This document shows positions 1 to 64,000 of a stretch of DNA of 64,000 nucleotides, one piece after another. Below the pieces are notes generated by a model, which saw only the letters and a program-made list of their open reading frames with translations, was not told where the DNA came from and did no database searches. Positions within the stretch are counted from its first letter, which is position 1, and every line of letters starts with the position of its first letter. Source of the DNA: Myroides phaeus (GTDB lineage: Bacteria; Bacteroidota; Bacteroidia; Flavobacteriales; Flavobacteriaceae); assembly GCF_900099675.1 (NCBI RefSeq), contig NZ_FNDQ01000004.1, forward strand, positions 62,001 to 126,000, read 5' to 3'. The position numbers were made by a program, and so were the translations under genes.

Positions 1-552
1 GGTATCAGTGAGTTAAACCACGTAAAAGCTGTCCATATTGTTGCCCTAAACAACGATGTGAAGGAATTGCTGTGGATCTTAGAAAAAGGCTATGAAGGAG
101 AAATAGCCTTAGTAGCAGTTAATCTTACCAAAGACGAACCACAATTATTTCACACCAGTCTAACCGATCAAGCGGTGGCGAGCTTTCACGCCCCACAACA
201 ATATTTGTACGAACCCAACAGTGCCATCCTAAAAACAGGAAAGTTCGACGCGGTAAGTCAGCAATACAAGATCAACAAACTACACCCCCATAGCCAACTG
301 TACACAAGTGAAGAGTTGGTCAACTTCCCAGGGCGTAGTTTCAAAATACAAGAAGTAATTCCCTTCAACAAGCAAAACGCCAAAACACACCTTAGCAATA
401 TCAAGGCAAACGTAACCGTGCGTAACTTCCCGTTGAAAGTAGAAGAAATCAGAAAAAAGTGGAAAATAAAAGACGGAGGAGATAGCTATATTTTTTTCAC
501 AACAAACTTGAAAAATGAAAAAATTATCATAATTTGTTACAAAACAACATAG
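1..552 (+). CDS. THUMP-like class I SAM-dependent methyltransferase, C-terminal part (partial at left edge)
   Basis: The frame is open from base 1, so the gene begins outside the window; the GTG at 58 is internal. The visible 183 residues contain the end of a PG_1098-type ferredoxin-like domain and a THUMP-like tail (pattern FPLKVEEIRKKWKIKDGGDSY, then a short beta-rich end). In Bacteroidota this tail follows an N-terminal Rossmann methyltransferase domain, which is not in view, so the methylation substrate cannot be judged. The gene ends three bases before the ATG of the next gene and may be co-transcribed with it. The family call rests on recognition of the C-terminal pattern only. Confidence 0.7.
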   Translation, partial: GISELNHVKAVHIVALNNDVKELLWILEKGYEGEIALVAVNLTKDEPQLFHTSLTDQAVASFHAPQQYLYEPNSAILKTGKFDAVSQQYKINKLHPHSQLYTSEELVNFPGRSFKIQEVIPFNKQNAKTHLSNIKANVTVRNFPLKVEEIRKKWKIKDGGDSYIFFTTNLKNEKIIIICYKTT

Positions 553-554
553 TT

Positions 555-1130
555 ATGAAAAATCCCTTATTCCTAATTTTATTCTTGTGTAGCAGTGTAT
601 TTGTCCACGCACAAAAAAAGTGTACAATAGACTATGAAATTGTAAACGACAGTACCAATGTTAGAAAGACCAATGACGTATTAGTTTATGAAGAAATAAA
701 AGAGCGAGGCAGTAATACCCTTTTCTTTTCATTAATCAAATCAGACGACAACCACTTTCTACACGTACAATTAATTCAAAAGAGTCAGGACTTTATTCCA
801 ATCACTTGCGTTAACTATCGCAGTATAATCTCCTTTAAACTAAACAACGGTCGCGTACTTTCAACCTACTATATAGGAGATGAAAAGTGCGATACCTATA
901 TATATGACAAAGAGAACAAGAACAACATTCGTATTTTGTCCACATCATTCCTATTAAAAACAGAAGACTTACAGTATTTAAAAGAATCCCCTATAGAAAA
1001 AGTACAAGTTAGATATGCTAACCAAGCAATCCCATACACTATTAAAAAAGAACTTGAATCCACTCAATTAGAAGTAAACTCGCAACCATCTGCCTTTTTT
1101 ATTGACAACATCCCATGTTTACTTCAATAA
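555..1130 (+). CDS. Hypothetical secreted protein
   Basis: 191 residues. I chose the ATG at 555 over an upstream TTG at 534 because it begins directly with a signal peptide: MKN, a hydrophobic run LFLILFLCSSVF, then VHAQ as a likely SPI site. The mature part is hydrophilic, predicted beta-rich, with two cysteines near residues 22 and 112. No catalytic motif or named family is recognised. It lies two bases after the methyltransferase and is probably transcribed with it. The function is unknown; periplasmic or outer-surface location is inferred from the leader only. Confidence 0.6.
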   Translation: MKNPLFLILFLCSSVFVHAQKKCTIDYEIVNDSTNVRKTNDVLVYEEIKERGSNTLFFSLIKSDDNHFLHVQLIQKSQDFIPITCVNYRSIISFKLNNGRVLSTYYIGDEKCDTYIYDKENKNNIRILSTSFLLKTEDLQYLKESPIEKVQVRYANQAIPYTIKKELESTQLEVNSQPSAFFIDNIPCLLQ

Positions 1131-1414
1131 GAAAAAAGTAAAAATTTATATTAATCTCCATTAATCAATTATAAAATGAATAGCTTTTACAACAGTAGAA
1201 GCTATTTTTTTATTTTGAAACGTCACGAAATGTCATTACAAACCTTTTAAAACTAATAGTTTACAAATAAAGTAGTACAAAATAAGAACTTAAACAACTA
1301 AAATATTTAATTATTCTAAAAATTGTCCTTGGATAACTTAAATGATTTACATATTTTTAAGAAAACAAATCCTTAAAAACCACAATGATTTAAAACCTTA
1401 AAAACAACCACACT

Positions 1415-1852
1415 ATGAAGCGCTTACTAACACTCTATGTCGCTCTAATTGCAGTCTTCGGACTACTTTTTCTGCAAAGCTGTTCAGCAGAGAGCGAAAT
1501 CACCACTTTCGACCAAGCAAGAACAATGGAATTCAATCGTGTAAATCTTGAGAAGAAATGGCTCACCACATTTTATGCCTTCACTCCAGATTGCCCTGCT
1601 CGTATTCGTACAAGCTTACAATTATCATCTGTTGAAATCAACTTAAAAGACTCGCACTTTTCTTTACTTGATCGCTACAGCCTAATTGAAGACAAAGGAA
1701 CTTACAAATTTGATGGAGATGAGATTACATTACACTCATCAAGCGATGAAGTCTTAAAACTTTTAATCAAAACTTTTAATTCTGAAGAATTAATCCTTGA
1801 AGTTTTAGATCATCCTTATTTAAAAGAAATTGAGTTAATCAATATCAAATAA
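1415..1852 (+). CDS. Lipocalin-like lipoprotein, paralogue of the gene at 43839-44279
   Basis: 145 residues with a lipoprotein signal peptide ending in the lipobox LQSC (Cys23). After a short linker, the pattern VNLEKKW, then a region with Cys59, a FSLLDRYSL strand, and a final strand KEIELINIK match, in the same order, the lipoprotein encoded at 43839-44279 (VNLERKW, DQYSL, IEIELVSFDK). The size, single domain and strand pattern suggest the lipocalin-like domains common in Bacteroidota; this fold call is inference. A strong terminator follows 18 bases after the stop, so it is probably a single-gene unit. No ligand can be proposed. Confidence 0.7.
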   Translation: MKRLLTLYVALIAVFGLLFLQSCSAESEITTFDQARTMEFNRVNLEKKWLTTFYAFTPDCPARIRTSLQLSSVEINLKDSHFSLLDRYSLIEDKGTYKFDGDEITLHSSSDEVLKLLIKTFNSEELILEVLDHPYLKEIELINIK

Positions 1853-1869
1853 GAGAAAATTATAATTGA

Positions 1870-1894
1870 GACCCCAAAAAGGGGTCTTTTTTTT
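1870..1894 (+). terminator. Rho-independent terminator of the lipocalin-like lipoprotein
   Basis: A GACCCC/GGGGTC stem with a five-A loop followed by eight T, 18 bases after the upstream stop codon. Confidence 0.85.
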
Positions 1895-2114
1895 GGACAA
1901 ACTTCGTTTATCAATGCTTTTAAAAAAGAGGCAGTTCCCTATTTTCAGCCCCCTTATTCACAAATTTACCCCACAAAAAAAGCTTAAAAAAGAAATTAAA
2001 GTCATTTTATTTATATATTTTTAAAAATAAAAACCAATATTTAACACTAATAAATGTTTTTTTCATTATATTCGTTTTACATAAATGATACCTCTTAATT
2101 AAATTACAAGTAGA

Positions 2115-2336
2115 ATGAACAAAAAACTAAAATATAGTAGTTTCTTCATAATTTCCATCTCGTTACTTTTATTTGTATACCAATTATACAATATAACAAG
2201 CCAAGAAGGTACCCAAACAGAGATAGGCGCAAACAATCAACTTACAGACTCTAATGTTACAGAGATAATAGTTAGTTTAAGTTTACTAACAAGTGGTATA
2301 TTATTATTTAAGCGATCAAAACGTCACTTATTATAG
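2115..2336 (+). CDS. Small two-TM membrane protein, unknown
   Basis: 73 residues. A first hydrophobic segment (about residues 10-26) and a second (about 50-65) flank a polar loop; the tail FKRSKRHLL is basic, so both ends are predicted cytoplasmic. No family is recognised. A bidirectional terminator follows 31 bases downstream, which supports a real transcript. It could also be a chance frame; the hydrophobic pattern and clean termination favour a gene. Confidence 0.45.
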   Translation: MNKKLKYSSFFIISISLLLFVYQLYNITSQEGTQTEIGANNQLTDSNVTEIIVSLSLLTSGILLFKRSKRHLL

Positions 2337-2366
2337 CAAAAACGGAAATATACAGTTATTATAAAC

Positions 2367-2403
2367 AAAAAGCCCCTCACAATAATATTGCAAGGGGCTT
2401 TTA
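2367..2403. terminator. Bidirectional terminator between convergent genes
   Basis: AAGCCCCT and AGGGGCTT arms with A/T runs on both sides. It sits between the plus-strand small gene ending at 2336 and the minus-strand gene ending at 2424, and can serve both. Confidence 0.8.
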
Positions 2404-2423
2404 AATTTACCGTGATTAAATCA

Positions 2424-2897
2424 CTATTTTTTCGTAAGAACGTAGTGAGCAGCTAATTCACCTTCTACTTCAGTTCCATCTTGGCTTAATTGTTTTAAGC
2501 TACCTTCTTGTACTTTAAATACAGAAAGCACCTCACCTTTAGCGTCTTTTAAAGTAATAACAGACCCTTTGTCATCCCAAGAAAAAGAACCTGTTTCTTC
2601 AAACGTACCCTCTTTTTTCTCTTGATAAACATAAGTTGCTTTAAACGTATTATCATCGTTTAAAACAATCGTAGTTTCAATACCAGGACAATCAGCACAA
2701 GGTGTAACCCCAGCATAAGTACCAGCCCAATCTAAAGAATTTTGAGAAGTATGCTCAGCTTCCATTGCCTCTTGTTCAGTTTGCTCTGTTTGCTCTGTTG
2801 TAGGAGTTTCCTCTACTTTCTTGTTGTCTTTACATCCTACAAATGCGATTCCAGCTACCATAGCAGTCATCGCTAATGTCATTTTAATTTTTTTCAT
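2424..2897 (-). CDS. NlpE-like copper-resistance/stress lipoprotein
   Basis: 157 residues. The start at 2897 is chosen over 2918 because the lipoprotein leader begins there (MKKIKMTLAMTAMVAGIAFVGC) and a near-consensus -7 box (TTTATTTG, about 2926-2933) lies just upstream, which would leave the longer start without a leader. After a Glu/Thr/Gln-rich linker (residues 22-50) comes a single NlpE N-terminal-type domain: WAGTYAGVTPCADCPGI carries the characteristic CxxC, followed by the beta strands of a small barrel. In enterobacteria NlpE signals envelope stress to CpxA; no Cpx partner is visible here, so only the domain call is firm. Confidence 0.8.
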   Translation of the reverse strand: MKKIKMTLAMTAMVAGIAFVGCKDNKKVEETPTTEQTEQTEQEAMEAEHTSQNSLDWAGTYAGVTPCADCPGIETTIVLNDDNTFKATYVYQEKKEGTFEETGSFSWDDKGSVITLKDAKGEVLSVFKVQEGSLKQLSQDGTEVEGELAAHYVLTKK

Positions 2898-3026
2898 TTC
2901 CCATTTTTTATGAAGCATAAAATTACAAATAAAAATTTCAAAAAATCAAAAGCAGCTAAAAATTTTAAATGTTAATTAACTGTTTCCCTATCACCGCTTA
3001 CAGTCCCTATTTTGCATATAAAAAGC

Positions 3027-3063
3027 AAAAGCCCCCTTTGCAAACACAAAGAGGGCTTTAAAA
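3027..3063 (-). terminator. Terminator of the T9SS subtilase
   Basis: AAAGCCC...GGGCTTT inverted repeat with CAAAG/CTTTG inner pairs, 22 bases beyond the minus-strand stop at 3085, followed on that strand by a T-rich stretch. Confidence 0.75.
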
Positions 3064-3084
3064 TCACACTTTAATTTAACGATA

Positions 3085-5208
3085 TTATCTTTTAATAATT
3101 CTTACTTTCTTTTTAAACTTACCTGTTTTTACTTCAACGAAATAAGAACCTACAGTTAAGCTTGCCATATTAACTGTTAGTTTACCATCAGCACCAACAA
3201 AACCTTTAAAATCACGTACCATTCTACCATCAATATCAAACACTCTAACGCGGGCTACTTCATCAATATATCTTGAGTTCATATTGATATACATTTGATC
3301 AGCTACCGGGTTTGGCCAAATACCAAAAGAATCACTTTCAATTACAGGGTTTTCACCATCTTTATCCTCTGGTTTTTCACCTTCTCTATCTTCAGGTTTA
3401 ACCTCTTCTTTTTCTTCAACTTTCTTAAGATCTTTAAAGTCACCAATACTCGTAATTAAAGAATAATCTTGTTTACCTCCTTCCAAAGAACCTTTATGAG
3501 AAAGCACTATTTCATAAGTTCCAACTTCAGAAGCAGTAAATTCAATCTTTTCAATATTATCAACATTATTATTACCTTTCACTGCCTTAAGATCTATATG
3601 ATTTTTTGTCAATTTCCAAGGTAAATATGATTTATCACCTTTAACAATAATAATATCCAAATCATTCACTAAAGTAGGATTATCAATCATTGTTTTTTCA
3701 TTATAACCATAACTTGAAGCATACTTCTTATAAGCAGGATCATTCCAAGCAAGGGTTACAACTACCTTTTTATTTTTTTCTTTTATTTCGATAGTCTTCT
3801 TATACTCTTCCCCTTGTTGTAACGTACCTTCTTCAAGAGTTGCATCAACACCAGCCATAGCCCCTTCCATTACATGAACACCATTCTTTGCATTTAATAC
3901 TCCCCATCCAAATAAGTGATCAGGACCAGGTGCAGCTCCCGCTTCATCCGCCGTATGTGCCATTAGAGCACGAATTGTTGCAGCTGTAAATGGCATTTTA
4001 CTTTTACTATGCTTTATTGCCCATTCTTGCCATAGAGCAAAAACAGCAGCAACAGCAGGTGAAGCCATAGATGTACCATCCATTTTTTGATATCTGTTAA
4101 TATCTAAAGCATCAGTCGGTAATTCAGGTGCATAATACGTTGTACTATAAACAGCAACTCCCTTTGCAGAAATATCTGGCTTAATTCTAAAGTCATCAGC
4201 AGGACCTTGGCTACTAAAATAAGCTAACTTCACATCTTGAGGTCCAGTATAATAAGGCACCTCATGAATTGCCGCAACTACAACAACGTTCTTTGAAACA
4301 GCCGTTCCATTAAGCATATCTACATTTTTCTTATTCGGAAAATTCAAATAAGTTTTCACTTGCTCTCCCCCATCATTTCCTGCTGCAGTAACAGGTAAAT
4401 AATAAGGATATTTATTAGCTATCTGATCAAAACGATAACTACTTAAGTCATAAGCACCTAATAAGTTTCGGTGCATATCACTTAATATTTCTCCATAATC
4501 ATCAAAGAATTTTGCTCCATAAGAGTGATTACTTACCAATATACCATCAACAGCCATTGCAGTCATTTTAGACGTATCAGATCCCCAATTATAACTTAAT
4601 ACTTTAGCCTTAGGAACAATTCCTTTTGCCTCACCACCAACATAGAATCCACCAGCAGCAATAATTCCTGAAACGTGTGTAGCATGTGCTCTTGAACTTT
4701 CATATTTTCTTTTACTTTCAATATCACTTGGAACCCTACTAACAGCATCCTTTTCAACAAGGCGAGTAGTTCTATCAAGAGCAGAAACAATAAATTCACG
4801 ATGTGCGCTTAAAGCAGACATCGCATCAATCACTCCCACAGTCATATCTTCTCCTTCTAACAATACTCCTTTTTTAGCAACAGAAACATTCTCAGCATTC
4901 AGTGTCGCCCTTGACCCCATACCTAAAGTTGTTCTGTACAATAACAAACCTCCTTCATCTACACGTACTAATTCGTAATAATTTCCTTTCGGACTAATAC
5001 CACTTGTTTCTATACCCAGCTTCTCAGCAACTTCAAAAGCCTTTTCTTTTTCTTGTTGAAGTTCTAATTCTATATTCTCCATTTCCATCTTTGCAGAAAC
5101 GAGATCATAAGTAGCCAATACCTTATTTCTTGTCTGTAAATCTTGCCCTCTCATCTGCAAAGAAAATAGAGGAACTGCTAAAAAAGCAAAAAGTGTAATT
5201 TTTTTCAT
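3085..5208 (-). CDS. Secreted subtilisin-like serine protease (S8) with T9SS sorting domain
   Basis: 707 residues. A signal peptide (1-21) precedes an N-terminal propeptide-like segment of about 100 residues. The S8 catalytic triad is visible: Asp128 (VGVIDAM), His175 in HATHVSG, Asn278 of the oxyanion hole in AAGND, and Ser380 in GTSMASP. A P-domain-like beta region follows (about 440-595), then a Glu/Lys-rich linker (about 598-630), then a type IX secretion type A sorting domain (IWPNPVADQ ... KKVRIIKR). The protein should be exported by Sec, moved across the outer membrane by T9SS, and anchored or released at the surface. The Asp motif is slightly unusual (DAMS rather than DTG). Single gene with its own terminator. 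Confidence 0.93.
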   Translation of the reverse strand: MKKITLFAFLAVPLFSLQMRGQDLQTRNKVLATYDLVSAKMEMENIELELQQEKEKAFEVAEKLGIETSGISPKGNYYELVRVDEGGLLLYRTTLGMGSRATLNAENVSVAKKGVLLEGEDMTVGVIDAMSALSAHREFIVSALDRTTRLVEKDAVSRVPSDIESKRKYESSRAHATHVSGIIAAGGFYVGGEAKGIVPKAKVLSYNWGSDTSKMTAMAVDGILVSNHSYGAKFFDDYGEILSDMHRNLLGAYDLSSYRFDQIANKYPYYLPVTAAGNDGGEQVKTYLNFPNKKNVDMLNGTAVSKNVVVVAAIHEVPYYTGPQDVKLAYFSSQGPADDFRIKPDISAKGVAVYSTTYYAPELPTDALDINRYQKMDGTSMASPAVAAVFALWQEWAIKHSKSKMPFTAATIRALMAHTADEAGAAPGPDHLFGWGVLNAKNGVHVMEGAMAGVDATLEEGTLQQGEEYKKTIEIKEKNKKVVVTLAWNDPAYKKYASSYGYNEKTMIDNPTLVNDLDIIIVKGDKSYLPWKLTKNHIDLKAVKGNNNVDNIEKIEFTASEVGTYEIVLSHKGSLEGGKQDYSLITSIGDFKDLKKVEEKEEVKPEDREGEKPEDKDGENPVIESDSFGIWPNPVADQMYINMNSRYIDEVARVRVFDIDGRMVRDFKGFVGADGKLTVNMASLTVGSYFVEVKTGKFKKKVRIIKR

Positions 5209-5538
5209 ATCGTTAAATTATTCAAAAACTAAATGTAATAAAAATTAACAAATTACAAACCTTTAAAAAAGAAATAATCAGATTAAAACATAAAAAAACC
5301 AATTTTTATAAATAAATAATACTATAAATAAGCATTAATACACTTTTAATAATAAGCCTACCACAACAAGAATAGTTAATATTAAATTAAATTTAAGAAA
5401 ACTTTTTAATATTTAATAAATCGAACTACAGTCAAATTTATTTTAAAAAAGAAAGGTAGAATTTCTTCTACCTTCCCCACTTACAAATGAATTAATTGTA
5501 TTAAACCATTACAATTTTATTTTACTCAAGTATGAACT
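5209..5538. other. AT-rich intergenic region upstream of the subtilase
   Basis: About 330 bases, very AT-rich, with no open frame of note. It should hold the subtilase promoter (not confidently located) and, near its left side, the terminator hairpin of the lipoprotein at 5539-6420. Confidence 0.6.
5443..5473 (-). terminator. Terminator of Ig-like lipoprotein 1
   Basis: GGTAGAA/TTCTACC stem followed on the minus strand by a T-rich run, about 66 bases after the stop at 5539. Confidence 0.7.
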
Positions 5539-6420
5539 TTAATTGTTTCTTGCTTTAAACGCTTTACTCTCCTTTTCAATACTCTCTGTAAAATGAATAT
5601 CTCCAGAATAGCTAAATGCAATAATATTCTCATCACTTTTCAAATCAAAAGAAATATCTATTTGTCCATCCACTCCTTGATCACCAGCACCAAGTCCTTT
5701 ATTAAGAACATCTAACCTATTAAAGTTTAATACAAAACTATCAACAGTTAAAAAATTCTCCATAATAAATTCCTCTCCTCCTACTACAAAAAAATGAGCA
5801 AAAACAATATCTGATTTTTTACTAACCTCAGTAGGTAAAATACGTTTCCCATAATCAACAATTACCCCGTCTTTTTTCACAATTGAGTTATTTACCACCC
5901 ACAAAGTCAAAAAAGTATAATTATTTTGCTCCAAAGGCATTAATACATACTCGTTAGCTAATCTACCATCCTCAAGCTCAATAACCTTATCTACTACAAT
6001 AGCTTTACCATTTACATCTATCGTATCAACTTGAATTACATCTAAAATAACCAGCTCAATTTCCTTTTCAAAACCATTAACATTATATCCATTCACCTTT
6101 CCCTTAGCTTTTACATTCACGGTAATCACAGCACTATCCTTAAAACCATCTTTCTTAGCAACAATGCTAAACTTACCTGCTTGATCAAACTTCACTGGAT
6201 TAGTCACTTTTTTGTTATCCACATAAATACCAGCATCAACCTTCTTACCTGCCTTATCCTTTACAGTAAACACAAGTTCCTCTCCAACAATTACATTAAC
6301 CTTAGTAGTACTTATCACTAACTCCTGTTTAACAACAACAGGAACCTCACTGTTGTTATCATCACTACTACAACCAATAAAAGCAGTAGTAACTAATAAT
6401 AGAAATAATAACTTTTTCAT
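5539..6420 (-). CDS. Ig-like domain lipoprotein, paralogue 1 of 4
   Basis: 293 residues. Lipoprotein leader with Cys17 in FIGCSSDDNN. One bacterial Ig-like repeat covers about residues 32-105 (VIVGEELVFTVKD...GKFSIVAKKDGFKDSAVITV). The C-terminal domain (about 115-285) carries IVDYGKRILP, also seen in the paralogues at 6767 and 9521. It is closest to the gene at 9521-10363 (shared patterns VDKVIELEDGRLANEY, IVKKDGVIVDYGKR). No enzyme motif. The likely role is a surface-exposed adhesive or binding protein, inferred from architecture only. Own terminator downstream. Confidence 0.75.
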   Translation of the reverse strand: MKKLLFLLLVTTAFIGCSSDDNNSEVPVVVKQELVISTTKVNVIVGEELVFTVKDKAGKKVDAGIYVDNKKVTNPVKFDQAGKFSIVAKKDGFKDSAVITVNVKAKGKVNGYNVNGFEKEIELVILDVIQVDTIDVNGKAIVVDKVIELEDGRLANEYVLMPLEQNNYTFLTLWVVNNSIVKKDGVIVDYGKRILPTEVSKKSDIVFAHFFVVGGEEFIMENFLTVDSFVLNFNRLDVLNKGLGAGDQGVDGQIDISFDLKSDENIIAFSYSGDIHFTESIEKESKAFKARNN

Positions 6421-6766
6421 ATTCTTTTTTCGTATTTAATTAATTGTCAAACAAATAACATAAAAAACAATTAAAAAAAATACAACAAATCAAACATTAC
6501 ACAAAAAATACACTATTAACCTATTATTTTTACATTTAACTCATACTCTTCTCTTATTTATATAAATAAAACACAATAACCACTCTTTAAAAAACTAAAT
6601 ATTAACAAAAAAAGCATAATTAAATAACCTTTCTAAACAAAAAATACTACTTTAAAACATAACAAATCAAACATTTAGTTATCTCTACTAACATTATTAC
6701 CAAAAAAAAGGGAGAACTCAAAAGCTCTCCCTCTACTAAATAATAATTAAAAAAATGATATTCAAA
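6421..6766. other. AT-rich intergenic region between Ig-like lipoproteins 1 and 2
   Basis: About 346 bases, extremely A/T-rich, without an open frame. Only the terminator hairpin near 6703-6732 is recognisable. Confidence 0.6.
6703..6732 (-). terminator. Terminator of Ig-like lipoprotein 2
   Basis: GGGAGA.CT/AG.TCTCCC stem followed on the minus strand by eight T, about 35 bases after the stop at 6767. Confidence 0.8.
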
Positions 6767-7867
6767 CTATTCTGATCTTTCTCTTAAAATAGATTTACCA
6801 TTAAATTCTAAATCCAAATTAAAATTCACATCACCTGCTTTATACTTTATTCCTACAGCTAATTCTCCATTATAACTTCCAGTTCTATAAGGCGTAGTAT
6901 CATAAGTTATTTTTTCAAACACAGTAATAGCATCTTTCATAGAAGACCCTAAATTATTTACTTTATAATTATCATTACTTGACCAAATAGCCTTCCATTT
7001 TATCTTAGAATTACTAGTAGGTAATACACGTTTACCAAAATCTGTAACCTTTCCAGCTGCATCTACTTTAATAGTAGGGTTTTCAACTAAAAAATCAAGG
7101 AAAATAAACCCTGAATTATTTTTATCGTCTTGATTAAGGTAAATTGTAAAAGAGTACTCATTTCCATAAACACCATTCCCCATATCAATAGGCTTAGCTT
7201 TGGTTACATCATCTTTTGTCATTTTAAGTTCCATATTAACAGAAGAAAGAACATGTGAAATTCCATTAATAGTAACTTTAGTACCCAACGTCTTCACAGC
7301 TTCTTTCACTTTAACAGTAACCTTCTCACTATCAGCAAACCCCTCACCTTTCGCTAAAAACTCAAACTCACCAGCAGCAGTTGCTACGAATTCCATTCCT
7401 GCTAATTCTTTATTTGCTTTCAAATCAAAAATCTTCACACCTTCTTTCACAGCAGCATCCTTGCTCATCACTTCAAAAGTAACTTTTTGTCCCACCTCAA
7501 CTTCAACAGCACTTGCCTTTAATGTCAACGGAGCCAATTCTTTTTCAGACACAGTAATAGTAACCTCATTACTTGCATTAAATCCTTTTTTAGCACCAAC
7601 AACCTTAAACACCCCAACTTTATCAAAAACGTACTTTTTAGAAATCTCTTTACCATCAAGCATCACCGCACCATCAACTTCTTTCCCCGCGTCATCTAAA
7701 AGGGCGAAAGTCACTTCACCACCAACAACAACAGTAGTAGTCGATGCCTGTAATTTTAAAGTTTTTAATACACCTTCCTCTGTTTTTGGTCCCTCAACAC
7801 TATTATCATCACTACTACATGCAGCAATCATAGCCGCCAACATTAATGCATAACCGATTTTTTTCAT
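6767..7867 (-). CDS. Ig-like domain lipoprotein, paralogue 2 of 4 (two Ig repeats)
   Basis: 366 residues. Leader with Cys17 in IAACSSDDN. Two tandem Ig-like repeats: about 36-107 (VVGGEVTFALLDDAGKEV...FKVVGAKKGF) and about 112-188 (VEVGQKVTFEVMSK...FEFLAKGEGFADSEKVTVKV). The C-terminal domain begins TKVTINGISHVL and contains VTDFGKRVLPT. The same C-terminal opening (INGVSH) is found in the divergent gene at 8287, so this pair forms one subgroup and the one-repeat genes at 5539 and 9521 another. Function unknown; an outer-membrane lipoprotein facing the surface is plausible. Confidence 0.75.
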   Translation of the reverse strand: MKKIGYALMLAAMIAACSSDDNSVEGPKTEEGVLKTLKLQASTTTVVVGGEVTFALLDDAGKEVDGAVMLDGKEISKKYVFDKVGVFKVVGAKKGFNASNEVTITVSEKELAPLTLKASAVEVEVGQKVTFEVMSKDAAVKEGVKIFDLKANKELAGMEFVATAAGEFEFLAKGEGFADSEKVTVKVKEAVKTLGTKVTINGISHVLSSVNMELKMTKDDVTKAKPIDMGNGVYGNEYSFTIYLNQDDKNNSGFIFLDFLVENPTIKVDAAGKVTDFGKRVLPTSNSKIKWKAIWSSNDNYKVNNLGSSMKDAITVFEKITYDTTPYRTGSYNGELAVGIKYKAGDVNFNLDLEFNGKSILRERSE

Positions 7868-8286
7868 AATTATAGATCTATTTGTTAGTTAACTGTTAAA
7901 CGATTTAAAAAGTTAATATTTACTTAATATTAACTTTACAACGCCACGAATATAAAATTAAAATACATATCAACAAATAAAATAAATCAATATTTGAAAA
8001 ATTAATAACAAAACAACCTAAAAACATACAAATAAAACAATGAGGAAATTATATCAGCCCTTTTAAACATTAACAAATCATCTAAAAAAAGACATCAAAT
8101 AAGTAAAAACGATCTTTAAAAATATTAATCTGAAAAGCAATAAAATACACAATAATATATATAATTATACCCATTGACGTTAAAGTTCTGTTTTTTCAAT
8201 GTTTACAAGGGTTTACGAAGCTTTTCAATTATTAAAATTAAATAAAACATTGTTAATTTGCGCCAGAAATTAATTAACCAATATTT
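7868..8286. other. AT-rich divergent promoter region between Ig-like lipoproteins 2 and 3
   Basis: About 419 bases upstream of two divergent paralogues. No open frame. A near-consensus -7 box (TTAATTTG, 8253-8260, one mismatch to TAnnTTTG) lies 27 bases before the plus-strand start. No box was found for the minus-strand gene. Confidence 0.4.
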
Positions 8287-9354
8287 ATGAAAAAATTAAT
8301 AATGTGCCTTTTCATAGCAGGGCTAACAGTATTAGGCACATCATGTAGTAGTGATGACAATGCAAAAGAAGTTGTATCAGTAGAACAAGCATTAGAAGTA
8401 CAAGCAACAAAAACCAATGTAGTCAGAGGTGAATCTGTACGCTTTATGATTACGTTTAACGGAGAAAGAGAAAGTCAAGCAGAATTATTCATTGGCGATC
8501 AACAAATCTACACACCCCACCAATTCAATAAATCAGGTGTTTATGAAGTTATCGCTAAAAAAGCTGGAGTTAAAACAAGTAAGCCAATAATTATTACTGT
8601 TGAAAAAGGGGCAGGAGAACAAGACGAAATCAAAACTTTAGCTATTACTGCAAACTATACATCAGTAGAAGTTGGAGATATAGTTAAATTCTCTGTTACA
8701 GATGGAGTAAAACAAGTAGCTGATGCTATTATAAAAGATGCAGACGGAAAAGTAGTTACAAACGGAACTTGGACTACAACTAAAGAAGGTACTTTTAAAT
8801 TTACAGCATCAAAAGAAGGATACAACAATAGTTCTGAAATAGAAATTAAGGTTGTCGCTAAAAAAGTACCAGCAGAATTCTTTATTGAAATTAATGGTGT
8901 TAGTCACGAAATCGACCCAAATTCAGTAAGAATGCTTGTAGAATCAGAAACTGTTGATGGCGTTAAAAAACCTAAAATATTTTCTGTAAAAGCTGGTTTC
9001 ACAACTCTTTACTATGCAAACTTTGTAATATCTGCAACTACTACTGATTTCGGAAGAGTTAACGGTGAAGCACAAGGAGCAATGATGAGAATAACAAAAA
9101 GAGTATTACAAGACATCAAATTACCACTACAATTACCAGGTGAAAATCCAGAGCGTGAACTTAATATTGGTGGATGGGTATCTAAAAATGTTCAGTTTTA
9201 TGACATAAAAGAGAGCCACTTCAAAACTTTTGACGCAAAATTAAAAGGGTTTAACGATGGAGGAAATACTAAAATTCTTATTGAAGCGCCAGGTATAAAA
9301 ATCAACTACAACGGAAGTTTCCGTTCAATGGATTTTACCACTCCTTCTAAATAA
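8287..9354 (+). CDS. Ig-like domain lipoprotein, paralogue 3 of 4 (two Ig repeats)
   Basis: 355 residues, the only one of the four on the plus strand. Leader with Cys20 in GTSCSSDDN. Two Ig-like repeats at about 35-110 (VVRGESVRFMITFNGE...YEVIAKKAGVKTSKPIIITV) and about 117-195 (VEVGDIVKFSVTDG...FKFTASKEGYNNSSEIEIKV). The C-terminal domain opens FFIEINGVSHEI and keeps a degenerate form (ITKRVLQ) of the GKRVLP motif of the paralogues. Transcribed away from its closest relative at 6767-7867. A terminator follows 60 bases after the stop. Confidence 0.75.
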   Translation: MKKLIMCLFIAGLTVLGTSCSSDDNAKEVVSVEQALEVQATKTNVVRGESVRFMITFNGERESQAELFIGDQQIYTPHQFNKSGVYEVIAKKAGVKTSKPIIITVEKGAGEQDEIKTLAITANYTSVEVGDIVKFSVTDGVKQVADAIIKDADGKVVTNGTWTTTKEGTFKFTASKEGYNNSSEIEIKVVAKKVPAEFFIEINGVSHEIDPNSVRMLVESETVDGVKKPKIFSVKAGFTTLYYANFVISATTTDFGRVNGEAQGAMMRITKRVLQDIKLPLQLPGENPERELNIGGWVSKNVQFYDIKESHFKTFDAKLKGFNDGGNTKILIEAPGIKINYNGSFRSMDFTTPSK

Positions 9355-9413
9355 CAACTAAAATATCACAATGAGATTACAGCATTTTAAGCTTACAATC
9401 AACTTGTAAATAC

Positions 9414-9451
9414 ACAAAAAAGGACTATCGCATTGATAGTCCTTTTTTTGT
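9414..9451. terminator. Bidirectional terminator between convergent lipoprotein genes
   Basis: AAAAAGGACTATC/GATAGTCCTTTTT: a long stem with A and T runs on both sides, placed between the plus gene ending at 9354 and the minus gene ending at 9521. Confidence 0.85.
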
Positions 9452-9520
9452 TGAATATACTCTACATCGTTTTCGGTTCACACATTGCGTTTTACATTTC
9501 ACGCTTCCCCATTTTCAAAA

Positions 9521-10363
9521 CTAATTCTCTGAAAAAATAACATTTCCATTAAACGCAAACTTCAATTCATGCTCATCACTAACCAAAGAAAACGCCACAT
9601 CAATCTCAGCATTAATCCCATTATTTCCAACACCTACACCATTTTTGTCCACTATCAACTTTTCAAAAACAAGCTCAAACCCCTTCAAAGAAGACTTATC
9701 CACTTCCGCATTCTGCTCCCCCATCAAAAAGAAATCTTCAAACACAATTTCACTATTTTTATTAGGCAACACACGCTTACCATAATCCACTATCTCCCCA
9801 TCTTTTTGCACGATAGACTCATTCACCACATAAAACGTCAAGAAAGCAGCATTATCATCACCAGCAGGTCCAAGCTCATACACATTTGCCAACTTACCAT
9901 TCTCAAGCTCCACAACCTTATCAACCTTCACATTCTTTCCATCTATCACAACAATCTCCGTCGCAATTCCAAGCATCACAATTTCAAAATCAACATCCTC
10001 TCCATCCAGCGTAAAAAAGATAGGCTTATCATTTGGTATTTCCTCAACAGCTTCCTCGTGCACAAACACCTTCAACACATTACTATCCTTAAACCCCTCT
10101 TTCTTTGCAACCACATAAAAAACACCTAACCTATCAAACTTCACAGGATTTTTCACTTCTCTATCCTCAATATAAAAAGCAGCATCAACTACCTTACCCT
10201 CACTATCCACAGCAGAAAACACAAGCTCATCACCAACAGTAATCTTGGTCTTTTCAGCACCCAATATTAACTCTTGCTTAACCAACACTTCCTTATTGTT
10301 ATCATCACTACTACAACCAACAAAAGCAACAACAAGCAATACCAAAAACAATATCTTTTTCAT
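9521..10363 (-). CDS. Ig-like domain lipoprotein, paralogue 4 of 4
   Basis: 280 residues. Leader with Cys17 in FVGCSSDDN. One Ig-like repeat (about 31-105: ITVGDELVFSAVDSEGKVVDAAFYIEDREVKNPVKFD...VAKKEGFKDSN) and a C-terminal domain with VDKVVELENGKLANVY and VDYGKRVLP. It is clearly the closest relative of the gene at 5539-6420, sharing domain order and most motif strings, but the codon use is more C-rich. The acidic, beta-rich C-terminal domain is unknown. It may bind a ligand or partner at the cell surface; this is inference. Confidence 0.75.
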   Translation of the reverse strand: MKKILFLVLLVVAFVGCSSDDNNKEVLVKQELILGAEKTKITVGDELVFSAVDSEGKVVDAAFYIEDREVKNPVKFDRLGVFYVVAKKEGFKDSNVLKVFVHEEAVEEIPNDKPIFFTLDGEDVDFEIVMLGIATEIVVIDGKNVKVDKVVELENGKLANVYELGPAGDDNAAFLTFYVVNESIVQKDGEIVDYGKRVLPNKNSEIVFEDFFLMGEQNAEVDKSSLKGFELVFEKLIVDKNGVGVGNNGINAEIDVAFSLVSDEHELKFAFNGNVIFSEN

Positions 10364-10683
10364 AATAATATAATTTTAATTTATTAACATATACAAATAA
10401 ACTAAAAAATATATTAAAAAAACACTAAAATTAAAATATTAATAAAAACAACACAAAACACCCCAGATATTTACAGATAATTGAATTACACTTTCCTTCA
10501 ACCAAAAAATCAGCAATAAAAACCAACATACCACCCAATTATTCGGATATAAAAGTTTCAATATTTACAATTCACACATCACGTTTTACGCATATCGGTT
10601 TTCGGTTCACGCATTACATTTCACGCATCACACATATCGGTTCCCCGTTCCCAGCTTTCTGTTCCCAATTAACGCATCACGAA

Positions 10684-10790
10684 TGTATATCACGCCCCGC
10701 GCTCCGTACGGGCGAACCCACGTGTTCGCCCCCCGTTGTTTATTTATAAACAAACCTGCATAATACATACCCACAAAAACACATCACGTT
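10684..10790 (+). repeat. Hairpin repeat module A, copy 1
   Basis: Contains the two hairpins that define the module: GGGCGAAC/GTTCGCCC with a six-base spacer, preceded by GCGCTCCGTAC, and TTGTTTAT/ATAAACAA with a two-base spacer, followed by CCTGCATAATACAT and a CACAAA..CGCATCACG end. Confidence 0.85.
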
Positions 10791-10961
10791 TCACGCATAT
10801 CGGTTTTCGGTTCCTGGTTTTCGGTTCACGCATTACATTTCACGCATCACGCATATCGGTTCCCCGTTCCCAGTTCCCGATTAACGCAATACAAATGTGA
10901 TATACAAATGTTAGACGCAAAGTATTGCCTACCGATAAACTATCTGTCAAATTATATCCAT

Positions 10962-10992
10962 AAAAAAAGGACCATCATCTCTGACAGTCCTT
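10962..10992 (-). terminator. Terminator of galE, member of a recurring terminator sequence
   Basis: Read on the minus strand, ten-base arms (AGGACTGTCA and TGATGGTCCT, two G-U pairs) close a GAGA loop and are followed by seven T. The same sequence recurs at 12636-12666 and 38774-38807. It lies about 80 bases past the galE stop. Confidence 0.8.
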
Positions 10993-11069
10993 TATATATT
11001 TTAGATTAACGGTTCCCGTATCACATTTCACACAGCACGGTTTTCGGTTCTCGGTTTTCGGTTCTCGCC

Positions 11070-12086
11070 TTACGCCTTACGCACCTTCTGTTCCCACGCC
11101 CACGCACTACGCAACGACTCCTCCAGCGATTGTTCAGCCTTCCAGCCCAGCACCTCGTTCGCACGTTTCGTACACGCATACGCCTCAGTAATATCACCCT
11201 CACGTCTATCCACGATCTTATACGGCAAATTCACACCAGTCACAGCCTCAAACGTATTCACGATCTCCATCACCGACGTACCCTTACCAGTACCCACATT
11301 AAACGTCTCCACCTTATCCACATTCTCACCCTTCACCAATCTATCCAAAGCAGCCACGTGTGCCTTAGCCAAATCCACCACGTGAATATAATCGCGCACA
11401 CACGTACCATCAGGCGTATTGTAATCATCACCAAACACAGACAACTCCTTTCGAATACCAATAGCCGTTTGCGTAATAAACGGAATCAAGTTTTGAGGAA
11501 CCCCCAACGGCAACTCCCCAATCAATCCAGACTCGTGCGCCCCAATCGGGTTAAAATAACGCAATAAAATCGCATCAATATTACTCACCTTAGTCACATC
11601 CGCAATAATCTCCTCCCCAATCTGCTTTGTATTTCCATACGGAGACAACGCCACTTGAACAGGAGCCTCTTCAGTAATCGGCATTTGCGCCGCCTGCCCA
11701 TACACCGTACAAGACGAACTAAAGATAAAATGACTCTTCTCTTTTTGTTCCAATTGTTTCAAAACATATAACAACGGACAAATATTATTTTCATAGTACA
11801 ACAGCGGTTTCTCCACACTCTCCCCCACAGCCTTAGACGCCGCAAAGTGAATTACCCCAGTAATATCCGTATGAGCAGCAAAAAGTTTCTCAACCCCAGC
11901 CTCCTTTCTCAAATCCAACTCCACAAAAGTCGGGCGTTTCCCAGTAATCCCTTCAATACCATCCAACACATCCACAGACGAATTAGACAAATCATCCACA
12001 ATTACTACCTCATAACCTTTACTTTGCAATTCCACCACAGTATGAGAACCAATAAATCCCAAACCACCAGTAACTAATATTTTCAC
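11070..12086 (-). CDS. galE: UDP-glucose 4-epimerase GalE
   Basis: 338 residues, full length for GalE. It interconverts UDP-glucose and UDP-galactose in the cytoplasm using bound NAD. Visible features: N-terminal Rossmann motif GGLGFIGSH (7-15), the SSSCTVYG segment with the catalytic serine (about 125), and the catalytic pair Tyr150-x3-Lys154 in SPYGNTK. The C-terminal substrate region has PLPYKIVDRREGD-like sequence (NLPYKIVDRREGD) and ends WAWEQ, as in canonical GalE. It lies alone among repeat blocks, with its own upstream -7 box and terminator. It is distinct from the second epimerase at 28906, which belongs to the polysaccharide cluster. Confidence 0.95.
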   Translation of the reverse strand: MKILVTGGLGFIGSHTVVELQSKGYEVVIVDDLSNSSVDVLDGIEGITGKRPTFVELDLRKEAGVEKLFAAHTDITGVIHFAASKAVGESVEKPLLYYENNICPLLYVLKQLEQKEKSHFIFSSSCTVYGQAAQMPITEEAPVQVALSPYGNTKQIGEEIIADVTKVSNIDAILLRYFNPIGAHESGLIGELPLGVPQNLIPFITQTAIGIRKELSVFGDDYNTPDGTCVRDYIHVVDLAKAHVAALDRLVKGENVDKVETFNVGTGKGTSVMEIVNTFEAVTGVNLPYKIVDRREGDITEAYACTKRANEVLGWKAEQSLEESLRSAWAWEQKVRKA

Positions 12087-12125
12087 GTATCTATATTTTT
12101 AAATGATCAATTTCTTCTTCAAACC

Positions 12126-12133
12126 CAAAGGTA
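12126..12133 (-). promoter_or_regulatory. Promoter -7 box of galE
   Basis: TACCTTTG on the minus strand matches TAnnTTTG exactly, with a TTG (in GGTTTGTG) 14 bases upstream as a -33 candidate. It lies about 40 bases before the galE start. Confidence 0.6.
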
Positions 12134-12272
12134 TTCTTTTATCACAAACCGTTCAATAGAAATTAGCCAAAATGTCTTTTTTATTAGTTTACAATTAACG
12201 GGTTGACGGTTTACGCATATCGGTTTTCAGTTCCCAGTTTTCAGTTCCCAGTTTTCGGTTCACGGTTCACGA

Positions 12273-12378
12273 ATGCATATCACGCCCCGCGCTCCGTACG
12301 GGCGAACCCACGTGTTCGCCCCCTATTGTTTATTTATAAACAAACCTGCATAATACATACCCACAAAGACGCATCACG
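12273..12378 (+). repeat. Hairpin repeat module A, copy 2
   Basis: Same GGGCGAAC/GTTCGCCC and TTGTTTAT/ATAAACAA hairpins as copy 1, nearly base-for-base. Confidence 0.85.
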
Positions 12379-12498
12379 CATCACGTTTCACGATTTTACG
12401 GTTCCCAGTTTTCAGTTCCCAGTTTTCGGTTCCCCGTTTTCGGTTCCCAGTTTTCGGTTCCCCGTTTTCGGTTCCCAGTTTTCGGTTTCCAGTTCACG

Positions 12499-12605
12499 AA
12501 TGCATATCACGCCCCGCGCTCCGTACGGGCGAACCCACGTGTTCGCCCCCTATTGTTTATTTATAAACAAACCTGCATAATACATCCCCACAAAGACGCA
12601 TCACG
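12499..12605 (+). repeat. Hairpin repeat module A, copy 3
   Basis: Same module, 226 bases after copy 2, separated by CGGTTCCCAGTTTT words. Confidence 0.85.
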
Positions 12606-12635
12606 ATTCACGATTCACGCATCTCAATTCACACC

Positions 12636-12666
12636 AAAAAAAAGGACCATCATCTCTGACAGTCCT
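12636..12666 (-). terminator. Terminator of nagB, same sequence family as the galE terminator
   Basis: The minus strand reads the same ten-base stem with GAGA loop followed by eight T. It lies about 150 bases past the nagB stop, with CGGTT words between. Confidence 0.75.
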
Positions 12667-12812
12667 ATATATTTTAACTAACGTATTTCGATTTACGCAT
12701 CACGGTTCCCCGTTCCCCGTTCCCCGTTCCCAGTTCCCGGTTCCCTGTTCCCCGTTCCCGGTTCCCCGTTTTCGGTTTACGCTTTACGTTTCACACATCA
12801 TGGTTTCACATT

Positions 12813-13610
12813 TCACCCCTTGCGAAGCAACGAAGCCGCCTCTTCATCCAAGATATACTCAATATTCTGAAGCTTCTGTAAAAACGTAGCCGGCACCTCC
12901 GCAGAAACAACCCCTTCAATCGCCTTTTGAATAATCTCCGCCTTGCGCTTACTCAACGCCAGCAAGATCACCTCCTTCGCATCCGTAATCGTCTTAATCC
13001 CCATCGTAATCGCCTGTGTCGGTACCTTCTCCTTACCCCCAAAATCAGCAGACGCATCCTCACGAGTCAAGTCATTCAACGTCACCAAACGCGTTTTAGA
13101 CAAATCTCCAGAACCAGGCTCATTAAACCCAATATGTCCCGTACGACCAATCCCCAACAACTGAATATCTAATCCACCAAAATCTGCAATCTTCTGCTCA
13201 TATAACTCACAATACTCCTGAATTCCCTCAATAGATAACGTCCCATCTGGAATATGAATATTACCCTTCACAATATCAATATGATCAAACAAATTACTCT
13301 TCATAAACGACACATAACTCTGCTCCTCAATCGGCATCATCGGATAATACTCGTCCAAGTTAAACGTAATCATATTTCTAAAACTCAACCCCTCATACTT
13401 ATGCAAGCGAATCAACTCCTGGTACACCCCTTTCGGCGTAGAACCCGTTGCCAATCCCATAATCGCATTCTCTCCCTTCGCTTGCTTTTCTTTTACAATC
13501 GCAGCAATACGATTAGCCGTATATTGAGAAGCCTCTTCCTGACTCGCATATACCTTAACCACATCCTCTTTAGTAGATTTTATATTCGATGGTTTATAAA
13601 AATCCTTCAT
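12813..13610 (-). CDS. nagB: Glucosamine-6-phosphate deaminase NagB, single-domain form
   Basis: 265 residues. It converts glucosamine-6-phosphate to fructose-6-phosphate and ammonia, linking amino sugar use to glycolysis. Motifs: GLATGSTPKGVY phosphate loop (52-63), catalytic Asp86 in FNLDEYY, and GRTGHIGFNEP (155-165) with the catalytic histidine His159. The sequence (FLQKLQNIEYILDEEAAS) resembles the first domain of the long, roughly 640-residue two-domain deaminases of many Bacteroidota, but stops with LLRKG just after it, where the long form goes on to a second domain. It is therefore either a naturally short form or an old truncation; the deaminase domain itself looks complete. Flanked by repeats. 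Confidence 0.9.
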   Translation of the reverse strand: MKDFYKPSNIKSTKEDVVKVYASQEEASQYTANRIAAIVKEKQAKGENAIMGLATGSTPKGVYQELIRLHKYEGLSFRNMITFNLDEYYPMMPIEEQSYVSFMKSNLFDHIDIVKGNIHIPDGTLSIEGIQEYCELYEQKIADFGGLDIQLLGIGRTGHIGFNEPGSGDLSKTRLVTLNDLTREDASADFGGKEKVPTQAITMGIKTITDAKEVILLALSKRKAEIIQKAIEGVVSAEVPATFLQKLQNIEYILDEEAASLLRKG

Positions 13611-14006
13611 TTACTTACTTTAAATTTTAAAAACTGGGCTTACCCCTCCCGTAGCACTCAAATCACTCCTCTTCATCAAACATCACCCACAATACAAGTT
13701 ACAATTTACATGCCACGCAATTCTTAAAATAAAGTCAATATTCGACAATCTCCTATTCCACAGATAGAAAAAACAAAGAAAACTGCAATAAGTGCGATAT
13801 GTATTTTGATTTAAGTTCTCAAAAATACAAAATTATTCCACAATACGAGTAATTCATTCACAACTAAACAATGTTAAAACAGCCGAACCCCCCTTTTTCT
13901 TGAGTAAAGCAACCCATTAGGCCGTTACCACTTCCCGCTTCCCCGCCTTCCCTCACTAAAAACGGGGGTTTACCCATTTTAACACCCTGTCACCCCCCAT
14001 TAAAAC
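13611..14006. other. Intergenic region upstream of nagB and the secreted protein gene
   Basis: About 400 bases. Two minus-strand TAnnTTTG matches (TAATTTTG at 13828-13835 and TATTTTTG at 13820-13827) could drive nagB with a leader of about 200 bases. Short inverted GGGG-rich stretches near 13640-13660 and 13960-14000 resemble the stem of hairpin module C. No open frame is convincing. Confidence 0.4.
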
Positions 14007-14014
14007 TACTTTTG
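14007..14014 (+). promoter_or_regulatory. Promoter -7 box upstream of 14039
   Basis: TACTTTTG matches TAnnTTTG exactly, 25 bases before the ATG at 14039. It supports that start over the TTG at 14012, which overlaps the box. No clear -33 TTG is seen. Confidence 0.5.
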
Positions 14015-14038
14015 CCCTTCCTTACAAAACACCATATA

Positions 14039-15259
14039 ATGAACTACAAAACACAAACCCTATTTATCCTATTACTATTACCCTTCTTTACAATCTATGC
14101 CCAGTTTAACTTAAGCAGAGAAATAAAAAGCAACGTACGCCTAACAACCGTAGAACTACCCAATGCCATTACCAACTATTACGAAGGGCTAATAGACAAT
14201 AAACACCCTATTAGTATCAGCATAACCCATTTAGACAATCAGATTACCGCTGTATATACTGACTATTACCAAAAAGAAGCCATCAACTTATACGGACAAT
14301 ACGATTACAACAGCACGTATAACTACAACACCAAAGCGTTTAACCCGCCTTACTTTACGTTCTTCGCATCCGGACTGCGCAACGCAACAAAGGCACATAC
14401 TTCCTTTTTTATGATGCAAGTTGAGCCCTATGACGCAGAAACCTTAGTTATAACAGAACACTACCTTAACAAAGCTGTCAATACCAAATTGTATTTAACA
14501 AAACAGCCCACCAACCATACCTATATCAAAAAGTTCAACACAGCCGAGTTTATAGAACAAGCACAGGTTAAAACAGCCTTAGAAGGAGCATACAACCTAC
14601 AAGACCTACACAAAACCCAATGGCTTTATCCGACTATTGCACATACCAATGCGGCTATAGAAAAAGAGATCAATCGAAAAATAGAAGCACTTGTTGTTAA
14701 TTCTGTAGCAGACTTCACAACCGTAGAAGACGAATTAGTTTATCATTTACAAAACAATCGCCAAACCATCTTAGACCAACCAATTACCTATTCAACCCCC
14801 AACCTACAAGCGTGGGATATTCTAATCAATTCCCTACCGCCAGATTCGTTACACTATGCTATACACAACGTCAAAGTAGCCTATAACGCCAATAACATCA
14901 TACAGCTAAACAGCCATTCGGTACACTGGTCAGGGGACACTGTTCCCATTGCGTATGAAACCAAGTTAATAAACACCAACACAGGAAACTATATCACATT
15001 TGACGAATGTTTTCTCCCTCAAGCAAAAGAAGTAATCTACAATTACCTACTTCAACACCATTGGGAACCAACAACGATAGACAGGGATATAACCGATAAA
15101 ATGTTTGGCATAAACAACTACGGAATCTCTTACCAGTTTTACGAAGCCCCCCTATTACACGTTAGCTTAAAGCAGCAAAACATTACCGTTCCCTTTAAGC
15201 TCTTAAACAAATACATTAAAGCCAACGGACCTCTTGGCGTATTTAAGCGAAAGAAGTAA
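14039..15259 (+). CDS. Hypothetical secreted protein with DUF3298-like C-terminus
   Basis: 406 residues. The start at 14039 opens a signal peptide (MNYKTQTLFILLLLPFFTIYAQ). The rest is a two-part protein: a beta-rich N-terminal half with many Tyr/Asn residues, and a C-terminal region (about 300-395) with the sequence course ITFDECFLPQAKEVIYNYL ... NNYGISYQFYEAPLLHVSLKQQNITVPFKLLNKYI. This resembles the DUF3298 / RsiV-type periplasmic domain, where a long helix and strands end in a PYxxLxxY-like segment. The resemblance is by pattern only. No catalytic residues are evident. Probably periplasmic; function unknown. Confidence 0.6.
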   Translation: MNYKTQTLFILLLLPFFTIYAQFNLSREIKSNVRLTTVELPNAITNYYEGLIDNKHPISISITHLDNQITAVYTDYYQKEAINLYGQYDYNSTYNYNTKAFNPPYFTFFASGLRNATKAHTSFFMMQVEPYDAETLVITEHYLNKAVNTKLYLTKQPTNHTYIKKFNTAEFIEQAQVKTALEGAYNLQDLHKTQWLYPTIAHTNAAIEKEINRKIEALVVNSVADFTTVEDELVYHLQNNRQTILDQPITYSTPNLQAWDILINSLPPDSLHYAIHNVKVAYNANNIIQLNSHSVHWSGDTVPIAYETKLINTNTGNYITFDECFLPQAKEVIYNYLLQHHWEPTTIDRDITDKMFGINNYGISYQFYEAPLLHVSLKQQNITVPFKLLNKYIKANGPLGVFKRKK

Positions 15260-15306
15260 AAAGTAGGCACGCTCAATAAAGAATGTCAACCACACAGCAA
15301 TTTTGC

Positions 15307-15314
15307 TATATTTG
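15307..15314 (+). promoter_or_regulatory. Promoter -7 box of the first cytidylyltransferase-like gene
   Basis: TATATTTG matches TAnnTTTG exactly, 19 bases before the ATG at 15333. It decides that start against a frame-extended start at 15303. Confidence 0.6.
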
Positions 15315-15332
15315 CCCAAAATCAACAAAACA

Positions 15333-15689
15333 ATGAAAGTAGGAATCACCTTTAGCCCTTTTTACAGCTTAGATGCTCAGTACTTAGCTATGTTGCAAGA
15401 CGCTAAACAACACTGTGATTATTTAATCGTTGGACTACAAACCAATCCGGCAAAAGATCACAACTACACAGAACCCGCTACCCTGAGTTTAACAGAGCGT
15501 TTTGTACAATTAAACAATTGTGAACTAATTGATGAAATCATTCCTTATATAACAGAACAAGACGTAGAAGACATTATGCGTTCTTTCTATATCAATATCC
15601 GTTTTGTACACAAACGTTATAAAGACGCATTTGTAGCGAAAGACTATTGTGAAGCAAAAAATATAGCAATAGAATATTTTTCTTTATAA
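15333..15689 (+). CDS. Degenerate TagD-like cytidylyltransferase, copy 1
   Basis: 118 residues. The fold signature of the small TagD-like nucleotidyltransferases is clear: MKVGITFSPF, CDYLIVGLQTNPAKD, ERFVQLNNCELIDEIIPYITEQDVEDIMRSF. Functional members bind CTP with an HxGH motif at about residue 16 and a C-terminal (I)SSSxxR motif. Here the HxGH position reads DAQY and the protein ends before any SSSxxR, with FVHKRYKD in place of the usual RIIGDEYKD. It is therefore predicted to be catalytically inactive or altered. It is followed 63 bases later by a similarly altered paralogue, so both arose by duplication. Confidence 0.75.
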   Translation: MKVGITFSPFYSLDAQYLAMLQDAKQHCDYLIVGLQTNPAKDHNYTEPATLSLTERFVQLNNCELIDEIIPYITEQDVEDIMRSFYINIRFVHKRYKDAFVAKDYCEAKNIAIEYFSL

Positions 15690-15752
15690 TTGCGATTGCT
15701 TCTTTTACAGAGCAATACTCTAAAATTACTTTTAAAACAACACATTCTCACA

Positions 15753-16145
15753 ATGAAAATAGGTATCACATTTGTTGCATTTAGTCACTTGAATGCAGGC
15801 TATATCCAAATGTTAGAAGAAGCCCGGAAACAATGCGACTATTTAATCGTTGGCTTAAACACCACACCCAAAAAACAAATAGAAGCAGTACATAACAATA
15901 ATCTAACAAACCGCTATATACAGCTAAACGGCTGTAAGTATGTCAGTGAAGTTATTCCTTATGAAACTGAAGTTGATGTAGAAAATATATTACGCACTTT
16001 TAAAATTGATGTCCGAATTATTGGAGAAGAATACAAATTAAAAAGCTTTACAGCAAAAGAATATTGCACACAAAACAATATTGAAATATACTACAACAAA
16101 AGAAACTTAAAGCCTTATTTAAGTTATAAAAGAAAACATTCATAA
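15753..16145 (+). CDS. Degenerate TagD-like cytidylyltransferase, copy 2
   Basis: 130 residues, start chosen at the ATG 15753 (MKIGITFVAF), since the longer frame adds a leader unlike the family. Family signature: HLNAGYIQMLEEARKQCDYLIVGLNTTP, YIQLNGCKYVSEVIPYETEVDVENIL, VRIIGEEYK. The HxGH motif reads NAGY and the final SSSxxR is replaced by YLSYKRKHS, so both nucleotide-binding motifs are lost. It is nearer to the active family than copy 1 (it keeps AG of HAGH and RIIGEEY). A terminator follows closely. Possible roles are binding or regulation, or decay in progress. Confidence 0.75.
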   Translation: MKIGITFVAFSHLNAGYIQMLEEARKQCDYLIVGLNTTPKKQIEAVHNNNLTNRYIQLNGCKYVSEVIPYETEVDVENILRTFKIDVRIIGEEYKLKSFTAKEYCTQNNIEIYYNKRNLKPYLSYKRKHS

Positions 16146-16154
16146 TAGATATAA

Positions 16155-16184
16155 GAACACGAAGAATACCTTCGTGTTTTTTTA
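16155..16184 (+). terminator. Terminator after the cytidylyltransferase-like pair
   Basis: AACACGAAG/CTTCGTGTT stem with seven T following, ten bases past the stop. Confidence 0.85.
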
Positions 16185-16633
16185 TTCCTACCGCACCCCT
16201 ATAAAAAGAACACCCCTGTAAACAGAGGTGCTCGATATAAAAATAAAGAATGTAATAATAAGGTAATATACATTACCTCTTAATTTAAAACTTACTTCAC
16301 CATTCACGGTAAAGAACATTTGAAAAAATCAAAAAGTAAATAACGTTCTATAACGTTAGCACTTTTTAATATCTTGAAAAATAATTAACTCTATAATACA
16401 CCGTTTCCGAGTGTAGGCATCATAGAGCATTCACGAAAGAAATAAAAGGTAGAGTAGCTTATTTTTTGAGTAAGTACTATCTTTTGACTTATAAACTCAA
16501 TAGCACAGCGTAGTATAAAAGGAAAAAGAGAAAGCTAATTAGAAATTTTGTATAATAATGTGTGTGCATTGAATACAACACTCTCTCTTATCCTTTAGCA
16601 AGCAAACATAAGCCTTATTTATTTTATAAACCA
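16185..16633. other. Intergenic region between cytidylyltransferase-like and aminotransferase genes
   Basis: About 450 bases with no credible open frame. A hairpin at 16207-16233 (CACC.CTGT/ACAG.GGTG) is visible. The rest is unassigned AT-rich sequence. Confidence 0.5.
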
Positions 16634-16667
16634 CAAAAAAAGGCGAACCATATCAGTTCACCTTTTT
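16634..16667 (-). terminator. Terminator of the PglE-like aminotransferase gene
   Basis: AGG.GAAC/GTTC.CCT stem followed on the minus strand by seven T, about 60 bases after the stop at 16727. Confidence 0.75.
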
Positions 16668-16726
16668 ACTATCTTGAAAAGAGATATGGTTATATCTCAA
16701 TTAATTTATAAATCTATAGAAACCTA

Positions 16727-17866
16727 CTACGCAAAAAATGCTTTAACAGCCTCTGCAATTCTTGCTCTATCCTCATCCGATAAATTAGAACCCGAAGGCA
16801 AACACAATCCACAATCAAATAATTGCTCTGCTACCTTATTAGCTCCATAGTATGGGGCATCAGCAAATACCGGTTGTAAGTGCATTGGTTTCCACAACGG
16901 ACGTGTTTCAATGTTTTCTTCTAACAAGGCTAAACGCAATTGTTCTCTGTTTTTTCCTGCTACTTTTTCATCAATTGTAATACAAGATAACCAGTGGTTA
17001 GAAAAGAAATCTTCTGTTGGCTCTACAAATACAGTAACTCCATCAATAGTAGCGAATAACTCTTGGTAGAACTTATTGTTTGCTCTACGAGCGGCAATAC
17101 GGTCGTTTAACACTTCCATTTGTCCTCTACCAATTCCTGCACTAATATTACTCATACGGTAGTTATACCCAATGTGTGAGTGTTGGTAGTGAGGCGCGTT
17201 ATCTCTTGCTTGTGTAGATAAAAATACCGTGTGGTCTTTCTGTTCTTTCGTAGAACAAACTAAAGCACCACCACCTGAAGTAGTAATGATTTTATTTCCA
17301 TTAAAACTCAAAGCAGCCATTTCACCAAATGTACCACATTGTTGTCCTTTGAATGTACTACCTAACCCTTCAGCCGCATCTTCTAATACTGGAATTTCAT
17401 ATTTATTAGCAACAGCCATAATCTCATCCATCTTAGCAGGCATACCATATAAGTGAACAGGGATAATTGCTTTTGGTTTTTTACCTGTTGCTAACATTCT
17501 ACTTTTAATCGCATCCTCTAAAGCAATCGGACACATATTCCAAGTATCTGATTCACTATCTACAAATACAGGCTTAGCTCCTAAATAAGCGATAGGATTA
17601 GCAGAAGCAGAAAACGTCATAGTCTGACAGATCACTTCATCTCCAGGTTTAACACCAAGATTAATTAATCCAATGTGTAAAGCAGCAGTACCTGCACTTA
17701 AAGCAGCCACTTGTACATCTTGTTTTAAGAAAGCCTCTAAGTCTGCTTCAAATCCGTTTACGTTTGGTCCTAAGGGTGCAACCCAGTTTTGATCAAAAGC
17801 TTCGTGAATGTAGTTTAATTCCTGCCCTCCCATATGAGGTGAAGACAACCAGATTTTTGATTTCAT
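16727..17866 (-). CDS. DegT/DnrJ/EryC1/StrS aminotransferase (PglE-like)
   Basis: 379 residues. PLP-dependent nucleotide-sugar aminotransferase; the Schiff-base lysine is Lys192 in SFNGNKIITTSGGG, with the usual EDAAEGLGS (162-170) and SAGTAALH (57-64) motifs. With the downstream-in-pathway PglD-like acetyltransferase and PglC-like transferase next to it, the likely reaction is 4-amination of UDP-4-keto-6-deoxy-GlcNAc toward a bacillosamine-type sugar. The 4,6-dehydratase that should come first is not in the window. A terminator (17965-18000) and its own -7 box separate it transcriptionally from the cluster upstream. Confidence 0.88.
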   Translation of the reverse strand: MKSKIWLSSPHMGGQELNYIHEAFDQNWVAPLGPNVNGFEADLEAFLKQDVQVAALSAGTAALHIGLINLGVKPGDEVICQTMTFSASANPIAYLGAKPVFVDSESDTWNMCPIALEDAIKSRMLATGKKPKAIIPVHLYGMPAKMDEIMAVANKYEIPVLEDAAEGLGSTFKGQQCGTFGEMAALSFNGNKIITTSGGGALVCSTKEQKDHTVFLSTQARDNAPHYQHSHIGYNYRMSNISAGIGRGQMEVLNDRIAARRANNKFYQELFATIDGVTVFVEPTEDFFSNHWLSCITIDEKVAGKNREQLRLALLEENIETRPLWKPMHLQPVFADAPYYGANKVAEQLFDCGLCLPSGSNLSDEDRARIAEAVKAFFA

Positions 17867-17900
17867 TATATTGTAATGTTTTTGTTCTATTTTGGAATGT

Positions 17901-17908
17901 CAAATGTA
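17901..17908 (-). promoter_or_regulatory. Promoter -7 box of the PglE-like aminotransferase
   Basis: TACATTTG on the minus strand matches TAnnTTTG exactly, 35 bases before the start codon and just after the terminator that ends the upstream operon. Confidence 0.6.
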
Positions 17909-17964
17909 CGAATAATGCTAATTATATTAAGTTAAAATCAGCAAAGTAGTGGTTTTTATTAGGC

Positions 17965-18000
17965 AATAAAAAAACCTTTCATCGGGTGATGAAAGGTTTT
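17965..18000 (-). terminator. Terminator ending the polysaccharide operon after the PglD-like gene
   Basis: AAACCTTTCATC/GATGAAAGGTTT with a four-base loop, followed on the minus strand by seven T. It starts five bases after the PglD-like stop. Confidence 0.9.
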
Positions 18001-18005
18001 GTGTA

Positions 18006-18605
18006 TTATTGATTTGTATATTTTATTATTTTACCAGGATTACCTACGACAACAGCGTAGTCAGGCACATCTCTAATGATTACAGTTCCTGCTCCAATAG
18101 TACACCATTTTCCTATTTTTACTCCTTGTATAACTGAAGCACCAATACCGATATGAGTCCCCTCACCTACTTCAACATTACCTGCCAAAGCAACATTAGG
18201 AGAAATATGCACAAAGTCTGCAATAATACAATCGTGATCTACAGAAGCGTTTGTATTAATAATACAATGCTCTCCTATAACTACCTCACTGTTAATTGTA
18301 CTTCCCATCATCACTACCGTACCCATACCAATTTTAGCGCGTTTACTAATATTAGCTTTAGGAGATAATAGTGCTATATATTCTAAATGATTATCTCTGT
18401 TTGCAATCAACTTGCGCACTTTATTATTTCCTATACTTATACAGGCTTTCCCCTCTATATTTTCTGCTGTTTCAGCAACAATTGGATAATTTAAAAGAAA
18501 CTTTAATTCAGGATTGCCATCAATAAATCCATCGATCACTATATCTAACTCTTCAGCAATTTCAGCAATTACCTTTCCATGTCCGCTTGCTCCGTATAAA
18601 TACAT
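18006..18605 (-). CDS. NeuD/PglD-type sugar O/N-acetyltransferase
   Basis: 199 residues. N-terminal Rossmann-like segment (MYLYGASGHGKVIAEIAEE) typical of the PglD/NeuD/VioB group, then a left-handed beta-helix of hexapeptide repeats (about 85-185: IGMGTVVMMGSTINSEVVIGEHC...). VDHDC (about 124-128) holds the candidate catalytic histidine. It should acetylate the 4-amino group of the sugar made by the PglE-like enzyme, using acetyl-CoA. It follows the sugar transferase gene by eight bases and ends the operon at a strong terminator. Confidence 0.88.
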   Translation of the reverse strand: MYLYGASGHGKVIAEIAEELDIVIDGFIDGNPELKFLLNYPIVAETAENIEGKACISIGNNKVRKLIANRDNHLEYIALLSPKANISKRAKIGMGTVVMMGSTINSEVVIGEHCIINTNASVDHDCIIADFVHISPNVALAGNVEVGEGTHIGIGASVIQGVKIGKWCTIGAGTVIIRDVPDYAVVVGNPGKIIKYTNQ

Positions 18606-18613
18606 AATATAAA

Positions 18614-19219
18614 TTAATTATTTCCATTAAATGCTTCAGCAGTAGCTTGTCCTTCTTGTGAAATCCCCTCTCTTACAAAAACCTTCTTAATTGTTAAAAA
18701 GAAAATCTTTACATCTAAAGCAAAACTAATATGATCCACATAGTAAACATCTAACTCAAACTTACGTTTCCACGAAATGGCATTACGTCCATTTACTTGC
18801 GCCCAACCAGTAATACCCGGTTTTACTTCGTGACGTCTTGCTTGTTCAGCATTATACAAAGGTAAATATTGAGGCAATAAAGGACGAGGCCCTATTAAAC
18901 TCATATCTCCTTTTAATATATTTATTAATTGTGGCATTTCATCCAAAGAAGTTTTACGAACAAAAGAACCAATGGATGTTAAACGATCAGCATCTGATAG
19001 CAAATTACCATCTACATCCTTTTTATCATTCATCGTTTTAAATTTCACAATTTTAAATATCTTACCTCCCTTACCAGGTCGTGCTTGAAAGAAAAAAGGT
19101 TTACCATCATTAGCAATTACCAAACCAATCATTACAATAATAAATATTGGACTAAATATTAACAGACCAAAGAAAGCTGCTAAGAAATCAAATATTCTCT
19201 TAAAAAAATGTTTATACAT
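18614..19219 (-). CDS. PglC/WbaP-family initiating sugar-phosphate transferase
   Basis: 201 residues, the size of the small, monotopic PglC form. N-terminal membrane segment (about 11-33), then the family motifs: [21 protein letters not shown] and [28 protein letters not shown]. It transfers a phospho-sugar from a UDP-sugar to undecaprenyl phosphate and so begins repeat-unit assembly on the inner membrane. The neighbours suggest a diacetamido-bacillosamine-type or related first sugar. Four bases separate it from the glycosyltransferase gene upstream. Confidence 0.92.
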
Positions 19220-19223
19220 ATTA

Positions 19224-20402
19224 CTAATTCTTTGAACCCTCGTATTCCTTTATTAATCTATTATATTCTTCTAATAAGGCATTCCAAACTACCTGCTGTT
19301 CGTAACGCTCTGTAATCATTCGTCGACTATTTTCTTTTAACTGCTTATAGTACTCTTTATCATTTACAAATTTAAGCATCTCAAACTCTATAGCTTCCGT
19401 ATTTTTTACTGGAATAATACTACCATTTTTATCCTGCACTATAATTTCATTACAGCCATTTATATTAGATACAATACTTGGTAATCCCATCGCACCTGCT
19501 TGCATTACTACATTCGGAAACCCTTCTCTATAACTTGGAAAAACTAACGCATCCGAAATTGCAAAATATGGCCGTACATCCTTTTGAAAACCAACAGAAA
19601 TAATATATTTATTAATTTCTATTTCCTCTAAAGTACTATTACGCAAAGGATCTAATTCACTTTCTAATGGACCCACTAATAGTAATTTTACATTTGAGCT
19701 CTTTTTACAAATATTTTTAAAAGCATGAACTAATTCATTTATACCTTTATCTCCTACTAAACGCCCTACAAATACAAATACAAAATCTTCTTGTTTTATA
19801 TCTAGGGATTCTTTTAATTTTACTAACTCTTCTTTATTAAGTACATCTCTATTAAAAAATGAAGTATTAATACCGTTAGAACTACCATCAGCAATTACAT
19901 CAAGCTTAGAAACAGAAGTAAATTTTTCTGACACTATAAAATTATACAATCCTTTTGAATTAGGATATACTTTAGTAGCCGAAGAATAAGTCAGTTTTTC
20001 TACAAAATTTAGAATACTACGTTTAATTCCTGTTGCTTCCATTAAAGGCAATCCTGCAACTGTGTGTAAACGAATTGGAACCCTCGCTAATTTAGCCCCT
20101 AACATCCCGACAATACCTGCCTTCGGTGTATGAGAATGCACTATTAAAGGCTTTTCTACTTTACATAGTTTATAAAAATTCCATAAGGATTTTAAATCTT
20201 TAATAGGAGAAATTGTACGAGTCATTTCAAGTGGCACAACTCGTATTCTTTCTTCATTATGTACATCATTTAACTCTTTTCCTTCAGATGAAACTCCTAC
20301 TACATTAAACCCCTTTTCAGACATAAACTTATGTTGCCCTTTCAATAGAGTTTTTAAAGATATTGGAACTGTTGTAATCCTAATGATTTTACTCTTATGC
20401 AT
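19224..20402 (-). CDS. Glycosyltransferase family 4 (PglA-like)
   Basis: 392 residues of GT-B fold. N-terminal acceptor domain with [32 protein letters not shown]-terminal donor domain with [19 protein letters not shown] and the E-x7-E element ([21 protein letters not shown]). It probably adds the second sugar to the lipid-linked first residue; the HTPKAG pattern is shared with PglA-type enzymes acting after PglC. Donor sugar cannot be told. Overlaps the upstream gene by one base (start/stop contact). Confidence 0.88.
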
Positions 20403-21769
20403 TATGATATTAGATGCTTTATATTATTTTTTACAATTCTAAACTTTCCACTCTTTTCTACAGGAATTTCTTTTACATAAGATATATTCAAATTCATACT
20501 ATTTCCAATTCTATCACGCCAATTTCGTACAAATCGACTTTCAATTTCCTTAGAGTAAATTTTAGTATCTATTTCCAATAAAATATCAATACTATCTAGT
20601 TTATTCTGAATTACTTGAAACCTTATAATCCCTTTTGTATCTTTCAAAGTATTTGAAACGTTCCCTAAATTTATTTTTCCATTCTCAGGAGAAAAAACAA
20701 AATCATCAATCCTACCTAAGATTTCTTTTACCAATGGATTATTATTTCCACAAGAACACTTCTTTAACTTATCCTCCAAAGTAATAGAATCACCAATGTC
20801 ATAGCGTATCAAAGGAGTAGCTTCTGTTGTAAAAGAAGTTATCACTAACCTACCTGTATGTGAAGGTTCATTATTATCATCTAAAACCTCAAAAACACCA
20901 CTTTGTAATTCTAAATGTAAATTCCCTTCACTACATTCAAATATAAATGGAGCCCCCTCAGATGAAGCATATTGATTATAAATTTTACATTTAAAAAAAC
21001 TTTCTATACATTCTCTCATCTCGTCTGTAATCGTCTCTGCTGTAGGAAAAATAGCTTTAGTAACCCCTACCGGATAACTGTACCTATGCTTTAAACCATA
21101 TTTAGCTATTTCTAAGATAGTAGAAGGAAAACCAACAAAATACTCAGGTTGAAATTTTATTAAATCCTCTACGTAATACCTTAAATACTCCTCCTTAATA
21201 TGAAAAGTTGAATAATAACGTACTTTATATAAATAATCTGTTTTCCAAAACCTATTTTTACTTAAATCTCTTACGTTTAATAAGTCTTTACCTGAAAACC
21301 ACGCTGTTCTTTTCCCTAATTTATAACCAAACCTATTTCTAAAATCATCTAACATAGCGAAACGCTCTTGCATATTATTTCGACTATAAATTACCTCAAG
21401 TGACTTGCCAGTTGTACCACCTGTTTTAGAGACGATACCCTTACTTACATCAATCGTATAAAATTCTTTAATATTATTACGTAAAACTTCTTTGCTAATT
21501 ATAGGCAATCTAGAAATATCTTTTAAATCAACAATATTGTACTTCGAATAATAATTAGAATTGGCTATTGCCTCTTTCAAAAAAGTACTAAACCTAATAG
21601 CTTGATAATTCCTTAAAACTTCGACTGATAAATCTCTATTATTCTCAAATTTTTTAAAATAATTTCTATACTCTCCACCATAACGTTGTCTATAAGCCAA
21701 AAAATTAAATATTGAAATTAAACAATTTTGAAAAAAATCAGGTAATAACTTATAAAATTTTTCTTTCAT
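20402..21769 (-). CDS. CapK / PaaK-like adenylate-forming enzyme
   Basis: 455 residues of the phenylacetate-CoA-ligase-like group often called CapK in capsule clusters. The ATP loop reads SKTGGTTGKSLEVIY (about 116-130); later come YASSEGAPF, a typical TGRLVITSF strand, and a CSCGN segment before LGRIDDF. The group activates carboxylates as acyl-adenylates. Its substrate in capsule clusters is generally unknown; an acyl or amino-acid decoration of a sugar is an inference. Overlaps the polymerase gene by 20 bases, indicating tight co-expression. Confidence 0.8.
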   Translation of the reverse strand: MKEKFYKLLPDFFQNCLISIFNFLAYRQRYGGEYRNYFKKFENNRDLSVEVLRNYQAIRFSTFLKEAIANSNYYSKYNIVDLKDISRLPIISKEVLRNNIKEFYTIDVSKGIVSKTGGTTGKSLEVIYSRNNMQERFAMLDDFRNRFGYKLGKRTAWFSGKDLLNVRDLSKNRFWKTDYLYKVRYYSTFHIKEEYLRYYVEDLIKFQPEYFVGFPSTILEIAKYGLKHRYSYPVGVTKAIFPTAETITDEMRECIESFFKCKIYNQYASSEGAPFIFECSEGNLHLELQSGVFEVLDDNNEPSHTGRLVITSFTTEATPLIRYDIGDSITLEDKLKKCSCGNNNPLVKEILGRIDDFVFSPENGKINLGNVSNTLKDTKGIIRFQVIQNKLDSIDILLEIDTKIYSKEIESRFVRNWRDRIGNSMNLNISYVKEIPVEKSGKFRIVKNNIKHLIS

Positions 21770-22922
21770 TTGATAAATGATTTGAGATTATTAGAATAGA
21801 AAGGACCCAAATCCAAAACTGAATCTGAGAAAACGAATGCGTCCCCATAAGCAATAAAAAAAAATAAAATATTACACCAACATTTGTCCTAAAAGACACT
21901 AACAGAAAGAATAAAACCAATAAAAAAACTCCACCTAATAAATAACCTTGTTCAATAAATAAAGCAGAATAAGTAGATCCTTTATCATCATTTACATCCA
22001 TATTTGCGTATCCAATACCAAATATCATTTGCGAGTCTGTCAAATCACTTAAAACTTTCTCTGTATTACCAACTCTATATTGATAAGAACTACTTTCTTT
22101 ATAATTTAATGCTTTATTAAAAATATATTCAAAATCTACAATATTAGTACTCCATACAAAAAAACCAATAAATATAGAAGAAAACACAGCGATTACCTTA
22201 TGCCACAAATGTGATTTGGAATAATAAAAAAAGAAAACTCCAATAAAAAACAATAAATAAATCAATCCAGAAGCAGACATTGACAATAACACACTACATA
22301 AAATTACAACATCAAAAAAAACAATTCTACGTTTATAATACACATATATACTCATAAATGTTAGAATAAACAAAGAATAGGAAGCTGGTTCTGAATACAA
22401 ACCAGAAGCTCTAATCGAAGTATCAATACTAAACTGCCCCCCTGTATTTCTAGATTCATTACCTGTGATTGGTTTTATAAGATCAATATATATTCCTGCT
22501 ACCCTAAACATTAAAAACTGCAAATAAAAAAACAACGCATGTAAATAGATCGTATATTTAACACCTACAATCAAACCAGAAACGTTACGTATAAAGAAAG
22601 CAAAAAACAGTATTGAATACAATACAGCAATATATGTACCAAGAATACGAGGTACATGAATAGCTGTTGAATTATTTAAAATACTTATAACAAAAGATAT
22701 AGTAACATAACAGACAAAAAAAACAAAAAAAACACCCAATTCTTTAATATCTGTAAAGTCAATTTTTTGATTTCTACAACACCTAATCAAAATAAAAAGA
22801 CTTACAAAGTCAAAAATTCTTATTCCTCCTAAAGATGGAAAATAGAAACTTAATAAAGAACCTAAAAAAACAATCAGAATCTCATTTCTATTTTCTTTGA
22901 TTTCAGCAAAATTAAACATCAT
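21750..22922 (-). CDS. O-antigen/capsule polymerase-like membrane protein (Wzy)
   Basis: 390 residues, with roughly ten hydrophobic segments and a large polar loop in the middle-to-C-terminal part (about 255-300). The low conservation, topology, and position between glycosyltransferases and a flippase point to Wzy, which polymerises repeat units at the periplasmic face. Wzy proteins have no short universal motif, so the call rests on topology and context. Overlaps both neighbours (20 and 11 bases). Very AT-rich codons. Confidence 0.75.
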   Translation of the reverse strand: MMFNFAEIKENRNEILIVFLGSLLSFYFPSLGGIRIFDFVSLFILIRCCRNQKIDFTDIKELGVFFVFFVCYVTISFVISILNNSTAIHVPRILGTYIAVLYSILFFAFFIRNVSGLIVGVKYTIYLHALFFYLQFLMFRVAGIYIDLIKPITGNESRNTGGQFSIDTSIRASGLYSEPASYSLFILTFMSIYVYYKRRIVFFDVVILCSVLLSMSASGLIYLLFFIGVFFFYYSKSHLWHKVIAVFSSIFIGFFVWSTNIVDFEYIFNKALNYKESSSYQYRVGNTEKVLSDLTDSQMIFGIGYANMDVNDDKGSTYSALFIEQGYLLGGVFLLVLFFLLVSFRTNVGVIFYFFLLLMGTHSFSQIQFWIWVLSILIISNHLSNERKIL

Positions 22923-24045
22923 TTAAAACAGTCCTTAATTCATTATATATATTATCCAAAGAATAATGATCTGCTCTTTCCAAACTTTTACTTGACAGCT
23001 CTAAAAACAATTCTTTATTCGTACATAATTCTTTTATAGCTAATGATAGCCCTATACTATCATCAGTATTTATTAAAATTCCATACTTTCCAATATAAAA
23101 TTCCCCTCTAGGTATAATCATACTTCTATTTTCATTTAAAATTTCTAAAGGACCTGACATACAATTTGTTGCTATCACAGGTAATCCTGCAGCCATAGCT
23201 TCCACTAAAACATTTGGAAAGCCTTCAGAATTAGAAGTTAATACAAAAAAAGATGCTCTACTCATAAACTCACTAACATTTTTAACGACGCCTTTAAAAA
23301 AAACATTATTCAAATTATTAACTACAACATACTCTTCAAGCATCTGTCTTAACGTACCATCTCCTAAAAAAGTTACTTTTAAATTACTAATATTAACTAC
23401 TTTTAAAGCTTTCAATAAAAGTAATGGGTTTTTAATATTTGCTAGTTTTCCAACATAAATAATATCTATTACTTCTGGCACTTTAAAACTTTCGGTATTA
23501 ATTCCCAATAATTCAACAGGATTAAAGATAACTTTCATCGGTATTTTAACACCAAAATTTCTTTTTAAATCATAATTGATGTGCTCTGAATTAGAAAACA
23601 ATAAATCTGCTTTATTATATACTATTGGAAATAAAATTTTATATAACCTAAACCTAATAATATTAGACTTATAAGCAATAGAAGGATAACATCTTTCACT
23701 AATAACGACCTTAATATTAGAATTAAAAAACTTCATAAATCCATTAATTAGATTAGGTCGTGTTAAAAAAGACAAACTAATATCTATATCGTTTTTCTTT
23801 AAAAAAAAAGCATATTTAAAAATTATCTTTAAAAAATTAAAACTTTTTAAAAAAGAGCTTCCTTCGTTCTTTCCTAAGACAATAACTTTAACTCCTCCTG
23901 GGATATTAAAATGAATATTATCATTCATTAATACCAAATAAACATTATACTCTAAATACAATTTTTTAAGTAGTAAACTAATAACCTTCTCTGCTCCTCC
24001 TGATGACAAATTAATTGCAAAAACAGCAATATTTCTTTTACCCAT
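22912..24045 (-). CDS. Glycosyltransferase family 4
   Basis: 377 residues, GT-B fold. The glycine-rich N-terminal loop (NLSSGGAEKVISLLL) and donor-site pattern SNSEGFPNVLVEAMAAGLPVIATNCMSGPLEIL identify the GT4 family. The DIIYVGKLANIKNPLLLLKAL strand-helix opens the C-terminal domain. It probably adds one residue of the repeat unit; donor and acceptor are unknown. The codons are very AT-rich compared with the dehydrogenase and epimerase genes upstream, in keeping with a variable cluster core. Confidence 0.88.
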   Translation of the reverse strand: MGKRNIAVFAINLSSGGAEKVISLLLKKLYLEYNVYLVLMNDNIHFNIPGGVKVIVLGKNEGSSFLKSFNFLKIIFKYAFFLKKNDIDISLSFLTRPNLINGFMKFFNSNIKVVISERCYPSIAYKSNIIRFRLYKILFPIVYNKADLLFSNSEHINYDLKRNFGVKIPMKVIFNPVELLGINTESFKVPEVIDIIYVGKLANIKNPLLLLKALKVVNISNLKVTFLGDGTLRQMLEEYVVVNNLNNVFFKGVVKNVSEFMSRASFFVLTSNSEGFPNVLVEAMAAGLPVIATNCMSGPLEILNENRSMIIPRGEFYIGKYGILINTDDSIGLSLAIKELCTNKELFLELSSKSLERADHYSLDNIYNELRTVLNDV

Positions 24046-24086
24046 AACTACAATTTCTAACTAACCATTACAAACTACTAATTAAA

Positions 24087-25100
24087 TTACAACTTACCGA
24101 ATATCCAATCAAGTCCATTAAATTTAATGTTTCTATGATATATACCATCGGAAGTCCAATAACCATAATCAAATTCATCATCATCAACACCATAACAATA
24201 AGAGTTCTCAATAACATAAAGTTTTCCGTCTCTATTGTCTCTCACAATATCCAAAGCACAAGCTTGTAACTGTAATTTCTCCGCTACATCAAAAGCAAAT
24301 AAAATAACTTCTTTATTTAACAAAGGTGTATTATGCTCGATATTATTACTCCCAGAGGCTCTAAAATCATTCTCACGCGTATGACGAATCATTGCAACTG
24401 CCTTATCACCAGTTATCTCAATTCTAATATCATAACCATCATTAGGAATAAATTCTTGAAAATAGATATATCCTTTTTGATCTGGCAACAAATGAGCATT
24501 AAACTTTTTAGGAATTAAAAATAATCCGCAATACTTAGCTACATCATAAAAAGAAGCTTTGTTTCTTAAAAATAATTTAAACTTATCTTTTGCTAAACCA
24601 AAGTAATCAAATGCTTTAAAGCCTTTTCCAAAAGCTTTTTTTACTAAGCGTTTGGCTTCTGCTTCACTTTTTACCATTTTAACATTAGAACTTCCTGCCC
24701 CTCCTCTTAACTTAAAAATCTTAGGAAAGCTTGTCTTATTAATCCAATCAAAAGCACTTTCTTTATCATAAAACACAAATGCCTCTGCAGCTGGTATATT
24801 ATGAGCCTCAAATAAATACTTTTGTCCCAATTTATCATCAAAATGCCATGCTGTATTAAAATTAGGAAAGACTTTTTTACCCGATTGCTCTAAGGCAAAA
24901 AGCAATTGTTTAGCAAAATTTACATCTCTATAGTTTCCATGATTATGATGCCACATAAAAACATCACAATCAAATAATTGTTCTATAATGTCATTATCAT
25001 AAGCATTAACTTCTTTGAATTCTACATTATTCTCTTTACAATATTTTATCCATCTTTTTGAATATTCTGAAGACGTACTTTTATGTATAGCTATTTTCAA
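24087..25100 (-). CDS. ATP-grasp family ligase-like protein
   Basis: 337 residues. An N-terminal alpha/beta domain is followed by an ATP-grasp core: FPKIFKLRGGAGSSNVKMVKS (glycine-rich loop), IYFQEFIPNDGYDIRIEITGDKAVAMIRH (central strands), ACALDIVRDNRDGKLYVIENSY with the metal-binding Asp and Glu-x-Asn. The family joins a carboxylate to an amine through an acyl-phosphate. Next to CapA and CapK-like genes in a uronic-acid cluster, an amide modification of the polysaccharide, for example an amino acid on GalNAc-uronate, is a reasonable but untested idea. Confidence 0.78.
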   Translation of the reverse strand: MKIAIHKSTSSEYSKRWIKYCKENNVEFKEVNAYDNDIIEQLFDCDVFMWHHNHGNYRDVNFAKQLLFALEQSGKKVFPNFNTAWHFDDKLGQKYLFEAHNIPAAEAFVFYDKESAFDWINKTSFPKIFKLRGGAGSSNVKMVKSEAEAKRLVKKAFGKGFKAFDYFGLAKDKFKLFLRNKASFYDVAKYCGLFLIPKKFNAHLLPDQKGYIYFQEFIPNDGYDIRIEITGDKAVAMIRHTRENDFRASGSNNIEHNTPLLNKEVILFAFDVAEKLQLQACALDIVRDNRDGKLYVIENSYCYGVDDDEFDYGYWTSDGIYHRNIKFNGLDWIFGKL

Positions 25101-25127
25101 TTTATTTTTTTTTATATTAAATTTTAA

Positions 25128-26258
25128 CTATTTTTTACTTAAGTAATCAAACAACAAATCACGATGTGACTCACAACGTGCTAAATTCAAAAACACCTTT
25201 TTTTTCTTATCTGAAAAAAAACTTGGTAATAGTCCTCTACGATAAAGACCTCTCAAAATCCTATTACTATAAGGTTGCATATAAACTTCATATTCAATCT
25301 GTCTGCTATTTGACAATTTAGCAAATTCTTCAACTAATAAATCATCACAGTCTATGATTGTATTTAAAAAATTGATTTTTTCATTAAAAATTACCCTCTC
25401 AGTTTCCTCTAATAATTCAATACCAGGATTGTCTTTCATTCCTTGTTTATAGGGTATAATCTCAAAATCTATTTTCTTACCTAAACCAACTTTCAAAAAT
25501 ACTCCATAACCATAGTTCCACTCATTATCATTCAATCCTACCCAATCAAATGAAAAGTTTCCTAAACCATAAAAAATAGGAGCTCCATTATAATTTTCAA
25601 ACCCACTAAAACAATGTGAATGATGACAAATAATACTATCAACTCCACAATCAACAAAATAATGAAAAAGCCTTTTCATTCTTGGACTTGGCAATTGGTA
25701 TCCTTCATGACCTCCGTGATAAACTATTATAACTAAATCCGCTTCTTTTTTAGCTTCTTTTATAACATATGTATTATCTATAATATCTAAACCATAAGCC
25801 CCATATTCCTCATTTACTGTGGTTGAAAACTCATTTTCAGTAATATTTATAATACCTATTTTTCCAACTTCACTTTCAATATAAAAAATCTTTCTCGCCT
25901 CATTAATTCCAAAACCAGCGCCAACATAATCAAGTGCATTTTTTTTAATACAATTAATTGTGGAAGAAACACCTTCTTCTCCAAAATCCTTAATATGATT
26001 ATTCGCTAATGTTAATAAATTAAAACCCGCTTCCTTTAGAACTCGAATCGCTTTTTCATTTGTTGATAAAGCAGGTCCAACCTTATTTATTGCGATCTTA
26101 TTTTCTGGCTCAATTGGACATTCCAAATTTACAACTGAATAATCTACAGAATCCAAAACTTCTTTTAAATTACCGAAAATTTGACTAACATCTTCATTAT
26201 TAATCAAATCTCTCACACGATTATTCGGACAAAAATCACCACTAAAAAATATCTTCAT
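25128..26258 (-). CDS. CapA-family (poly-gamma-glutamate/capsule) metallophosphatase-like protein
   Basis: 376 residues. The start at 26258 (MKIFFSGDFCPNNR) is chosen over 26279 because the family begins with this strand and an AGGAAG ribosome site fits it. CapA motifs: GDFCPN, NLECPIEP, LANNHIKDFGEEG, VYHGGHEGYQLPSPRMKRLFHYFVDCGVDSIICHHSHCFSGFE, YGLGNFSFD. These residues form a calcineurin-like metal site. CapA/PgsA proteins are needed for poly-gamma-glutamate or for capsule modification. It lacks an evident signal peptide or TM segment, so it may be cytoplasmic. Sits between the flippase and ATP-grasp genes. Confidence 0.88.
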   Translation of the reverse strand: MKIFFSGDFCPNNRVRDLINNEDVSQIFGNLKEVLDSVDYSVVNLECPIEPENKIAINKVGPALSTNEKAIRVLKEAGFNLLTLANNHIKDFGEEGVSSTINCIKKNALDYVGAGFGINEARKIFYIESEVGKIGIINITENEFSTTVNEEYGAYGLDIIDNTYVIKEAKKEADLVIIVYHGGHEGYQLPSPRMKRLFHYFVDCGVDSIICHHSHCFSGFENYNGAPIFYGLGNFSFDWVGLNDNEWNYGYGVFLKVGLGKKIDFEIIPYKQGMKDNPGIELLEETERVIFNEKINFLNTIIDCDDLLVEEFAKLSNSRQIEYEVYMQPYSNRILRGLYRRGLLPSFFSDKKKKVFLNLARCESHRDLLFDYLSKK

Positions 26259-26259
26259 A

Positions 26260-27501
26260 TTAAATCTTCCTTTTTGCATAATACATAGTTAATAATCCTC
26301 TCAATGCCCATATTGAAGTTATAGCTATAGCAGCTCCTATAAAAGAATACTTCTTAACCAAGATCCAAGAAAGTCCTAAACCAAGAATAGAACAAACTAA
26401 CACAATATTCCTTAAAACATGTTCCCTGCCTTTTAAAACCAAATAATTTGTACCATAAGCATTCATCATAAAAATAAATATCGGTGAAATCGACATAATT
26501 CTAATTACTATAACTGCATCTACAAAATCATTATTATAGAAAACACTTACAATCAAAGGTGCTAAAAAATAAAGTCCAACTGAAATAATTAAACTTAATA
26601 TTAGACTTATTCTTTCAAAAATAGAATGCTTTTCAAGTTTTCTTGCTAAATATGGATAAAATGCTCTTGATAAAACATTTGTAAACTGTTGGCTTAATCC
26701 GATAAACTTATTCCCTGCATCAAAGATACCTGTCGAAACTCTTCCCCAATAATTTCCTAAAAAAATTGTAGACATATTTGTATATAAATTCGGAAGTATT
26801 AAAGAAATAAACATATCAGTACTCCCTTTTAAAGATATAATAATTTCTTTTACTGAAACACGAACTAAAGAATATCCTAACCTTTTTATAAAAAAAAATG
26901 CTAAAATACCAACAATAAGAAAGCCAGCACCATTAATTAACGGAATATAAACATAATCATTCCCTGATTTCACTACTATAAAAATTAGCAATGTAAAAAT
27001 TAATTTAATTATTGTTGATAATATAGCACTATATTTCATTTTCTCTAAACCTTGAAAAAGCCATTCTGGATACAAAATATATCCTGGAATAATTGAAAAA
27101 GTAAATAATAGTATCTTTCTATTACGTTCAAACTCAGGTATCATAAAAATTAATAATACTAAAATTATAAAACCTAAAACCATTAAAATCAACTTTGAAA
27201 AAAAAATAGTTGAATATACTTTAGATACTTCTTCTTTATTTTCACGAATTCTAGAAATATCTCTAACACCAGTATAATTATATCCATAATCAACTAATGT
27301 CTGAAAAAAGACAATTACTGCAGAAGCAAATGCAATCTCTCCGAAATATGCTACACCAATTACTTTTGCTATATAAGGTAAAGTTAATAAGGGTAAAATA
27401 TACCCAACAACTTGTAATAAAGACAAAGAAAGAAAGTTTTCCAATAAAACTTTCACATCCTTATTCTTTAACTGTTGTTTTATTTTTTTTAAAATACTCA
27501 C
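26260..27501 (-). CDS. Wzx-type repeat-unit flippase (MOP superfamily)
   Basis: 413 residues with about 12 hydrophobic segments. The opening (LLENFLSLSLLQVVGYILPLLTLPYIAKVIGVAYFGEIAFA) is typical of polysaccharide transporters of the RfbX/Wzx group. It should flip undecaprenyl-linked repeat units to the periplasm, where Wzy polymerises them. One-base overlap with the dehydrogenase gene upstream. Confidence 0.92.
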   Translation of the reverse strand: MSILKKIKQQLKNKDVKVLLENFLSLSLLQVVGYILPLLTLPYIAKVIGVAYFGEIAFASAVIVFFQTLVDYGYNYTGVRDISRIRENKEEVSKVYSTIFFSKLILMVLGFIILVLLIFMIPEFERNRKILLFTFSIIPGYILYPEWLFQGLEKMKYSAILSTIIKLIFTLLIFIVVKSGNDYVYIPLINGAGFLIVGILAFFFIKRLGYSLVRVSVKEIIISLKGSTDMFISLILPNLYTNMSTIFLGNYWGRVSTGIFDAGNKFIGLSQQFTNVLSRAFYPYLARKLEKHSIFERISLILSLIISVGLYFLAPLIVSVFYNNDFVDAVIVIRIMSISPIFIFMMNAYGTNYLVLKGREHVLRNIVLVCSILGLGLSWILVKKYSFIGAAIAITSIWALRGLLTMYYAKRKI

Positions 27502-28847
27502 TACAATCTACAATCTACACCTTCAGTTAAAGCTCCTTTTACATCATAAACCACAGACACCTCTTTTTTCAAAGGTTCTAAGTCTAATGCTACTAATTCA
27601 TTATGAGATACACCTAAAACAATAGCATCATAACGTTTATTAGCAGTTGGGTAACGGTGATCATCTGATTGATCTACTTTTGGTGTAACTTCTTCTAATG
27701 TAGTATGGCTCACTACACCATATTCGTGCATAACCTCTGCTGGGTTAGCCCACGGGTCATAAGTTGTTACTTTTACGCCATAATCTTCCAATGCAGCAAT
27801 TACATCTACAATCTTCGTATTACGAACGTCTGGACAGTTTTCCTTAAATGTTACTCCTAACATTAATACTTCTGCTTTGCTAACATTGATTCCTTTTTTA
27901 ATCATTGTTTTTACAACTTGAGAAGCTACATACTCTCCCATTGAATCGTTTAAACGACGTCCTGCTAAGATGATTTCTGGGTGGTACCCTTTTTCCATCG
28001 CTTTTTGAGCTAAGTAATATGGGTCAACTCCAATACAGTGTCCTCCTACTAATCCTGGTTTGAATGGTAAGAAGTTCCACTTCGTTCCTGCTGCTTCTAA
28101 TACAGCGTGTGTATCTATATCTAATAGATTAAATATTTTTGCTAATTCGTTTACAAAAGCAATATTGATATCACGTTGCGAGTTCTCAATTACTTTTGCC
28201 GCTTCTGCTACCTTAATTGTTGGTGCTAAATGCGTTCCTGCTGTAATAACAGCTTTGTAAATATCATTTACTACTACCCCAATCTCTGGTGTAGAACCTG
28301 ATGTTACTTTTAATATTTTTTCTACCGTATGTTGCTTATCTCCAGGGTTGATACGCTCTGGCGAGTATCCTCCATAAAAATCTTCATTGAATTTCAATCC
28401 TGAAACTCTTTCTAATACAGGCACACACTCTTCTTCTGTTACACCAGGATATACAGTTGATTCGTAAATTACGATATCTCCTTTTTTTAACACTTTACCT
28501 ACTGTTTCAGACGCTTTGTATAAAGGTGTTAAGTCAGGGCGATTGTGTTTATCTACTGGCGTAGGTACTGTTACAATATATACGTTACAATCTGCAATAT
28601 CTCCTAAGTCATAACTACAAAATAAACCATTAGTAACTTCTCCAATTGTTGGATTACTTTCTACTAAAGCAGCTTTTAAAATATCATCAGCTACTTCTAA
28701 CGTACTGTCTTTTCCTTCTCTTAATTCAGCAATACGCCCTTTGTTGATGTCAAATCCTACTGTAGGAAATTTTGTACCAAATAATCTCGCTAATGGTAAT
28801 CCTACATATCCTAATCCTATTACAGCTATTTTATGTTGTGTGCTCAT
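27501..28847 (-). CDS. Nucleotide-sugar 6-dehydrogenase (TviB/WbpO-like)
   Basis: 448 residues, UDP-glucose/GDP-mannose dehydrogenase family. N-terminal NAD site [14 protein letters not shown] (8-20), the [11 protein letters not shown] segment, the [23 protein letters not shown] helix, and catalytic Cys271 in [12 protein letters not shown]. It is nearest in pattern to TviB/WbpO, which oxidise UDP-GlcNAc or UDP-GalNAc to the uronic acid. Beside a TviC/WbpP-like epimerase, the pair should make UDP-GalNAc-uronate. The gene is less AT-rich than the downstream glycosyltransferases. Confidence 0.9.
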
Positions 28848-28905
28848 ACGGCTATTGTATATTTTGTTATTCTATTTTTATTATTTTCTTAATTGTACAC
28901 TTTCC

Positions 28906-29880
28906 TTAAAGCATTTCTTTATGACTCCAATACCACTTTACAGCTTCTCTTAATCCTTCTTTAATTACGTGCGTTGGCTCATATCCTAATAAAGTTCTTG
29001 CTTTATCTACAGAAGCTAATGAGTGAGGAATATCTCCTACTCTATTTGGTCCGTGTTTAATCTCTACGTTTGCAATTTCTGCATCGTAATCTATTAAAAA
29101 CTCTTTTAAATAACCTACTAATTGGTTTAAGGTAGTTCTATCTCCTACTGCTGTGTTATACACAGTATTTACAGCTTCTGGATTTGTAGTAAGCATTGCA
29201 CGTTCATTCATCTGAATTACGTTATCAATGTAAGTGAAGTCACGAGAATAATCCCCTGTTCCGTTGATTGTTGGGCTTTCGTGTTGTATAAATTGCTTTA
29301 CAAACAATGGAATAACTGCCGCATAAGCGCCTCTTGTATTTTGACGACGTCCGAATACGTTGAAGTAACGCAATCCTATGATTTCCATTCCATAGGTTTT
29401 AGCAAAAACATCTGCATATAACTCGTTTACATACTTTGTAACAGCATAAGGAGAAAGTGGTTTTCCAATTACATCCTCTACTTTTGGTAAAGCGGCAGAA
29501 TCTCCATAAGTTGAAGAACTTGCTGCATATACAAAACGCTTAATCTTAGCGTCTCTTGCTGCTACTAACATATTTAAAAACCCTGATACATTCACATCAT
29601 TACTTGTGATTGGATCATTTACAGAGCGTGGTACTGAACCTAATGCTGCTTGGTGCAACACATAGTCCATTCCTTCTACTGCTTTGCGACAAGTTTCTAA
29701 ATCACGAATATCTCCTTCAAGCAGTTCATAATTTTCATTGCTCATAAAAGATTCGATATTGTGTTTGTATCCTGTAGCGAAGTTGTCTAAACAACGTACA
29801 AAATATCCTTTATTCAAAAAGTACTCCGTTAAATTGGAACCTATGAATCCAGCTCCACCTGTGATTAAAATCTTAGTCAT
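28906..29880 (-). CDS. UDP-N-acetylglucosamine(-uronate) 4-epimerase (TviC/WbpP-like)
   Basis: 324 residues, extended SDR. GGAGFIGSN (8-16), the SSSTYGDSAALPK segment, Tyr145-x3-Lys149, GLRYFNVFGRRQ and YIDNV. The HQAALGSVPRSVNDP stretch is typical of WbpP/TviC, which act on N-acetylated substrates. First gene of the polysaccharide operon, with a perfect -7 box about 96 bases upstream. With the dehydrogenase it provides the uronic acid precursor. Confidence 0.9.
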   Translation of the reverse strand: MTKILITGGAGFIGSNLTEYFLNKGYFVRCLDNFATGYKHNIESFMSNENYELLEGDIRDLETCRKAVEGMDYVLHQAALGSVPRSVNDPITSNDVNVSGFLNMLVAARDAKIKRFVYAASSSTYGDSAALPKVEDVIGKPLSPYAVTKYVNELYADVFAKTYGMEIIGLRYFNVFGRRQNTRGAYAAVIPLFVKQFIQHESPTINGTGDYSRDFTYIDNVIQMNERAMLTTNPEAVNTVYNTAVGDRTTLNQLVGYLKEFLIDYDAEIANVEIKHGPNRVGDIPHSLASVDKARTLLGYEPTHVIKEGLREAVKWYWSHKEML

Positions 29881-29975
29881 TTTCTTTTTTTTATATAACG
29901 TATTTCCGTGATAAATAGTCTAACAAATGCTGTTAAATTGCCAATTATAGGCATCGTTCACATCTTGTCAAGCTA

Positions 29976-29983
29976 CAAATGTA
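29976..29983 (-). promoter_or_regulatory. Promoter -7 box of the polysaccharide operon
   Basis: TACATTTG on the minus strand matches TAnnTTTG exactly and is preceded by AAAGTTTTTAAAAAGTG. Transcription would begin about 90 bases before the epimerase start. A similar upstream AAAGTTTTAAAAAGT stretch precedes the -7 box at 31071. Confidence 0.6.
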
Positions 29984-30182
29984 CACTTTTTAAAAACTTT
30001 TTCTCAATTAAAAACACCCTTTTTCAGTGAAGTAGTACTTTTCTTGAGGGAGTATATTTAAGACATGAATTCCTTGAAATGACACATCATTCAATACCTT
30101 TTAACAGGTTTAAAATGTTTATTTTTTGTTTTTAAGCTTATTAAAGTGTTTTAATGTATTTTTTAAGATAAATATTAAGTGA

Positions 30183-30296
30183 AACGTGAAAACGGGAACC
30201 GAGAACCGATGACCGAAAACCGATGACCGAAAACCGAAAACCGATATGCGTGATACGTGATACGTAATGCGTGATACGTAATGCAGGAACGGGAAA
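30183..30296 (-). repeat. CGGTT/CGTGATACG word repeat
   Basis: On the minus strand it reads as CGGTTTTCGGTCATCGGTT words followed by GCATTACGTATCACG words, like the blocks near galE. Two overlapping open frames here are repeat artefacts. Confidence 0.7.
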
Positions 30297-30332
30297 CAAA
30301 AAAGAAGGTTCACCACATAAGGTGAACCTTCT
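30297..30332 (-). terminator. Terminator of the DUF6266-like gene
   Basis: AGAAGGTTCACC/GGTGAACCTTCT, a perfect 12-base stem, followed on the minus strand by six T; 34 bases past the stop. Confidence 0.9.
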
Positions 30333-30365
30333 CAATTAAACAATCAAACTACTATGGGCTATTGA

Positions 30366-30992
30366 CTACACAATACCTACGTACATACTTGTACTACACT
30401 GATCGCCTTTTGTAACAACAAGCCATACTTCATTTTCATTTGCTTTCCACTCCTCTGCTAAAACAACTGTCATATTACCCTCATCGCGACTTGCAGAGAT
30501 CTGCTCTGGTAAAAACATCTTGTGAACTTTGTTGTAAACAATAGCGGTAACTCTGTCGTCTCCTTTGCTTAGGTTATTGCTTACGCCGCTTGTCCACTCA
30601 ATGGTAAGATTACGGTTTTCTAATTCGTAGTTGCTTACACGAACATTGTCTAATACTCCTTTTGTAATTACTACCTTAGAATAGTTGATCTCAAATTCTC
30701 CGCTTTGTGATTCTTCAATCGTTTCTAACAAGTGATACGACATCGCTAAGTTGGTTCTCGATTTAACGCCTTGGTATTGTCCAAAATACTTGCTTGTTAG
30801 GGCAAATAACGGGCTCAAAAAGTTGGCTACTAATTTGAACTTGGTACGCTGAACTAATTGTTTGGCACTTGGTGCTTTTCTGCTTTTTCGAGGTACTGAT
30901 CTCAAAATGTTTTTACCTCTCCAGTTTGCTCCTACAACTGTTCCTACTTTTCCTCTTACAGGTCCTAAAATTCCTTTTTCTGATTCTGCCAT
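30366..30992 (-). CDS. DUF6266 family protein
   Basis: 208 residues. The N-terminus MAESEKGILGPVRGKVGTVVGANWRGKNILRSVPRKSRKAPSAKQ has the conserved glycine/arginine-rich pattern of the DUF6266 family of Bacteroidota, followed by a helical spacer and two beta-rich halves. No signal peptide. Function unknown; members are often found in accessory regions, and the DUF5675 and small regulator genes nearby suggest the same here. A perfect -7 box (31071-31078) and a strong terminator frame it as a single-gene unit. Confidence 0.75.
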   Translation of the reverse strand: MAESEKGILGPVRGKVGTVVGANWRGKNILRSVPRKSRKAPSAKQLVQRTKFKLVANFLSPLFALTSKYFGQYQGVKSRTNLAMSYHLLETIEESQSGEFEINYSKVVITKGVLDNVRVSNYELENRNLTIEWTSGVSNNLSKGDDRVTAIVYNKVHKMFLPEQISASRDEGNMTVVLAEEWKANENEVWLVVTKGDQCSTSMYVGIV

Positions 30993-31358
30993 GATAATGG
31001 TTTTTTTAAAAATTAATAAATAATAATTGCGTCCTTATCTAGTAGCTACTCTTTGATTCTGAACTCATTGCAAACCTACGGCGACTTTTTAAAACTTTTT
31101 TATCGCCCTTCCGCGTTTGTCCTTTTTCTTCCGTTCTTTTCCCTTTTTTTCCGTTCTTTTCCTTTTTTTTCCGTTCTCGTCTCGAACTTTATATTGCATT
31201 GCTTTTTGTAAGGCGTACAAATTGTGTTAAACGTAACTGATAGGTAACATTCTTCGCTAAAATTCAAGATTTAATCGGGAAGCCTGCCCCTTTTCCGAAC
31301 GACTTGCGAACAAGTCTAAATTCGTTCTCGACTAAAACCACTTTTAATCTCCTTTTTG
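30993..31358. other. Intergenic region with promoter and polypyrimidine tract
   Basis: Contains the DUF6266 promoter and, at about 31107-31180, a plus-strand polypyrimidine tract in which TTCCGTTCTTTTCC-like units occur three times. No gene is seen. Confidence 0.5.
31071..31078 (-). promoter_or_regulatory. Promoter -7 box of the DUF6266-like gene
   Basis: TAGGTTTG on the minus strand matches TAnnTTTG exactly, preceded by AAAGTTTTAAAAAGTCGCCG. About 79 bases before the start codon. Confidence 0.55.
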
Positions 31359-31562
31359 TTACCTCAATCGATCTAATACTTCTGACTCGTCTAAATTCAT
31401 ATAGGCACAAAATTCAACATAGGTGATGATGGCTTTTTGGGGCTTGCCATAAAACTCGCGAATGTCTCTTAATATGCGTAAAGAGGTTTTGTAACTACGC
31501 CCTGTTATTAGGGATACATCGTTTGCAAATACACATAATCTCTCTGTTGGATTTTTTTTCAT
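31359..31562 (-). CDS. Small hypothetical protein of accessory regions
   Basis: 67 residues: MKKNPTERLCVFANDVSLITGRSYKTSLRILRDIRE...VEFCAYMNLDESEVLDRLR. It looks like two short helical parts, a possible helix-turn-helix (VSLITGRSYKTSLRILRDI) and a second helix pair. Similar short proteins recur in flavobacterial genomes without assigned function. A DNA-binding or regulatory role is a guess from the helix pattern. Divergent from the DUF5675 gene. Confidence 0.55.
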   Translation of the reverse strand: MKKNPTERLCVFANDVSLITGRSYKTSLRILRDIREFYGKPQKAIITYVEFCAYMNLDESEVLDRLR

Positions 31563-31809
31563 ATCATTTGTTTTTGAATTCTGACCACTAATTTAAGTGT
31601 TTAATTAACAGCTTTTTACTTGTCTCGTTCTAATCCATATACGAGACCAGAAGGGCAAAAAATGGAAATTTTGGGAAGTTTTAGGAAAAGAATGGAACTT
31701 ATTTCCCTTGCCTAAAAATTGCTCAAAAAACCGTTGCACTTTTGTGCTGTACCTGATCGTTATGCCGCCTTGTTCTAAGGTTAATAACGGTTGCTAAAAA
31801 CTATTTTTT

Positions 31810-32253
31810 ATGAAAATAAATATTCGCTTGTACCGCGTTTACTTAAACAAGGCTACGCACGGACTTTTGCAAATTAATGGAAGGTCTATTTGCCTGACTA
31901 TTGAACTGCCTTGGGCGGCTAACCAAAGGTCTATCTCTTGTATTCCAGAGGGTAGATATATACTTAAAAATCGCTTTAGCCCACGGTTTAAAGAGCATAT
32001 TGAGGTGCTGAATGTGCCCGACCGATCGTTTATTTTGTTTCACCCTGCTAATAATGCGATGCGCGACTTAAGGGGGTGTATTGCTCCGGTGAGTGAGATT
32101 GCAAATGAGGGGTGGGGAGTGAATTCCAGAATTGCAATGAGTAAATTATTGAATAAGCTGAAGGCGAATTTGCCTTCCGGAAATGTGACCCTTACCGTGC
32201 TTGAAGCTACGGATGAAAAAATTGTAAAAATTATTAAAAAAGGAAAATTATGA
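31810..32253 (+). CDS. DUF5675 family protein
   Basis: 147 residues. Pattern: TIELPWAANQRSISCIPEGRY (residues ~29-50), FILFHPANNAMRDLRGCIAPVSEI with a conserved His and Cys arranged as in L,D-transpeptidase-like folds (H...C), and GNVTLTVLEA. DUF5675 proteins occur in prophages and accessory islands of Bacteroidota, often beside small membrane proteins. A role in cell-wall processing is an inference from the His/Cys arrangement. Its stop overlaps the next start by four bases (ATGA), so the three genes 31810-32661 form one operon. A 7/8 -7 box (CACTTTTG) lies at 31737-31744. Confidence 0.75.
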   Translation: MKINIRLYRVYLNKATHGLLQINGRSICLTIELPWAANQRSISCIPEGRYILKNRFSPRFKEHIEVLNVPDRSFILFHPANNAMRDLRGCIAPVSEIANEGWGVNSRIAMSKLLNKLKANLPSGNVTLTVLEATDEKIVKIIKKGKL

Positions 32254-32492
32254 GTGAAATTGTTGATCGTGCGATTGCACCTACGCCAAAGTTTTTTAAA
32301 ACCTTGCGTACTATTGGATTAAGTCTTGTTGCAGTTAGTGGGGGTATTTTAGCCGCTCCGGTAGCATTACCTGCTGCATTAACCACACTTGCTACATACC
32401 TCGCGGTGGCCGGGGGTATTGCTTCTGCTGTTAGTCAAGTAACAGTAGAAGACGGTAGTGTCAAGTCAAAAAAAAGACTCGATGAAAAATAG
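32250..32492 (+). CDS. Small membrane protein, holin-like size and layout
   Basis: 80 residues. Two hydrophobic alanine/glycine-rich segments (about 22-45 and 46-62) and a charged C-terminal tail (KSKKRLDEK). It overlaps the DUF5675 gene by four bases and the next small gene by 11. The size and topology are those of phage holins, but no holin family is recognised, so this is context-based. Confidence 0.55.
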   Translation: MSEIVDRAIAPTPKFFKTLRTIGLSLVAVSGGILAAPVALPAALTTLATYLAVAGGIASAVSQVTVEDGSVKSKKRLDEK

Positions 32493-32661
32493 TTCTGGTT
32501 TAAAAAGTGGTATCCTAACGGGTATCACTTTTGCACTTATACCCAACCTACAATGGCACGATGTAGTAAAAACCATTGTTCTCGCCTGTATCGGAGCCGT
32601 AGTAAGTGCAATAGTATCATTTGCTATCCAGCAATTAAAATCATGGCTCAAAAAAAGCTGA
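32482..32661 (+). CDS. Small single/two-TM membrane protein
   Basis: 59 residues from the ATG at 32482. Hydrophobic segment 1 about 5-18, segment 2 about 25-48 (KTIVLACIGAVVSAIVSFAIQQL), basic end SWLKKS. Overlaps the upstream gene by 11 bases, which argues for a real third member of the DUF5675 set. Could be a holin or anti-holin partner; not recognised by sequence. Confidence 0.5.
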   Translation: MKNSSGLKSGILTGITFALIPNLQWHDVVKTIVLACIGAVVSAIVSFAIQQLKSWLKKS

Positions 32662-32691
32662 TTTTAAACCAACCCAATCCCCCCTCGTTCA

Positions 32692-33490
32692 TTGACATAT
32701 CGTTTTTTTTTGTTATCGGTTATCGGTTTCCCATTATCGGTTCCCGGTTTTCGGTTATCGGTTTTCGGTTTCCCATTATCGTTTCCCATTATCGGTTTCC
32801 CATTATCGGTTTCCCATTATCGGTTTCCGTTGTCGGTTATCGGTTATCGGTTACCCATTATCGGTTTCCCGTTGTCGGTTATCGGTTATCGGTTTCCCAT
32901 TATCGGTTCCCGGTTTTCGGTTATCGGTTTTCGGTTTCCCATTATCGGTTTTCCATTATCGGTTTCCGTTGTCGGTTATCGGTTTTCCATTATCGGTTTC
33001 CGTTGTCGGTTATCGGTTATCCGTTGTCGGTTCCCCGTTGTCGGTTATCGGTTTCCATTATCGGTTACCCGTTTTCGGTTTTCGGTTATCGGTTACCCGT
33101 TTTCGGTTTTCGGTTATCGGTTTCCCATTATCGGTTTCCGTTGTCGGTTATCGGTTATCCGTTGTCGGTTCCCCATTATCGGTTCCCCATTATCGGTTTC
33201 CATTATCGGTTACCCGTTTTCGGTTTTCGGTTATCGGTTTCCCATTATCGGTTCCCCATTATCGGTTATCGGTTCCCGGTTTCCCATTATCGGTTTTCCA
33301 TTATCGGTTTCCGTTGTCGGTTATCGGTTTCCCATTATCGGTTTCCGTTGTCGGTTATCGGTTATCGGTTCCCCATTATCGGTTTCCATTATCGGTTACC
33401 CGTTTTCGGTTTTCGGTTATCGGTTTCCCATTATCGGTTTCCGTTGTCGGTTATCGGTTATCCGTTGTCGGTTCCCCGTTGTCGATATTT
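32692..33490 (+). repeat. CGGTT word array, about 800 bases
   Basis: A dense array built from a small set of words: TATCGGTT, TTTTCGGTT, TTGTCGGTT, CCCATTATCGGTT, CCGTTGTCGGTT, ACCCGTTTTCGGTT. The plus strand lacks TAA, TAG and TGA over long stretches, so all three plus frames are open at once (up to 371, 275 and 197 codons); these are artefacts. The words occur in mixed order, so this is not a simple head-to-tail tandem repeat. Confidence 0.9.
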
Positions 33491-33503
33491 TATTGGATTG
33501 CCC
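33479..33503 (+). repeat. Left copy of a 25-bp imperfect direct repeat flanking the RteC-like cassette
   Basis: TTGTCGATATTTTA followed by TTGGATTGCCC; the right copy at 37105-37129 has CCAGATTGCCC. 22 of 25 positions agree. They lie outside the inverted R2 repeats. Confidence 0.6.
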
Positions 33504-33560
33504 ACCACCACCAATGTAGGGGCGAATTATTATTCGCCCGCACGGCATACGACACAACGT
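33500..33560 (+). repeat. Hairpin repeat module B, copy 1
   Basis: CACCACCAATGTA, then the GGGCGAAT/ATTCGCCC hairpin with a TATT loop, then GCACGGCATACGACACAA. The same module is repeated at 57-58 kb. Confidence 0.8.
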
Positions 33561-33639
33561 AAATCACGTATATCGGTTATCGGTTCCCGGTTTCCCATTA
33601 GCGGTTATCGGTTTCCGGTTTCCATTAATATACAAATAC

Positions 33640-34030
33640 ATCACAATTTAACCGATGCGTCAAACTGACGGAACATCATTAATGTACAAAAACGTCAAAA
33701 ATCAGACGGAGCGTCTGGGCGGCCTTATTTGTTTAGCGAGCGTCAAACAGCATGCAGACACCGCAAAATGAAAAATGGCGTAACGCAGTGGAGCTCGTAT
33801 TTTTTCATTTAGGTGTCAAATGCAAGTTTGACCGCTAAAGAAATAGAGCCTTGATTTTTTTGTTTCGTTTTTTTATCAAGAAAAAAATGAAAAGAGAAGA
33901 AAACAGAAAAGCGCAGCTTTTCAAAAGAAAGGTTGAAAGCACAGCTTTCAAAAAAGAAAAGAAAAGAAAAGAAATAGAAAAACGTAGTTTTTCAAAAAGA
34001 AAGAAAGATTGAAAGCGCAGCTTTCAAAAA
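33640..34030 (-). repeat. R2 repeat, left inverted arm of the RteC-like cassette
   Basis: Reverse-complement copy of the sequence at 36300-36640. The core (about 33705-33900) matches 36388-36580 with very few differences, including TTAGCGGTCAAACTTGCATT and GACGCTCGCTAAACAAATAA. The inner part is a purine-rich stretch with GAAAGC..GCTTTC hairpin words. Confidence 0.85.
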
Positions 34031-34033
34031 ACA

Positions 34034-34813
34034 TTAAAAATCATTAACCTTTACCGTTAACTGTAACCTATCAAACAAAGTATCCTTCACCTCCTTGCGA
34101 TTTTTAAAATTATAAACCAGCGAGCTAAGTTGTTTTTGAATTTTCATATTAAACATAACATCAAAAGCAGACACAACCTCACTCTTTGTGCAATTTCCCT
34201 TATTAATAAGCTTTAATTCAACCAAACCATTTATTAAAAGTGCGAGATCAGTATTAGAACCCGTCCACTTTAATGTAGTATTTAAATCATTAAAATTCTT
34301 AAACTTAAAAATAGTAGCATTAATATAAGGAATAATCACTTCATTAACTTCAAAATTCGCAATGATATAAGAGGGATTTGTAGGATCTAAACTTGCATAA
34401 GTACTAGGATCGTGATTAACATAATAGATCTCATCTCTGGTTGTTAATTCACAAACATAATACCCGTGTAAGTCCATATTATCACACTTAACTTGGTGAC
34501 AAGTGCTGATTGCTTTCTTGTAAAATCCTATCGACTCTTCTAAAATAACAGGCTTATAATAAGTCATTTCGATGTATTTAACGAGTAAACAATAATGTTT
34601 TATCCATTTTACGAGCACTTTTTTGTAAAATTTGATTTCATTTTGAACAGAAGAGAAACTTTTAGTCTGAATTTGGAAATCTAAGTCTGCAAACTGCTTT
34701 TGATAACTTATTTTTAAAAGATTTATCTCTTTTTCATCAAGTTCAAAAAACATCTGACTTTCGTCTATTAACTTTTTAAATCGCTTCTTTGCTTTTCTTA
34801 CATAAGCATCCAT
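34034..34813 (-). CDS. RteC-like regulator protein
   Basis: 259 residues from the ATG at 34813 (MDAYVRKAKKRF); the longer frame adds an unlikely Tyr/Ile-rich leader. The C-terminal part carries the RteC signature LKWTGSNTDLALLINGL (181-197), followed by INKGNCTKSEVVSAFDVMFNMKI and an NRKEVKDTLFDRL end. In CTnDOT, RteC is a DNA-binding regulator that switches on excision genes; chromosomal homologues exist with unknown targets. Here it sits inside a pair of inverted repeats, divergent from a winged-helix/DnaC-like gene pair, which suggests regulation within a mobile or formerly mobile unit. Confidence 0.8.
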   Translation of the reverse strand: MDAYVRKAKKRFKKLIDESQMFFELDEKEINLLKISYQKQFADLDFQIQTKSFSSVQNEIKFYKKVLVKWIKHYCLLVKYIEMTYYKPVILEESIGFYKKAISTCHQVKCDNMDLHGYYVCELTTRDEIYYVNHDPSTYASLDPTNPSYIIANFEVNEVIIPYINATIFKFKNFNDLNTTLKWTGSNTDLALLINGLVELKLINKGNCTKSEVVSAFDVMFNMKIQKQLSSLVYNFKNRKEVKDTLFDRLQLTVKVNDF

Positions 34814-34972
34814 ACTTCTTGTTATATATAAGATTTTAATGCAATAATATAAAAAAACATCTTTAATACAAAACAATTATTTCACTTGTTATTAGATAAT
34901 TTAATAAACTAAAAATACATATTTAACTTTTAATACAATCTTACGTCAATGTTTATTCTAAAAACCTATTGC

Positions 34973-34980
34973 TACTTTTG
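34973..34980 (+). promoter_or_regulatory. Promoter -7 box of the winged-helix/DnaC-like gene pair
   Basis: TACTTTTG matches TAnnTTTG exactly, 25 bases before the ATG at 35005; GTTTA 19 bases upstream is a weak -33 candidate. Confidence 0.6.
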
Positions 34981-35004
34981 AAGCAGAAATTAAATCTATA
35001 AATA

Positions 35005-35607
35005 ATGAATTACATCAAACATTTGTCCCACTGGTTTGAGATAATGCGTATCAGTGAGGAGGTTAAACCTACGCATATTGCTATTTATATAGCGTTGTTC
35101 CGAATGTGGAACCAGAGTCGATTTGCACCGGTTTTTATCGTTAATCGGATGGAGTTAATGAACGTGAGTAAGATCGGCAATAAATCGGTTTATAGTGATT
35201 GTATGAAGGATCTACATCGCTGGGGATGGATAAAGTATGCGCCGAGCAACTCAAAGTATAGCAATAGTACGGTAACTATGGTCAATTTAACGGATGGTAA
35301 ATTCTTGAAGTCGGATCAGAAAACGGAGCTTAAAAAGTGGTTGTCGCCTTCGGTTTTGTCTGCTGATACACTAGGTGAAACTAATGCTGATGTGACTGTT
35401 AATACCGAGACAAGTAGTGAGACGAGTACAGAGACCAGTAGCCAGACAAGTACAGAGACCAGTAATAATACGAGTAGTGAGACGAGTGTGGGAACGACTA
35501 TGCAACAAGGTGTGGGACACAATTATAAAACATATAAACAGCAAACGGCTAAAGGAGAAACAAATCAATTAAATAATTTAAAAAGTAAATATGATGAGCA
35601 ACTTTAA
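35005..35607 (+). CDS. Winged-helix DNA-binding (replication-initiator-like) protein
   Basis: 200 residues. The N-terminal 95 residues look like a winged helix: KPTHIAIYIALFRMWNQSRF, MNVSKIGNKSVYSDCMKDLHRWGWIKYAPSNSKYSNSTVTMVNL, the layout of DnaD/RepA-N-type domains in phage and transposon replication proteins. Residues about 131-164 are a low-complexity Ser/Thr/Glu repeat encoded by short tandem DNA repeats (GAGACGAGTA-like, 35395-35500). The C-terminus is polar. It overlaps the DnaC-like gene by 17 bases, so the two are translationally coupled, as in primosome modules. Confidence 0.7.
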   Translation: MNYIKHLSHWFEIMRISEEVKPTHIAIYIALFRMWNQSRFAPVFIVNRMELMNVSKIGNKSVYSDCMKDLHRWGWIKYAPSNSKYSNSTVTMVNLTDGKFLKSDQKTELKKWLSPSVLSADTLGETNADVTVNTETSSETSTETSSQTSTETSNNTSSETSVGTTMQQGVGHNYKTYKQQTAKGETNQLNNLKSKYDEQL

Positions 35608-36244
35608 TTTAAAATTTACGGATACGTTTACAATCGTGGATAATAAACGCCTTTTTTCTATCAATAAATGTTGGTTGTATCTGGAGCAACAGGGTAAAGC
35701 GATTTATGGTTCGCATTTTGTTATTAACAATCATCATAAAAAGGCGTTGTATAAATTGCTGATTTATGCGATTGAGGATCAGGTGGAAATGGATAGATTG
35801 GGGCTGAATCCGAATAAGGGTATTTTATTGATGGGCGAAAATTTCACTGGTAAAACGGCAATGATGCGTTTGACACAGGACTTTTACCGCAAAAAGAAAA
35901 GATACGACATCAAGTCGTGTCGCTTGTTATCACACAACTTCTTGCTTAACAACGGGTATGAGTCTTTAGTTCCCCTTTTGTCGCCAACAGCTAAGGTGCT
36001 GGTGCTTGATAATATGGGAACAGAAAACCCGGTGAAGCATTTCGGGAATACCTGCAATGTGGTGATGGATATTGTTGAGCATTTTTACGAACAACGGTTT
36101 GATTTGTCGTACCCTCGTTTGCACATCACAACAACGCTGTCACCTACGGAGATTAGCAAGAAATACGGCGACGGGTTTAGAGCAATGGTCAAAGAAATGT
36201 TTAATGTGGTGGTGGTTGCCAGCAACGCCGCTAATGCTGTTTGA
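35591..36244 (+). CDS. DnaC/IstB-like AAA+ ATPase
   Basis: 217 residues. Walker A at 82-90 (GENFTGKTA), Walker B LVLDNMGTE (138-146; the usual DD is DN here), and HITTTLSPTEISKKYGDGFRAMVKEMFNVV with a sensor/arginine segment. These are features of helicase loaders of the DnaC/IstB group. With the preceding winged-helix protein it makes a two-gene replication-like module. No replicative helicase, integrase or transposase is seen in the cassette, so it would rely on host or other factors. Confidence 0.8.
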   Translation: MMSNFNLKFTDTFTIVDNKRLFSINKCWLYLEQQGKAIYGSHFVINNHHKKALYKLLIYAIEDQVEMDRLGLNPNKGILLMGENFTGKTAMMRLTQDFYRKKKRYDIKSCRLLSHNFLLNNGYESLVPLLSPTAKVLVLDNMGTENPVKHFGNTCNVVMDIVEHFYEQRFDLSYPRLHITTTLSPTEISKKYGDGFRAMVKEMFNVVVVASNAANAV

Positions 36245-36299
36245 TTAATGATGTTTACTGCTTTTTCTTTTCACGCATCACGTTTTGTTCTTCTCCTTT

Positions 36300-36640
36300 C
36301 ATTTTTGAAAGCTGCGTTTTTCTATTTCTTCTCTTTTCTTTTTGAAAGCTTCGCTTTCAACCTTTACGAAAAATTACATTTTTCTAATGTTCTCTTTTTC
36401 ATTTTTTTCTTGATAAAAAAACGAAACAAAAAAATCAAGGCTCTATTTCTTTAGCGGTCAAACTTGCATTTGACACCTAAATGAAAAAATACGAGCTCCA
36501 CTGCGTTACGCCATTTTTCATTTTGCGGTGTCTGCACGCTGTTTGACGCTCGCTAAACAAATAAGGCCGCCCAGACGCATCGTCAGATAAGTGACGTTTT
36601 TGTACATTAATGATATTTCCTCAATTAGACGCATCGGTTA
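36300..36640 (+). repeat. R2 repeat, right inverted arm of the RteC-like cassette
   Basis: Inverted counterpart of 33640-34030. Includes the purine/pyrimidine-rich GAAAGC words, the TCAAGGCTCTATTTCTTTAG core and the GACGCTCGCTAAACAAATAA end. The open frame at 36248-36454 lies in this repeat and is not a gene. Confidence 0.85.
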
Positions 36641-37005
36641 AATTGTGTTGTCTTCTTTATAATGGTATTTCATCAATTAGACGCATCGGTTAAATTGTGT
36701 TGTCTTCTTTATAATGGTATTTCCTCAATTAGACTCATAGTCAGATAAGTGACGTTTTTGTAGATTAATGATATTTCATCAATTAGACGCATCGGTTAAA
36801 TTGTGTTGTCTTCTTTATAATGGTATTTCATCAATTAGACACATCGGTTAAATTGTGTTGTCTTCTTTACAATGATATTTCATCAATTAGACGCATCGGT
36901 TAAATTGTGTTGTCTTCTTTACAATGATATTTCATCAATTAGACGCATCGGTTAAATTGTGTTGTCTTCTTTATAATGGTATTTCATCAATTTAGACGCA
37001 TCGTT
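36612..37005 (+). repeat. Tandem repeat, about 52-bp unit, six near-identical plus variant units
   Basis: Units begin ATTTCATCAATTAGACGCAT and continue CGGTTAAATTGTGTTGTCTT with a CTTTATAATGGT end. Six are nearly identical. A variant unit with GTCAGATAAGTGACGTTTTT occurs at about 36720-36775, matching the end of the R2 arm. A single related unit lies outside the left arm near 33620-33680. Confidence 0.85.
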
Positions 37006-37017
37006 TTTCACGTTTTA

Positions 37018-37129
37018 CTTTTCACGCATCACGTTTTACGTTTTACGTTTTACGTATATCGGTTCCCCGTTTTCGGTTTCCCGTTTTCAATTATCGGTTC
37101 CCAATTGTCGATATTTTACCAGATTGCCC
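37018..37129 (+). repeat. CGGTT/ACGTTTTACG words and right direct repeat
   Basis: Short CACGTTTTAC and CGGTTTCCCG words run up to the right copy of the 25-bp direct repeat (37105-37129), whose left copy is at 33479-33503. Confidence 0.65.
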
Positions 37130-37148
37130 TTAATTGTGTAATGTTGTT

Positions 37149-37781
37149 TTATTTTTCGTTTAAATTGCGTTTAAAAACGGTATTATTTCTAACATAGGTT
37201 CCTTTTTTCCCCATTTTATTGGGTAAAGCATTCCAAAATGTAATAAACGTGTCTGGTCTATATGTATATTCAATATGATCGATACTTGCTGGAAAATTCT
37301 CGCTTAACGGCATTGTTTCATTCATATTAATATAAATAGCTAATAGCGATTTATCTTTGTTAATTACAAAATAATCTACTACTGTTCGGTCCGCATTTTC
37401 AATGGTTCCAACGTTGTTCTCCCACTTAATCTTAAAGTGATACTCAGCTAACGTTTTCATCATAATAACGACTTCATCCCCTACTATGACAATTTTTTTA
37501 GGGGTGACATCCCATAATTTACGGTCAAACCTCTTGTCTAATACACTTCCGTGTGATCTGAAATATGTGCCCTGAAATGTATAGTTATCTAATAGCGATT
37601 TCCATTCAAAATAGTAAGTAAACTTTTCGTCTTTAGGCATTACAGGAAGGATTACTCCTGGATCTGGTTCGGGGGGGACTATTTCAGGTGGTGGTTTTGA
37701 CGGTCCATCGTCACTTTTACTACATCCTATAGCAAACATAGCTAAAAAAGCTAAGGCTAATATTTTAATCTTATAGTACAT
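37149..37781 (-). CDS. Hypothetical lipoprotein
   Basis: 210 residues from the ATG at 37781 (MYYKIKILALAFLAMFAIGCSKSDD). The alternative start at 37802 falls inside a perfect -7 box, so it is excluded. A proline-rich linker (about 27-45, PPPEIVPPEPDPG) follows the lipidated cysteine. The mature domain is beta-rich with several Tyr/Trp residues; no family is recognised. Possibly lipocalin-like by size, but this cannot be shown. It is the first gene outside the RteC-like cassette on the right. Confidence 0.7.
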   Translation of the reverse strand: MYYKIKILALAFLAMFAIGCSKSDDGPSKPPPEIVPPEPDPGVILPVMPKDEKFTYYFEWKSLLDNYTFQGTYFRSHGSVLDKRFDRKLWDVTPKKIVIVGDEVVIMMKTLAEYHFKIKWENNVGTIENADRTVVDYFVINKDKSLLAIYINMNETMPLSENFPASIDHIEYTYRPDTFITFWNALPNKMGKKGTYVRNNTVFKRNLNEK

Positions 37782-37799
37782 AATCGCGAGTTTTATACT

Positions 37800-37807
37800 C
37801 AAATTTA
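37800..37807 (-). promoter_or_regulatory. Promoter -7 box of the lipoprotein at 37149-37781
   Basis: TAAATTTG on the minus strand matches TAnnTTTG exactly, 18 bases before the ATG at 37781. Confidence 0.6.
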
Positions 37808-38158
37808 TTAGTTAAAAAAATACATTATACTAATCAATATCATAGATTAAATAAATAATATTTCATATATTAAATATTTTTAAGCTTATTTATAAAACAT
37901 ACGCCTTTACAATGGACTTTCGAATTTATTCTAAAACTAATGTAAATTACCTCTAAGTGGCTAAAAATTCCTAAGTTTTACAATACTTTGTTATGTCTTA
38001 AAAGTGTTGTTTTAAAGGGGGGATCATGTAAATTAGTACGACTATTCTGGCACAAAAGGGAAAAGAACAGCTAAAGAAAGGCAAAATTGACATAAATCTT
38101 CTTCTTATTCAACGTGTAGTTATAACAAAAATTTAAACTAATAAAACAGAATACTGCG

Positions 38159-38166
38159 TATATTTG
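38159..38166 (+). promoter_or_regulatory. Promoter -7 box of the thioesterase gene
   Basis: TATATTTG matches TAnnTTTG exactly; it implies a leader of about 125 bases before the ATG at 38299. Confidence 0.5.
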
Positions 38167-38298
38167 CAGCTTACTCTACAAAGAGTGTTTCTTGCGTTAT
38201 TGCGCCTTTTTTGTCTTTTGTTTCCACGGTTATGCCATTGGGTGTATGAAACTAAGAGAATCTTGGATTGCTGCGTACAGATTTTTTAACTTGTAAAA

Positions 38299-38739
38299 AT
38301 GAATCATTATACTATGGAAGGTCAATTAACTAGCAGAGAACTGCGTATTCAAAAGAAAATCAAGGATTCTGAAACTCACGTATTTAAAGCGGTTTTCCCT
38401 GGGCAAACTAATCACCACAATACGATGTTTGGTGGAGCGGTTATGTATATCATGGATGAAATTGCTTTTATGACGGCTACGCGTTTTTGTCGTAAACCTA
38501 TTGTTACGGTTTCTAGTGATAAGGTGGATTTTAATCACCCTATTCCAGCTGGTACATTGGTTGAACTGATTGGTACGGTTACGCGTGTGGGTAGAACGAG
38601 TTTGGATGTTCGCGTTGATGTGTTCGTAGAAAGTATGTATAGAGAAGGTCGCGAAAAAGCTATTACTGGTTCGTTTACGCTTGTAGCGATTAATGAAAGC
38701 AAAAGACCTGTTCCTGTTTTAGACGAGGTGGAGGAATAA
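38299..38739 (+). CDS. Acyl-CoA thioesterase (hotdog fold, YciA-like)
   Basis: 146 residues, single hotdog domain. The N-H-H-N-T-M-FGG...MDEIAFMTATR segment (about 38-62) holds the catalytic aspartate on the long central helix. SSDKVDFNHPIPAGTLVELIGTVTRVGRTSLDVRVDVF matches the CoA-binding strands of the YciA/BFIT acyl-CoA hydrolases. It hydrolyses acyl-CoA to free fatty acid and CoA in the cytoplasm. An alternative start at the second Met (38314) is possible. Followed by a strong terminator; a single-gene unit. Confidence 0.9.
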   Translation: MNHYTMEGQLTSRELRIQKKIKDSETHVFKAVFPGQTNHHNTMFGGAVMYIMDEIAFMTATRFCRKPIVTVSSDKVDFNHPIPAGTLVELIGTVTRVGRTSLDVRVDVFVESMYREGREKAITGSFTLVAINESKRPVPVLDEVEE

Positions 38740-38773
38740 TCTTATGGCTTGATGCTAAAAATTGAATATATAT

Positions 38774-38807
38774 TAGGGACTGTCAAAGATGATGGTCCTT
38801 TTTTTTT
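38774..38807 (+). terminator. Thioesterase terminator, same sequence family as those of galE and nagB
   Basis: Ten-base arms like the terminators at 10962 and 12636, here with an AAGA loop and nine T. It is oriented with its gene in all three cases. Confidence 0.85.
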
Positions 38808-38809
38808 GA

Positions 38810-39150
38810 AAGTGTTGCTTTCAATGTTTCTTTTTTGAAAAACTACGTTTTTCTAATTTCTTTTTTTATGTTTTTACAGCGAGGATTTTATTTTTAACAT
38901 CTTTGAACTGTGAATCTTTGATGTCAAGGCTCTATTTCTTTAACGGTCAAACTTGCATTTGACACCTAAATGAAAAAACACGCTCCACTGCGTTACGTCT
39001 TTTTCATTTTACAGTATCTTCAAACATTTAACGCTTGCTAAATAAATAAGGCCACCACAGACGTATCGGTTGATTTATGGAACTTTCTTTACAATGATGT
39101 TTTATCTTTTGACAATCCGGTTGGTATTGATATTTCGGTTTTCAGTTTTC
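38810..39150 (+). repeat. R2 repeat, copy 3
   Basis: Contains TCAAGGCTCTATTTCTTTAA, CGGTCAAACTTGCATTTGAC and an AACGCTTGCTAAATAAATAA end, more diverged than the cassette arms. Its leading part (TTTTTACAGCGAGGATTTTA) is shared with the copy at 55280-55700. Confidence 0.8.
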
Positions 39151-39159
39151 AAAAAAAAC

Positions 39160-40032
39160 TTACTCCTCATTCATCAACATTTCTACAAAAACTCGTACTG
39201 CCCTCTTCTGATAACTTCCTTTCATCTGAATAATTACGGCTTCACGTTGCATATTTGTATCAGTAATCGGAATTGCTGTTAAATTCTCTTCTCCGCGTAC
39301 TGTGGCGTGGGTTAGTATGGTTTGAAATGCACCTACTTTTACCAGGTCAATCACCGTACTGGTGTGGTTTACTTCTACTGCTATGTGGGGGGTAATCTTG
39401 TATTTCTCAAACTGGCGGTCGATGAAGTTTCGGGTGCTGAATCCTTTGACTGGCATAGCGAGGTCCAGCTTCTCTATTTCCTTTAACTTGATGCCGGGTA
39501 ACTGGGCTAAGGGTGAGTTACTTGCTACAATGAGTGCCATTTCTGAGGTAATTAATGGTTCATAATGAAGGTTTTCTGCGTGTTCTCCATCAAAAAACGT
39601 CAGGGCAAAGTCGATTTGTTGGTTCAACAGATAGTCGATCAATTCATTGGTGGTTCCAAAGGTTACCTCAATCTTTACGCCTGGATGGGCTTGGGCAAAC
39701 ATTTTTAAAGGGGTTAGCACCAACGATTTTAGTCCCCACGTTAATCCAATGCTCAATACCCCTGTTTTGAGCTCGGTTAAATCTTCTAATAATGTCATCC
39801 CATCTTGCGCGGCTTTGATACTGCGTTCTGCGTAAGTGGCAAACATCTCTCCTGCCTCGGTTAGTACAATTCGCTTGCCTATACGGTTAAATAAGGGTTG
39901 CCCCAACTCCTCCTCCAACTGCTTGATTTGCTGTGATAGTGTACTCTGAGTGATGTATAATCGCTTTGCCGCCTCTGTAAAGTTCAGCAACTCTTTGGCT
40001 TTGAGAAAATATCTTAGTTGTCGTAACTCCAT
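39160..40032 (-). CDS. LysR-family transcriptional regulator
   Basis: 290 residues. N-terminal winged helix-turn-helix (LRYFLKAKELLNFTEAAKRLYITQSTLSQQIKQLEEELGQPLFNR, residues 4-48) and a two-lobed effector-binding domain. It is divergent from the MFS transporter gene with 90 bases between them, the usual layout for a regulator and its target, so it probably controls that transporter. The effector is unknown. Confidence 0.93.
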   Translation of the reverse strand: MELRQLRYFLKAKELLNFTEAAKRLYITQSTLSQQIKQLEEELGQPLFNRIGKRIVLTEAGEMFATYAERSIKAAQDGMTLLEDLTELKTGVLSIGLTWGLKSLVLTPLKMFAQAHPGVKIEVTFGTTNELIDYLLNQQIDFALTFFDGEHAENLHYEPLITSEMALIVASNSPLAQLPGIKLKEIEKLDLAMPVKGFSTRNFIDRQFEKYKITPHIAVEVNHTSTVIDLVKVGAFQTILTHATVRGEENLTAIPITDTNMQREAVIIQMKGSYQKRAVRVFVEMLMNEE

Positions 40033-40122
40033 TTGTTAATCGGTATTATCGATTGATATGATAGAAAAATTCCGTTTTACTAATATATAACTTACGCTTA
40101 ACTTTACAAAAAAGAATTTTAG
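40033..40122. promoter_or_regulatory. Divergent LysR/MFS control region with candidate LysR operator
   Basis: Ninety bases contain ATCGGTATTATCGAT and the overlapping TATCGATTGATA, both partial palindromes close to the T-N11-A LysR form. A near -7 box for the transporter, TAACTTTA, lies close to the plus-strand start. Confidence 0.4.
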
Positions 40123-41334
40123 ATGGCGACGACTACGTATACTAACGAGGTGTCAACGGACAGGGCTGTAAAGGGTTCGATCCGTTATAAAAGGATTAAA
40201 TGGTGTATTTTTATGGTTGGGGTGTCGGTTTTTGCACAATTGTACAACTACCAACCACTGTTGTCGGATATCACGCACTTTTTTAGTGTTACCCCGGCAC
40301 AGAGTAGTTACCTCGTTTCGGCTTCGACAATGGGAATGGCGTTTGGTTTACTGCTGTTTGCGTTTATTGCCGATAGTTATCCTCGCAAAGAGGTGATGTT
40401 GTTTTCACTGGTTACTTCTACGGTGCTTACGCTGGGTTCGGCGTGGGTGACAGATTTCTCGCTATTGGTAAACATCAACTTTATAAAGGGTATTTGTATT
40501 TCTGGGGTATCGGCTGTTACGCTGGCTTACCTTGCGGAAGAGATTGATCCTAAGAATATTGGTACGGCAATTAGCTTTTATTTGGCGGGAAATACGTTTG
40601 GTGGAATGTTTGGGCGAATTGTAGCGGCGCTAATCAGTGGTTGGTTTGGCTGGCAAGTGGCGGTATTTAGTATTGGACTAATTGCGATTATTATTGCTCT
40701 TGCGTTTTATGTTTTCTTTCCGGAATCAGCTTTCTTTAGTCCACAAAAGTTGAATTTACAGCATAAATTGGGGCAAATAAAGAGTATTTTTCGCAATGTG
40801 AAATTACTGGCAATGTACGTGGTGGCTATTTGCTTGATGGGTTCGTTTGTGAGTGTGTACAATTTTCTTGGTTTTAAGTTGGAAGCACCGCCTTATAACC
40901 TGCCGCATTACTTGATTGCAATGATCTTTTTGATGTATGCTTTTGGAATTTTCGGCAATATGGTGGCGGGGACGTTGTCTGATAAATATTCGCCTAAAAA
41001 GATCTTGTTGTCGGCATTGGCTTTGATGTTATTGGGAACAATTGCGATGTTTTTAGATAACCTGGTGGTGATTTTACTGGGTTTAACGTTTTTCACTATC
41101 TCTTTTTTCAGTGGACACACCATTGCGAGTCGCGTTGTAACTACTTTAGGACAGGAAGCGAAGAGTTCGGCAACGGCTTTTTACTGGTTCTTTTACTATA
41201 TCGGATCGAGTGTAATTGGTAGTTCTACTGGGGTTTTCGTGAATAATGGTCATTGGAATGGCTTCTTCTTAACTTTGATGGCGTTGTCGGTGATTGCGCT
41301 TGTAACTACGTGGTATGCTACACGAAAGAGGTAA
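40123..41334 (+). CDS. MFS transporter (YnfM-like)
   Basis: 403 residues with 12 predicted TM segments after a polar N-terminal stretch of about 25 residues. The motif-A-like loop reads FAFIADSYPRKEVMLFS (about 85-101), and VAGTLSDKYSPKKILL (about 283-298) repeats it in the second half. Similar to the YnfM/YgaY drug- and sugar-efflux MFS proteins that are paired with LysR regulators. The substrate is unknown; the divergent LysR gene suggests an inducible efflux pump. Confidence 0.88.
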   Translation: MATTTYTNEVSTDRAVKGSIRYKRIKWCIFMVGVSVFAQLYNYQPLLSDITHFFSVTPAQSSYLVSASTMGMAFGLLLFAFIADSYPRKEVMLFSLVTSTVLTLGSAWVTDFSLLVNINFIKGICISGVSAVTLAYLAEEIDPKNIGTAISFYLAGNTFGGMFGRIVAALISGWFGWQVAVFSIGLIAIIIALAFYVFFPESAFFSPQKLNLQHKLGQIKSIFRNVKLLAMYVVAICLMGSFVSVYNFLGFKLEAPPYNLPHYLIAMIFLMYAFGIFGNMVAGTLSDKYSPKKILLSALALMLLGTIAMFLDNLVVILLGLTFFTISFFSGHTIASRVVTTLGQEAKSSATAFYWFFYYIGSSVIGSSTGVFVNNGHWNGFFLTLMALSVIALVTTWYATRKR

Positions 41335-41433
41335 TGTTTTGACGCTTTGGTTGGATATTGATGTGTTTGTTTATCGGTATGTTTCATCGGTACAGACGCG
41401 ATACTCCACGTCTTTGCAATGCACGATTTTGAA

Positions 41434-41467
41434 GGCAAAAAAAAGAGATGTTTTGCAACATCTCTTA
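41434..41467 (-). terminator. Terminator of the first TM2 gene
   Basis: AAGAGATGTT/AACATCTCTT stem followed on the minus strand by eight T, six bases from the stop. Confidence 0.85.
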
Positions 41468-41472
41468 TATGA

Positions 41473-41739
41473 TTAAAACCAGCTTTTTTTATTAGCTTGA
41501 TAAGTTTGGTAAAATTCTTCATCAGATTTAGTTAGGTAAATGATTCCTTCAATAAAGCCAATGATTCCTAATACACCGCAACTACATACACTAATTATTA
41601 ATTGAATAATTCCTTCTTTAGTATATCCTAAATAGAATTTATGAATTCCCAAATAACCGAATATTATTCCTAAAATTCCAGCAAGTACCTTCTTATTTTC
41701 TTGTTGAGGCACATTGCTTCTTTGTGTGTTTTGTTCCAT
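41473..41739 (-). CDS. TM2 domain protein (short)
   Basis: 88 residues. A polar N-terminus of about 16 residues, then the TM2 domain: KKVLAGILGIIFGYLGIHKFYLGYTKEGIIQLIISVCSCGVLGIIGFIEGIIYL, two TM segments joined by the HKFYLGY turn. Function unknown for bacterial TM2 proteins. Closely similar to the longer TM2 gene just upstream, so the two arose by duplication. A perfect -7 box is found upstream. Confidence 0.9.
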   Translation of the reverse strand: MEQNTQRSNVPQQENKKVLAGILGIIFGYLGIHKFYLGYTKEGIIQLIISVCSCGVLGIIGFIEGIIYLTKSDEEFYQTYQANKKSWF

Positions 41740-41758
41740 AATGTTTTATAGTTTTAAT

Positions 41759-41766
41759 CAAAAATA
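41759..41766 (-). promoter_or_regulatory. Promoter -7 box of the short TM2 gene
   Basis: TATTTTTG on the minus strand matches TAnnTTTG; a TTG lies 22 bases upstream. Confidence 0.55.
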
Positions 41767-41954
41767 ACAAAACATCATTGACTAACAATGTATTACAAAA
41801 CAATTTTTTCTTATCTAAAAATAATACGCGTGATAAATTGTCATTTTTTTAGCGGTACACCTCCTCTTCTTCCCTTGTAAATAAAGGGCTGACATAAAAT
41901 TTCATTGCCTTGAAAAAAAAGTGTGATTTTTATAAAAAAGTTACCTTAAAAAAT

Positions 41955-42389
41955 TTAGAACCATCCCTTTTTATTCACCTGATAGGTGTAATAAAATTCT
42001 TCGTCTGACTTTGTCAAATAAACAATTCCTTCAATAATTCCCAAAATCCCTAAAGTACCACACGAGAAAAGAGTGATTAATATCTGGATGATTCCCTCTG
42101 TTGAATAGCCTAAATAAAACTTGTGAACACCCCATGGACCAAGAAAAATACCTAACAATCCGGCAGCCATCTTCTTATTGTCAATTGGCTTCCCATTATT
42201 CCCGTAACCTTGGTAATTTCCGTATCCACCGTTGTTTTGATTACCTTCATTTTGATAGTTTTGACGGTATCCTGAATTTTGGTAACCTTGCTGTTGGCCA
42301 GTGTTTCCGTAGTTGTTTCCTTGCTCTTGATTCTCTTGAGAATACTGGCTTTTACGATTATTATCGTCTGATGGATTTATTAAATGCAT
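41955..42389 (-). CDS. TM2 domain protein with Asn/Gln/Gly/Tyr-rich N-terminus
   Basis: 144 residues. Residues 1-65 are a low-complexity, prion-like N/Q/G/Y-rich segment (GYRQNYQNEGNQNNGGYGNY). The TM2 domain follows (KKMAAGLLGIFLGPWGVHKFYLGYSTEGIIQILITLFSCGTLGILGIIEGIVYL), then a short cytoplasmic tail almost identical to that of the neighbour (KKGWF versus KKSWF). Function unknown. Confidence 0.88.
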   Translation of the reverse strand: MHLINPSDDNNRKSQYSQENQEQGNNYGNTGQQQGYQNSGYRQNYQNEGNQNNGGYGNYQGYGNNGKPIDNKKMAAGLLGIFLGPWGVHKFYLGYSTEGIIQILITLFSCGTLGILGIIEGIVYLTKSDEEFYYTYQVNKKGWF

Positions 42390-42403
42390 ATGTTCTTTTC
42401 ATA

Positions 42404-42411
42404 CAAATATA
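42404..42411 (-). promoter_or_regulatory. Promoter -7 box of the long TM2 gene
   Basis: TATATTTG on the minus strand matches TAnnTTTG exactly, 15 bases before the start, with TTG about 22 bases upstream. Confidence 0.6.
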
Positions 42412-43130
42412 CAATCTTAACAATTTTATGCAATTTTTTTAAAAAAAAGGAACTTGAGTGAGGTATGAAATGGATTGCGTCTTTGCGGAAGCCGATAGGT
42501 ACAAAGTGATATTTCTTGTAAGTTGGGTTTTCAGAAAAACGTCCTAAAAACGTTCTTTTAAACAAATACACTTCCTATTTACTACATATGTCAATAGTGA
42601 GAAAACAACGTCTTAAAACCCCTTTATTTTGCGTTAAACGTTGTGTTGTCGGCTTACAAAGGAACGTGTTTTCTCGTGTTATATTTAATTCTTATAAACT
42701 CGCTAAGTAACAATGACCAAGTGCTTATTGATTGCTATGTATATAGTGAAATCTGTTTAGGGTACTTTTCCCTTTTTGTGTTTGCTCTGATCAAATTGAG
42801 AGGATTCAAAAACACACGCATGAAGAAAAAAACAGTAAAAACTTCACGGTATCCATAATTGATAAAAAGAAACAATTTGTCCGCAAACTACTAATTTGCC
42901 TTTGGGTACTCTTTGTGAAGACATCACTACAATAATTACTTTGGAAAGTGCGTACAATGCCATTTTAACAAGGCTTAAGGGATATATTTTCTGTTTGTGT
43001 TCTATTTGTATGTTTAAACTATTAAAAGTACTTAAATGGTCTTATTTGGGTTTATTTACTTAGAAGTATAGTACAAATAGCATATTTGTACATAATGTCC
43101 GTATTTTTTCTTTTAAAGGTTGTTTGTTGT
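42412..43130. other. Intergenic region without a supported gene
   Basis: About 700 bases. A 71-codon plus frame at 42643-42858 has no recognisable features and no ribosome site. Nothing else is seen except a fragment (GATTGCGTCTTTGCGGAAGC) resembling module C tails. Confidence 0.5.
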
Positions 43131-43134
43131 ACAA

Positions 43135-43772
43135 ATGTGAACCGTGATACGTGATGCGTGATGCGTGATACCTGATGCGAAAACCGGGAACCGGGAACCG
43201 TGATGCGGAAACCGGGAACTGGGAACCGTGATGCGAAAACCGGGAACTGGGAACCGTGATGCGAAAACCGGGAACCGGGAACCGTGATGCGTCGTTGTGG
43301 AAATGGGTTATGCAGGTTTGTTTATAAATAAACAATAGGGGGCGAACACACGGGTTCGCCCGTACGGAGCGCGAGATGTGAGATGCGGGAACCGTGATGC
43401 GGAAACTGGGAACCGAGAACCGGGAACCGTGATACGTGATGCGTGAACCGAAAACCAGGAACTGGAAACCGAGAACTGGGATGCGTCGTTGTGGAAATGG
43501 GTTATGCAGGTTTGTTTATAAATAAACAATAGGGGGCGAACACACGGGTTCGCCCGTACGGAGCGCGAGATGTGAGATGCGTGAACCGTGATGCGGAAAC
43601 TGGGAACCGAGAACCGGGAACCGGGAACCGTGATACGTGATGCGTCGTTGTGGAAATGGGTTATGCAGGTTTGTTTATAAATAAACAATAGGGGGCGAAC
43701 ACACGGGTTCGCCCGTACGGAGCGCGAGATGCGTGATGCGTGAACTGAAAACCGGGAACTGGGAACCGGGAA
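43135..43772 (-). repeat. Repeat block: three module A copies with CGGTTCCC/CGCATCACG words
   Basis: Reverse-oriented module A copies at about 43285-43380, 43480-43572 and 43640-43730, with GGGAACCGTGATGCG-type words between. Two overlapping long open frames (43060-43688) are artefacts of these repeats. Confidence 0.85.
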
Positions 43773-43773
43773 A

Positions 43774-43803
43774 TAAAAAAAGCCTTTCAGTACGAAAGGC
43801 TTC
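43774..43803 (-). terminator. Terminator of the second lipocalin-like lipoprotein
   Basis: AAGCCTTTC/GAAAGGCTT with a five-base loop followed on the minus strand by six T, 36 bases past the stop. Confidence 0.85.
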
Positions 43804-43838
43804 TTTATTTTTTCAAGATTGGTGCGTTACCGCTATGT

Positions 43839-44279
43839 TTATTTGTCAAAAGACACTAATTCTATTTCAATTAAATCTTTATGATTGATCGGTTGAACGA
43901 TTAATTCATTCTTTTTCAACTCTACAATTCTATATTCTTTTTCTCCTCCTTCATCTAAAATCGCTTTAATCACTTTTCCATTTAAATCCCAAGAACCTTT
44001 TTGTTCTTTCAAACTATATTGGTCAATTGCGTGGAATCTTTCTCCATCTATGCTAATTTCAATTGATGATTTTTGATATGCTGATCTCTTTGATGGTTGA
44101 CATTCTTGAGAAAATGCGAAGTGTGCTGCAATCCATTTTCTTTCTAAATTAACATTGTTAATCTCCATTTTTGGGTTGACATCAACTATGTTGTTGTCAT
44201 CTGCATTATTACATCCTACGAATAAGAAATTTACACTAACTAATAATACCCCTACTACCAAATTCATTAAGCTTTTCAT
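43839..44279 (-). CDS. Lipocalin-like lipoprotein, paralogue of the gene at 1415-1852
   Basis: 146 residues from the ATG at 44279 (MKSLMNLVVGVLLVSVNFLFVGC). Lipobox FVGC, then INNVNLERKWIAAHFAFSQECQPSKRSAYQKSSIEISIDGERFHAIDQYSLKEQKGSWDLNGKVI...IEIELVSFDK. The order of strands and the VNLE(R/K)KW, single-Cys, (D)xYSL and IELVS/IELIN motifs match the protein at 1415-1852. A near -7 box (TGTGTTTG) lies at 44313-44320. Function unknown. Confidence 0.72.
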   Translation of the reverse strand: MKSLMNLVVGVLLVSVNFLFVGCNNADDNNIVDVNPKMEINNVNLERKWIAAHFAFSQECQPSKRSAYQKSSIEISIDGERFHAIDQYSLKEQKGSWDLNGKVIKAILDEGGEKEYRIVELKKNELIVQPINHKDLIEIELVSFDK

Positions 44280-46460
44280 AATCTTGCTTTTTAAATATTT
44301 ATACAATTATTGCAAACACAATCTTTTCAATTTCTGTTTGCGTTTCCCCTTTATCTTTACATAAATTTAAGACAATTATTTTTAATAAGCTAATTTTAAG
44401 TAAAATAATAAAGATTAAAAGTTAATTGTATTAAAATATAAAGAATATGAACGTTATAATTAGAATCCTTTGTTGTTATTTCTCCTTCTAATTATACTTC
44501 AAATGTACTGCTGAATGCACCGAATTTATATGATAAAAATCATTGAATTTTTCAGTAAAATCATACAACTTAATTAGTGTGAAACCCCAGTAAAATAAGT
44601 GCCTTAAAGATAATTAGTTACACTGCGAAAAACGAGATAAAAACAGTTGAAAAAAATTGAAAAAATGTCTGAAATATCCATTTTTATGTACTCTGACATT
44701 TTATTTGAAAAAACATGAAAATATTTGGTGTTAAAATTCCCGCTTTTTTCTCTTTTAACTCATTTTAATCGCCCTAAAATTGATTGATTCAGTAGTTTTT
44801 ATACTAATGAATTCTGGCTATTTTTTTGTTTTCTTCTTTTCTCTCTGCTTTCTTATTTTTTCTGCACTAAAATGCTGTGAAATAATCCCCTTTCAATACT
44901 CTTCTTTTCTAAATTTATTCTTTATTTTTCTTCTCTAAATAATTTTTTATAGCACTTCTCAACATAGAAATAATAGTTTGGCTTGGATTTTGCATATAGT
45001 CTTACAACGAAATTATCTTATTCATTGGCTTTATAACCGTAAAACAGTGGATTTAAAAAATATGAGAATCACTATGCTTCAAAAACTATTCAGCTTTTTT
45101 ATTAACTTGACTATACTTCGTCAAAAATGCCTTGTTGTACCTTGTGCACAGGATCTTTACGTAGTGGCTGTTGGTAAAATTGCACATCTGATCAAGTTTT
45201 TGCATTTGAAACGCTGTCGTGTATTCAAAATCTACTTGACGAATATAACGCACCCTCTCGTTCGTAAACCTATTGCAACTTATACTTCTGACTTTTGTGT
45301 TACTCCGTATGAACGAAAGTTCTTTTGTAGATTGAGTGTTTACCGACTATAGTTTTTTTGATGTTGGTATGGCTATTTTGACTGGTCATTTGATATCATG
45401 GATTTATTCTCGCATAAAACTCTTGTAACTTGTGGTTAAATTGTCTTTTATCTAACAATAAACTGCTTGGTTATAGTAGCCTGAAATTGGTACATCGGCA
45501 AAGTATCTTTTTAAACGCCATATTTTCATGACCGTATTTGTTTTATAAGCTTTTCATAAACAAATCCCCTTTATCATACGGTACACTTGAGAAAAAGTCG
45601 TCGGGATGTTTTTCCATTGAAATTGATAGACAACGATGTAACCACTTTGGATCAAAGAGCACGAGTATCTCTAAATCCTGATAACTAATTACAGATAGCG
45701 TAACTGAATAATGTTTGCCTTTCATCGCCTACTTATGACGACGTTCCAAATAAACTGTCCCCCTTTGTTTTAGCAGAAGTCGATCTATGTTGTGTTTGTA
45801 AGTAAACTACTGTGCCTTGAATTAGCACATTCATAGGCTACCAAATTTGTTAGTGACCAATTGCCAACAATAATGGCTGGTGTTGCAAAGGTTATTTCAT
45901 GATTTTTCATTTCCTTAAAAAGAAAACTGGAGTGTAAAATCAATTAGTTGAATTGTTCCCCCACGGAAATTTCCGTTCAATTCTCAAGAAACAACAACCC
46001 ATTATTCCTATTTCTGATTATCTATGCAACAAGAATTTATAACTACTTCTTGTTTGCACAACTGCTGCTATAGTAAACCAAAGTTTTGGTTTGCTTAGCT
46101 GTAAATACAATAGGCACTTCTGTCAATAGGGTGCTATTGAAAAAATTTAGATAGGCTTGTTATTTTCTTGTGGATTATGAGTATTCATTTTTTACCAGAA
46201 GTACACTGCTATGGTTTGTTGGGTAGCATATCGAAATATGCCTATTGGTTTTCTGGTACCCTTAACTTTGCTTGTTTTGCTAATTGTTGTTTTTTGCAAA
46301 ACACGAAGTGCTGTCTTTGTTTTTCCTCTTTTTTTTAGGGTGTTAATTTTGTCAAAGAAAATAAAACGAGTTTGTAATTATCCCCTGTTTTCTTTTACTT
46401 GTTTTCAGATACGATACTTTTTATTGGGAGTCGGCGTACTTTCCAAACGTACTTTTATTT
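44280..46460. other. AT-rich gene desert, left part
   Basis: About 2.2 kb without a convincing gene. Plus frames at 44978-45352 and 46211-46462 have no start context, odd composition and no recognisable motif. On the minus strand, protein-like stretches appear in changing frames between about 45540 and 45910 (for example a 41-codon frame from 45910 to 45785 beginning MKNHEITFATPAIIVGNW, and a 60-codon frame at 45543-45725), which may be a decayed gene. Confidence 0.45.
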
Positions 46461-46470
46461 GATGTGTTTT

Positions 46471-46890
46471 ACTCCTTATATATATAGGTATAAATAGTGC
46501 ATTTTACTCCTTATATATATACGTGTAAATAGTGCATTTTACTCCTTATATATATACGTGTAAATAGTGCTTTTTACTCCTTATATATATACGTGTAAAT
46601 AATGATTTTTACTCCTTATATATATACGTGTAAATAGTGCTTTTTACTCCTTATATATATACGTGTAAATAGTGCTTTTTACTCCTTATATATAGATGTG
46701 TAAATACTACAAGCTACTCCTTATATATAGATGTGTAAATACTACAAGCTACTCCTTATATATAGACGTGTAAATACCGAAAGCCTCTCCTTATATATAG
46801 ACGTGTAAATACCGCAAGCTACTCCTTATATATAGATGTGTAAATACCGCAAACTACTCCTTATATATAGACGTGTAACCATAATTATCT
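46471..46890 (+). repeat. Tandem array of twelve 35-bp units
   Basis: The string CTCCTTATATATA recurs at an exact 35-base step, starting at 46471 and ending with the unit at 46856. Units read ACTCCTTATATATATACGTG then TAAATAGTGC(A/T)TTTT in the first half and TAAATACCGCAAGCT in the second, showing a gradual change along the array. The whole unit is repeated, with no unique spacers, so it is not CRISPR. Confidence 0.95.
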
Positions 46891-47250
46891 TGCGTTAGCA
46901 TTTAGGTTTTTAGAACTATACTTTCACCTTTCTTATGGCTCGTTATATCCCCTATTATTTACCTATTATCCACCATTGATTTAACAAGTAAACCTCCTTA
47001 GAATTACTCTTATTTCCCTTACTCAAGCAAAAGAACTTGTTTCATCCTCTCTTTAATGTTTCATTATATTGGACAAACACATAACACATTAACTAACAGT
47101 TAATTATACTGATAAAAATTATATTGATTCACTTTATTGGATTTCAAAAAAACTTCTATTTTTATCACTAAAATTGTGATATTACACAGCAAAATACGTA
47201 ATAATTGATGCGTTGTTTTTGGATAAATAAACCGATAAACTGGCAATCAT
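46891..47250. other. AT-rich gene desert, right part
   Basis: About 360 bases with no open frame, hairpin or promoter that I can support. Confidence 0.5.
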
Positions 47251-47515
47251 ATTACAAGGATATACAGACTGCAATACAAATAGAATTTGTGATGTAGCGA
47301 TGAAAAGTATCCCCTCTGTAAGGATAAACTTACGATCGAATTACAAGGATAGACAGACTGCAATGCAAATGGAATTTATGATGTAGCGATGAAAAGTATC
47401 GCTTCTGTACGGATAACCTTACGATCGAATTACAAGGATAGACAGACTGCAATGCAAATGGAATTTGTGATGTAGCGATGAAAAATATCGCGTATGCACG
47501 GATAAAATGGGAGCC
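47251..47515 (+). repeat. Three direct copies of an 89-bp unit
   Basis: ATTACAAGGATA recurs at 47251, 47340 and 47429 (step 89). Each unit continues with GACTGCAATGCAAATGGAAT, GATGTAGCGATGAAAAGTAT and TACGGATAA. The words GCAATGCAAATGGAAT and AGTATCGC are shared with module C tails at 57.3 and 58.1 kb. Confidence 0.85.
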
Positions 47516-47530
47516 CAATTATATCAACAA

Positions 47531-47590
47531 AAAAAGGATCCTATCCCTTTTAAATATCCTCAATATTTAAAAGTATAAAATCCTTTTATA
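47531..47590 (-). terminator. Possible terminator of the bioB-bioA operon
   Basis: Nested inverted repeats AAAAGGAT/ATCCTTTT and TAAATAT/ATATTTA with A/T runs on both sides, about 95 bases after the bioA stop. Confidence 0.5.
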
Positions 47591-47683
47591 AAAACAACAG
47601 TGGCATCTGTTTCAATGCCCATACCCAAGAATCAGCTTGTGGTATGCCATAATAAATTCCCCATACGAAGTATAAAACTCCTA

Positions 47684-48955
47684 CTACACCTCGTCCAAAG
47701 CTTGGAAAATAGTAGTATATATATGGTTTAATTCTTCATTTGTTACACAATAAGGAGGCAACAAATAAATGATATTTCCAAGTGGACGTAACAATATTCC
47801 CTTGTTTAAGAAATACGCATACAACCTGTCGTGAATATCATCAAAATAACTTGTGGTGTTGCCGGTTTTCCACTCTAAAGCGAGGATTGTACCGGTTTGT
47901 CGTACACATTTTACCTTCTCGTGCAGCTGCAACTTGTCGGCAAATGCTTTATGTTGTGCTACTATTCTGGCAATATCATCTTGCGTTTCTGGTCGTAATA
48001 ACAAGTCTAAACTTGCCACTGCCGCTGTACACGCAAGGGGACTCGCTGTAAACGAGTGTCCGTGGAATAGAGCTTTATCTTTCTCCTCTGAGTAAAAAGC
48101 ATCGTATATTTCATTGGTACAAGTGGTTAGCCCTAATGGCATTGTTCCTCCTGTTAGTCCTTTTGAAAAACACATTACATCTGGCTTTTCTGTCAAATGG
48201 TCTGCTGCAAACAACTTCCCTGTACGTCCGAAACCTACGAATATCTCGTCTTGTATCATCAATACATTCTTAGAACGACAGTAGGTCATCAGTTCACTCA
48301 AGCACTCACTCTCGTGCATCAACATTCCCGCCGCACCTTGTACTAAGGGTTCGTACACAAAACAAGCAATGTCGTCTGCGTGTTGATCAATGATGCGTTT
48401 GTTAGCTTCGAAGTTCTCCTTTGTTGGTACGTCGATGAAAATAACCTCAAACAACATAGCTCCAAATGGGTCTGTCCAGATTCCCCTTCCACTGACAGAC
48501 ATCGCTCCAAACGTGTCGCCGTGATAAGCGTTTTTAAAAGCCAACACCTTGCTGCGCTTTTGTTTTTTGTTGAACCAGTATTGAATACACATCTTCAGTC
48601 CGACTTCAATTGCCGTTGATCCGTTGTCTGTATAAAATACCTTTTGCTGATTATTAGGCAATAAAGCCAATAATCGCTCTGATAGTTCAATAGCAGGTTT
48701 GTGGGTAAACCCCGCAAAGATAACCTGTTCTAAAGTGGACAACTGCTCACTTACTTTTTGGGCAATGTACGGATGTGAATGTCCGTGAAGCGTTACCCAC
48801 CAAGAAGAAACAGCGTCTATATAACTCTTGCCATCGCTGTCTGTTAGGTAAACTCCCTTTGCACTGACAATCGGAATGATGTGTTCCGCTGTTTTCATTT
48901 GTGTATAAGGATGCCAATTGACAGCTTTGTCTCTTAATCGTAATTCATTATTCAT
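47684..48955 (-). CDS. bioA: Adenosylmethionine-8-amino-7-oxononanoate aminotransferase BioA
   Basis: 423 residues, full length. PLP enzyme that aminates 7-keto-8-aminopelargonate using S-adenosylmethionine in biotin synthesis. Visible: [15 protein letters not shown] (51-64), [37 protein letters not shown] with the PLP aspartate (236), and the Schiff-base Lys265 in CFSKGLTGG. Overlaps bioB by eight bases, so the two are translationally coupled; bioF, bioC and bioD are not in the window. Confidence 0.95.
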
Positions 48956-49946
48956 GGCACGCTTTTTTGCTGCTTACCATTGGTTTTAATCCAAATTTCT
49001 CCAATAGTGTTTTGTCTTTTGTCAAACTTGGGTTTGGCGTTACTAACAACGTCTCATTTTCTCCTGAAAACATTGAGTTTGCCCCTGCCATAAAGCACAT
49101 CGCCTGTTCAAACTCGTCCATTTCAATACGACCTGCACTTAGACGTACCATTGTTTCTGGCATAATGATTCGCGCTGTAGCAATCATTCTAACCATATCT
49201 GTTGTATCTACCTTAGGCATATCTTCCATTGGCGTACCTTTTACACGTACTAAGGCGTTAATTGGCACTGATTCTGGGTGTTTCTCCATATTTGCCAACG
49301 TCATTAACATTGAAATACGGTCGCTATCGTTCTCCCCTAATCCGATAATTCCTCCTGAACAAACAGTAATTCCTGCTTTTCTCACGTTCTGAATTGTGTC
49401 GGTACGGTTGCTGAACTTACGCGTTGAAATGATGTTGTCATAGTTCTCACTTGACGTATCTATATTGTGATTATAAGCGTGTAATCCCGCTTCTTGAAGG
49501 CGAATTGCCTGTTCTTCTGTTAACATTCCAAGAGTACAACAAACTTCTAAGCCCATTTCATTTACTCCTTTTACCATGTCGATTACTTTGTCGAAGTCCT
49601 TATTATCTCTCACTTCACGCCACGCAGCTGCCATACAGAATCGAGATGATCCGTTGTCTTTTGCTTTTTGTGCGTGTGATAAAACGGTGTCTACTGGCAA
49701 CAAGCGTTGTACTTTAATATCGGTTTGATATCTTGCTGCTTGTCCACAGTATGAACAGTCCTCTGGACAACCTCCCGTTTTGATTGACAATAGGGTACTT
49801 ACTTGAACTTCGTTTTTTGGGTGGTACGCTCTGTGAACGGTTGCCGCTTGGTAAACTAATTCTAATAAAGGCGTGTCATATATGGCCTGAATCTCCTCTT
49901 TTGTCCAATCGTGACGGATAGTCGCTATAGTGTGGTTGTCTTTCAT
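48948..49946 (-). CDS. bioB: Biotin synthase BioB
   Basis: 332 residues. Radical SAM enzyme that inserts sulphur into dethiobiotin. The 4Fe-4S motif is Cys60-x3-Cys64-x2-Cys67 in [30 protein letters not shown] and the LSAGRIEM segment with the conserved arginine of the 2Fe-2S site follow. First gene of the bioB-bioA pair, with a perfect -7 box 27 bases upstream. Confidence 0.96.
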
Positions 49947-50346
49947 TGTCGCTGTTATTTAAACATTTGCAACAAAAATATTAGTTCAGCTTCTGACTTC
50001 GGTAGTCCGGTTTAGAAACAGCGACTAAGCCACTGATTAATTGACTTATCTATATCTTGTTCTATCAATTATCATATTTTACCGATATTTACACATTAAT
50101 TAAAATAATTATAATAAAAATACTTATTTATAGCACAGTTTTTGCTTAAACAAAAACAAGTTGTATTTTAAATTAACAGAGTAACATATTTTAAAATAAT
50201 TGTATGCTGTTATAATTATTTTTATACCAATAGATATCCCTATTTCTTAAAGTTATCTTATAATTGCACTCTTTTAAACAATAAATATAATTCATTGTAG
50301 TTTTATTATTTTTAAAAATAAATTTCACTTTACCATTTTTATAACT
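49947..50346. other. Divergent intergenic region between bioB and the sulfatase gene
   Basis: About 400 AT-rich bases. Only the bioB -7 box is recognised; no BirA-type operator was found by eye. Confidence 0.45.
49973..49980 (-). promoter_or_regulatory. Promoter -7 box of bioB-bioA
   Basis: TATTTTTG on the minus strand matches TAnnTTTG, 27 bases before the bioB start. Confidence 0.55.
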
Positions 50347-52431
50347 ATGTTGAAAAACGCTTCGTTTTACAAACCTTTTAAATACTTGATTGGCTTATAC
50401 TTGCTGATTAATTTTGTGTTGAGAATTGTTTTAATTGTTCACCCAATCACTTCGTCTTCTTTTAGTGTGGGCGAATTAATGTCTATTTTCTTGATTGGTG
50501 CAATTAGAGATATAGCGATTTTTATAATCGCTTACCTTATTTTTTGGTTGTATTTTATCTTTTTATCGAATGACAAATACAAAAAACCGTTTGGTTATAT
50601 CCTGTTTTCTTTGCTTGTTGGGCTGTGGATATGGGTAACGTTTGGCAAGACAATTTTGAATGAATATGGAGGCGTACTACCTGAGATTGGAATTATTTTC
50701 CTATCAATCAAAACAGTGATGTTTGGTCTTTGCTTGTTTTTACCTCAACAGAGAACGGCAATTAGAAAGGTAAACTATGCTTTTGTTCTTTTCTTATTTG
50801 TACTGATTTTAGTGCAAAACTCTGTGAGCGAGTTCTTTTTCTGGAATGAGTTTGGTGTGCGATTTAACTTTATTGCGGTGGATTACTTGGTATATACTAA
50901 TGAGGTGATTGGGAATATTATGGAGTCGTATCCTGTGGTTCCACTTTTTGCTGGGGTTGGTTTGATTACAGCTTTATGTACGTATTTCATCTACAAAAAG
51001 ACAAATGATAGCGTGGTAAACATTGCTACATTCTCTCAAAAATTAAAGTATAGCGCAGTTTATATGGCTGTGGTTGCTTTGGCACTTTGGGCTACTCCGT
51101 CTATTATGAAACAACAACAAAAGGATAATATCTTCACGGCTGAATTGGCGAGCAACGGGGTGTATAAATTTTACAGTGCTTTTACAAATAGTATGTTAGA
51201 CTACTTTCAGTTTTACAACACAGTGCCTGAGGAAACTGTGGTGAAGAATATGAAACAGTTTTACCCTTCTTATAACGGAGGGGAGTCTTTATTGCGCGAG
51301 ATTAAAGGCGACTCTACTATGCAAAAGAAAAATGTGGTGTTGATTAGTATTGAGAGTTATAGTGCGGATTTCTTGTCGTTTTATGGTAATGATAAAAAGT
51401 TGACGCCTTTCTTAGATAGTCTGGCTACAAAGAGTTTGTTTTTTACTAATGTGTATGCAACAGGTAATAGAACGGTGCGTGGTTTGGAGGCGATGACGAT
51501 GTGTATTCCGCCTTCGCCTGGTGAGAGTGTGGTGAAACGCGTGGACAACAAGGACAAGTTTACAACGGGTTCTGTGTTTGCTAAAAAGGGGTATGAGACA
51601 AAGTACTTGTATGGTGGTGATGCGTATTTTGACAATATGCGCGATTACTATGGGGGTAATGGGTATAATATTGTGGATAAGTCTGCTTTTAAACCAGAGG
51701 AGATTACGTTTGAAAACATCTGGGGGGTTTGTGATGAGGATATGTTTAACAAGGCGATTAAGGTGATGAATGAGGAACACGCTACTGGAAAGCCTTTCTT
51801 TAATCAGATTATGACGGTGAGTAACCACCGCCCATTTACCTATCCGGAGGGAGTGTTGGATGTGTCGGACTTGTCGAGTGGTCGTGATAAGGGGGTTCGT
51901 TATACTGATTATGCAATTGGACAGTTCTTCAAAATGGCAGCTAAGCAACCGTGGTTTGAGAATACGGTGTTTGTTATTATGGCTGACCACTGTGCGTCTA
52001 GTGCTGGTAAAACACAGTTACCGCTTGATAAATACCGTATTCCGGCTATGATATACGCGCCAAATGGGGTGCCTGCACAACAGTTTGATAAAGTGATGTC
52101 GCAGATTGATGTGATGCCAACATTGCTTGGTTTGCTTAACTTCAGTTATGAGTCTAAGTTTTTTGGCACGAATGTATTGGCAGAGGAGTATGTTCCGCGT
52201 GCTTTTATTGCTACTTACCAAGATTTAGGGTATATTAGAGACAATACGCTTACGATATTGAGTGCTAACAGAAATGTAAACCAGTTTGTGTTTACGCCTG
52301 GGGCAATTAACAATCCGGTTATTCCGCTGGTTAAGAGTCCGAAGTTGAATCAAAAGTATGTAGATGAGGCCGTTTCGTTTTATCAGTTTACAGCGAAACA
52401 GCTTGAAAAGAGTGCTTATAATAAGTTTTAA
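50347..52431 (+). CDS. LTA-synthase-family sulfatase (alkaline-phosphatase superfamily membrane enzyme)
   Basis: 694 residues. Five predicted TM segments (about 12-32, 45-70, 80-100, 140-160, 200-216, with a further one near 240) precede a large periplasmic sulfatase-fold domain. The metal/nucleophile residues are Glu336 in LISIESYSADF, Thr376 in ATGNRTVRGLEAM, and Asp-His in FVIMADHCASS. In Gram-negatives this family includes phosphoglycerol and phosphoethanolamine transferases that modify envelope glycans or lipid A; no teichoic acid is expected. The exact acceptor is unknown. Single gene with a terminator. Confidence 0.88.
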   Translation: MLKNASFYKPFKYLIGLYLLINFVLRIVLIVHPITSSSFSVGELMSIFLIGAIRDIAIFIIAYLIFWLYFIFLSNDKYKKPFGYILFSLLVGLWIWVTFGKTILNEYGGVLPEIGIIFLSIKTVMFGLCLFLPQQRTAIRKVNYAFVLFLFVLILVQNSVSEFFFWNEFGVRFNFIAVDYLVYTNEVIGNIMESYPVVPLFAGVGLITALCTYFIYKKTNDSVVNIATFSQKLKYSAVYMAVVALALWATPSIMKQQQKDNIFTAELASNGVYKFYSAFTNSMLDYFQFYNTVPEETVVKNMKQFYPSYNGGESLLREIKGDSTMQKKNVVLISIESYSADFLSFYGNDKKLTPFLDSLATKSLFFTNVYATGNRTVRGLEAMTMCIPPSPGESVVKRVDNKDKFTTGSVFAKKGYETKYLYGGDAYFDNMRDYYGGNGYNIVDKSAFKPEEITFENIWGVCDEDMFNKAIKVMNEEHATGKPFFNQIMTVSNHRPFTYPEGVLDVSDLSSGRDKGVRYTDYAIGQFFKMAAKQPWFENTVFVIMADHCASSAGKTQLPLDKYRIPAMIYAPNGVPAQQFDKVMSQIDVMPTLLGLLNFSYESKFFGTNVLAEEYVPRAFIATYQDLGYIRDNTLTILSANRNVNQFVFTPGAINNPVIPLVKSPKLNQKYVDEAVSFYQFTAKQLEKSAYNKF

Positions 52432-52447
52432 GTTAATATTTATTTAT

Positions 52448-52488
52448 ATAACCGGTTTGCAGTTTACCTACTGTGAGCCGGTTTTTTA
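52448..52488 (+). terminator. Terminator of the LTA-synthase-like gene
   Basis: AACCGG/CCGGTT outer stem with CAGT/ACTG inner pairs, then six T. Confidence 0.75.
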
Positions 52489-52524
52489 ATATGTGATGCG
52501 TGATACGTAAAACGATATGCGTAA

Positions 52525-52662
52525 TGCGTCTTTGTGTATATGTATTATGCAGGTTTGTTTATAAATAAACAACAAGGGGCGAACACACAGGTTCGCCCGT
52601 ACGAGCGCGATACGTGATATACGTTGTGTCGTATGCCGTGCGGGCGAATAATTCCCCTACCT
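52525..52662 (-). repeat. Hairpin module A plus module B, reverse orientation
   Basis: Module A (52525-52615) with AACAAGGGGCGAACACACAG and the TTGTTTAT-type hairpin, then a module B remnant (52628-52662, GCGGGCGAATAATTCCCCTA) whose loop is partly lost. Confidence 0.8.
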
Positions 52663-52676
52663 TTTGGGATCAAGAC

Positions 52677-52760
52677 AAAAAAGAAAAGAAGAAAACAGAA
52701 AAGCGCAGCTTTTCAAAAAAGAAAGAAAGATTGAAAGCATCGCTTTCAAGAAAAACAAAA
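52677..52760 (-). repeat. R2-related purine-rich fragment
   Basis: AGAAAACAGAAAAGCGCAGC and GATTGAAAGC.TCGCTTTCAA match the inner purine-rich end of the R2 arm at 33900-34020. Confidence 0.65.
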
Positions 52761-52796
52761 ACGGGAGACCGATATGTACTGCGATCTCCCGTTTCT
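52761..52796 (-). terminator. Orphan terminator-like hairpin 1
   Basis: ACGGGAGA/TCTCCCGT stem. The better T tract follows on the minus strand, but no minus-strand gene ends here. Confidence 0.5.
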
Positions 52797-52863
52797 TTAA
52801 ACACACACTTTCATTTTTAACTAAAATGAAAAACAAAAATTACGTTTTCTTCGTTTCCAACGA

Positions 52864-52906
52864 AAACGGGAGAGCACCACTTACCTTGCTCTCCCGTTTT
52901 TTGTTT
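52864..52906 (+). terminator. Orphan terminator-like hairpin 2
   Basis: AAACGGGAGAGC/GCTCTCCCGTTT, a perfect 12-base stem followed by TTTTTTGTTTT on the plus strand. No plus-strand protein gene ends nearby; it may end a short RNA starting after 52797. Confidence 0.6.
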
Positions 52907-53089
52907 TGAAAAAAACACTTTATCACTTGTAATATAAATTGAAAAAAAAAAAATCAAAATTAGATAACTAAAACACAACATTAAATTATGAATATAACCT
53001 AAACACAAAATCCTCTAAAGCTTTCCAACTCTCGAGATATTTATCTAATTTTGACACTACAAAAGTCACAAAAATTACATCACTCACAT

Positions 53090-53103
53090 AGGACATTTGT
53101 CCT
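53090..53103 (+). promoter_or_regulatory. Perfect 14-bp palindrome overlapping the presumed -7 box of the Crp/Fnr gene
   Basis: AGGACATTTGTCCT contains GACATTTG, a 7/8 match to TAnnTTTG, 16 bases before the ATG at 53119. A repressor bound here would block the promoter; autoregulation is one possibility. Confidence 0.45.
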
Positions 53104-53118
53104 TAATGCTATAAAAAA

Positions 53119-53694
53119 ATGTTAAGAATAAATATTGATTTTTTATCGTACATCGAGTCGCTTGCTCAGACGGAAGTTTTCAATGATAAAATTCTCCTAC
53201 ATCCTTATAAACCAAAGGATATTATGCTGCACCAAGGGGATGCGGTTACCAAAGTTATCGTGATTAAAGACGGTATTACCAAGTGCTTTATTACAGAGGA
53301 AAATGGGAAGGAATATATTCCGGAGTTTTTGAGTACGGGTGAGATTATGGGTGAGATTGAATACTTGAGTAAAAGGAACTGCTTGTGCTCGGTGGAGGCA
53401 ATTACACCTGTGAATGCGTATATTATTCCGCTGTCGGTTTTTGAGCATTTACTGAAAACAGATATCACGTTTAATAATACGATTTTAGAGGTTGAGGCGG
53501 TACGTGTGTATAACACCAGTCAACGTGCTTCTTTTCAACAGTTATATACGGTTGAACACGCTTTGGAGAAGTTGTTGGAACTACAACAAAAAGAGAATGT
53601 GGTCATTTCGAAAGAGGATATGGCGTCTTATCTTGGAATTACAACCCGTACGTTGAATAGGTCGTTGAAGAAAATTCACGAAGGCGAAGAGTAA
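53119..53694 (+). CDS. Crp/Fnr-family transcriptional regulator
   Basis: 191 residues. Cyclic-nucleotide-binding-type beta roll (about 22-115: YKPKDIMLHQGDAVTKVIVIKDGITKCF...STGEIMGEIEYLSKRNCLCSVEAITPVNAYIIP), a dimerisation helix (120-155), and a C-terminal helix-turn-helix (about 162-188: ISKEDMASYLGITTRTLNRSLKKI). There are no N-terminal cysteines for an Fe-S cluster, so it is not a classical Fnr. Targets unknown. A 35-base stretch of its 3' part (near 53555) reappears, altered, after the stop (53735-53775). Confidence 0.9.
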   Translation: MLRINIDFLSYIESLAQTEVFNDKILLHPYKPKDIMLHQGDAVTKVIVIKDGITKCFITEENGKEYIPEFLSTGEIMGEIEYLSKRNCLCSVEAITPVNAYIIPLSVFEHLLKTDITFNNTILEVEAVRVYNTSQRASFQQLYTVEHALEKLLELQQKENVVISKEDMASYLGITTRTLNRSLKKIHEGEE

Positions 53695-53781
53695 TCACTG
53701 TTGATCTGTAAACGGTTAAAACGCGTTTGCTACATCGTTTAACACGCTTTTGGAGAAGTTGTTAGAACTTAAAATATAAAA

Positions 53782-53806
53782 AGGGCGAAGTAATATTCGC
53801 CCTTTC
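53782..53806. terminator. Bidirectional terminator between the Crp/Fnr and aminopeptidase genes
   Basis: GGGCGAA/TTCGCCC stem with a six-base loop and T-rich flanks on both strands. The stem resembles module B. Confidence 0.75.
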
Positions 53807-53823
53807 TTAGTATGTATGTTTTC

Positions 53824-55215
53824 TTAAAACTTCGCTTTGTAATCTTCTATTTCAGCAACGGTTTTAATCAATTCTGGTCCTAAGTGTTGATAACCATCGG
53901 CTTGAATTAAGAAGTTATCCTCTATTCTGATTCCCCCGAAATGTTGGAACGCCTTAACTTTTTCATAGTTGATGAACTCCGCATTTTTCTTGTCTGCTTC
54001 CCACATTTCGATTAACTCTGGAATAAAGTAAATCCCTGGTTCTACTGTCAATACGTGGCCAGCTTTCAAGGCTTTTCCTAAACGGAGTGACTTTAAACCA
54101 AAAATGCTTGTTTCCTTTGGTTCGTCTGCCGTGTACCCTACGTATTGCTCTCCTAAGTCCTCCATATCGTGTACATCAAGCCCCATCATATGTCCTAATC
54201 CACATTGGAAGAACATCGTGTGTGCGTGTGCGGCTACTGCGTCTTGTGCGTTTCCTTTCATAAACCCTAAGTCGATCAACCCTTGCGACAATATTTCTGC
54301 TGCTTTTAAGTGAACGTTTTTAAACTTGGTTCCTTCTCTCAATTCTGCTTTCGCTCCTTCAAACGAAGCTAATACCACATTGTACAAATCGCGTTGTTCT
54401 GCTGTGAATTTCTTGTCCACTGGAAATGTACGTGTTAAGTCTGACGCGTATCCCATAGCTGTTTCACATCCTGAGTCGTTTAACAGTAATTGCCCCGACT
54501 GTAAGGTGTTCATCTTATAATGGTTGTGCAGAATTCCCCCGTTTATGGTTACGATAGACGGATATGCCAACTCACAATTATGGCTTCCGGCTACGTTCTG
54601 AATAGCACTGACAATCTCGTATTCTTTAACGCCTGCCTTGCTCATACGCATAGCCAATAAGTGCATTTCATTGGTTACCGTTAATGCCTTTTCAATCTCC
54701 ACAATTTCCTGTGCTTCTTTGATTTCTCTTTGTGCTACAATAGCCTGAATCATTGGCACGGATGGCGATAATTGTTTGATTGGCACTTCTAACAAATCGC
54801 TCAACAATATTTTGTTTACCGACTGATATGGCGGTAGGTAATGCACTGGACGTTGTGCGCTTTGGGCTTTTTTAAGGTACGTGTATAAGTCTGCGAAAGG
54901 GCGAGTTTCCTCTACTCCTGCTTTTGCACATTTCTCTTTAAGTGTTTCTTGGCGCCCCATCCATACGATTGCGTCAATTGACATCTCATCTCCAAAGACA
55001 ATTGTTTTGTTTTCGTCTAAGTCGATGATTGCTGCTAAATGGGGTTGTTGGATGCCAAAATAGTATAAAAACGAACTATCTTGTCTAAAGTGATAGGTGT
55101 TGTCTTCGAAGTTTACAGGGTTTTCAATGTTTCCCAAAAATAGTAAAAGACCTTTAGCTTGTACATTATCAGCTAATTTTGCTCTTCTGTTGTTATAAGT
55201 TGTCGTGTTAAACAT
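53824..55215 (-). CDS. Xaa-Pro aminopeptidase (M24B, PepP-like)
   Basis: 463 residues. N-terminal creatinase-like domain (1-170) with the DSSFLYYFGIQQP opening, then a pita-bread catalytic domain. Five metal ligands are visible: the two aspartates in LLNDSGCETAMGYASDLTRTFPV, the histidine in GLGHMMGLDVHD, and the glutamates in LTVEPGIYF and GGIRIEDNFLI. It releases N-terminal residues next to proline; cytoplasmic. Length and order match PepP. Confidence 0.94.
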   Translation of the reverse strand: MFNTTTYNNRRAKLADNVQAKGLLLFLGNIENPVNFEDNTYHFRQDSSFLYYFGIQQPHLAAIIDLDENKTIVFGDEMSIDAIVWMGRQETLKEKCAKAGVEETRPFADLYTYLKKAQSAQRPVHYLPPYQSVNKILLSDLLEVPIKQLSPSVPMIQAIVAQREIKEAQEIVEIEKALTVTNEMHLLAMRMSKAGVKEYEIVSAIQNVAGSHNCELAYPSIVTINGGILHNHYKMNTLQSGQLLLNDSGCETAMGYASDLTRTFPVDKKFTAEQRDLYNVVLASFEGAKAELREGTKFKNVHLKAAEILSQGLIDLGFMKGNAQDAVAAHAHTMFFQCGLGHMMGLDVHDMEDLGEQYVGYTADEPKETSIFGLKSLRLGKALKAGHVLTVEPGIYFIPELIEMWEADKKNAEFINYEKVKAFQHFGGIRIEDNFLIQADGYQHLGPELIKTVAEIEDYKAKF

Positions 55216-55974
55216 AGCGTAAGTATTTAGACTTCTAATGTAGGTAGTTTGAAGGAGAATATCAAATGAATTGTTTTTTGAAAGCTATGCATTTCTTATT
55301 CATTCTTTTCATTTTTTTGAAAGCTGCGCTTTCACAACTTTTTGAAAAACTTCGTTTTTCTGATGTCTTCTCTTCATTTTTGTACAGCGAGTATTTTATT
55401 TTTAACATCAATGAACTGTGAATCTTCGATGTCTTGATAAAAAAACGAAGCAAAAAAATCAAGGCTCTATTTCTTTAGCGGTCAAATTAGTTTTCAATGC
55501 CTAAATGAAAAGAACTTGCTCCATTTCATTACGCTTCAAACACCTTTTCATTTTGCGGCATCTTCAAACATTTGACGCTCGCTAAACAAATAAGGCCGCC
55601 ACAGACGCATCAGTTAATAAGTGACATTTTTGTACATTAATGATATTTCGTCAATTAGAGGTATCGGTTGAAAAGTGAAGTTAACGTTTACAATGGTAAT
55701 TCGTTATTTAAACGTATCGGTTGGTATTGATATTCTGGTTTTCCGGTTTCCGGTTTTCCGTTTTTTCAATTTCCGTAATGTATATTACGTACCGCGCTCC
55801 GTACGGGCGAACCTGTGTGTTCGCCCCTTGTTGTTTATTTATAAACAAACCTGCATAATACATATACACAAAGACGCATTACGTTTTACGTCTTTCGTTA
55901 TACGGTTCACGCATCACGTCTTTCGGTTCCCCGTTCCCGCATATCGGTTTTCGGTTCCCCGTTCCCGGTAATAC
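55216..55974. repeat. R2 repeat copy 4 followed by CGGTT words and module A
   Basis: R2 copy at about 55280-55700 (TTTTTGTACAGCGAG, TCAAGGCTCTATTTCTTTAG, GACGCTCGCTAAACAAATAA), then CGGTTTTCCGTT words, then a module A copy at about 55776-55883, then further CGGTT words to the toxin-like gene. The open frame at 55675-55971 is a repeat artefact. Confidence 0.85.
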
Positions 55975-56403
55975 TTATAGTATCTTTTTAATCTTATTTT
56001 TTACAGTAGCGGATTGTTTAAAGCAGTCTATTACCTGTTGTAAAATACGATATTTCAGTTTACCTATCTTTTCATAATCTCTGCCTTCTTGTGGGTAATC
56101 ATTATTAAAATCATCAACACTTTTTACTGTGATGTATTGACCATACAAATAAGTACGAACACTAAATGAGAAGTTAGTATTGGTTATTATTTCCCCGGCA
56201 TTAAAAATAAAGGCAGTTTGATTAGCACTTGAAATCTCTACGCAATTTGATTGTGTTGATGGTACATAGTCTTTGCTGGAAGGTAAGCTGATTAACAATG
56301 CGTCTGAATCTCCAACTCTCTTTAGTATTAAAAAGAATTTGTCTTTCCTCTGACCATTGTCAAACATATAGTTTTTGATATATAACAACGTTCCTGCCTC
56401 CAA
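55975..56403 (-). CDS. Putative toxin paired with a Panacea antitoxin
   Basis: 142 residues, no signal peptide. Beta-rich start (AGTLLYIKNYMFDNGQRKDKFFLILKRVGDSDALLISLP), which recalls the small SH3-like barrel of MazF/PemK-type proteins by pattern only, and a basic helical C-terminus (ILQQVIDCFKQSATVKNKIKKIL). No catalytic motif can be named. It follows the Panacea gene by 11 bases in one operon, the arrangement of PanA-type toxin-antitoxin pairs in which the partner is variable. Toxicity and target are inferred from context. Confidence 0.6.
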   Translation of the reverse strand: MEAGTLLYIKNYMFDNGQRKDKFFLILKRVGDSDALLISLPSSKDYVPSTQSNCVEISSANQTAFIFNAGEIITNTNFSFSVRTYLYGQYITVKSVDDFNNDYPQEGRDYEKIGKLKYRILQQVIDCFKQSATVKNKIKKIL

Positions 56404-56414
56404 CTGAATAGTTT

Positions 56415-57002
56415 TTAGAATGAGTAATTTGTAGTAAAACGTTGCATCTCTTCATACTCTTCTAAGAGGTGTTTTTTCAATTGATCTTCTTCTACTAATT
56501 TGTGAAAGTCAATTTTAAAATCACTCGTGTTCCTAACGCCATTCGTAAAGTCGTCAAGCAAGCCCTTTTCTACAACTAACGTATACCAAAGTCCTCCTTT
56601 GTGATGTGTCATTTCAACCAATTGTTCTGCATTTAACCCTTGTACTTGTGTCGTTAACTCTTGTAATAATGTAATGTCATTATCAGAAAACTCGTCATTG
56701 TTAAATGTGCTTATTGATTTAATGAAAGACCCTTTGCCTTGTTGTTTATCTATACTAATGTAACGCTTTAGTGAGGCTAAGGTTTCATTACTGTCTAATT
56801 GAGTGAAGATCTCTTGGTTTACAGGACCGAACTTCCAAGCTTCGTATGATAGGTTAAAAAAAGGAATACCACTGCGTTTTATTGACATCTCATCTAATAG
56901 ATAAATTAATTTTAACGCTTTTGTTTTGGATAGATAAGGCATCTGATCTGCAAAGTAAATCAGAGTATTTCCAACTTTATCTATTATCTCCTCTTTTTTC
57001 AT
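56415..57002 (-). CDS. Panacea-domain (SocA/DUF4065-like) antitoxin
   Basis: 195 residues from the ATG at 57002. The longer start at 57056 lies upstream of a perfect -7 box and is excluded. The Panacea fold is recognised from IDKVGNTLIYFADQMPYLSKTKALKLIYLLDEMSIKRSGIPFFNLSYEAWKFGPVNQEIF, with the typical LSKTKALKLIYL and YEAWKxGPV motifs, and HHKGGLWYTLV at about 147-157. Panacea proteins (SocA is a relative) neutralise many unrelated toxins. First in the operon, with the toxin-like gene after it. Confidence 0.82.
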   Translation of the reverse strand: MKKEEIIDKVGNTLIYFADQMPYLSKTKALKLIYLLDEMSIKRSGIPFFNLSYEAWKFGPVNQEIFTQLDSNETLASLKRYISIDKQQGKGSFIKSISTFNNDEFSDNDITLLQELTTQVQGLNAEQLVEMTHHKGGLWYTLVVEKGLLDDFTNGVRNTSDFKIDFHKLVEEDQLKKHLLEEYEEMQRFTTNYSF

Positions 57003-57024
57003 TATTTTTCTTCTTATTGTGATG

Positions 57025-57032
57025 CAAAGATA
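57025..57032 (-). promoter_or_regulatory. Promoter -7 box of the Panacea/toxin operon
   Basis: TATCTTTG on the minus strand matches TAnnTTTG exactly, 22 bases before the ATG at 57002, with TTG 18 bases before it. Confidence 0.65.
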
Positions 57033-57148
57033 TAATTTAAAATTACGCAATAACATCCTCTATTACAATTTTTTAACATTATAAATGTGTTTTAAAAAAC
57101 ATCTATATTAGTTACTTATTACTTGTTTATTTTACCCACCAACCACCA

Positions 57149-58355
57149 AGGTACGGGCGAACCTGTGTGTTCGCCCATTGTTGTTTATTTATAAACAAAC
57201 CCGCATAATATATATCCACAAAGACGCATTACGCATATCGGTTTTCGGTTCACGTTATACATTATATATATATGATTAATTATAAATAATTAATTGGGGG
57301 TAAACACGGGGGTTTACCCCTACGGATGCCGCAATGCAAATGGAATATGCAAATGTTAGACGCGAAGTATCGCGTCTGCACCGATAAACTATGTGTCAAA
57401 TCACACGGATATACATACCAAAATTATACGGCATATATCCACAAAGACGCATTACGTATTTCGGGAACGGGAAACCGGGAACCGAATTACCATTTTAAAT
57501 AACCAGATTATCATCCACCACCAAGGTAGGGGCGAATTATTATTCGCCCGCACGGCATACGACACAATGTATATCACGTATCGCGCCCGTACGGGCGAAC
57601 CTGTGTGTTCGCCACTTGTTGTTTATTTATAAACAAATCTGCATAATACATATACACAAAGACGCATCACGTTTTACGTATTACGCATATCGGTTTTCGG
57701 TTTCCCGTTCCCCGTTCCCCGTTTTCGGATTACCACCCACCACCAAGGTAGGGGCGAATTATTATTCGCCCGCACGGCATACGACACAATGTATATCACG
57801 TATCGCGCTCGTACGGGCGAACCTGTGTGTTCGCCCCTTGTTGTTTATTTATAAACAAACCTGCATAATACATATACACAAAGACGCATCACGTTTTACG
57901 TATATCGGTTCCCTGTTCCCCGTTTTCGGATTACCACCAACCACCAAGGTAGGGGCGAATTATTATTCGCCCGCACGGCATGCGACACAATGTATATCAC
58001 GTATCGCGCTCAGTACGGGCGAACCCGTGTGTTCGTCCATTGTTGTTTATTTATAAACAAACATTATATATGATTAATTATAAATAATTAATTGGGGGTA
58101 AACACGAGGGTTTACCCCTACGGATACCGCAATGCAAATGGAATATGCAAATGTTAGACGCGAAGTATCGCATCTGTACCGATATACTATGTGTCAAATC
58201 ACACGGATATACACACCAAAATTATACGGTATATATCCACAAAGACGTATTACGTATTTCGGGAACGGGAAACCGGGAACCGAATTACCATTTTAAATAA
58301 CCAGATTATCATCCACCACCAAAGTAGGGGATTATTATTCGCCCGCACGGCATAT
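57149..58355 (+). repeat. Dense block of hairpin modules A, B and C
   Basis: In order: A (57149-57233), C (about 57290-57410), B+A (57514-57671), B+A (57733-57893), B+A (57933-58061), C (about 58085-58205), and a degenerate B (58310-58355). Module C has GGGGTAAAC/GTTTACCCC and, in its first copy, AGACGCGA/TCGCGTCT hairpins. Open frames at 57393-58517 are repeat artefacts. Confidence 0.9.
57258..57536 (+). repeat. Direct repeat, first copy (second at 58056-58334, offset 798 bases)
   Basis: About 280 bases, including module C, its tail and the approach to module B, recur 798 bases downstream with few differences; the offset is the same at both ends checked (GATTAATTATAAATAATTA and ACCATTTTAAATAACCAG). 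Confidence 0.85.
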
Positions 58356-58435
58356 ATCCACAAAGACGCATCACGTCTTTCGTTTTACGCATACCGGTTC
58401 CCCGTTTTCGGTTCCCGCTTCTCAGTTCCAGATAC
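58356..58435. repeat. CGGTT words up to the AraC terminator
   Basis: CGCATCACGTCTTTCGTTTT and CCGGTTCCCCGTTTTCGGTT words; no gene. Confidence 0.65.
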
Positions 58436-58470
58436 AAAAAAAGCACCTAATCAATTGAAAAGGTGCTTTT
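58436..58470 (-). terminator. Terminator of the AraC-family gene
   Basis: AAAAGCACCT/AGGTGCTTTT stem, followed on the minus strand by seven T; about 20 bases past the stop. Confidence 0.85.
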
Positions 58471-58489
58471 GGGTTATATATGTTTTTTA

Positions 58490-59377
58490 CTACAAAATAA
58501 ACTTCTGTTTTCGATAATCGCTTGGCGAATATCCTGTTACTTTCTTGAATAAACGAGTAAAGTATGAAGCTGAACTATAGCCCAGTTCAAAGGCAATACC
58601 AGCGATATCTCTGGTCTTATCTTGTAATAAGATTTGACTGTGCAGAATACTAATTTCATTAATCCACTGCTTCGGGGGTTTATTTGTTGCTTCCTTGACG
58701 CATTTATTGAGATAGTTCTCTGAAATGTGGAGAAGGTTTGCGTAGAACAGAACATTTTTATGGTCGATATGAAATTTCTGTACCAACTCTCTGAATTTAA
58801 AGGCAATATCTAACTGCCTTGTCATTGGGGTCTTATTCTCAATATCTGTTCTAATGATCTTCTTTAAGACAGTTAGCAATAACGCTATACTGATTTCCAT
58901 ATCTTTAGTTTCGCCATTTACTTCCTCTTCCAGCAGCTCTAATACGCGTCTAACCCAATTAGCATTGGTGTCGTCTAAAACTACATAAGGGTTCATTGTA
59001 AAGAATTGTAAATCTGTACTACCTAAAGAAATATCGGTGATAACCTCACTCTCGTAAACAACAAAGAAGCCTTCTATGTCTGCCGATATAGACAACGTAG
59101 CTGTAATATTCCCTTGTTTTACGTTGATTACGTCTCCTGCAATTAAGGTGTACGCTCCACTTTCAAGGTGTTGCGTTAGGGTACCTGTAGTTACAAAAAT
59201 CATAAAGTTAAACGTAGTACGGTACGGGATAACTGGCATTACGATGCCTCTCAAATAATCCTCAATACGATATATCTGTATCTTACTCTCATTAAAAAGG
59301 CTGTGCTCATTAATATCTGGCAAAAACAGCTTTTTGTACTGATAATTATTTAGAATTTGTATTGAAGGTTTGGACAT
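58490..59377 (-). CDS. AraC-family transcriptional regulator
   Basis: 295 residues. N-terminal cupin-like sensing domain (about 10-160) and two C-terminal helix-turn-helices (about 195-292): YANLLHISENYLNKCVKEATNKPPKQWINE and DIAGIAFELGYSSASYFTRLFKKVTGYSPSDYRKQ, the classic AraC signature. It lies just downstream of the urea transporter gene on the same strand but has its own -7 box. Control of the urease and urea-transport genes is plausible from position but not shown. Confidence 0.92.
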   Translation of the reverse strand: MSKPSIQILNNYQYKKLFLPDINEHSLFNESKIQIYRIEDYLRGIVMPVIPYRTTFNFMIFVTTGTLTQHLESGAYTLIAGDVINVKQGNITATLSISADIEGFFVVYESEVITDISLGSTDLQFFTMNPYVVLDDTNANWVRRVLELLEEEVNGETKDMEISIALLLTVLKKIIRTDIENKTPMTRQLDIAFKFRELVQKFHIDHKNVLFYANLLHISENYLNKCVKEATNKPPKQWINEISILHSQILLQDKTRDIAGIAFELGYSSASYFTRLFKKVTGYSPSDYRKQKFIL

Positions 59378-59393
59378 ATTGGATATAAAATTA

Positions 59394-59447
59394 AAGACCT
59401 TTTTTTTATTTATTAAGCAAAGCTAAATTAAGTAATACGAAGGTCTC
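59394..59447 (-). promoter_or_regulatory. AraC gene promoter flanked by an inverted repeat
   Basis: TAGCTTTG on the minus strand (59418-59425) matches TAnnTTTG exactly. Inverted arms AAGACCTT/AAGGTCT at 59393-59400 and 59441-59447 flank it; they could be a regulator site or an end signal of the transporter transcript. Confidence 0.5.
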
Positions 59448-59480
59448 AATGTGTTATAATTGTAATAAAAAAAGACTTTT

Positions 59481-60374
59481 CTATGCTATTTCTTGCTTTT
59501 TAGAAAAATATTTATCGACTAACCAGCCATCAAATCTTCTGATTGGATACATTAACCACATTGAAAATACAAATGGGAATGTTAAGGCTGTCCATCCATA
59601 TTCTATCATTAAAGCGTCTATATACGTTGCAATAGTTACACTTACTAAAACGTATATTCCGTCCCTAACTTTATCTCCTCCCATAGCAATACCACAAAGT
59701 ACAGCGTTGAAACTTAAAACTCCTTCTTTTACTAAATCGTCTGAGATATCAACGTAGTGAGAAATGAAAACACTAATCATTACTGCTACAAAAGCGTATA
59801 GCGCATTGATCGGCTTACTGATGAATACTCCTAAAAAGAAGATAACACCTGCTATGAAGCTTCCTTGGAAAATTACTTGTCCGAATGCGTGTCCTTCAAT
59901 TAAGAAATCGTCTAATTCTTGAATGTCAACGAAGTGTTCTGGCACGGATGGAATAGCTAATTCTGGGATACTTAACACAAAAAGTGTAATCCACGTCATC
60001 CCTACAAATGGAAATGTATATGCTGGTAGTTTGTATTTCACAGCGTAACCCATAGCGATAGTAGCTAATACTGATGCTAAAACAATACCCAACCACACCC
60101 AAACATTAGATTGGAAGTAGAAAATTAGGGCTACCCCGATTAAACTTGCGTTAAACCCGTATAGTCCGTTTTCGATATCTTCATCATTGAACTTCATCAA
60201 CTTTGCAGTTCCGATACCTACTAAGTTACTCACAATACCAGCTACTCCCATTAGTGCTGAATCGTAAAAAATAGCTGCAATAAATAAAATTCCTGTTATT
60301 GCGTTTCCCTGTAACATAATTTGTCCAAATCCTTTGAACAATGCATTGTAATAATGACTAACAATCGTTTTCAT
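59481..60374 (-). CDS. Urea transporter (SLC14/Yut family)
   Basis: 297 residues. Hydrophobic two-fold-repeat protein with about ten TM segments. Family motifs: FKGFGQIMLQGNAITGILFIAAIFYDSALMGVAG near the start and its internal repeat HAFGQVIFQGSFIAGVIFFLGVFISKPINALYA, with NAxL(C/I)GxA segments (FNASLIGVAL, FNAVLCGIAM) in each half that line the urea selectivity filter. It allows passive urea entry for the urease encoded next to it. Follows ureD by 36 bases. Confidence 0.92.
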   Translation of the reverse strand: MKTIVSHYYNALFKGFGQIMLQGNAITGILFIAAIFYDSALMGVAGIVSNLVGIGTAKLMKFNDEDIENGLYGFNASLIGVALIFYFQSNVWVWLGIVLASVLATIAMGYAVKYKLPAYTFPFVGMTWITLFVLSIPELAIPSVPEHFVDIQELDDFLIEGHAFGQVIFQGSFIAGVIFFLGVFISKPINALYAFVAVMISVFISHYVDISDDLVKEGVLSFNAVLCGIAMGGDKVRDGIYVLVSVTIATYIDALMIEYGWTALTFPFVFSMWLMYPIRRFDGWLVDKYFSKKQEIA

Positions 60375-60410
60375 AAACGTACTTTAAAATATAAAATTTT
60401 TGAACTCTTT

Positions 60411-61199
60411 TTATAGGAATAGTTCACTCCACAATTTTTGTTGAATCTCCTGGAAGATGTTGTATAGTTGTTCTGCACCATAACCAAGTACCCTTACTAC
60501 AAAGCCGTCTTGCTCTGTTTTACTAATTCCAAAAACGATGTTTTCAACGTCTTTGTACTGAGCGTGAAAGTAAGTGATGTATTCTTCTACTGCCACATTA
60601 GCTGTGTTACAGTAAATCAATGTTCCTTGGTGTGTAAAACCTTCTAAAATTCCCAATCCTTGGATAGGCATCAACTCAGGTTGTAACAACACATTGTCTT
60701 TTAAGACCATTTCATTGTCTACGAAAACTTCTGTTAAGTTTTGAAAGTGATTGTACTCAAACTGTTCTCCAGACATCTTACGTCCACAAGTAACAATATC
60801 ACTTAATAAGAATTGGCAATCTTCTGCCAGATTAACGATGTTGTGACTAATGAATGTTGATGAATTCTGAGGTACAACAGGGTGAGGTACATACGCAAAG
60901 GCTGCTCCTTTTTCAAGGTTGATAGCCATTGTTTGTGTTGACTTGTCTCTCATATGGAATAAACGTTGGTACGCTTGCGTTTGCAATTGTAACTTCGAAT
61001 GCTCTGCCACTTTCACTTCAAGTCTGTGGTCATCTCCGTCTAACAATCCCGGTGATGAACTCATAATCATCAGATAAGCTGCCTTATCACGACGATATTG
61101 TCCCACTGGAACAATTCTGAATGGTTGAGTAACGTATGCATCCTTTAAGAAGGATACACCGTCACGTTGCTCAACTTTAATATCTAAAGAACATATCAT
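60411..61199 (-). CDS. ureD: Urease accessory protein UreD (UreH)
   Basis: 262 residues, full length. UreD scaffold for the nickel-loading complex UreDFG. Visible: QPFRIVPVGQYRRDKAAYLMIMSSSPGLLDGDDHRLEVKVAEHSKLQLQTQAYQRLF, HPVVPQNSSTF and ILSDIVTCGRKMSGEQFEYNHFQN. It follows ureG by two bases. Confidence 0.94.
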   Translation of the reverse strand: MICSLDIKVEQRDGVSFLKDAYVTQPFRIVPVGQYRRDKAAYLMIMSSSPGLLDGDDHRLEVKVAEHSKLQLQTQAYQRLFHMRDKSTQTMAINLEKGAAFAYVPHPVVPQNSSTFISHNIVNLAEDCQFLLSDIVTCGRKMSGEQFEYNHFQNLTEVFVDNEMVLKDNVLLQPELMPIQGLGILEGFTHQGTLIYCNTANVAVEEYITYFHAQYKDVENIVFGISKTEQDGFVVRVLGYGAEQLYNIFQEIQQKLWSELFL

Positions 61200-61201
61200 G
61201 C

Positions 61202-61840
61202 TTATCGTTTTAAATTTGGTTCTTCAACATCCTCTAATAGAGCATATTTTTTAATCCAACCGATAATAGCATCAAGTCCTTCTCCTGTTTTTAAGTTTGA
61301 GAATACAAATGGAGCTCCTTTACGCATTAAGCGTGCATCTGCTTCCATTACTTCTAATCTTGCTCCTACATAAGGCGCTAAGTCAATTTTATTGATCAAC
61401 AATAAGTCTGATCTTGTAATAGCTGGTCCACCTTTACGAGGCATTTTTTCTCCTTCTGCTACGTCAAGTACAAAGATTGTGATATCAGCTAAATCCGGAC
61501 TGTAAGTAGATGATAAGTTATCTCCTCCACTCTCGATTAAGATTAACTCTAAGTTTGGAAAACGGTGTGCTAATTCATCAACAGCTTCTAAGTTCATACT
61601 TGCGTCTTCTCTAATTGCTGTGTGAGGACATCCACCTGTTTCAACTCCGATGATACGGTCTGCTGGCAACAAACTGTTTTCTGCCATAAACTTCGCATCT
61701 TCTTTTGTATAAATATCGTTTGTGATTACAGCTAAGTCATACTCATTCATTAAACGACGACTTAAACTTTCTAATAAAGCAGTTTTACCAGAACCTACTG
61801 GTCCTCCTACTCCAATTTTAACATATTTTCTAGTTTCCAT
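61202..61840 (-). CDS. ureG: Urease accessory GTPase UreG
   Basis: 212 residues from the ATG at 61840 ([26 protein letters not shown]). The longer frame to 61900 overlaps ureF and has no family similarity. P-loop [16 protein letters not shown], the nickel-binding CPH in [54 protein letters not shown], and NKIDLAP for guanine. It hydrolyses GTP to drive nickel delivery to urease. Confidence 0.96.
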
Positions 61841-61854
61841 TTTTATGAGTTTTA

Positions 61855-62544
61855 TTATGATAAATACAATCGAGAATAAAGGTTTTCGTGTTGCATACAA
61901 CGAATATCAAAACCTACATTACACAATCCAATTAAGTTACGGTCAAGGTTTAGGGACTCTTGGCTCAACGTCCATAAATCATCGTGCAAATAGTATAGGA
62001 TATCTTGTCCGTCTAACTGCCCCAGTGGCACAAGTTTTACGGCATTGGTTACCATACCTATTGCAGCATTGTAATAATAAGCGTGCATAGCCTCTACAAT
62101 AGGAAGTTCCATTAAGTAAGCAAACATTCCGAATAGAACACAATAGTGGCTATAAGCTTTCTTTTCTCTGATAATTTGTCCCCATTGTTCTACTAACGGA
62201 TTATCTACATATCTCGAGAATATTTTAAACAACCTCACTCCCAATTTTTGACTTCCTTGGCGTACTTCCATTGGGCTTTTTAGTGCGTTACACTCTTGAT
62301 CAAGCTTGATTAATTCAGCTAAATCCCCTTTTGAAGCAGCGTCGTAAGCTAATTTCATGATAGCGGCATCATTATATCTAAGGTTATACCACAAGTTATG
62401 TCTAACATATTCTTCTGCAGTTACCTTACTATTTACAAGTCCTTCTTGTACATAAGTTTCTAACCCGTTTGAGTGAGTGTAACCACCTATGGGTAAAGTA
62501 GGATCTGATAAGTGTAATAATCTTCCTAAAAACTGACTCTGCAT
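61855..62544 (-). CDS. ureF: Urease accessory protein UreF
   Basis: 229 residues, all-helical. Opening [31 protein letters not shown] is the standard UreF start (PIGGYxHSxGLE). It bridges UreD and UreG in the activation complex. The end [34 protein letters not shown] matches the family. Nine bases after the ureE stop. Confidence 0.94.
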
Positions 62545-62552
62545 AGTAATTA

Positions 62553-63047
62553 TTATTTTATTGACATTATAGTTTTTGACATTTGAAAAGAAAAGCGTTT
62601 ATTATGGCTAGGATCTACATTAGCATTCAACTTGTGTAATAACACTTCTGATTGAACACTTGGTGCATATCCTTGTTGTTGTAGCCATAAATAAATTGGT
62701 CTTTCAAAAGGCATTAGCAGCTTATTCTCCTTTACAAAAAGAGCTAAATGTTTGTTTCCTACTTCATAAGCTACTAATCCTAAATTTAAAAGATCATCAA
62801 ACTGCACTACGATTGAGTCACAAGGGAGAACGCGAACGACAACCATTCCTGTTTCATCGTCAACTAAAACATCTCCGTGTCTTAGTTCTTGACCTTTGTC
62901 CATAAACTTAATCGCCACTTCCCTTCCTGACGCTGTTCGCAATCGTTGTATTCTCTTCTGAGTTTGAAACCACTCAATAGACAATACATCGACTTCCGAA
63001 TTGTCTAAGGCTGTGATATCATTGCGCAATGCTTTTGTTATAATCAT
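62553..63047 (-). CDS. ureE: Urease nickel metallochaperone UreE
   Basis: 164 residues. N-terminal peptide-binding domain with VLSIEWFQTQKRIQRLRTASGREVAIKF, then the metal-binding domain (YEVGNKHLALFVKENKLLMPFERPIYLWLQQQGY) with the conserved GNKH histidine. The C-terminus lacks the histidine-rich tail seen in Klebsiella UreE. A 132-base gap with two hairpins separates it from ureC. Confidence 0.93.
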   Translation of the reverse strand: MIITKALRNDITALDNSEVDVLSIEWFQTQKRIQRLRTASGREVAIKFMDKGQELRHGDVLVDDETGMVVVRVLPCDSIVVQFDDLLNLGLVAYEVGNKHLALFVKENKLLMPFERPIYLWLQQQGYAPSVQSEVLLHKLNANVDPSHNKRFSFQMSKTIMSIK

Positions 63048-63179
63048 GATAAATGAGAGACTTTTTTATATTCCTTTTCTACTTGCCTTGATGAAGCATT
63101 AGCTATTAGCAGTAACAGCTAATGCTTTAAAAAGGGCTAAAAGATCAAGGTGCAAAAGGTTTACACCTTGATTGTATTA
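63048..63179 (-). terminator. Two hairpins between ureC and ureE (attenuator-like)
   Basis: On the minus strand, ATCAAGGTG/CACCTTGAT (63144-63172) is followed by a T-containing run, and AAAGCATTAGCT/AGCTAATGCTT comes next (about 63091-63127). They may lower read-through from ureC into the accessory genes or protect the ureC transcript. Confidence 0.55.
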
Positions 63180-64000
63180 TTAAAATAAGAAGTAACGTTG
63201 CCCTAAAGACACTTCGTCAATTGGTTTACTTGTAATTTTCTTACCGTCAATTAACACTTCATAGTTTTCTGGATTTACAATGATCTCTGGTGTTGCGTCA
63301 TTGTGAATCATATCTTTCTTAGAGATATTACGACAGTTAGCTACTGGTAATAAAGTTTTGTCTAATCCGTATTCTTCTTGAATTCCTTTTTCTAAAGAAG
63401 CTTGAGAAACGAAGTTGAAACAAGTGTTTTTAACTGCTTTTCCTAATCCACCAAACATTGTTCTGATGATGATTGGTTGTGGCGTAGGGATAGATGCGTT
63501 AGCGTCTCCCATTTTAGAAGCTACAATCATACCACCTTTGATAATCATCTCTGGTTTAGCTCCAAATAAAGCTGGTTTCCAAAGTACCATATCGGCAATT
63601 TTACCTGGTTCGATAGATCCGATGTAGTTAGAAATACCGTGAGCAATTGCAGGGTTGATAGTATATTTAGCAACGTATCTTTTTGCTCTGTAGTTATCGT
63701 TTTCAGCACTTTCATCTTCTGGTAAGAATCCAGTTTGTTTTTTCATCTTATCAGCAGTTTGCCATGTTCTTGTGATAACTTCACCAACACGACCCATTGC
63801 TTGAGAGTCAGAACTCATAATACTGAATACACCGTGATCTTGTAAGATATCCTCAGCTGCAATAGTTTCAGGACGGATACGAGAGTCAGCGAAAGCAACA
63901 TCCTCTGGGATATTTTTGCTTAAGTGGTGACATACCATAAGCATATCTAAGTGCTCGTCAATTGTATTTTTTGTAAACGGACGAGTTGGGTTTGTAGAAG
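63180..64000 (-). CDS. ureC: Urease alpha subunit UreC, C-terminal half (partial at right edge)
   Basis: The frame is open to the window edge; about 273 of roughly 570 residues are visible. Motifs: [30 protein letters not shown] with the active-site flap histidine, [30 protein letters not shown] with the nickel-ligand aspartate, [46 protein letters not shown], and the C-terminal SLGQRYFLF. It hydrolyses urea to ammonia and carbamate in the cytoplasm. The lysine carbamylation site is outside the window. The Met at 63944 is internal, not the start. Confidence 0.96.

What the first reader, a model, noticed from the sequence alone, without database searches (positions are those of the whole stretch)
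33479..37129. Repeat-bounded cassette with RteC-like regulator and winged-helix/DnaC-like replication pair
A divergent three-gene set (RteC-like 34034-34813, winged-helix 35005-35607, DnaC/IstB-like 35591-36244) is enclosed by nearly identical inverted repeats of about 190 bp (33705-33900 and 36388-36580), and outside these by a 25-bp imperfect direct repeat (22/25 positions). No integrase, transposase or relaxase is present. RteC controls excision of CTnDOT-type elements and DnaC loaders serve replication, so this looks like a regulatory-plus-replication module without its own mobility enzyme: a non-autonomous element, a satellite, or a domesticated remnant. Single R2 copies at 38.8 kb and 55.3 kb suggest solo arms of the same family.
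Basis: partly seen in the sequence, partly recalled or inferred. Interest (0 to 1): 0.75.

Follow-up and report, generated by a model that had tools for sequence, protein, structure and literature searches.

The report
Stranded replication-control module from genomic islands
A small gene set in a Flavobacterium chromosome descends from the replication-control core of widespread mobile islands; it has lost the enzyme that moves the island and the catalytic residues of its DNA-helicase loader, yet relatives of it are kept intact, so it may have been put to a new use.

Summary
The RteC / winged-helix / ATPase trio, the inverted arms and the 25-bp direct repeat are real. The arms do not define the unit. 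The trio is the right half of a compact module: DUF6266, 67-aa protein, DUF5675, hydrophobic protein, RteC, winged-helix, ATPase. The same order occurs in three other Flavobacterium genomes (one without the 67-aa gene); the two scanned have no arms. In the closest relative found, such arms bracket unrelated genes and the trio is absent.

The trio is homologous to the core of integrase-bearing islands of Flavobacterium and other Bacteroidota: integrase, RteC, HTH_17, winged-helix, DnaC-like ATPase, cargo, DUF5675 block. In island winged-helix genes a DNA-conserved AT-rich element lies in the linker (49 of 99 genes; 0.6 expected), suggesting an in-gene origin as in lambda O.

The compact ATPases form one clade. 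All 5 seen (one a broken gene) have Asn for the catalytic Walker-B acid (0 of 125 others) and have lost two arginines; Walker A is kept. dN/dS is 0.12-0.21 among three relatives; pairs with the window are saturated or higher.

Best reading: an immobilised replication-control module kept by selection, probably acting in trans. That last step is inferred.

The parts
30366..30992 (-). DUF6266 protein; beside the trio in all 4 compact loci, but also present without the trio in G241, so doubtful member
   Evidence: PF19781 E 1.1e-23; G241 match to window 29968-31323 at 91.6%
31359..31562 (-). 67-aa protein (k16), also at the end of full islands
   Evidence: homology among loci; no ORF for it found in G099
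31810..32253 (+). DUF5675 protein; relatives in Microviridae, uncultured human-gut (cr50_1, cr10_1) and Vibrio phages
   Evidence: PF18925 E 8.3e-30; 133 phage records
32250..32492 (+). 80-aa protein, hydrophobic by eye (k9)
   Evidence: conserved in compact loci and full islands
34034..34813 (-). RteC-like regulator
   Evidence: PF09357 E 1.3e-16
35005..35607 (+). winged-helix initiator-like protein, without the C-terminal domain of most island versions
35403..35487 (+). 12/24-bp repeats inside the winged-helix gene (iteron-like)
   Evidence: TRF; near-perfect GATACAAGTAGT arrays at the same place in G382 and G081
35512..35542 (+). GTGGGACAC plus AT-rich stretch, possible unwinding element; similar stretch in 5 of 5 compact genes, judged by eye
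   Evidence: the island counterpart was tested statistically
35591..36244 (+). DnaC/DnaI-like AAA+ ATPase with Asn at the catalytic Walker-B position and Met at the likely arginine-finger position (that mapping is recalled)
33635..33893 (+). inverted repeat arm 1 (hairpin repeat), 3' of rteC
36396..36654 (-). inverted repeat arm 2, 3' of the ATPase gene
33906..34027 (-). three terminator-like hairpins 3' of rteC
   Evidence: consensus matches only
33479..33503 (+). 25-bp direct repeat, left copy
37105..37129 (+). 25-bp direct repeat, right copy
36608..37003 (.). 52-bp tandem array continuing from the outer end of arm 2
38924..39101 (-). solo arm between the thioesterase and LysR genes (names by eye)
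55432..55681 (-). solo arm

Best explanation
A compact, integrase-less derivative of the regulation-and-replication core of a family of Bacteroidota integrative islands. In full islands RteC and an HTH_17 protein would govern excision, and the winged-helix protein (initiator, lambda-O-like, with an AT-rich element inside its own gene) plus the ATPase (DnaC-like helicase loader, in the place of lambda P) would start replication of the excised circle. In the compact lineage the integrase and HTH_17 genes are gone, the initiator keeps only its DNA-binding domain and in-gene repeats, and the loader keeps ATP binding but has lost the catalytic acid and two arginines. Shown: homology, gene order, residue changes, purifying selection in relatives. 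Inferred: it no longer drives replication by itself; RteC controls a divergently transcribed winged-helix/ATPase operon whose products bind the repeats and perhaps the host helicase without completing loading, so they act in trans as a brake on related elements or as a regulator. The arms are dispersed hairpin repeats, here at transcription-unit ends, not element ends.
For: Same order in 4 genomes; compact ATPases form one clade, 100/98 support; Walker-B D to N in 5 of 5 compact and 0 of 125 others, R199 to M in 5 of 5 and 0 of 125; dN/dS 0.12-0.21 for ATPase, winged-helix and RteC where measurable among G081, G099 and G382; islands with integrase, HTH_17 and cargo; in-gene element in 49 of 99 island genes against 0.57 expected from synonymous shuffles; DnaC fold; arms around unrelated genes in G241 and hairpin structure.
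Against: For the window itself selection is not shown: ATPase synonymous sites are saturated, and measurable pairs give higher dN/dS at near-saturated dS (winged-helix 0.30 with G099, RteC 0.31-0.46). Its RteC is only 17-19% identical to the other compact RteCs. Short winged-helix proteins also occur in loci that keep HTH_17, RteC and a normal Walker B, so a missing C-terminal domain need not mean loss of replication. Lambda P is, from recall, not an ATPase, so loss of hydrolysis need not stop loading. Patchy distribution (4 of 398 congeners, plus a broken copy in G146; absent from sister G241) suggests it still moves or is often lost. G081 has an IS66-like insertion (identified by eye) in its winged-helix gene and G146 a broken ATPase.
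Confidence: 0.5

Rival explanations
1. A repeat-bounded non-autonomous transposon or satellite: the 190-260 bp arms are terminal inverted repeats, the 25-bp repeat an old target duplication, moved in trans.
For: Arms 95% complementary; direct repeat with exactly two copies in the genome, placed outside the arms.
Against: Conserved unit extends outside the left arm; no long arms in G081 or G099; arms bracket unrelated genes in G241; solo arms; direct repeat absent from G241.
Confidence: 0.12
2. A decaying island remnant with no function.
For: Integrase, HTH_17 and cargo gone; IS66-like insertion in G081; broken ATPase in G146; patchy; window pairs give higher dN/dS where measurable, 0.30-0.46.
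Against: dN/dS 0.12-0.21 across the trio genes in relatives; the same positions changed in five genomes, with N and M identical in all; intact reading frames in G000, G099, G382.
Confidence: 0.15
3. A working replicon core whose loader has become lambda-P-like (hydrolysis not needed), excised and integrated by recombinases of other elements.
For: In-gene repeats and AT-rich stretch are kept and in two genomes expanded; Walker A kept; patchy distribution; G081 has two copies of the winged-helix and DUF5675 genes.
Against: No integrase or HTH_17 relative among the window ORFs; C-terminal domain of the initiator missing; no other related ATPase copy in G000, G081 or G099.
Confidence: 0.22

Closest known systems
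CTnDOT regulation and excision module (RteC, IntDOT, Xis-type HTH)
   Same: RteC-family regulator; full island relatives have a tyrosine integrase with Arm-DNA-bind_5 and an HTH_17 protein. That RteC controls CTnDOT excision and transfer genes: passages of PMC1976400.
   Different: Window has neither integrase nor HTH_17; rteA/rteB were not searched for; island relatives pair RteC with an initiator and loader.
Lambda O/P replication module with origin inside gene O (recalled)
   Same: Initiator gene with repeats or AT-rich DNA in its linker, followed by an overlapping helicase-loader gene.
   Different: No sequence relation tested; loader is of the DnaC/DnaI AAA+ type; window initiator lacks the C-terminal domain and window loader lacks catalytic residues.
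DnaC/DnaI helicase loaders
   Same: Fold (3ec2 E 2.7e-7, 5he8, 6qem, 2w58), Walker A.
   Different: Walker-B acid and two arginines replaced in the whole compact clade.
Plasmid RepA-type initiators (PDB 4pql, 4pt7, 5kbj; the family name is recalled)
   Same: Winged-helix domain, best structural matches, Z 9.3-9.8 over 104-106 residues.
   Different: 11-12% identity, weak Foldseek E (0.012 at best), tied with chains of yeast transcription pre-initiation complexes (Z 9.2).
Riemerella anatipestifer 10K genomic island (PMC6764341; passages seen)
   Same: Tyrosine-integrase island in a relative within the Flavobacteriales, shown to excise and integrate.
   Different: tRNA-Arg site with 53-bp att repeats; the main text has no occurrence of RteC, helix-turn-helix or ATPase; genes not compared.

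Membership tests
RteC family | match to PF09357 above the curated cut-off | tested here: met
   61.4 bits against 25.3
CTnDOT-type conjugative transposon | IntDOT-type tyrosine integrase | tested here: not met
   no window ORF of 60 aa or more related to the islands' integrase
CTnDOT-type conjugative transposon | Xis-type HTH_17 excision gene | tested here: not met
   no window ORF of 60 aa or more related to the islands' HTH_17 protein
CTnDOT-type conjugative transposon | mob/tra transfer genes | not tested
   no dedicated profile search made
Bacteroidota RteC/winged-helix/ATPase island family (described here) | winged-helix and ATPase genes adjacent, RteC near | tested here: met
Bacteroidota RteC/winged-helix/ATPase island family (described here) | own integrase plus HTH_17 and cargo | tested here: not met
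   some of the related loci also lack a recognised integrase in the stretch held (34 of 84 have one)
DnaC/DnaI helicase loader | AAA+ fold closest to DnaC/DnaI, Walker A | tested here: met
DnaC/DnaI helicase loader | catalytic Walker-B acid and arginine finger | tested here: not met
   N at position 141 and M at 199 in window numbering; mapping of 199 to the finger is recalled
DnaC/DnaI helicase loader | binds and loads DnaB | not testable with these tools
   needs biochemistry
RepA_N or lambda-O type initiator | winged-helix DNA-binding domain | tested here: inconclusive
   RepA-type structures first but tied with unrelated winged helices
RepA_N or lambda-O type initiator | repeats inside the initiator gene | tested here: met
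RepA_N or lambda-O type initiator | C-terminal recruitment domain | tested here: not met
   absent in the window protein; a conserved GW motif is in 107 of 110 long relatives; that this region is a recruitment domain is inferred
TIR transposon | terminal inverted repeats | tested here: inconclusive
   arms present but also around unrelated genes in G241
TIR transposon | target-site duplication | tested here: inconclusive
   25-bp repeat, 22 of 25, not adjacent to the arms
TIR transposon | transposase or mobile copies | tested here: inconclusive
   no second copy of the ATPase in the own genome and no other paired full arms; no transposase profile search made

The most novel reading that the evidence does not exclude
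The compact module is a domesticated replication-interference device: a truncated initiator that still binds iteron-type repeats, paired with an ATP-binding but hydrolysis-dead helicase loader, under RteC control. It would poison or titrate replication of incoming islands or phages that use the intact version, a chromosomal incompatibility system built from the invader's own core.
Probability: 0.25. Interest if true: 0.8.

Novelty: new variant of a known kind. Interest (0 to 1): 0.5.

Why it matters
It ties RteC, known from one conjugative transposon system, to a widespread initiator/loader pair in Bacteroidota islands that can carry defence genes and, by eye, metal-efflux genes. It predicts an origin inside the initiator gene that can be tested directly, and points to a lineage where the same pair was frozen with residues predicted to be catalytically dead, yet kept by selection in relatives.

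Tried and rejected
Arms as element ends: rejected, see rivals. tRNA-linked integration: no tRNA in the window and one in 16 island stretches, tRNA-Ser in L073. Functional RNA: one match far below its gathering score at arm 1, a microRNA family, taken as chance. Window proteins as known defence: no PADLOC match for 7 proteins. DUF6266 in phages: none. ATPase in plasmids and phages: 3 and 2 weak records. Viral contigs: 4 loci, one with the order integrase, RteC, HTH_17, winged-helix, ATPase (L193) and one phage-like by eye with DUF5675 and a loader (L194). First genome-contig scan with the window protein alone confirmed nothing; the alignment query gave 579, of which 80 were kept. An exact empty site was not found: in G241 the region is rearranged. 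Sequence search of solved structures with the winged-helix profile: none.

Literature, listings only: DUF6266 0 papers, RteC with Flavobacterium 3, two of RteC/integrase/Flavobacteriaceae 109 with 15 listed, DUF5675 2, Vibrio phages, island/helicase-loader query 6, RteC+excision+CTnDOT 8. No title or abstract start in these listings names this module. Passages only were seen of PMC6764341, PMC1976400 and PMC6316836.
Full report
What is there. The window is contig C20, 62001-126000, of a 2.97-Mb genome. Genome G030, of the same genus, has a contig of the same length as a named Flavobacterium taihuense contig, so the genus is Flavobacterium. The trio, arms and direct repeat are as described. The 25-bp repeat has exactly two copies in the own genome and none in the closest relative found, G241.

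The arms. Full or nearly full arms in the own genome lie only in this stretch: two around the trio and solo copies at 38.9 and 55.4 kb; fragments lie here and one on another contig. The paired arms fold into a hairpin (z -4.1 and -2.8); pieces of the solo copies fold less well (-1.2 and -1.9). Each paired arm lies 3' of an outward-pointing transcription unit; three terminator-like hairpins lie between rteC and arm 1. Part of the arm is repeated in congeners (matches in 16 of 60 genomes, own included). In G241 two full arms sit in inverted orientation, 5.8 kb apart, around ordinary genes. No arm pair flanks the trio in G081 or G099, nor the related loci of G018, G011 and G146. So the arms are a dispersed repeat, not the border of the trio.

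The island family. The ATPase was found in 105 of 299 congeners, own included, the N-terminal part of the winged-helix protein in 163 (some of these matches are weak and may be other families) and DUF5675 in 109. Of 84 loci fetched by the ATPase alignment (80 from named genomes, 4 viral), 80 carry a recognised winged-helix gene, 70 HTH_17, 62 RteC, 34 the integrase and 27 a further protein, c4, within the stretch held. Usual order: integrase, RteC, HTH_17, winged-helix, ATPase, c4, cargo, then a convergent block k9-DUF5675-k12 and k16. The integrase has Arm-DNA-bind_5, Phage_int_SAM_5 and Phage_integrase domains. Eight cargo proteins were sent to PADLOC: five from one island (G217) match AbiEi, AbiEii, LmuA, LmuB and PDC-S73, one from G142 matches weakly, two match nothing. 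Of the 150 DUF5675 places that the listing showed, 67 lie within 40 kb of a listed ATPase; in 22 genomes of 1-3 contigs it is 20 of 32. Both listings were cut, so co-location may be undercounted.

A possible origin inside the winged-helix gene. In 99 distinct island genes of 215 aa or more the linker contains TATAAACAATACAAAC in 49, against a mean of 0.57 (maximum 3) in 100 synonymous codon shuffles; excess codon conservation peaks there (0.54 against a median of 0.13 over 147 windows). A 9-mer of the repeat is weaker: 18 of 109 island genes against 6.5 (maximum 17). I read the AT-rich element as part of an origin by analogy with lambda O (recalled). Twelve-bp periodicity of 0.65 or more is present in 4 of 5 compact genes and in 8 of 121 others.

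The compact lineage. G000, G081, G099 and G382 share DUF6266(-), k16(-), DUF5675(+), k9(+), RteC(-), winged-helix(+), ATPase(+); no k16 ORF was found in G099, and in G081 an IS66-like insertion (by eye) splits the winged-helix gene. G000, G081 and G099 lie beside a polysaccharide locus, judged by eye; G382 lies beside a large Rhs-like gene (by eye) on one side, and the contig ends 1 kb after the ATPase. The four full ATPases form one clade at 100/98 (59 of 114 distinct rows used; the tool warns that long branches meet there). Among 130 ATPases (copies of one locus under two handles not removed), the second Walker-B acid is D in 124 and G in 1 of 125 others, N in all 5 compact ones; R199 is R in 121 of 125, M in all 5; R195 is R in 121 of 125 and lost in all 5; Walker A is kept in the 4 compact proteins that cover it. 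G018, a near neighbour, keeps DD but has both arginines replaced (alignment), has the two blocks side by side and no recognised integrase in its 17-kb stretch: a plausible intermediate. Among G081, G099 and G382 dN/dS is 0.12-0.15 for the ATPase, 0.16 for the winged-helix pair G382-G099, and 0.15-0.21 for RteC where measurable. Pairs with the window are saturated in the ATPase; where measurable they are higher, 0.30 (winged-helix) and 0.31-0.46 (RteC), at dS of 1.7 or more. Window RteC is 17-19% identical to the others.

Structures. ATPase model pLDDT 84.7, pTM 0.84; best PDB match the DnaC helicase loader. Winged-helix model: roughly residues 1-110 confident, the rest mostly under 60; best matches plasmid RepA-type initiators, but weak and tied with other winged helices.

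Local history. G241 (bioB 97% identical) has DUF6266 beside its polysaccharide cluster; it is not among the genomes listed with an ATPase, DUF5675 or winged-helix match, and its two stretches that match the window's flanks hold no trio. Window 38117-52487 maps about 625 kb from where 52752-64000 maps in G241. The module therefore sits at rearrangement breakpoints and was gained in G000 or lost in G241.

Judgement. The descent from island cores, the shared residue losses and selection in relatives are shown. That the module no longer replicates, and that it acts in trans, is inferred; loaders that work without hydrolysis exist (recalled), so the rival of a lambda-P-like working loader stays open. 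G000, G081 and G099 hold no second related ATPase, as an interference device would predict, but three genomes are too few when about a third of congeners have the ATPase at all.

Noticed in passing
window 32712-33484: Array of about 50 copies of a 14-bp (2 x 7) unit GTTATCGGTTTCCC; related 7/14-bp arrays recur at 10.6, 12.4, 30.2, 43.2, 55.9 and 57.7 kb in both orientations.
   Followed up: no
window 16727-29880 against G241 2191859-2206966: Polysaccharide clusters (by eye) with conserved edges and mostly replaced interior between two close genomes: likely serotype switching.
   Followed up: partly
window 55298-58430: About 3.1 kb with two small genes (55975-57056), absent from G241, where the flanks are nearly contiguous.
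   Followed up: no
G081 21-27 kb and 3.750-3.752 Mb (L197, L283, L313): Much of the compact module and upstream genes is duplicated about 38 kb apart across the sequence start; both copies carry IS66-like remains (by eye) at the winged-helix gene. Could be an assembly effect.
   Followed up: partly
L273 and L285 (G197, G284): Very diverged ATPase relatives (28-31%) between k12 and k16 genes: perhaps a second reduced lineage.
   Followed up: no
G241 2175287-2176123 (L304): A lone RteC-like gene, judged by eye, in the matching variable region of the sister genome.
   Followed up: no
window 46380-46939: 35-bp tandem array of at least 12 copies.
   Followed up: no
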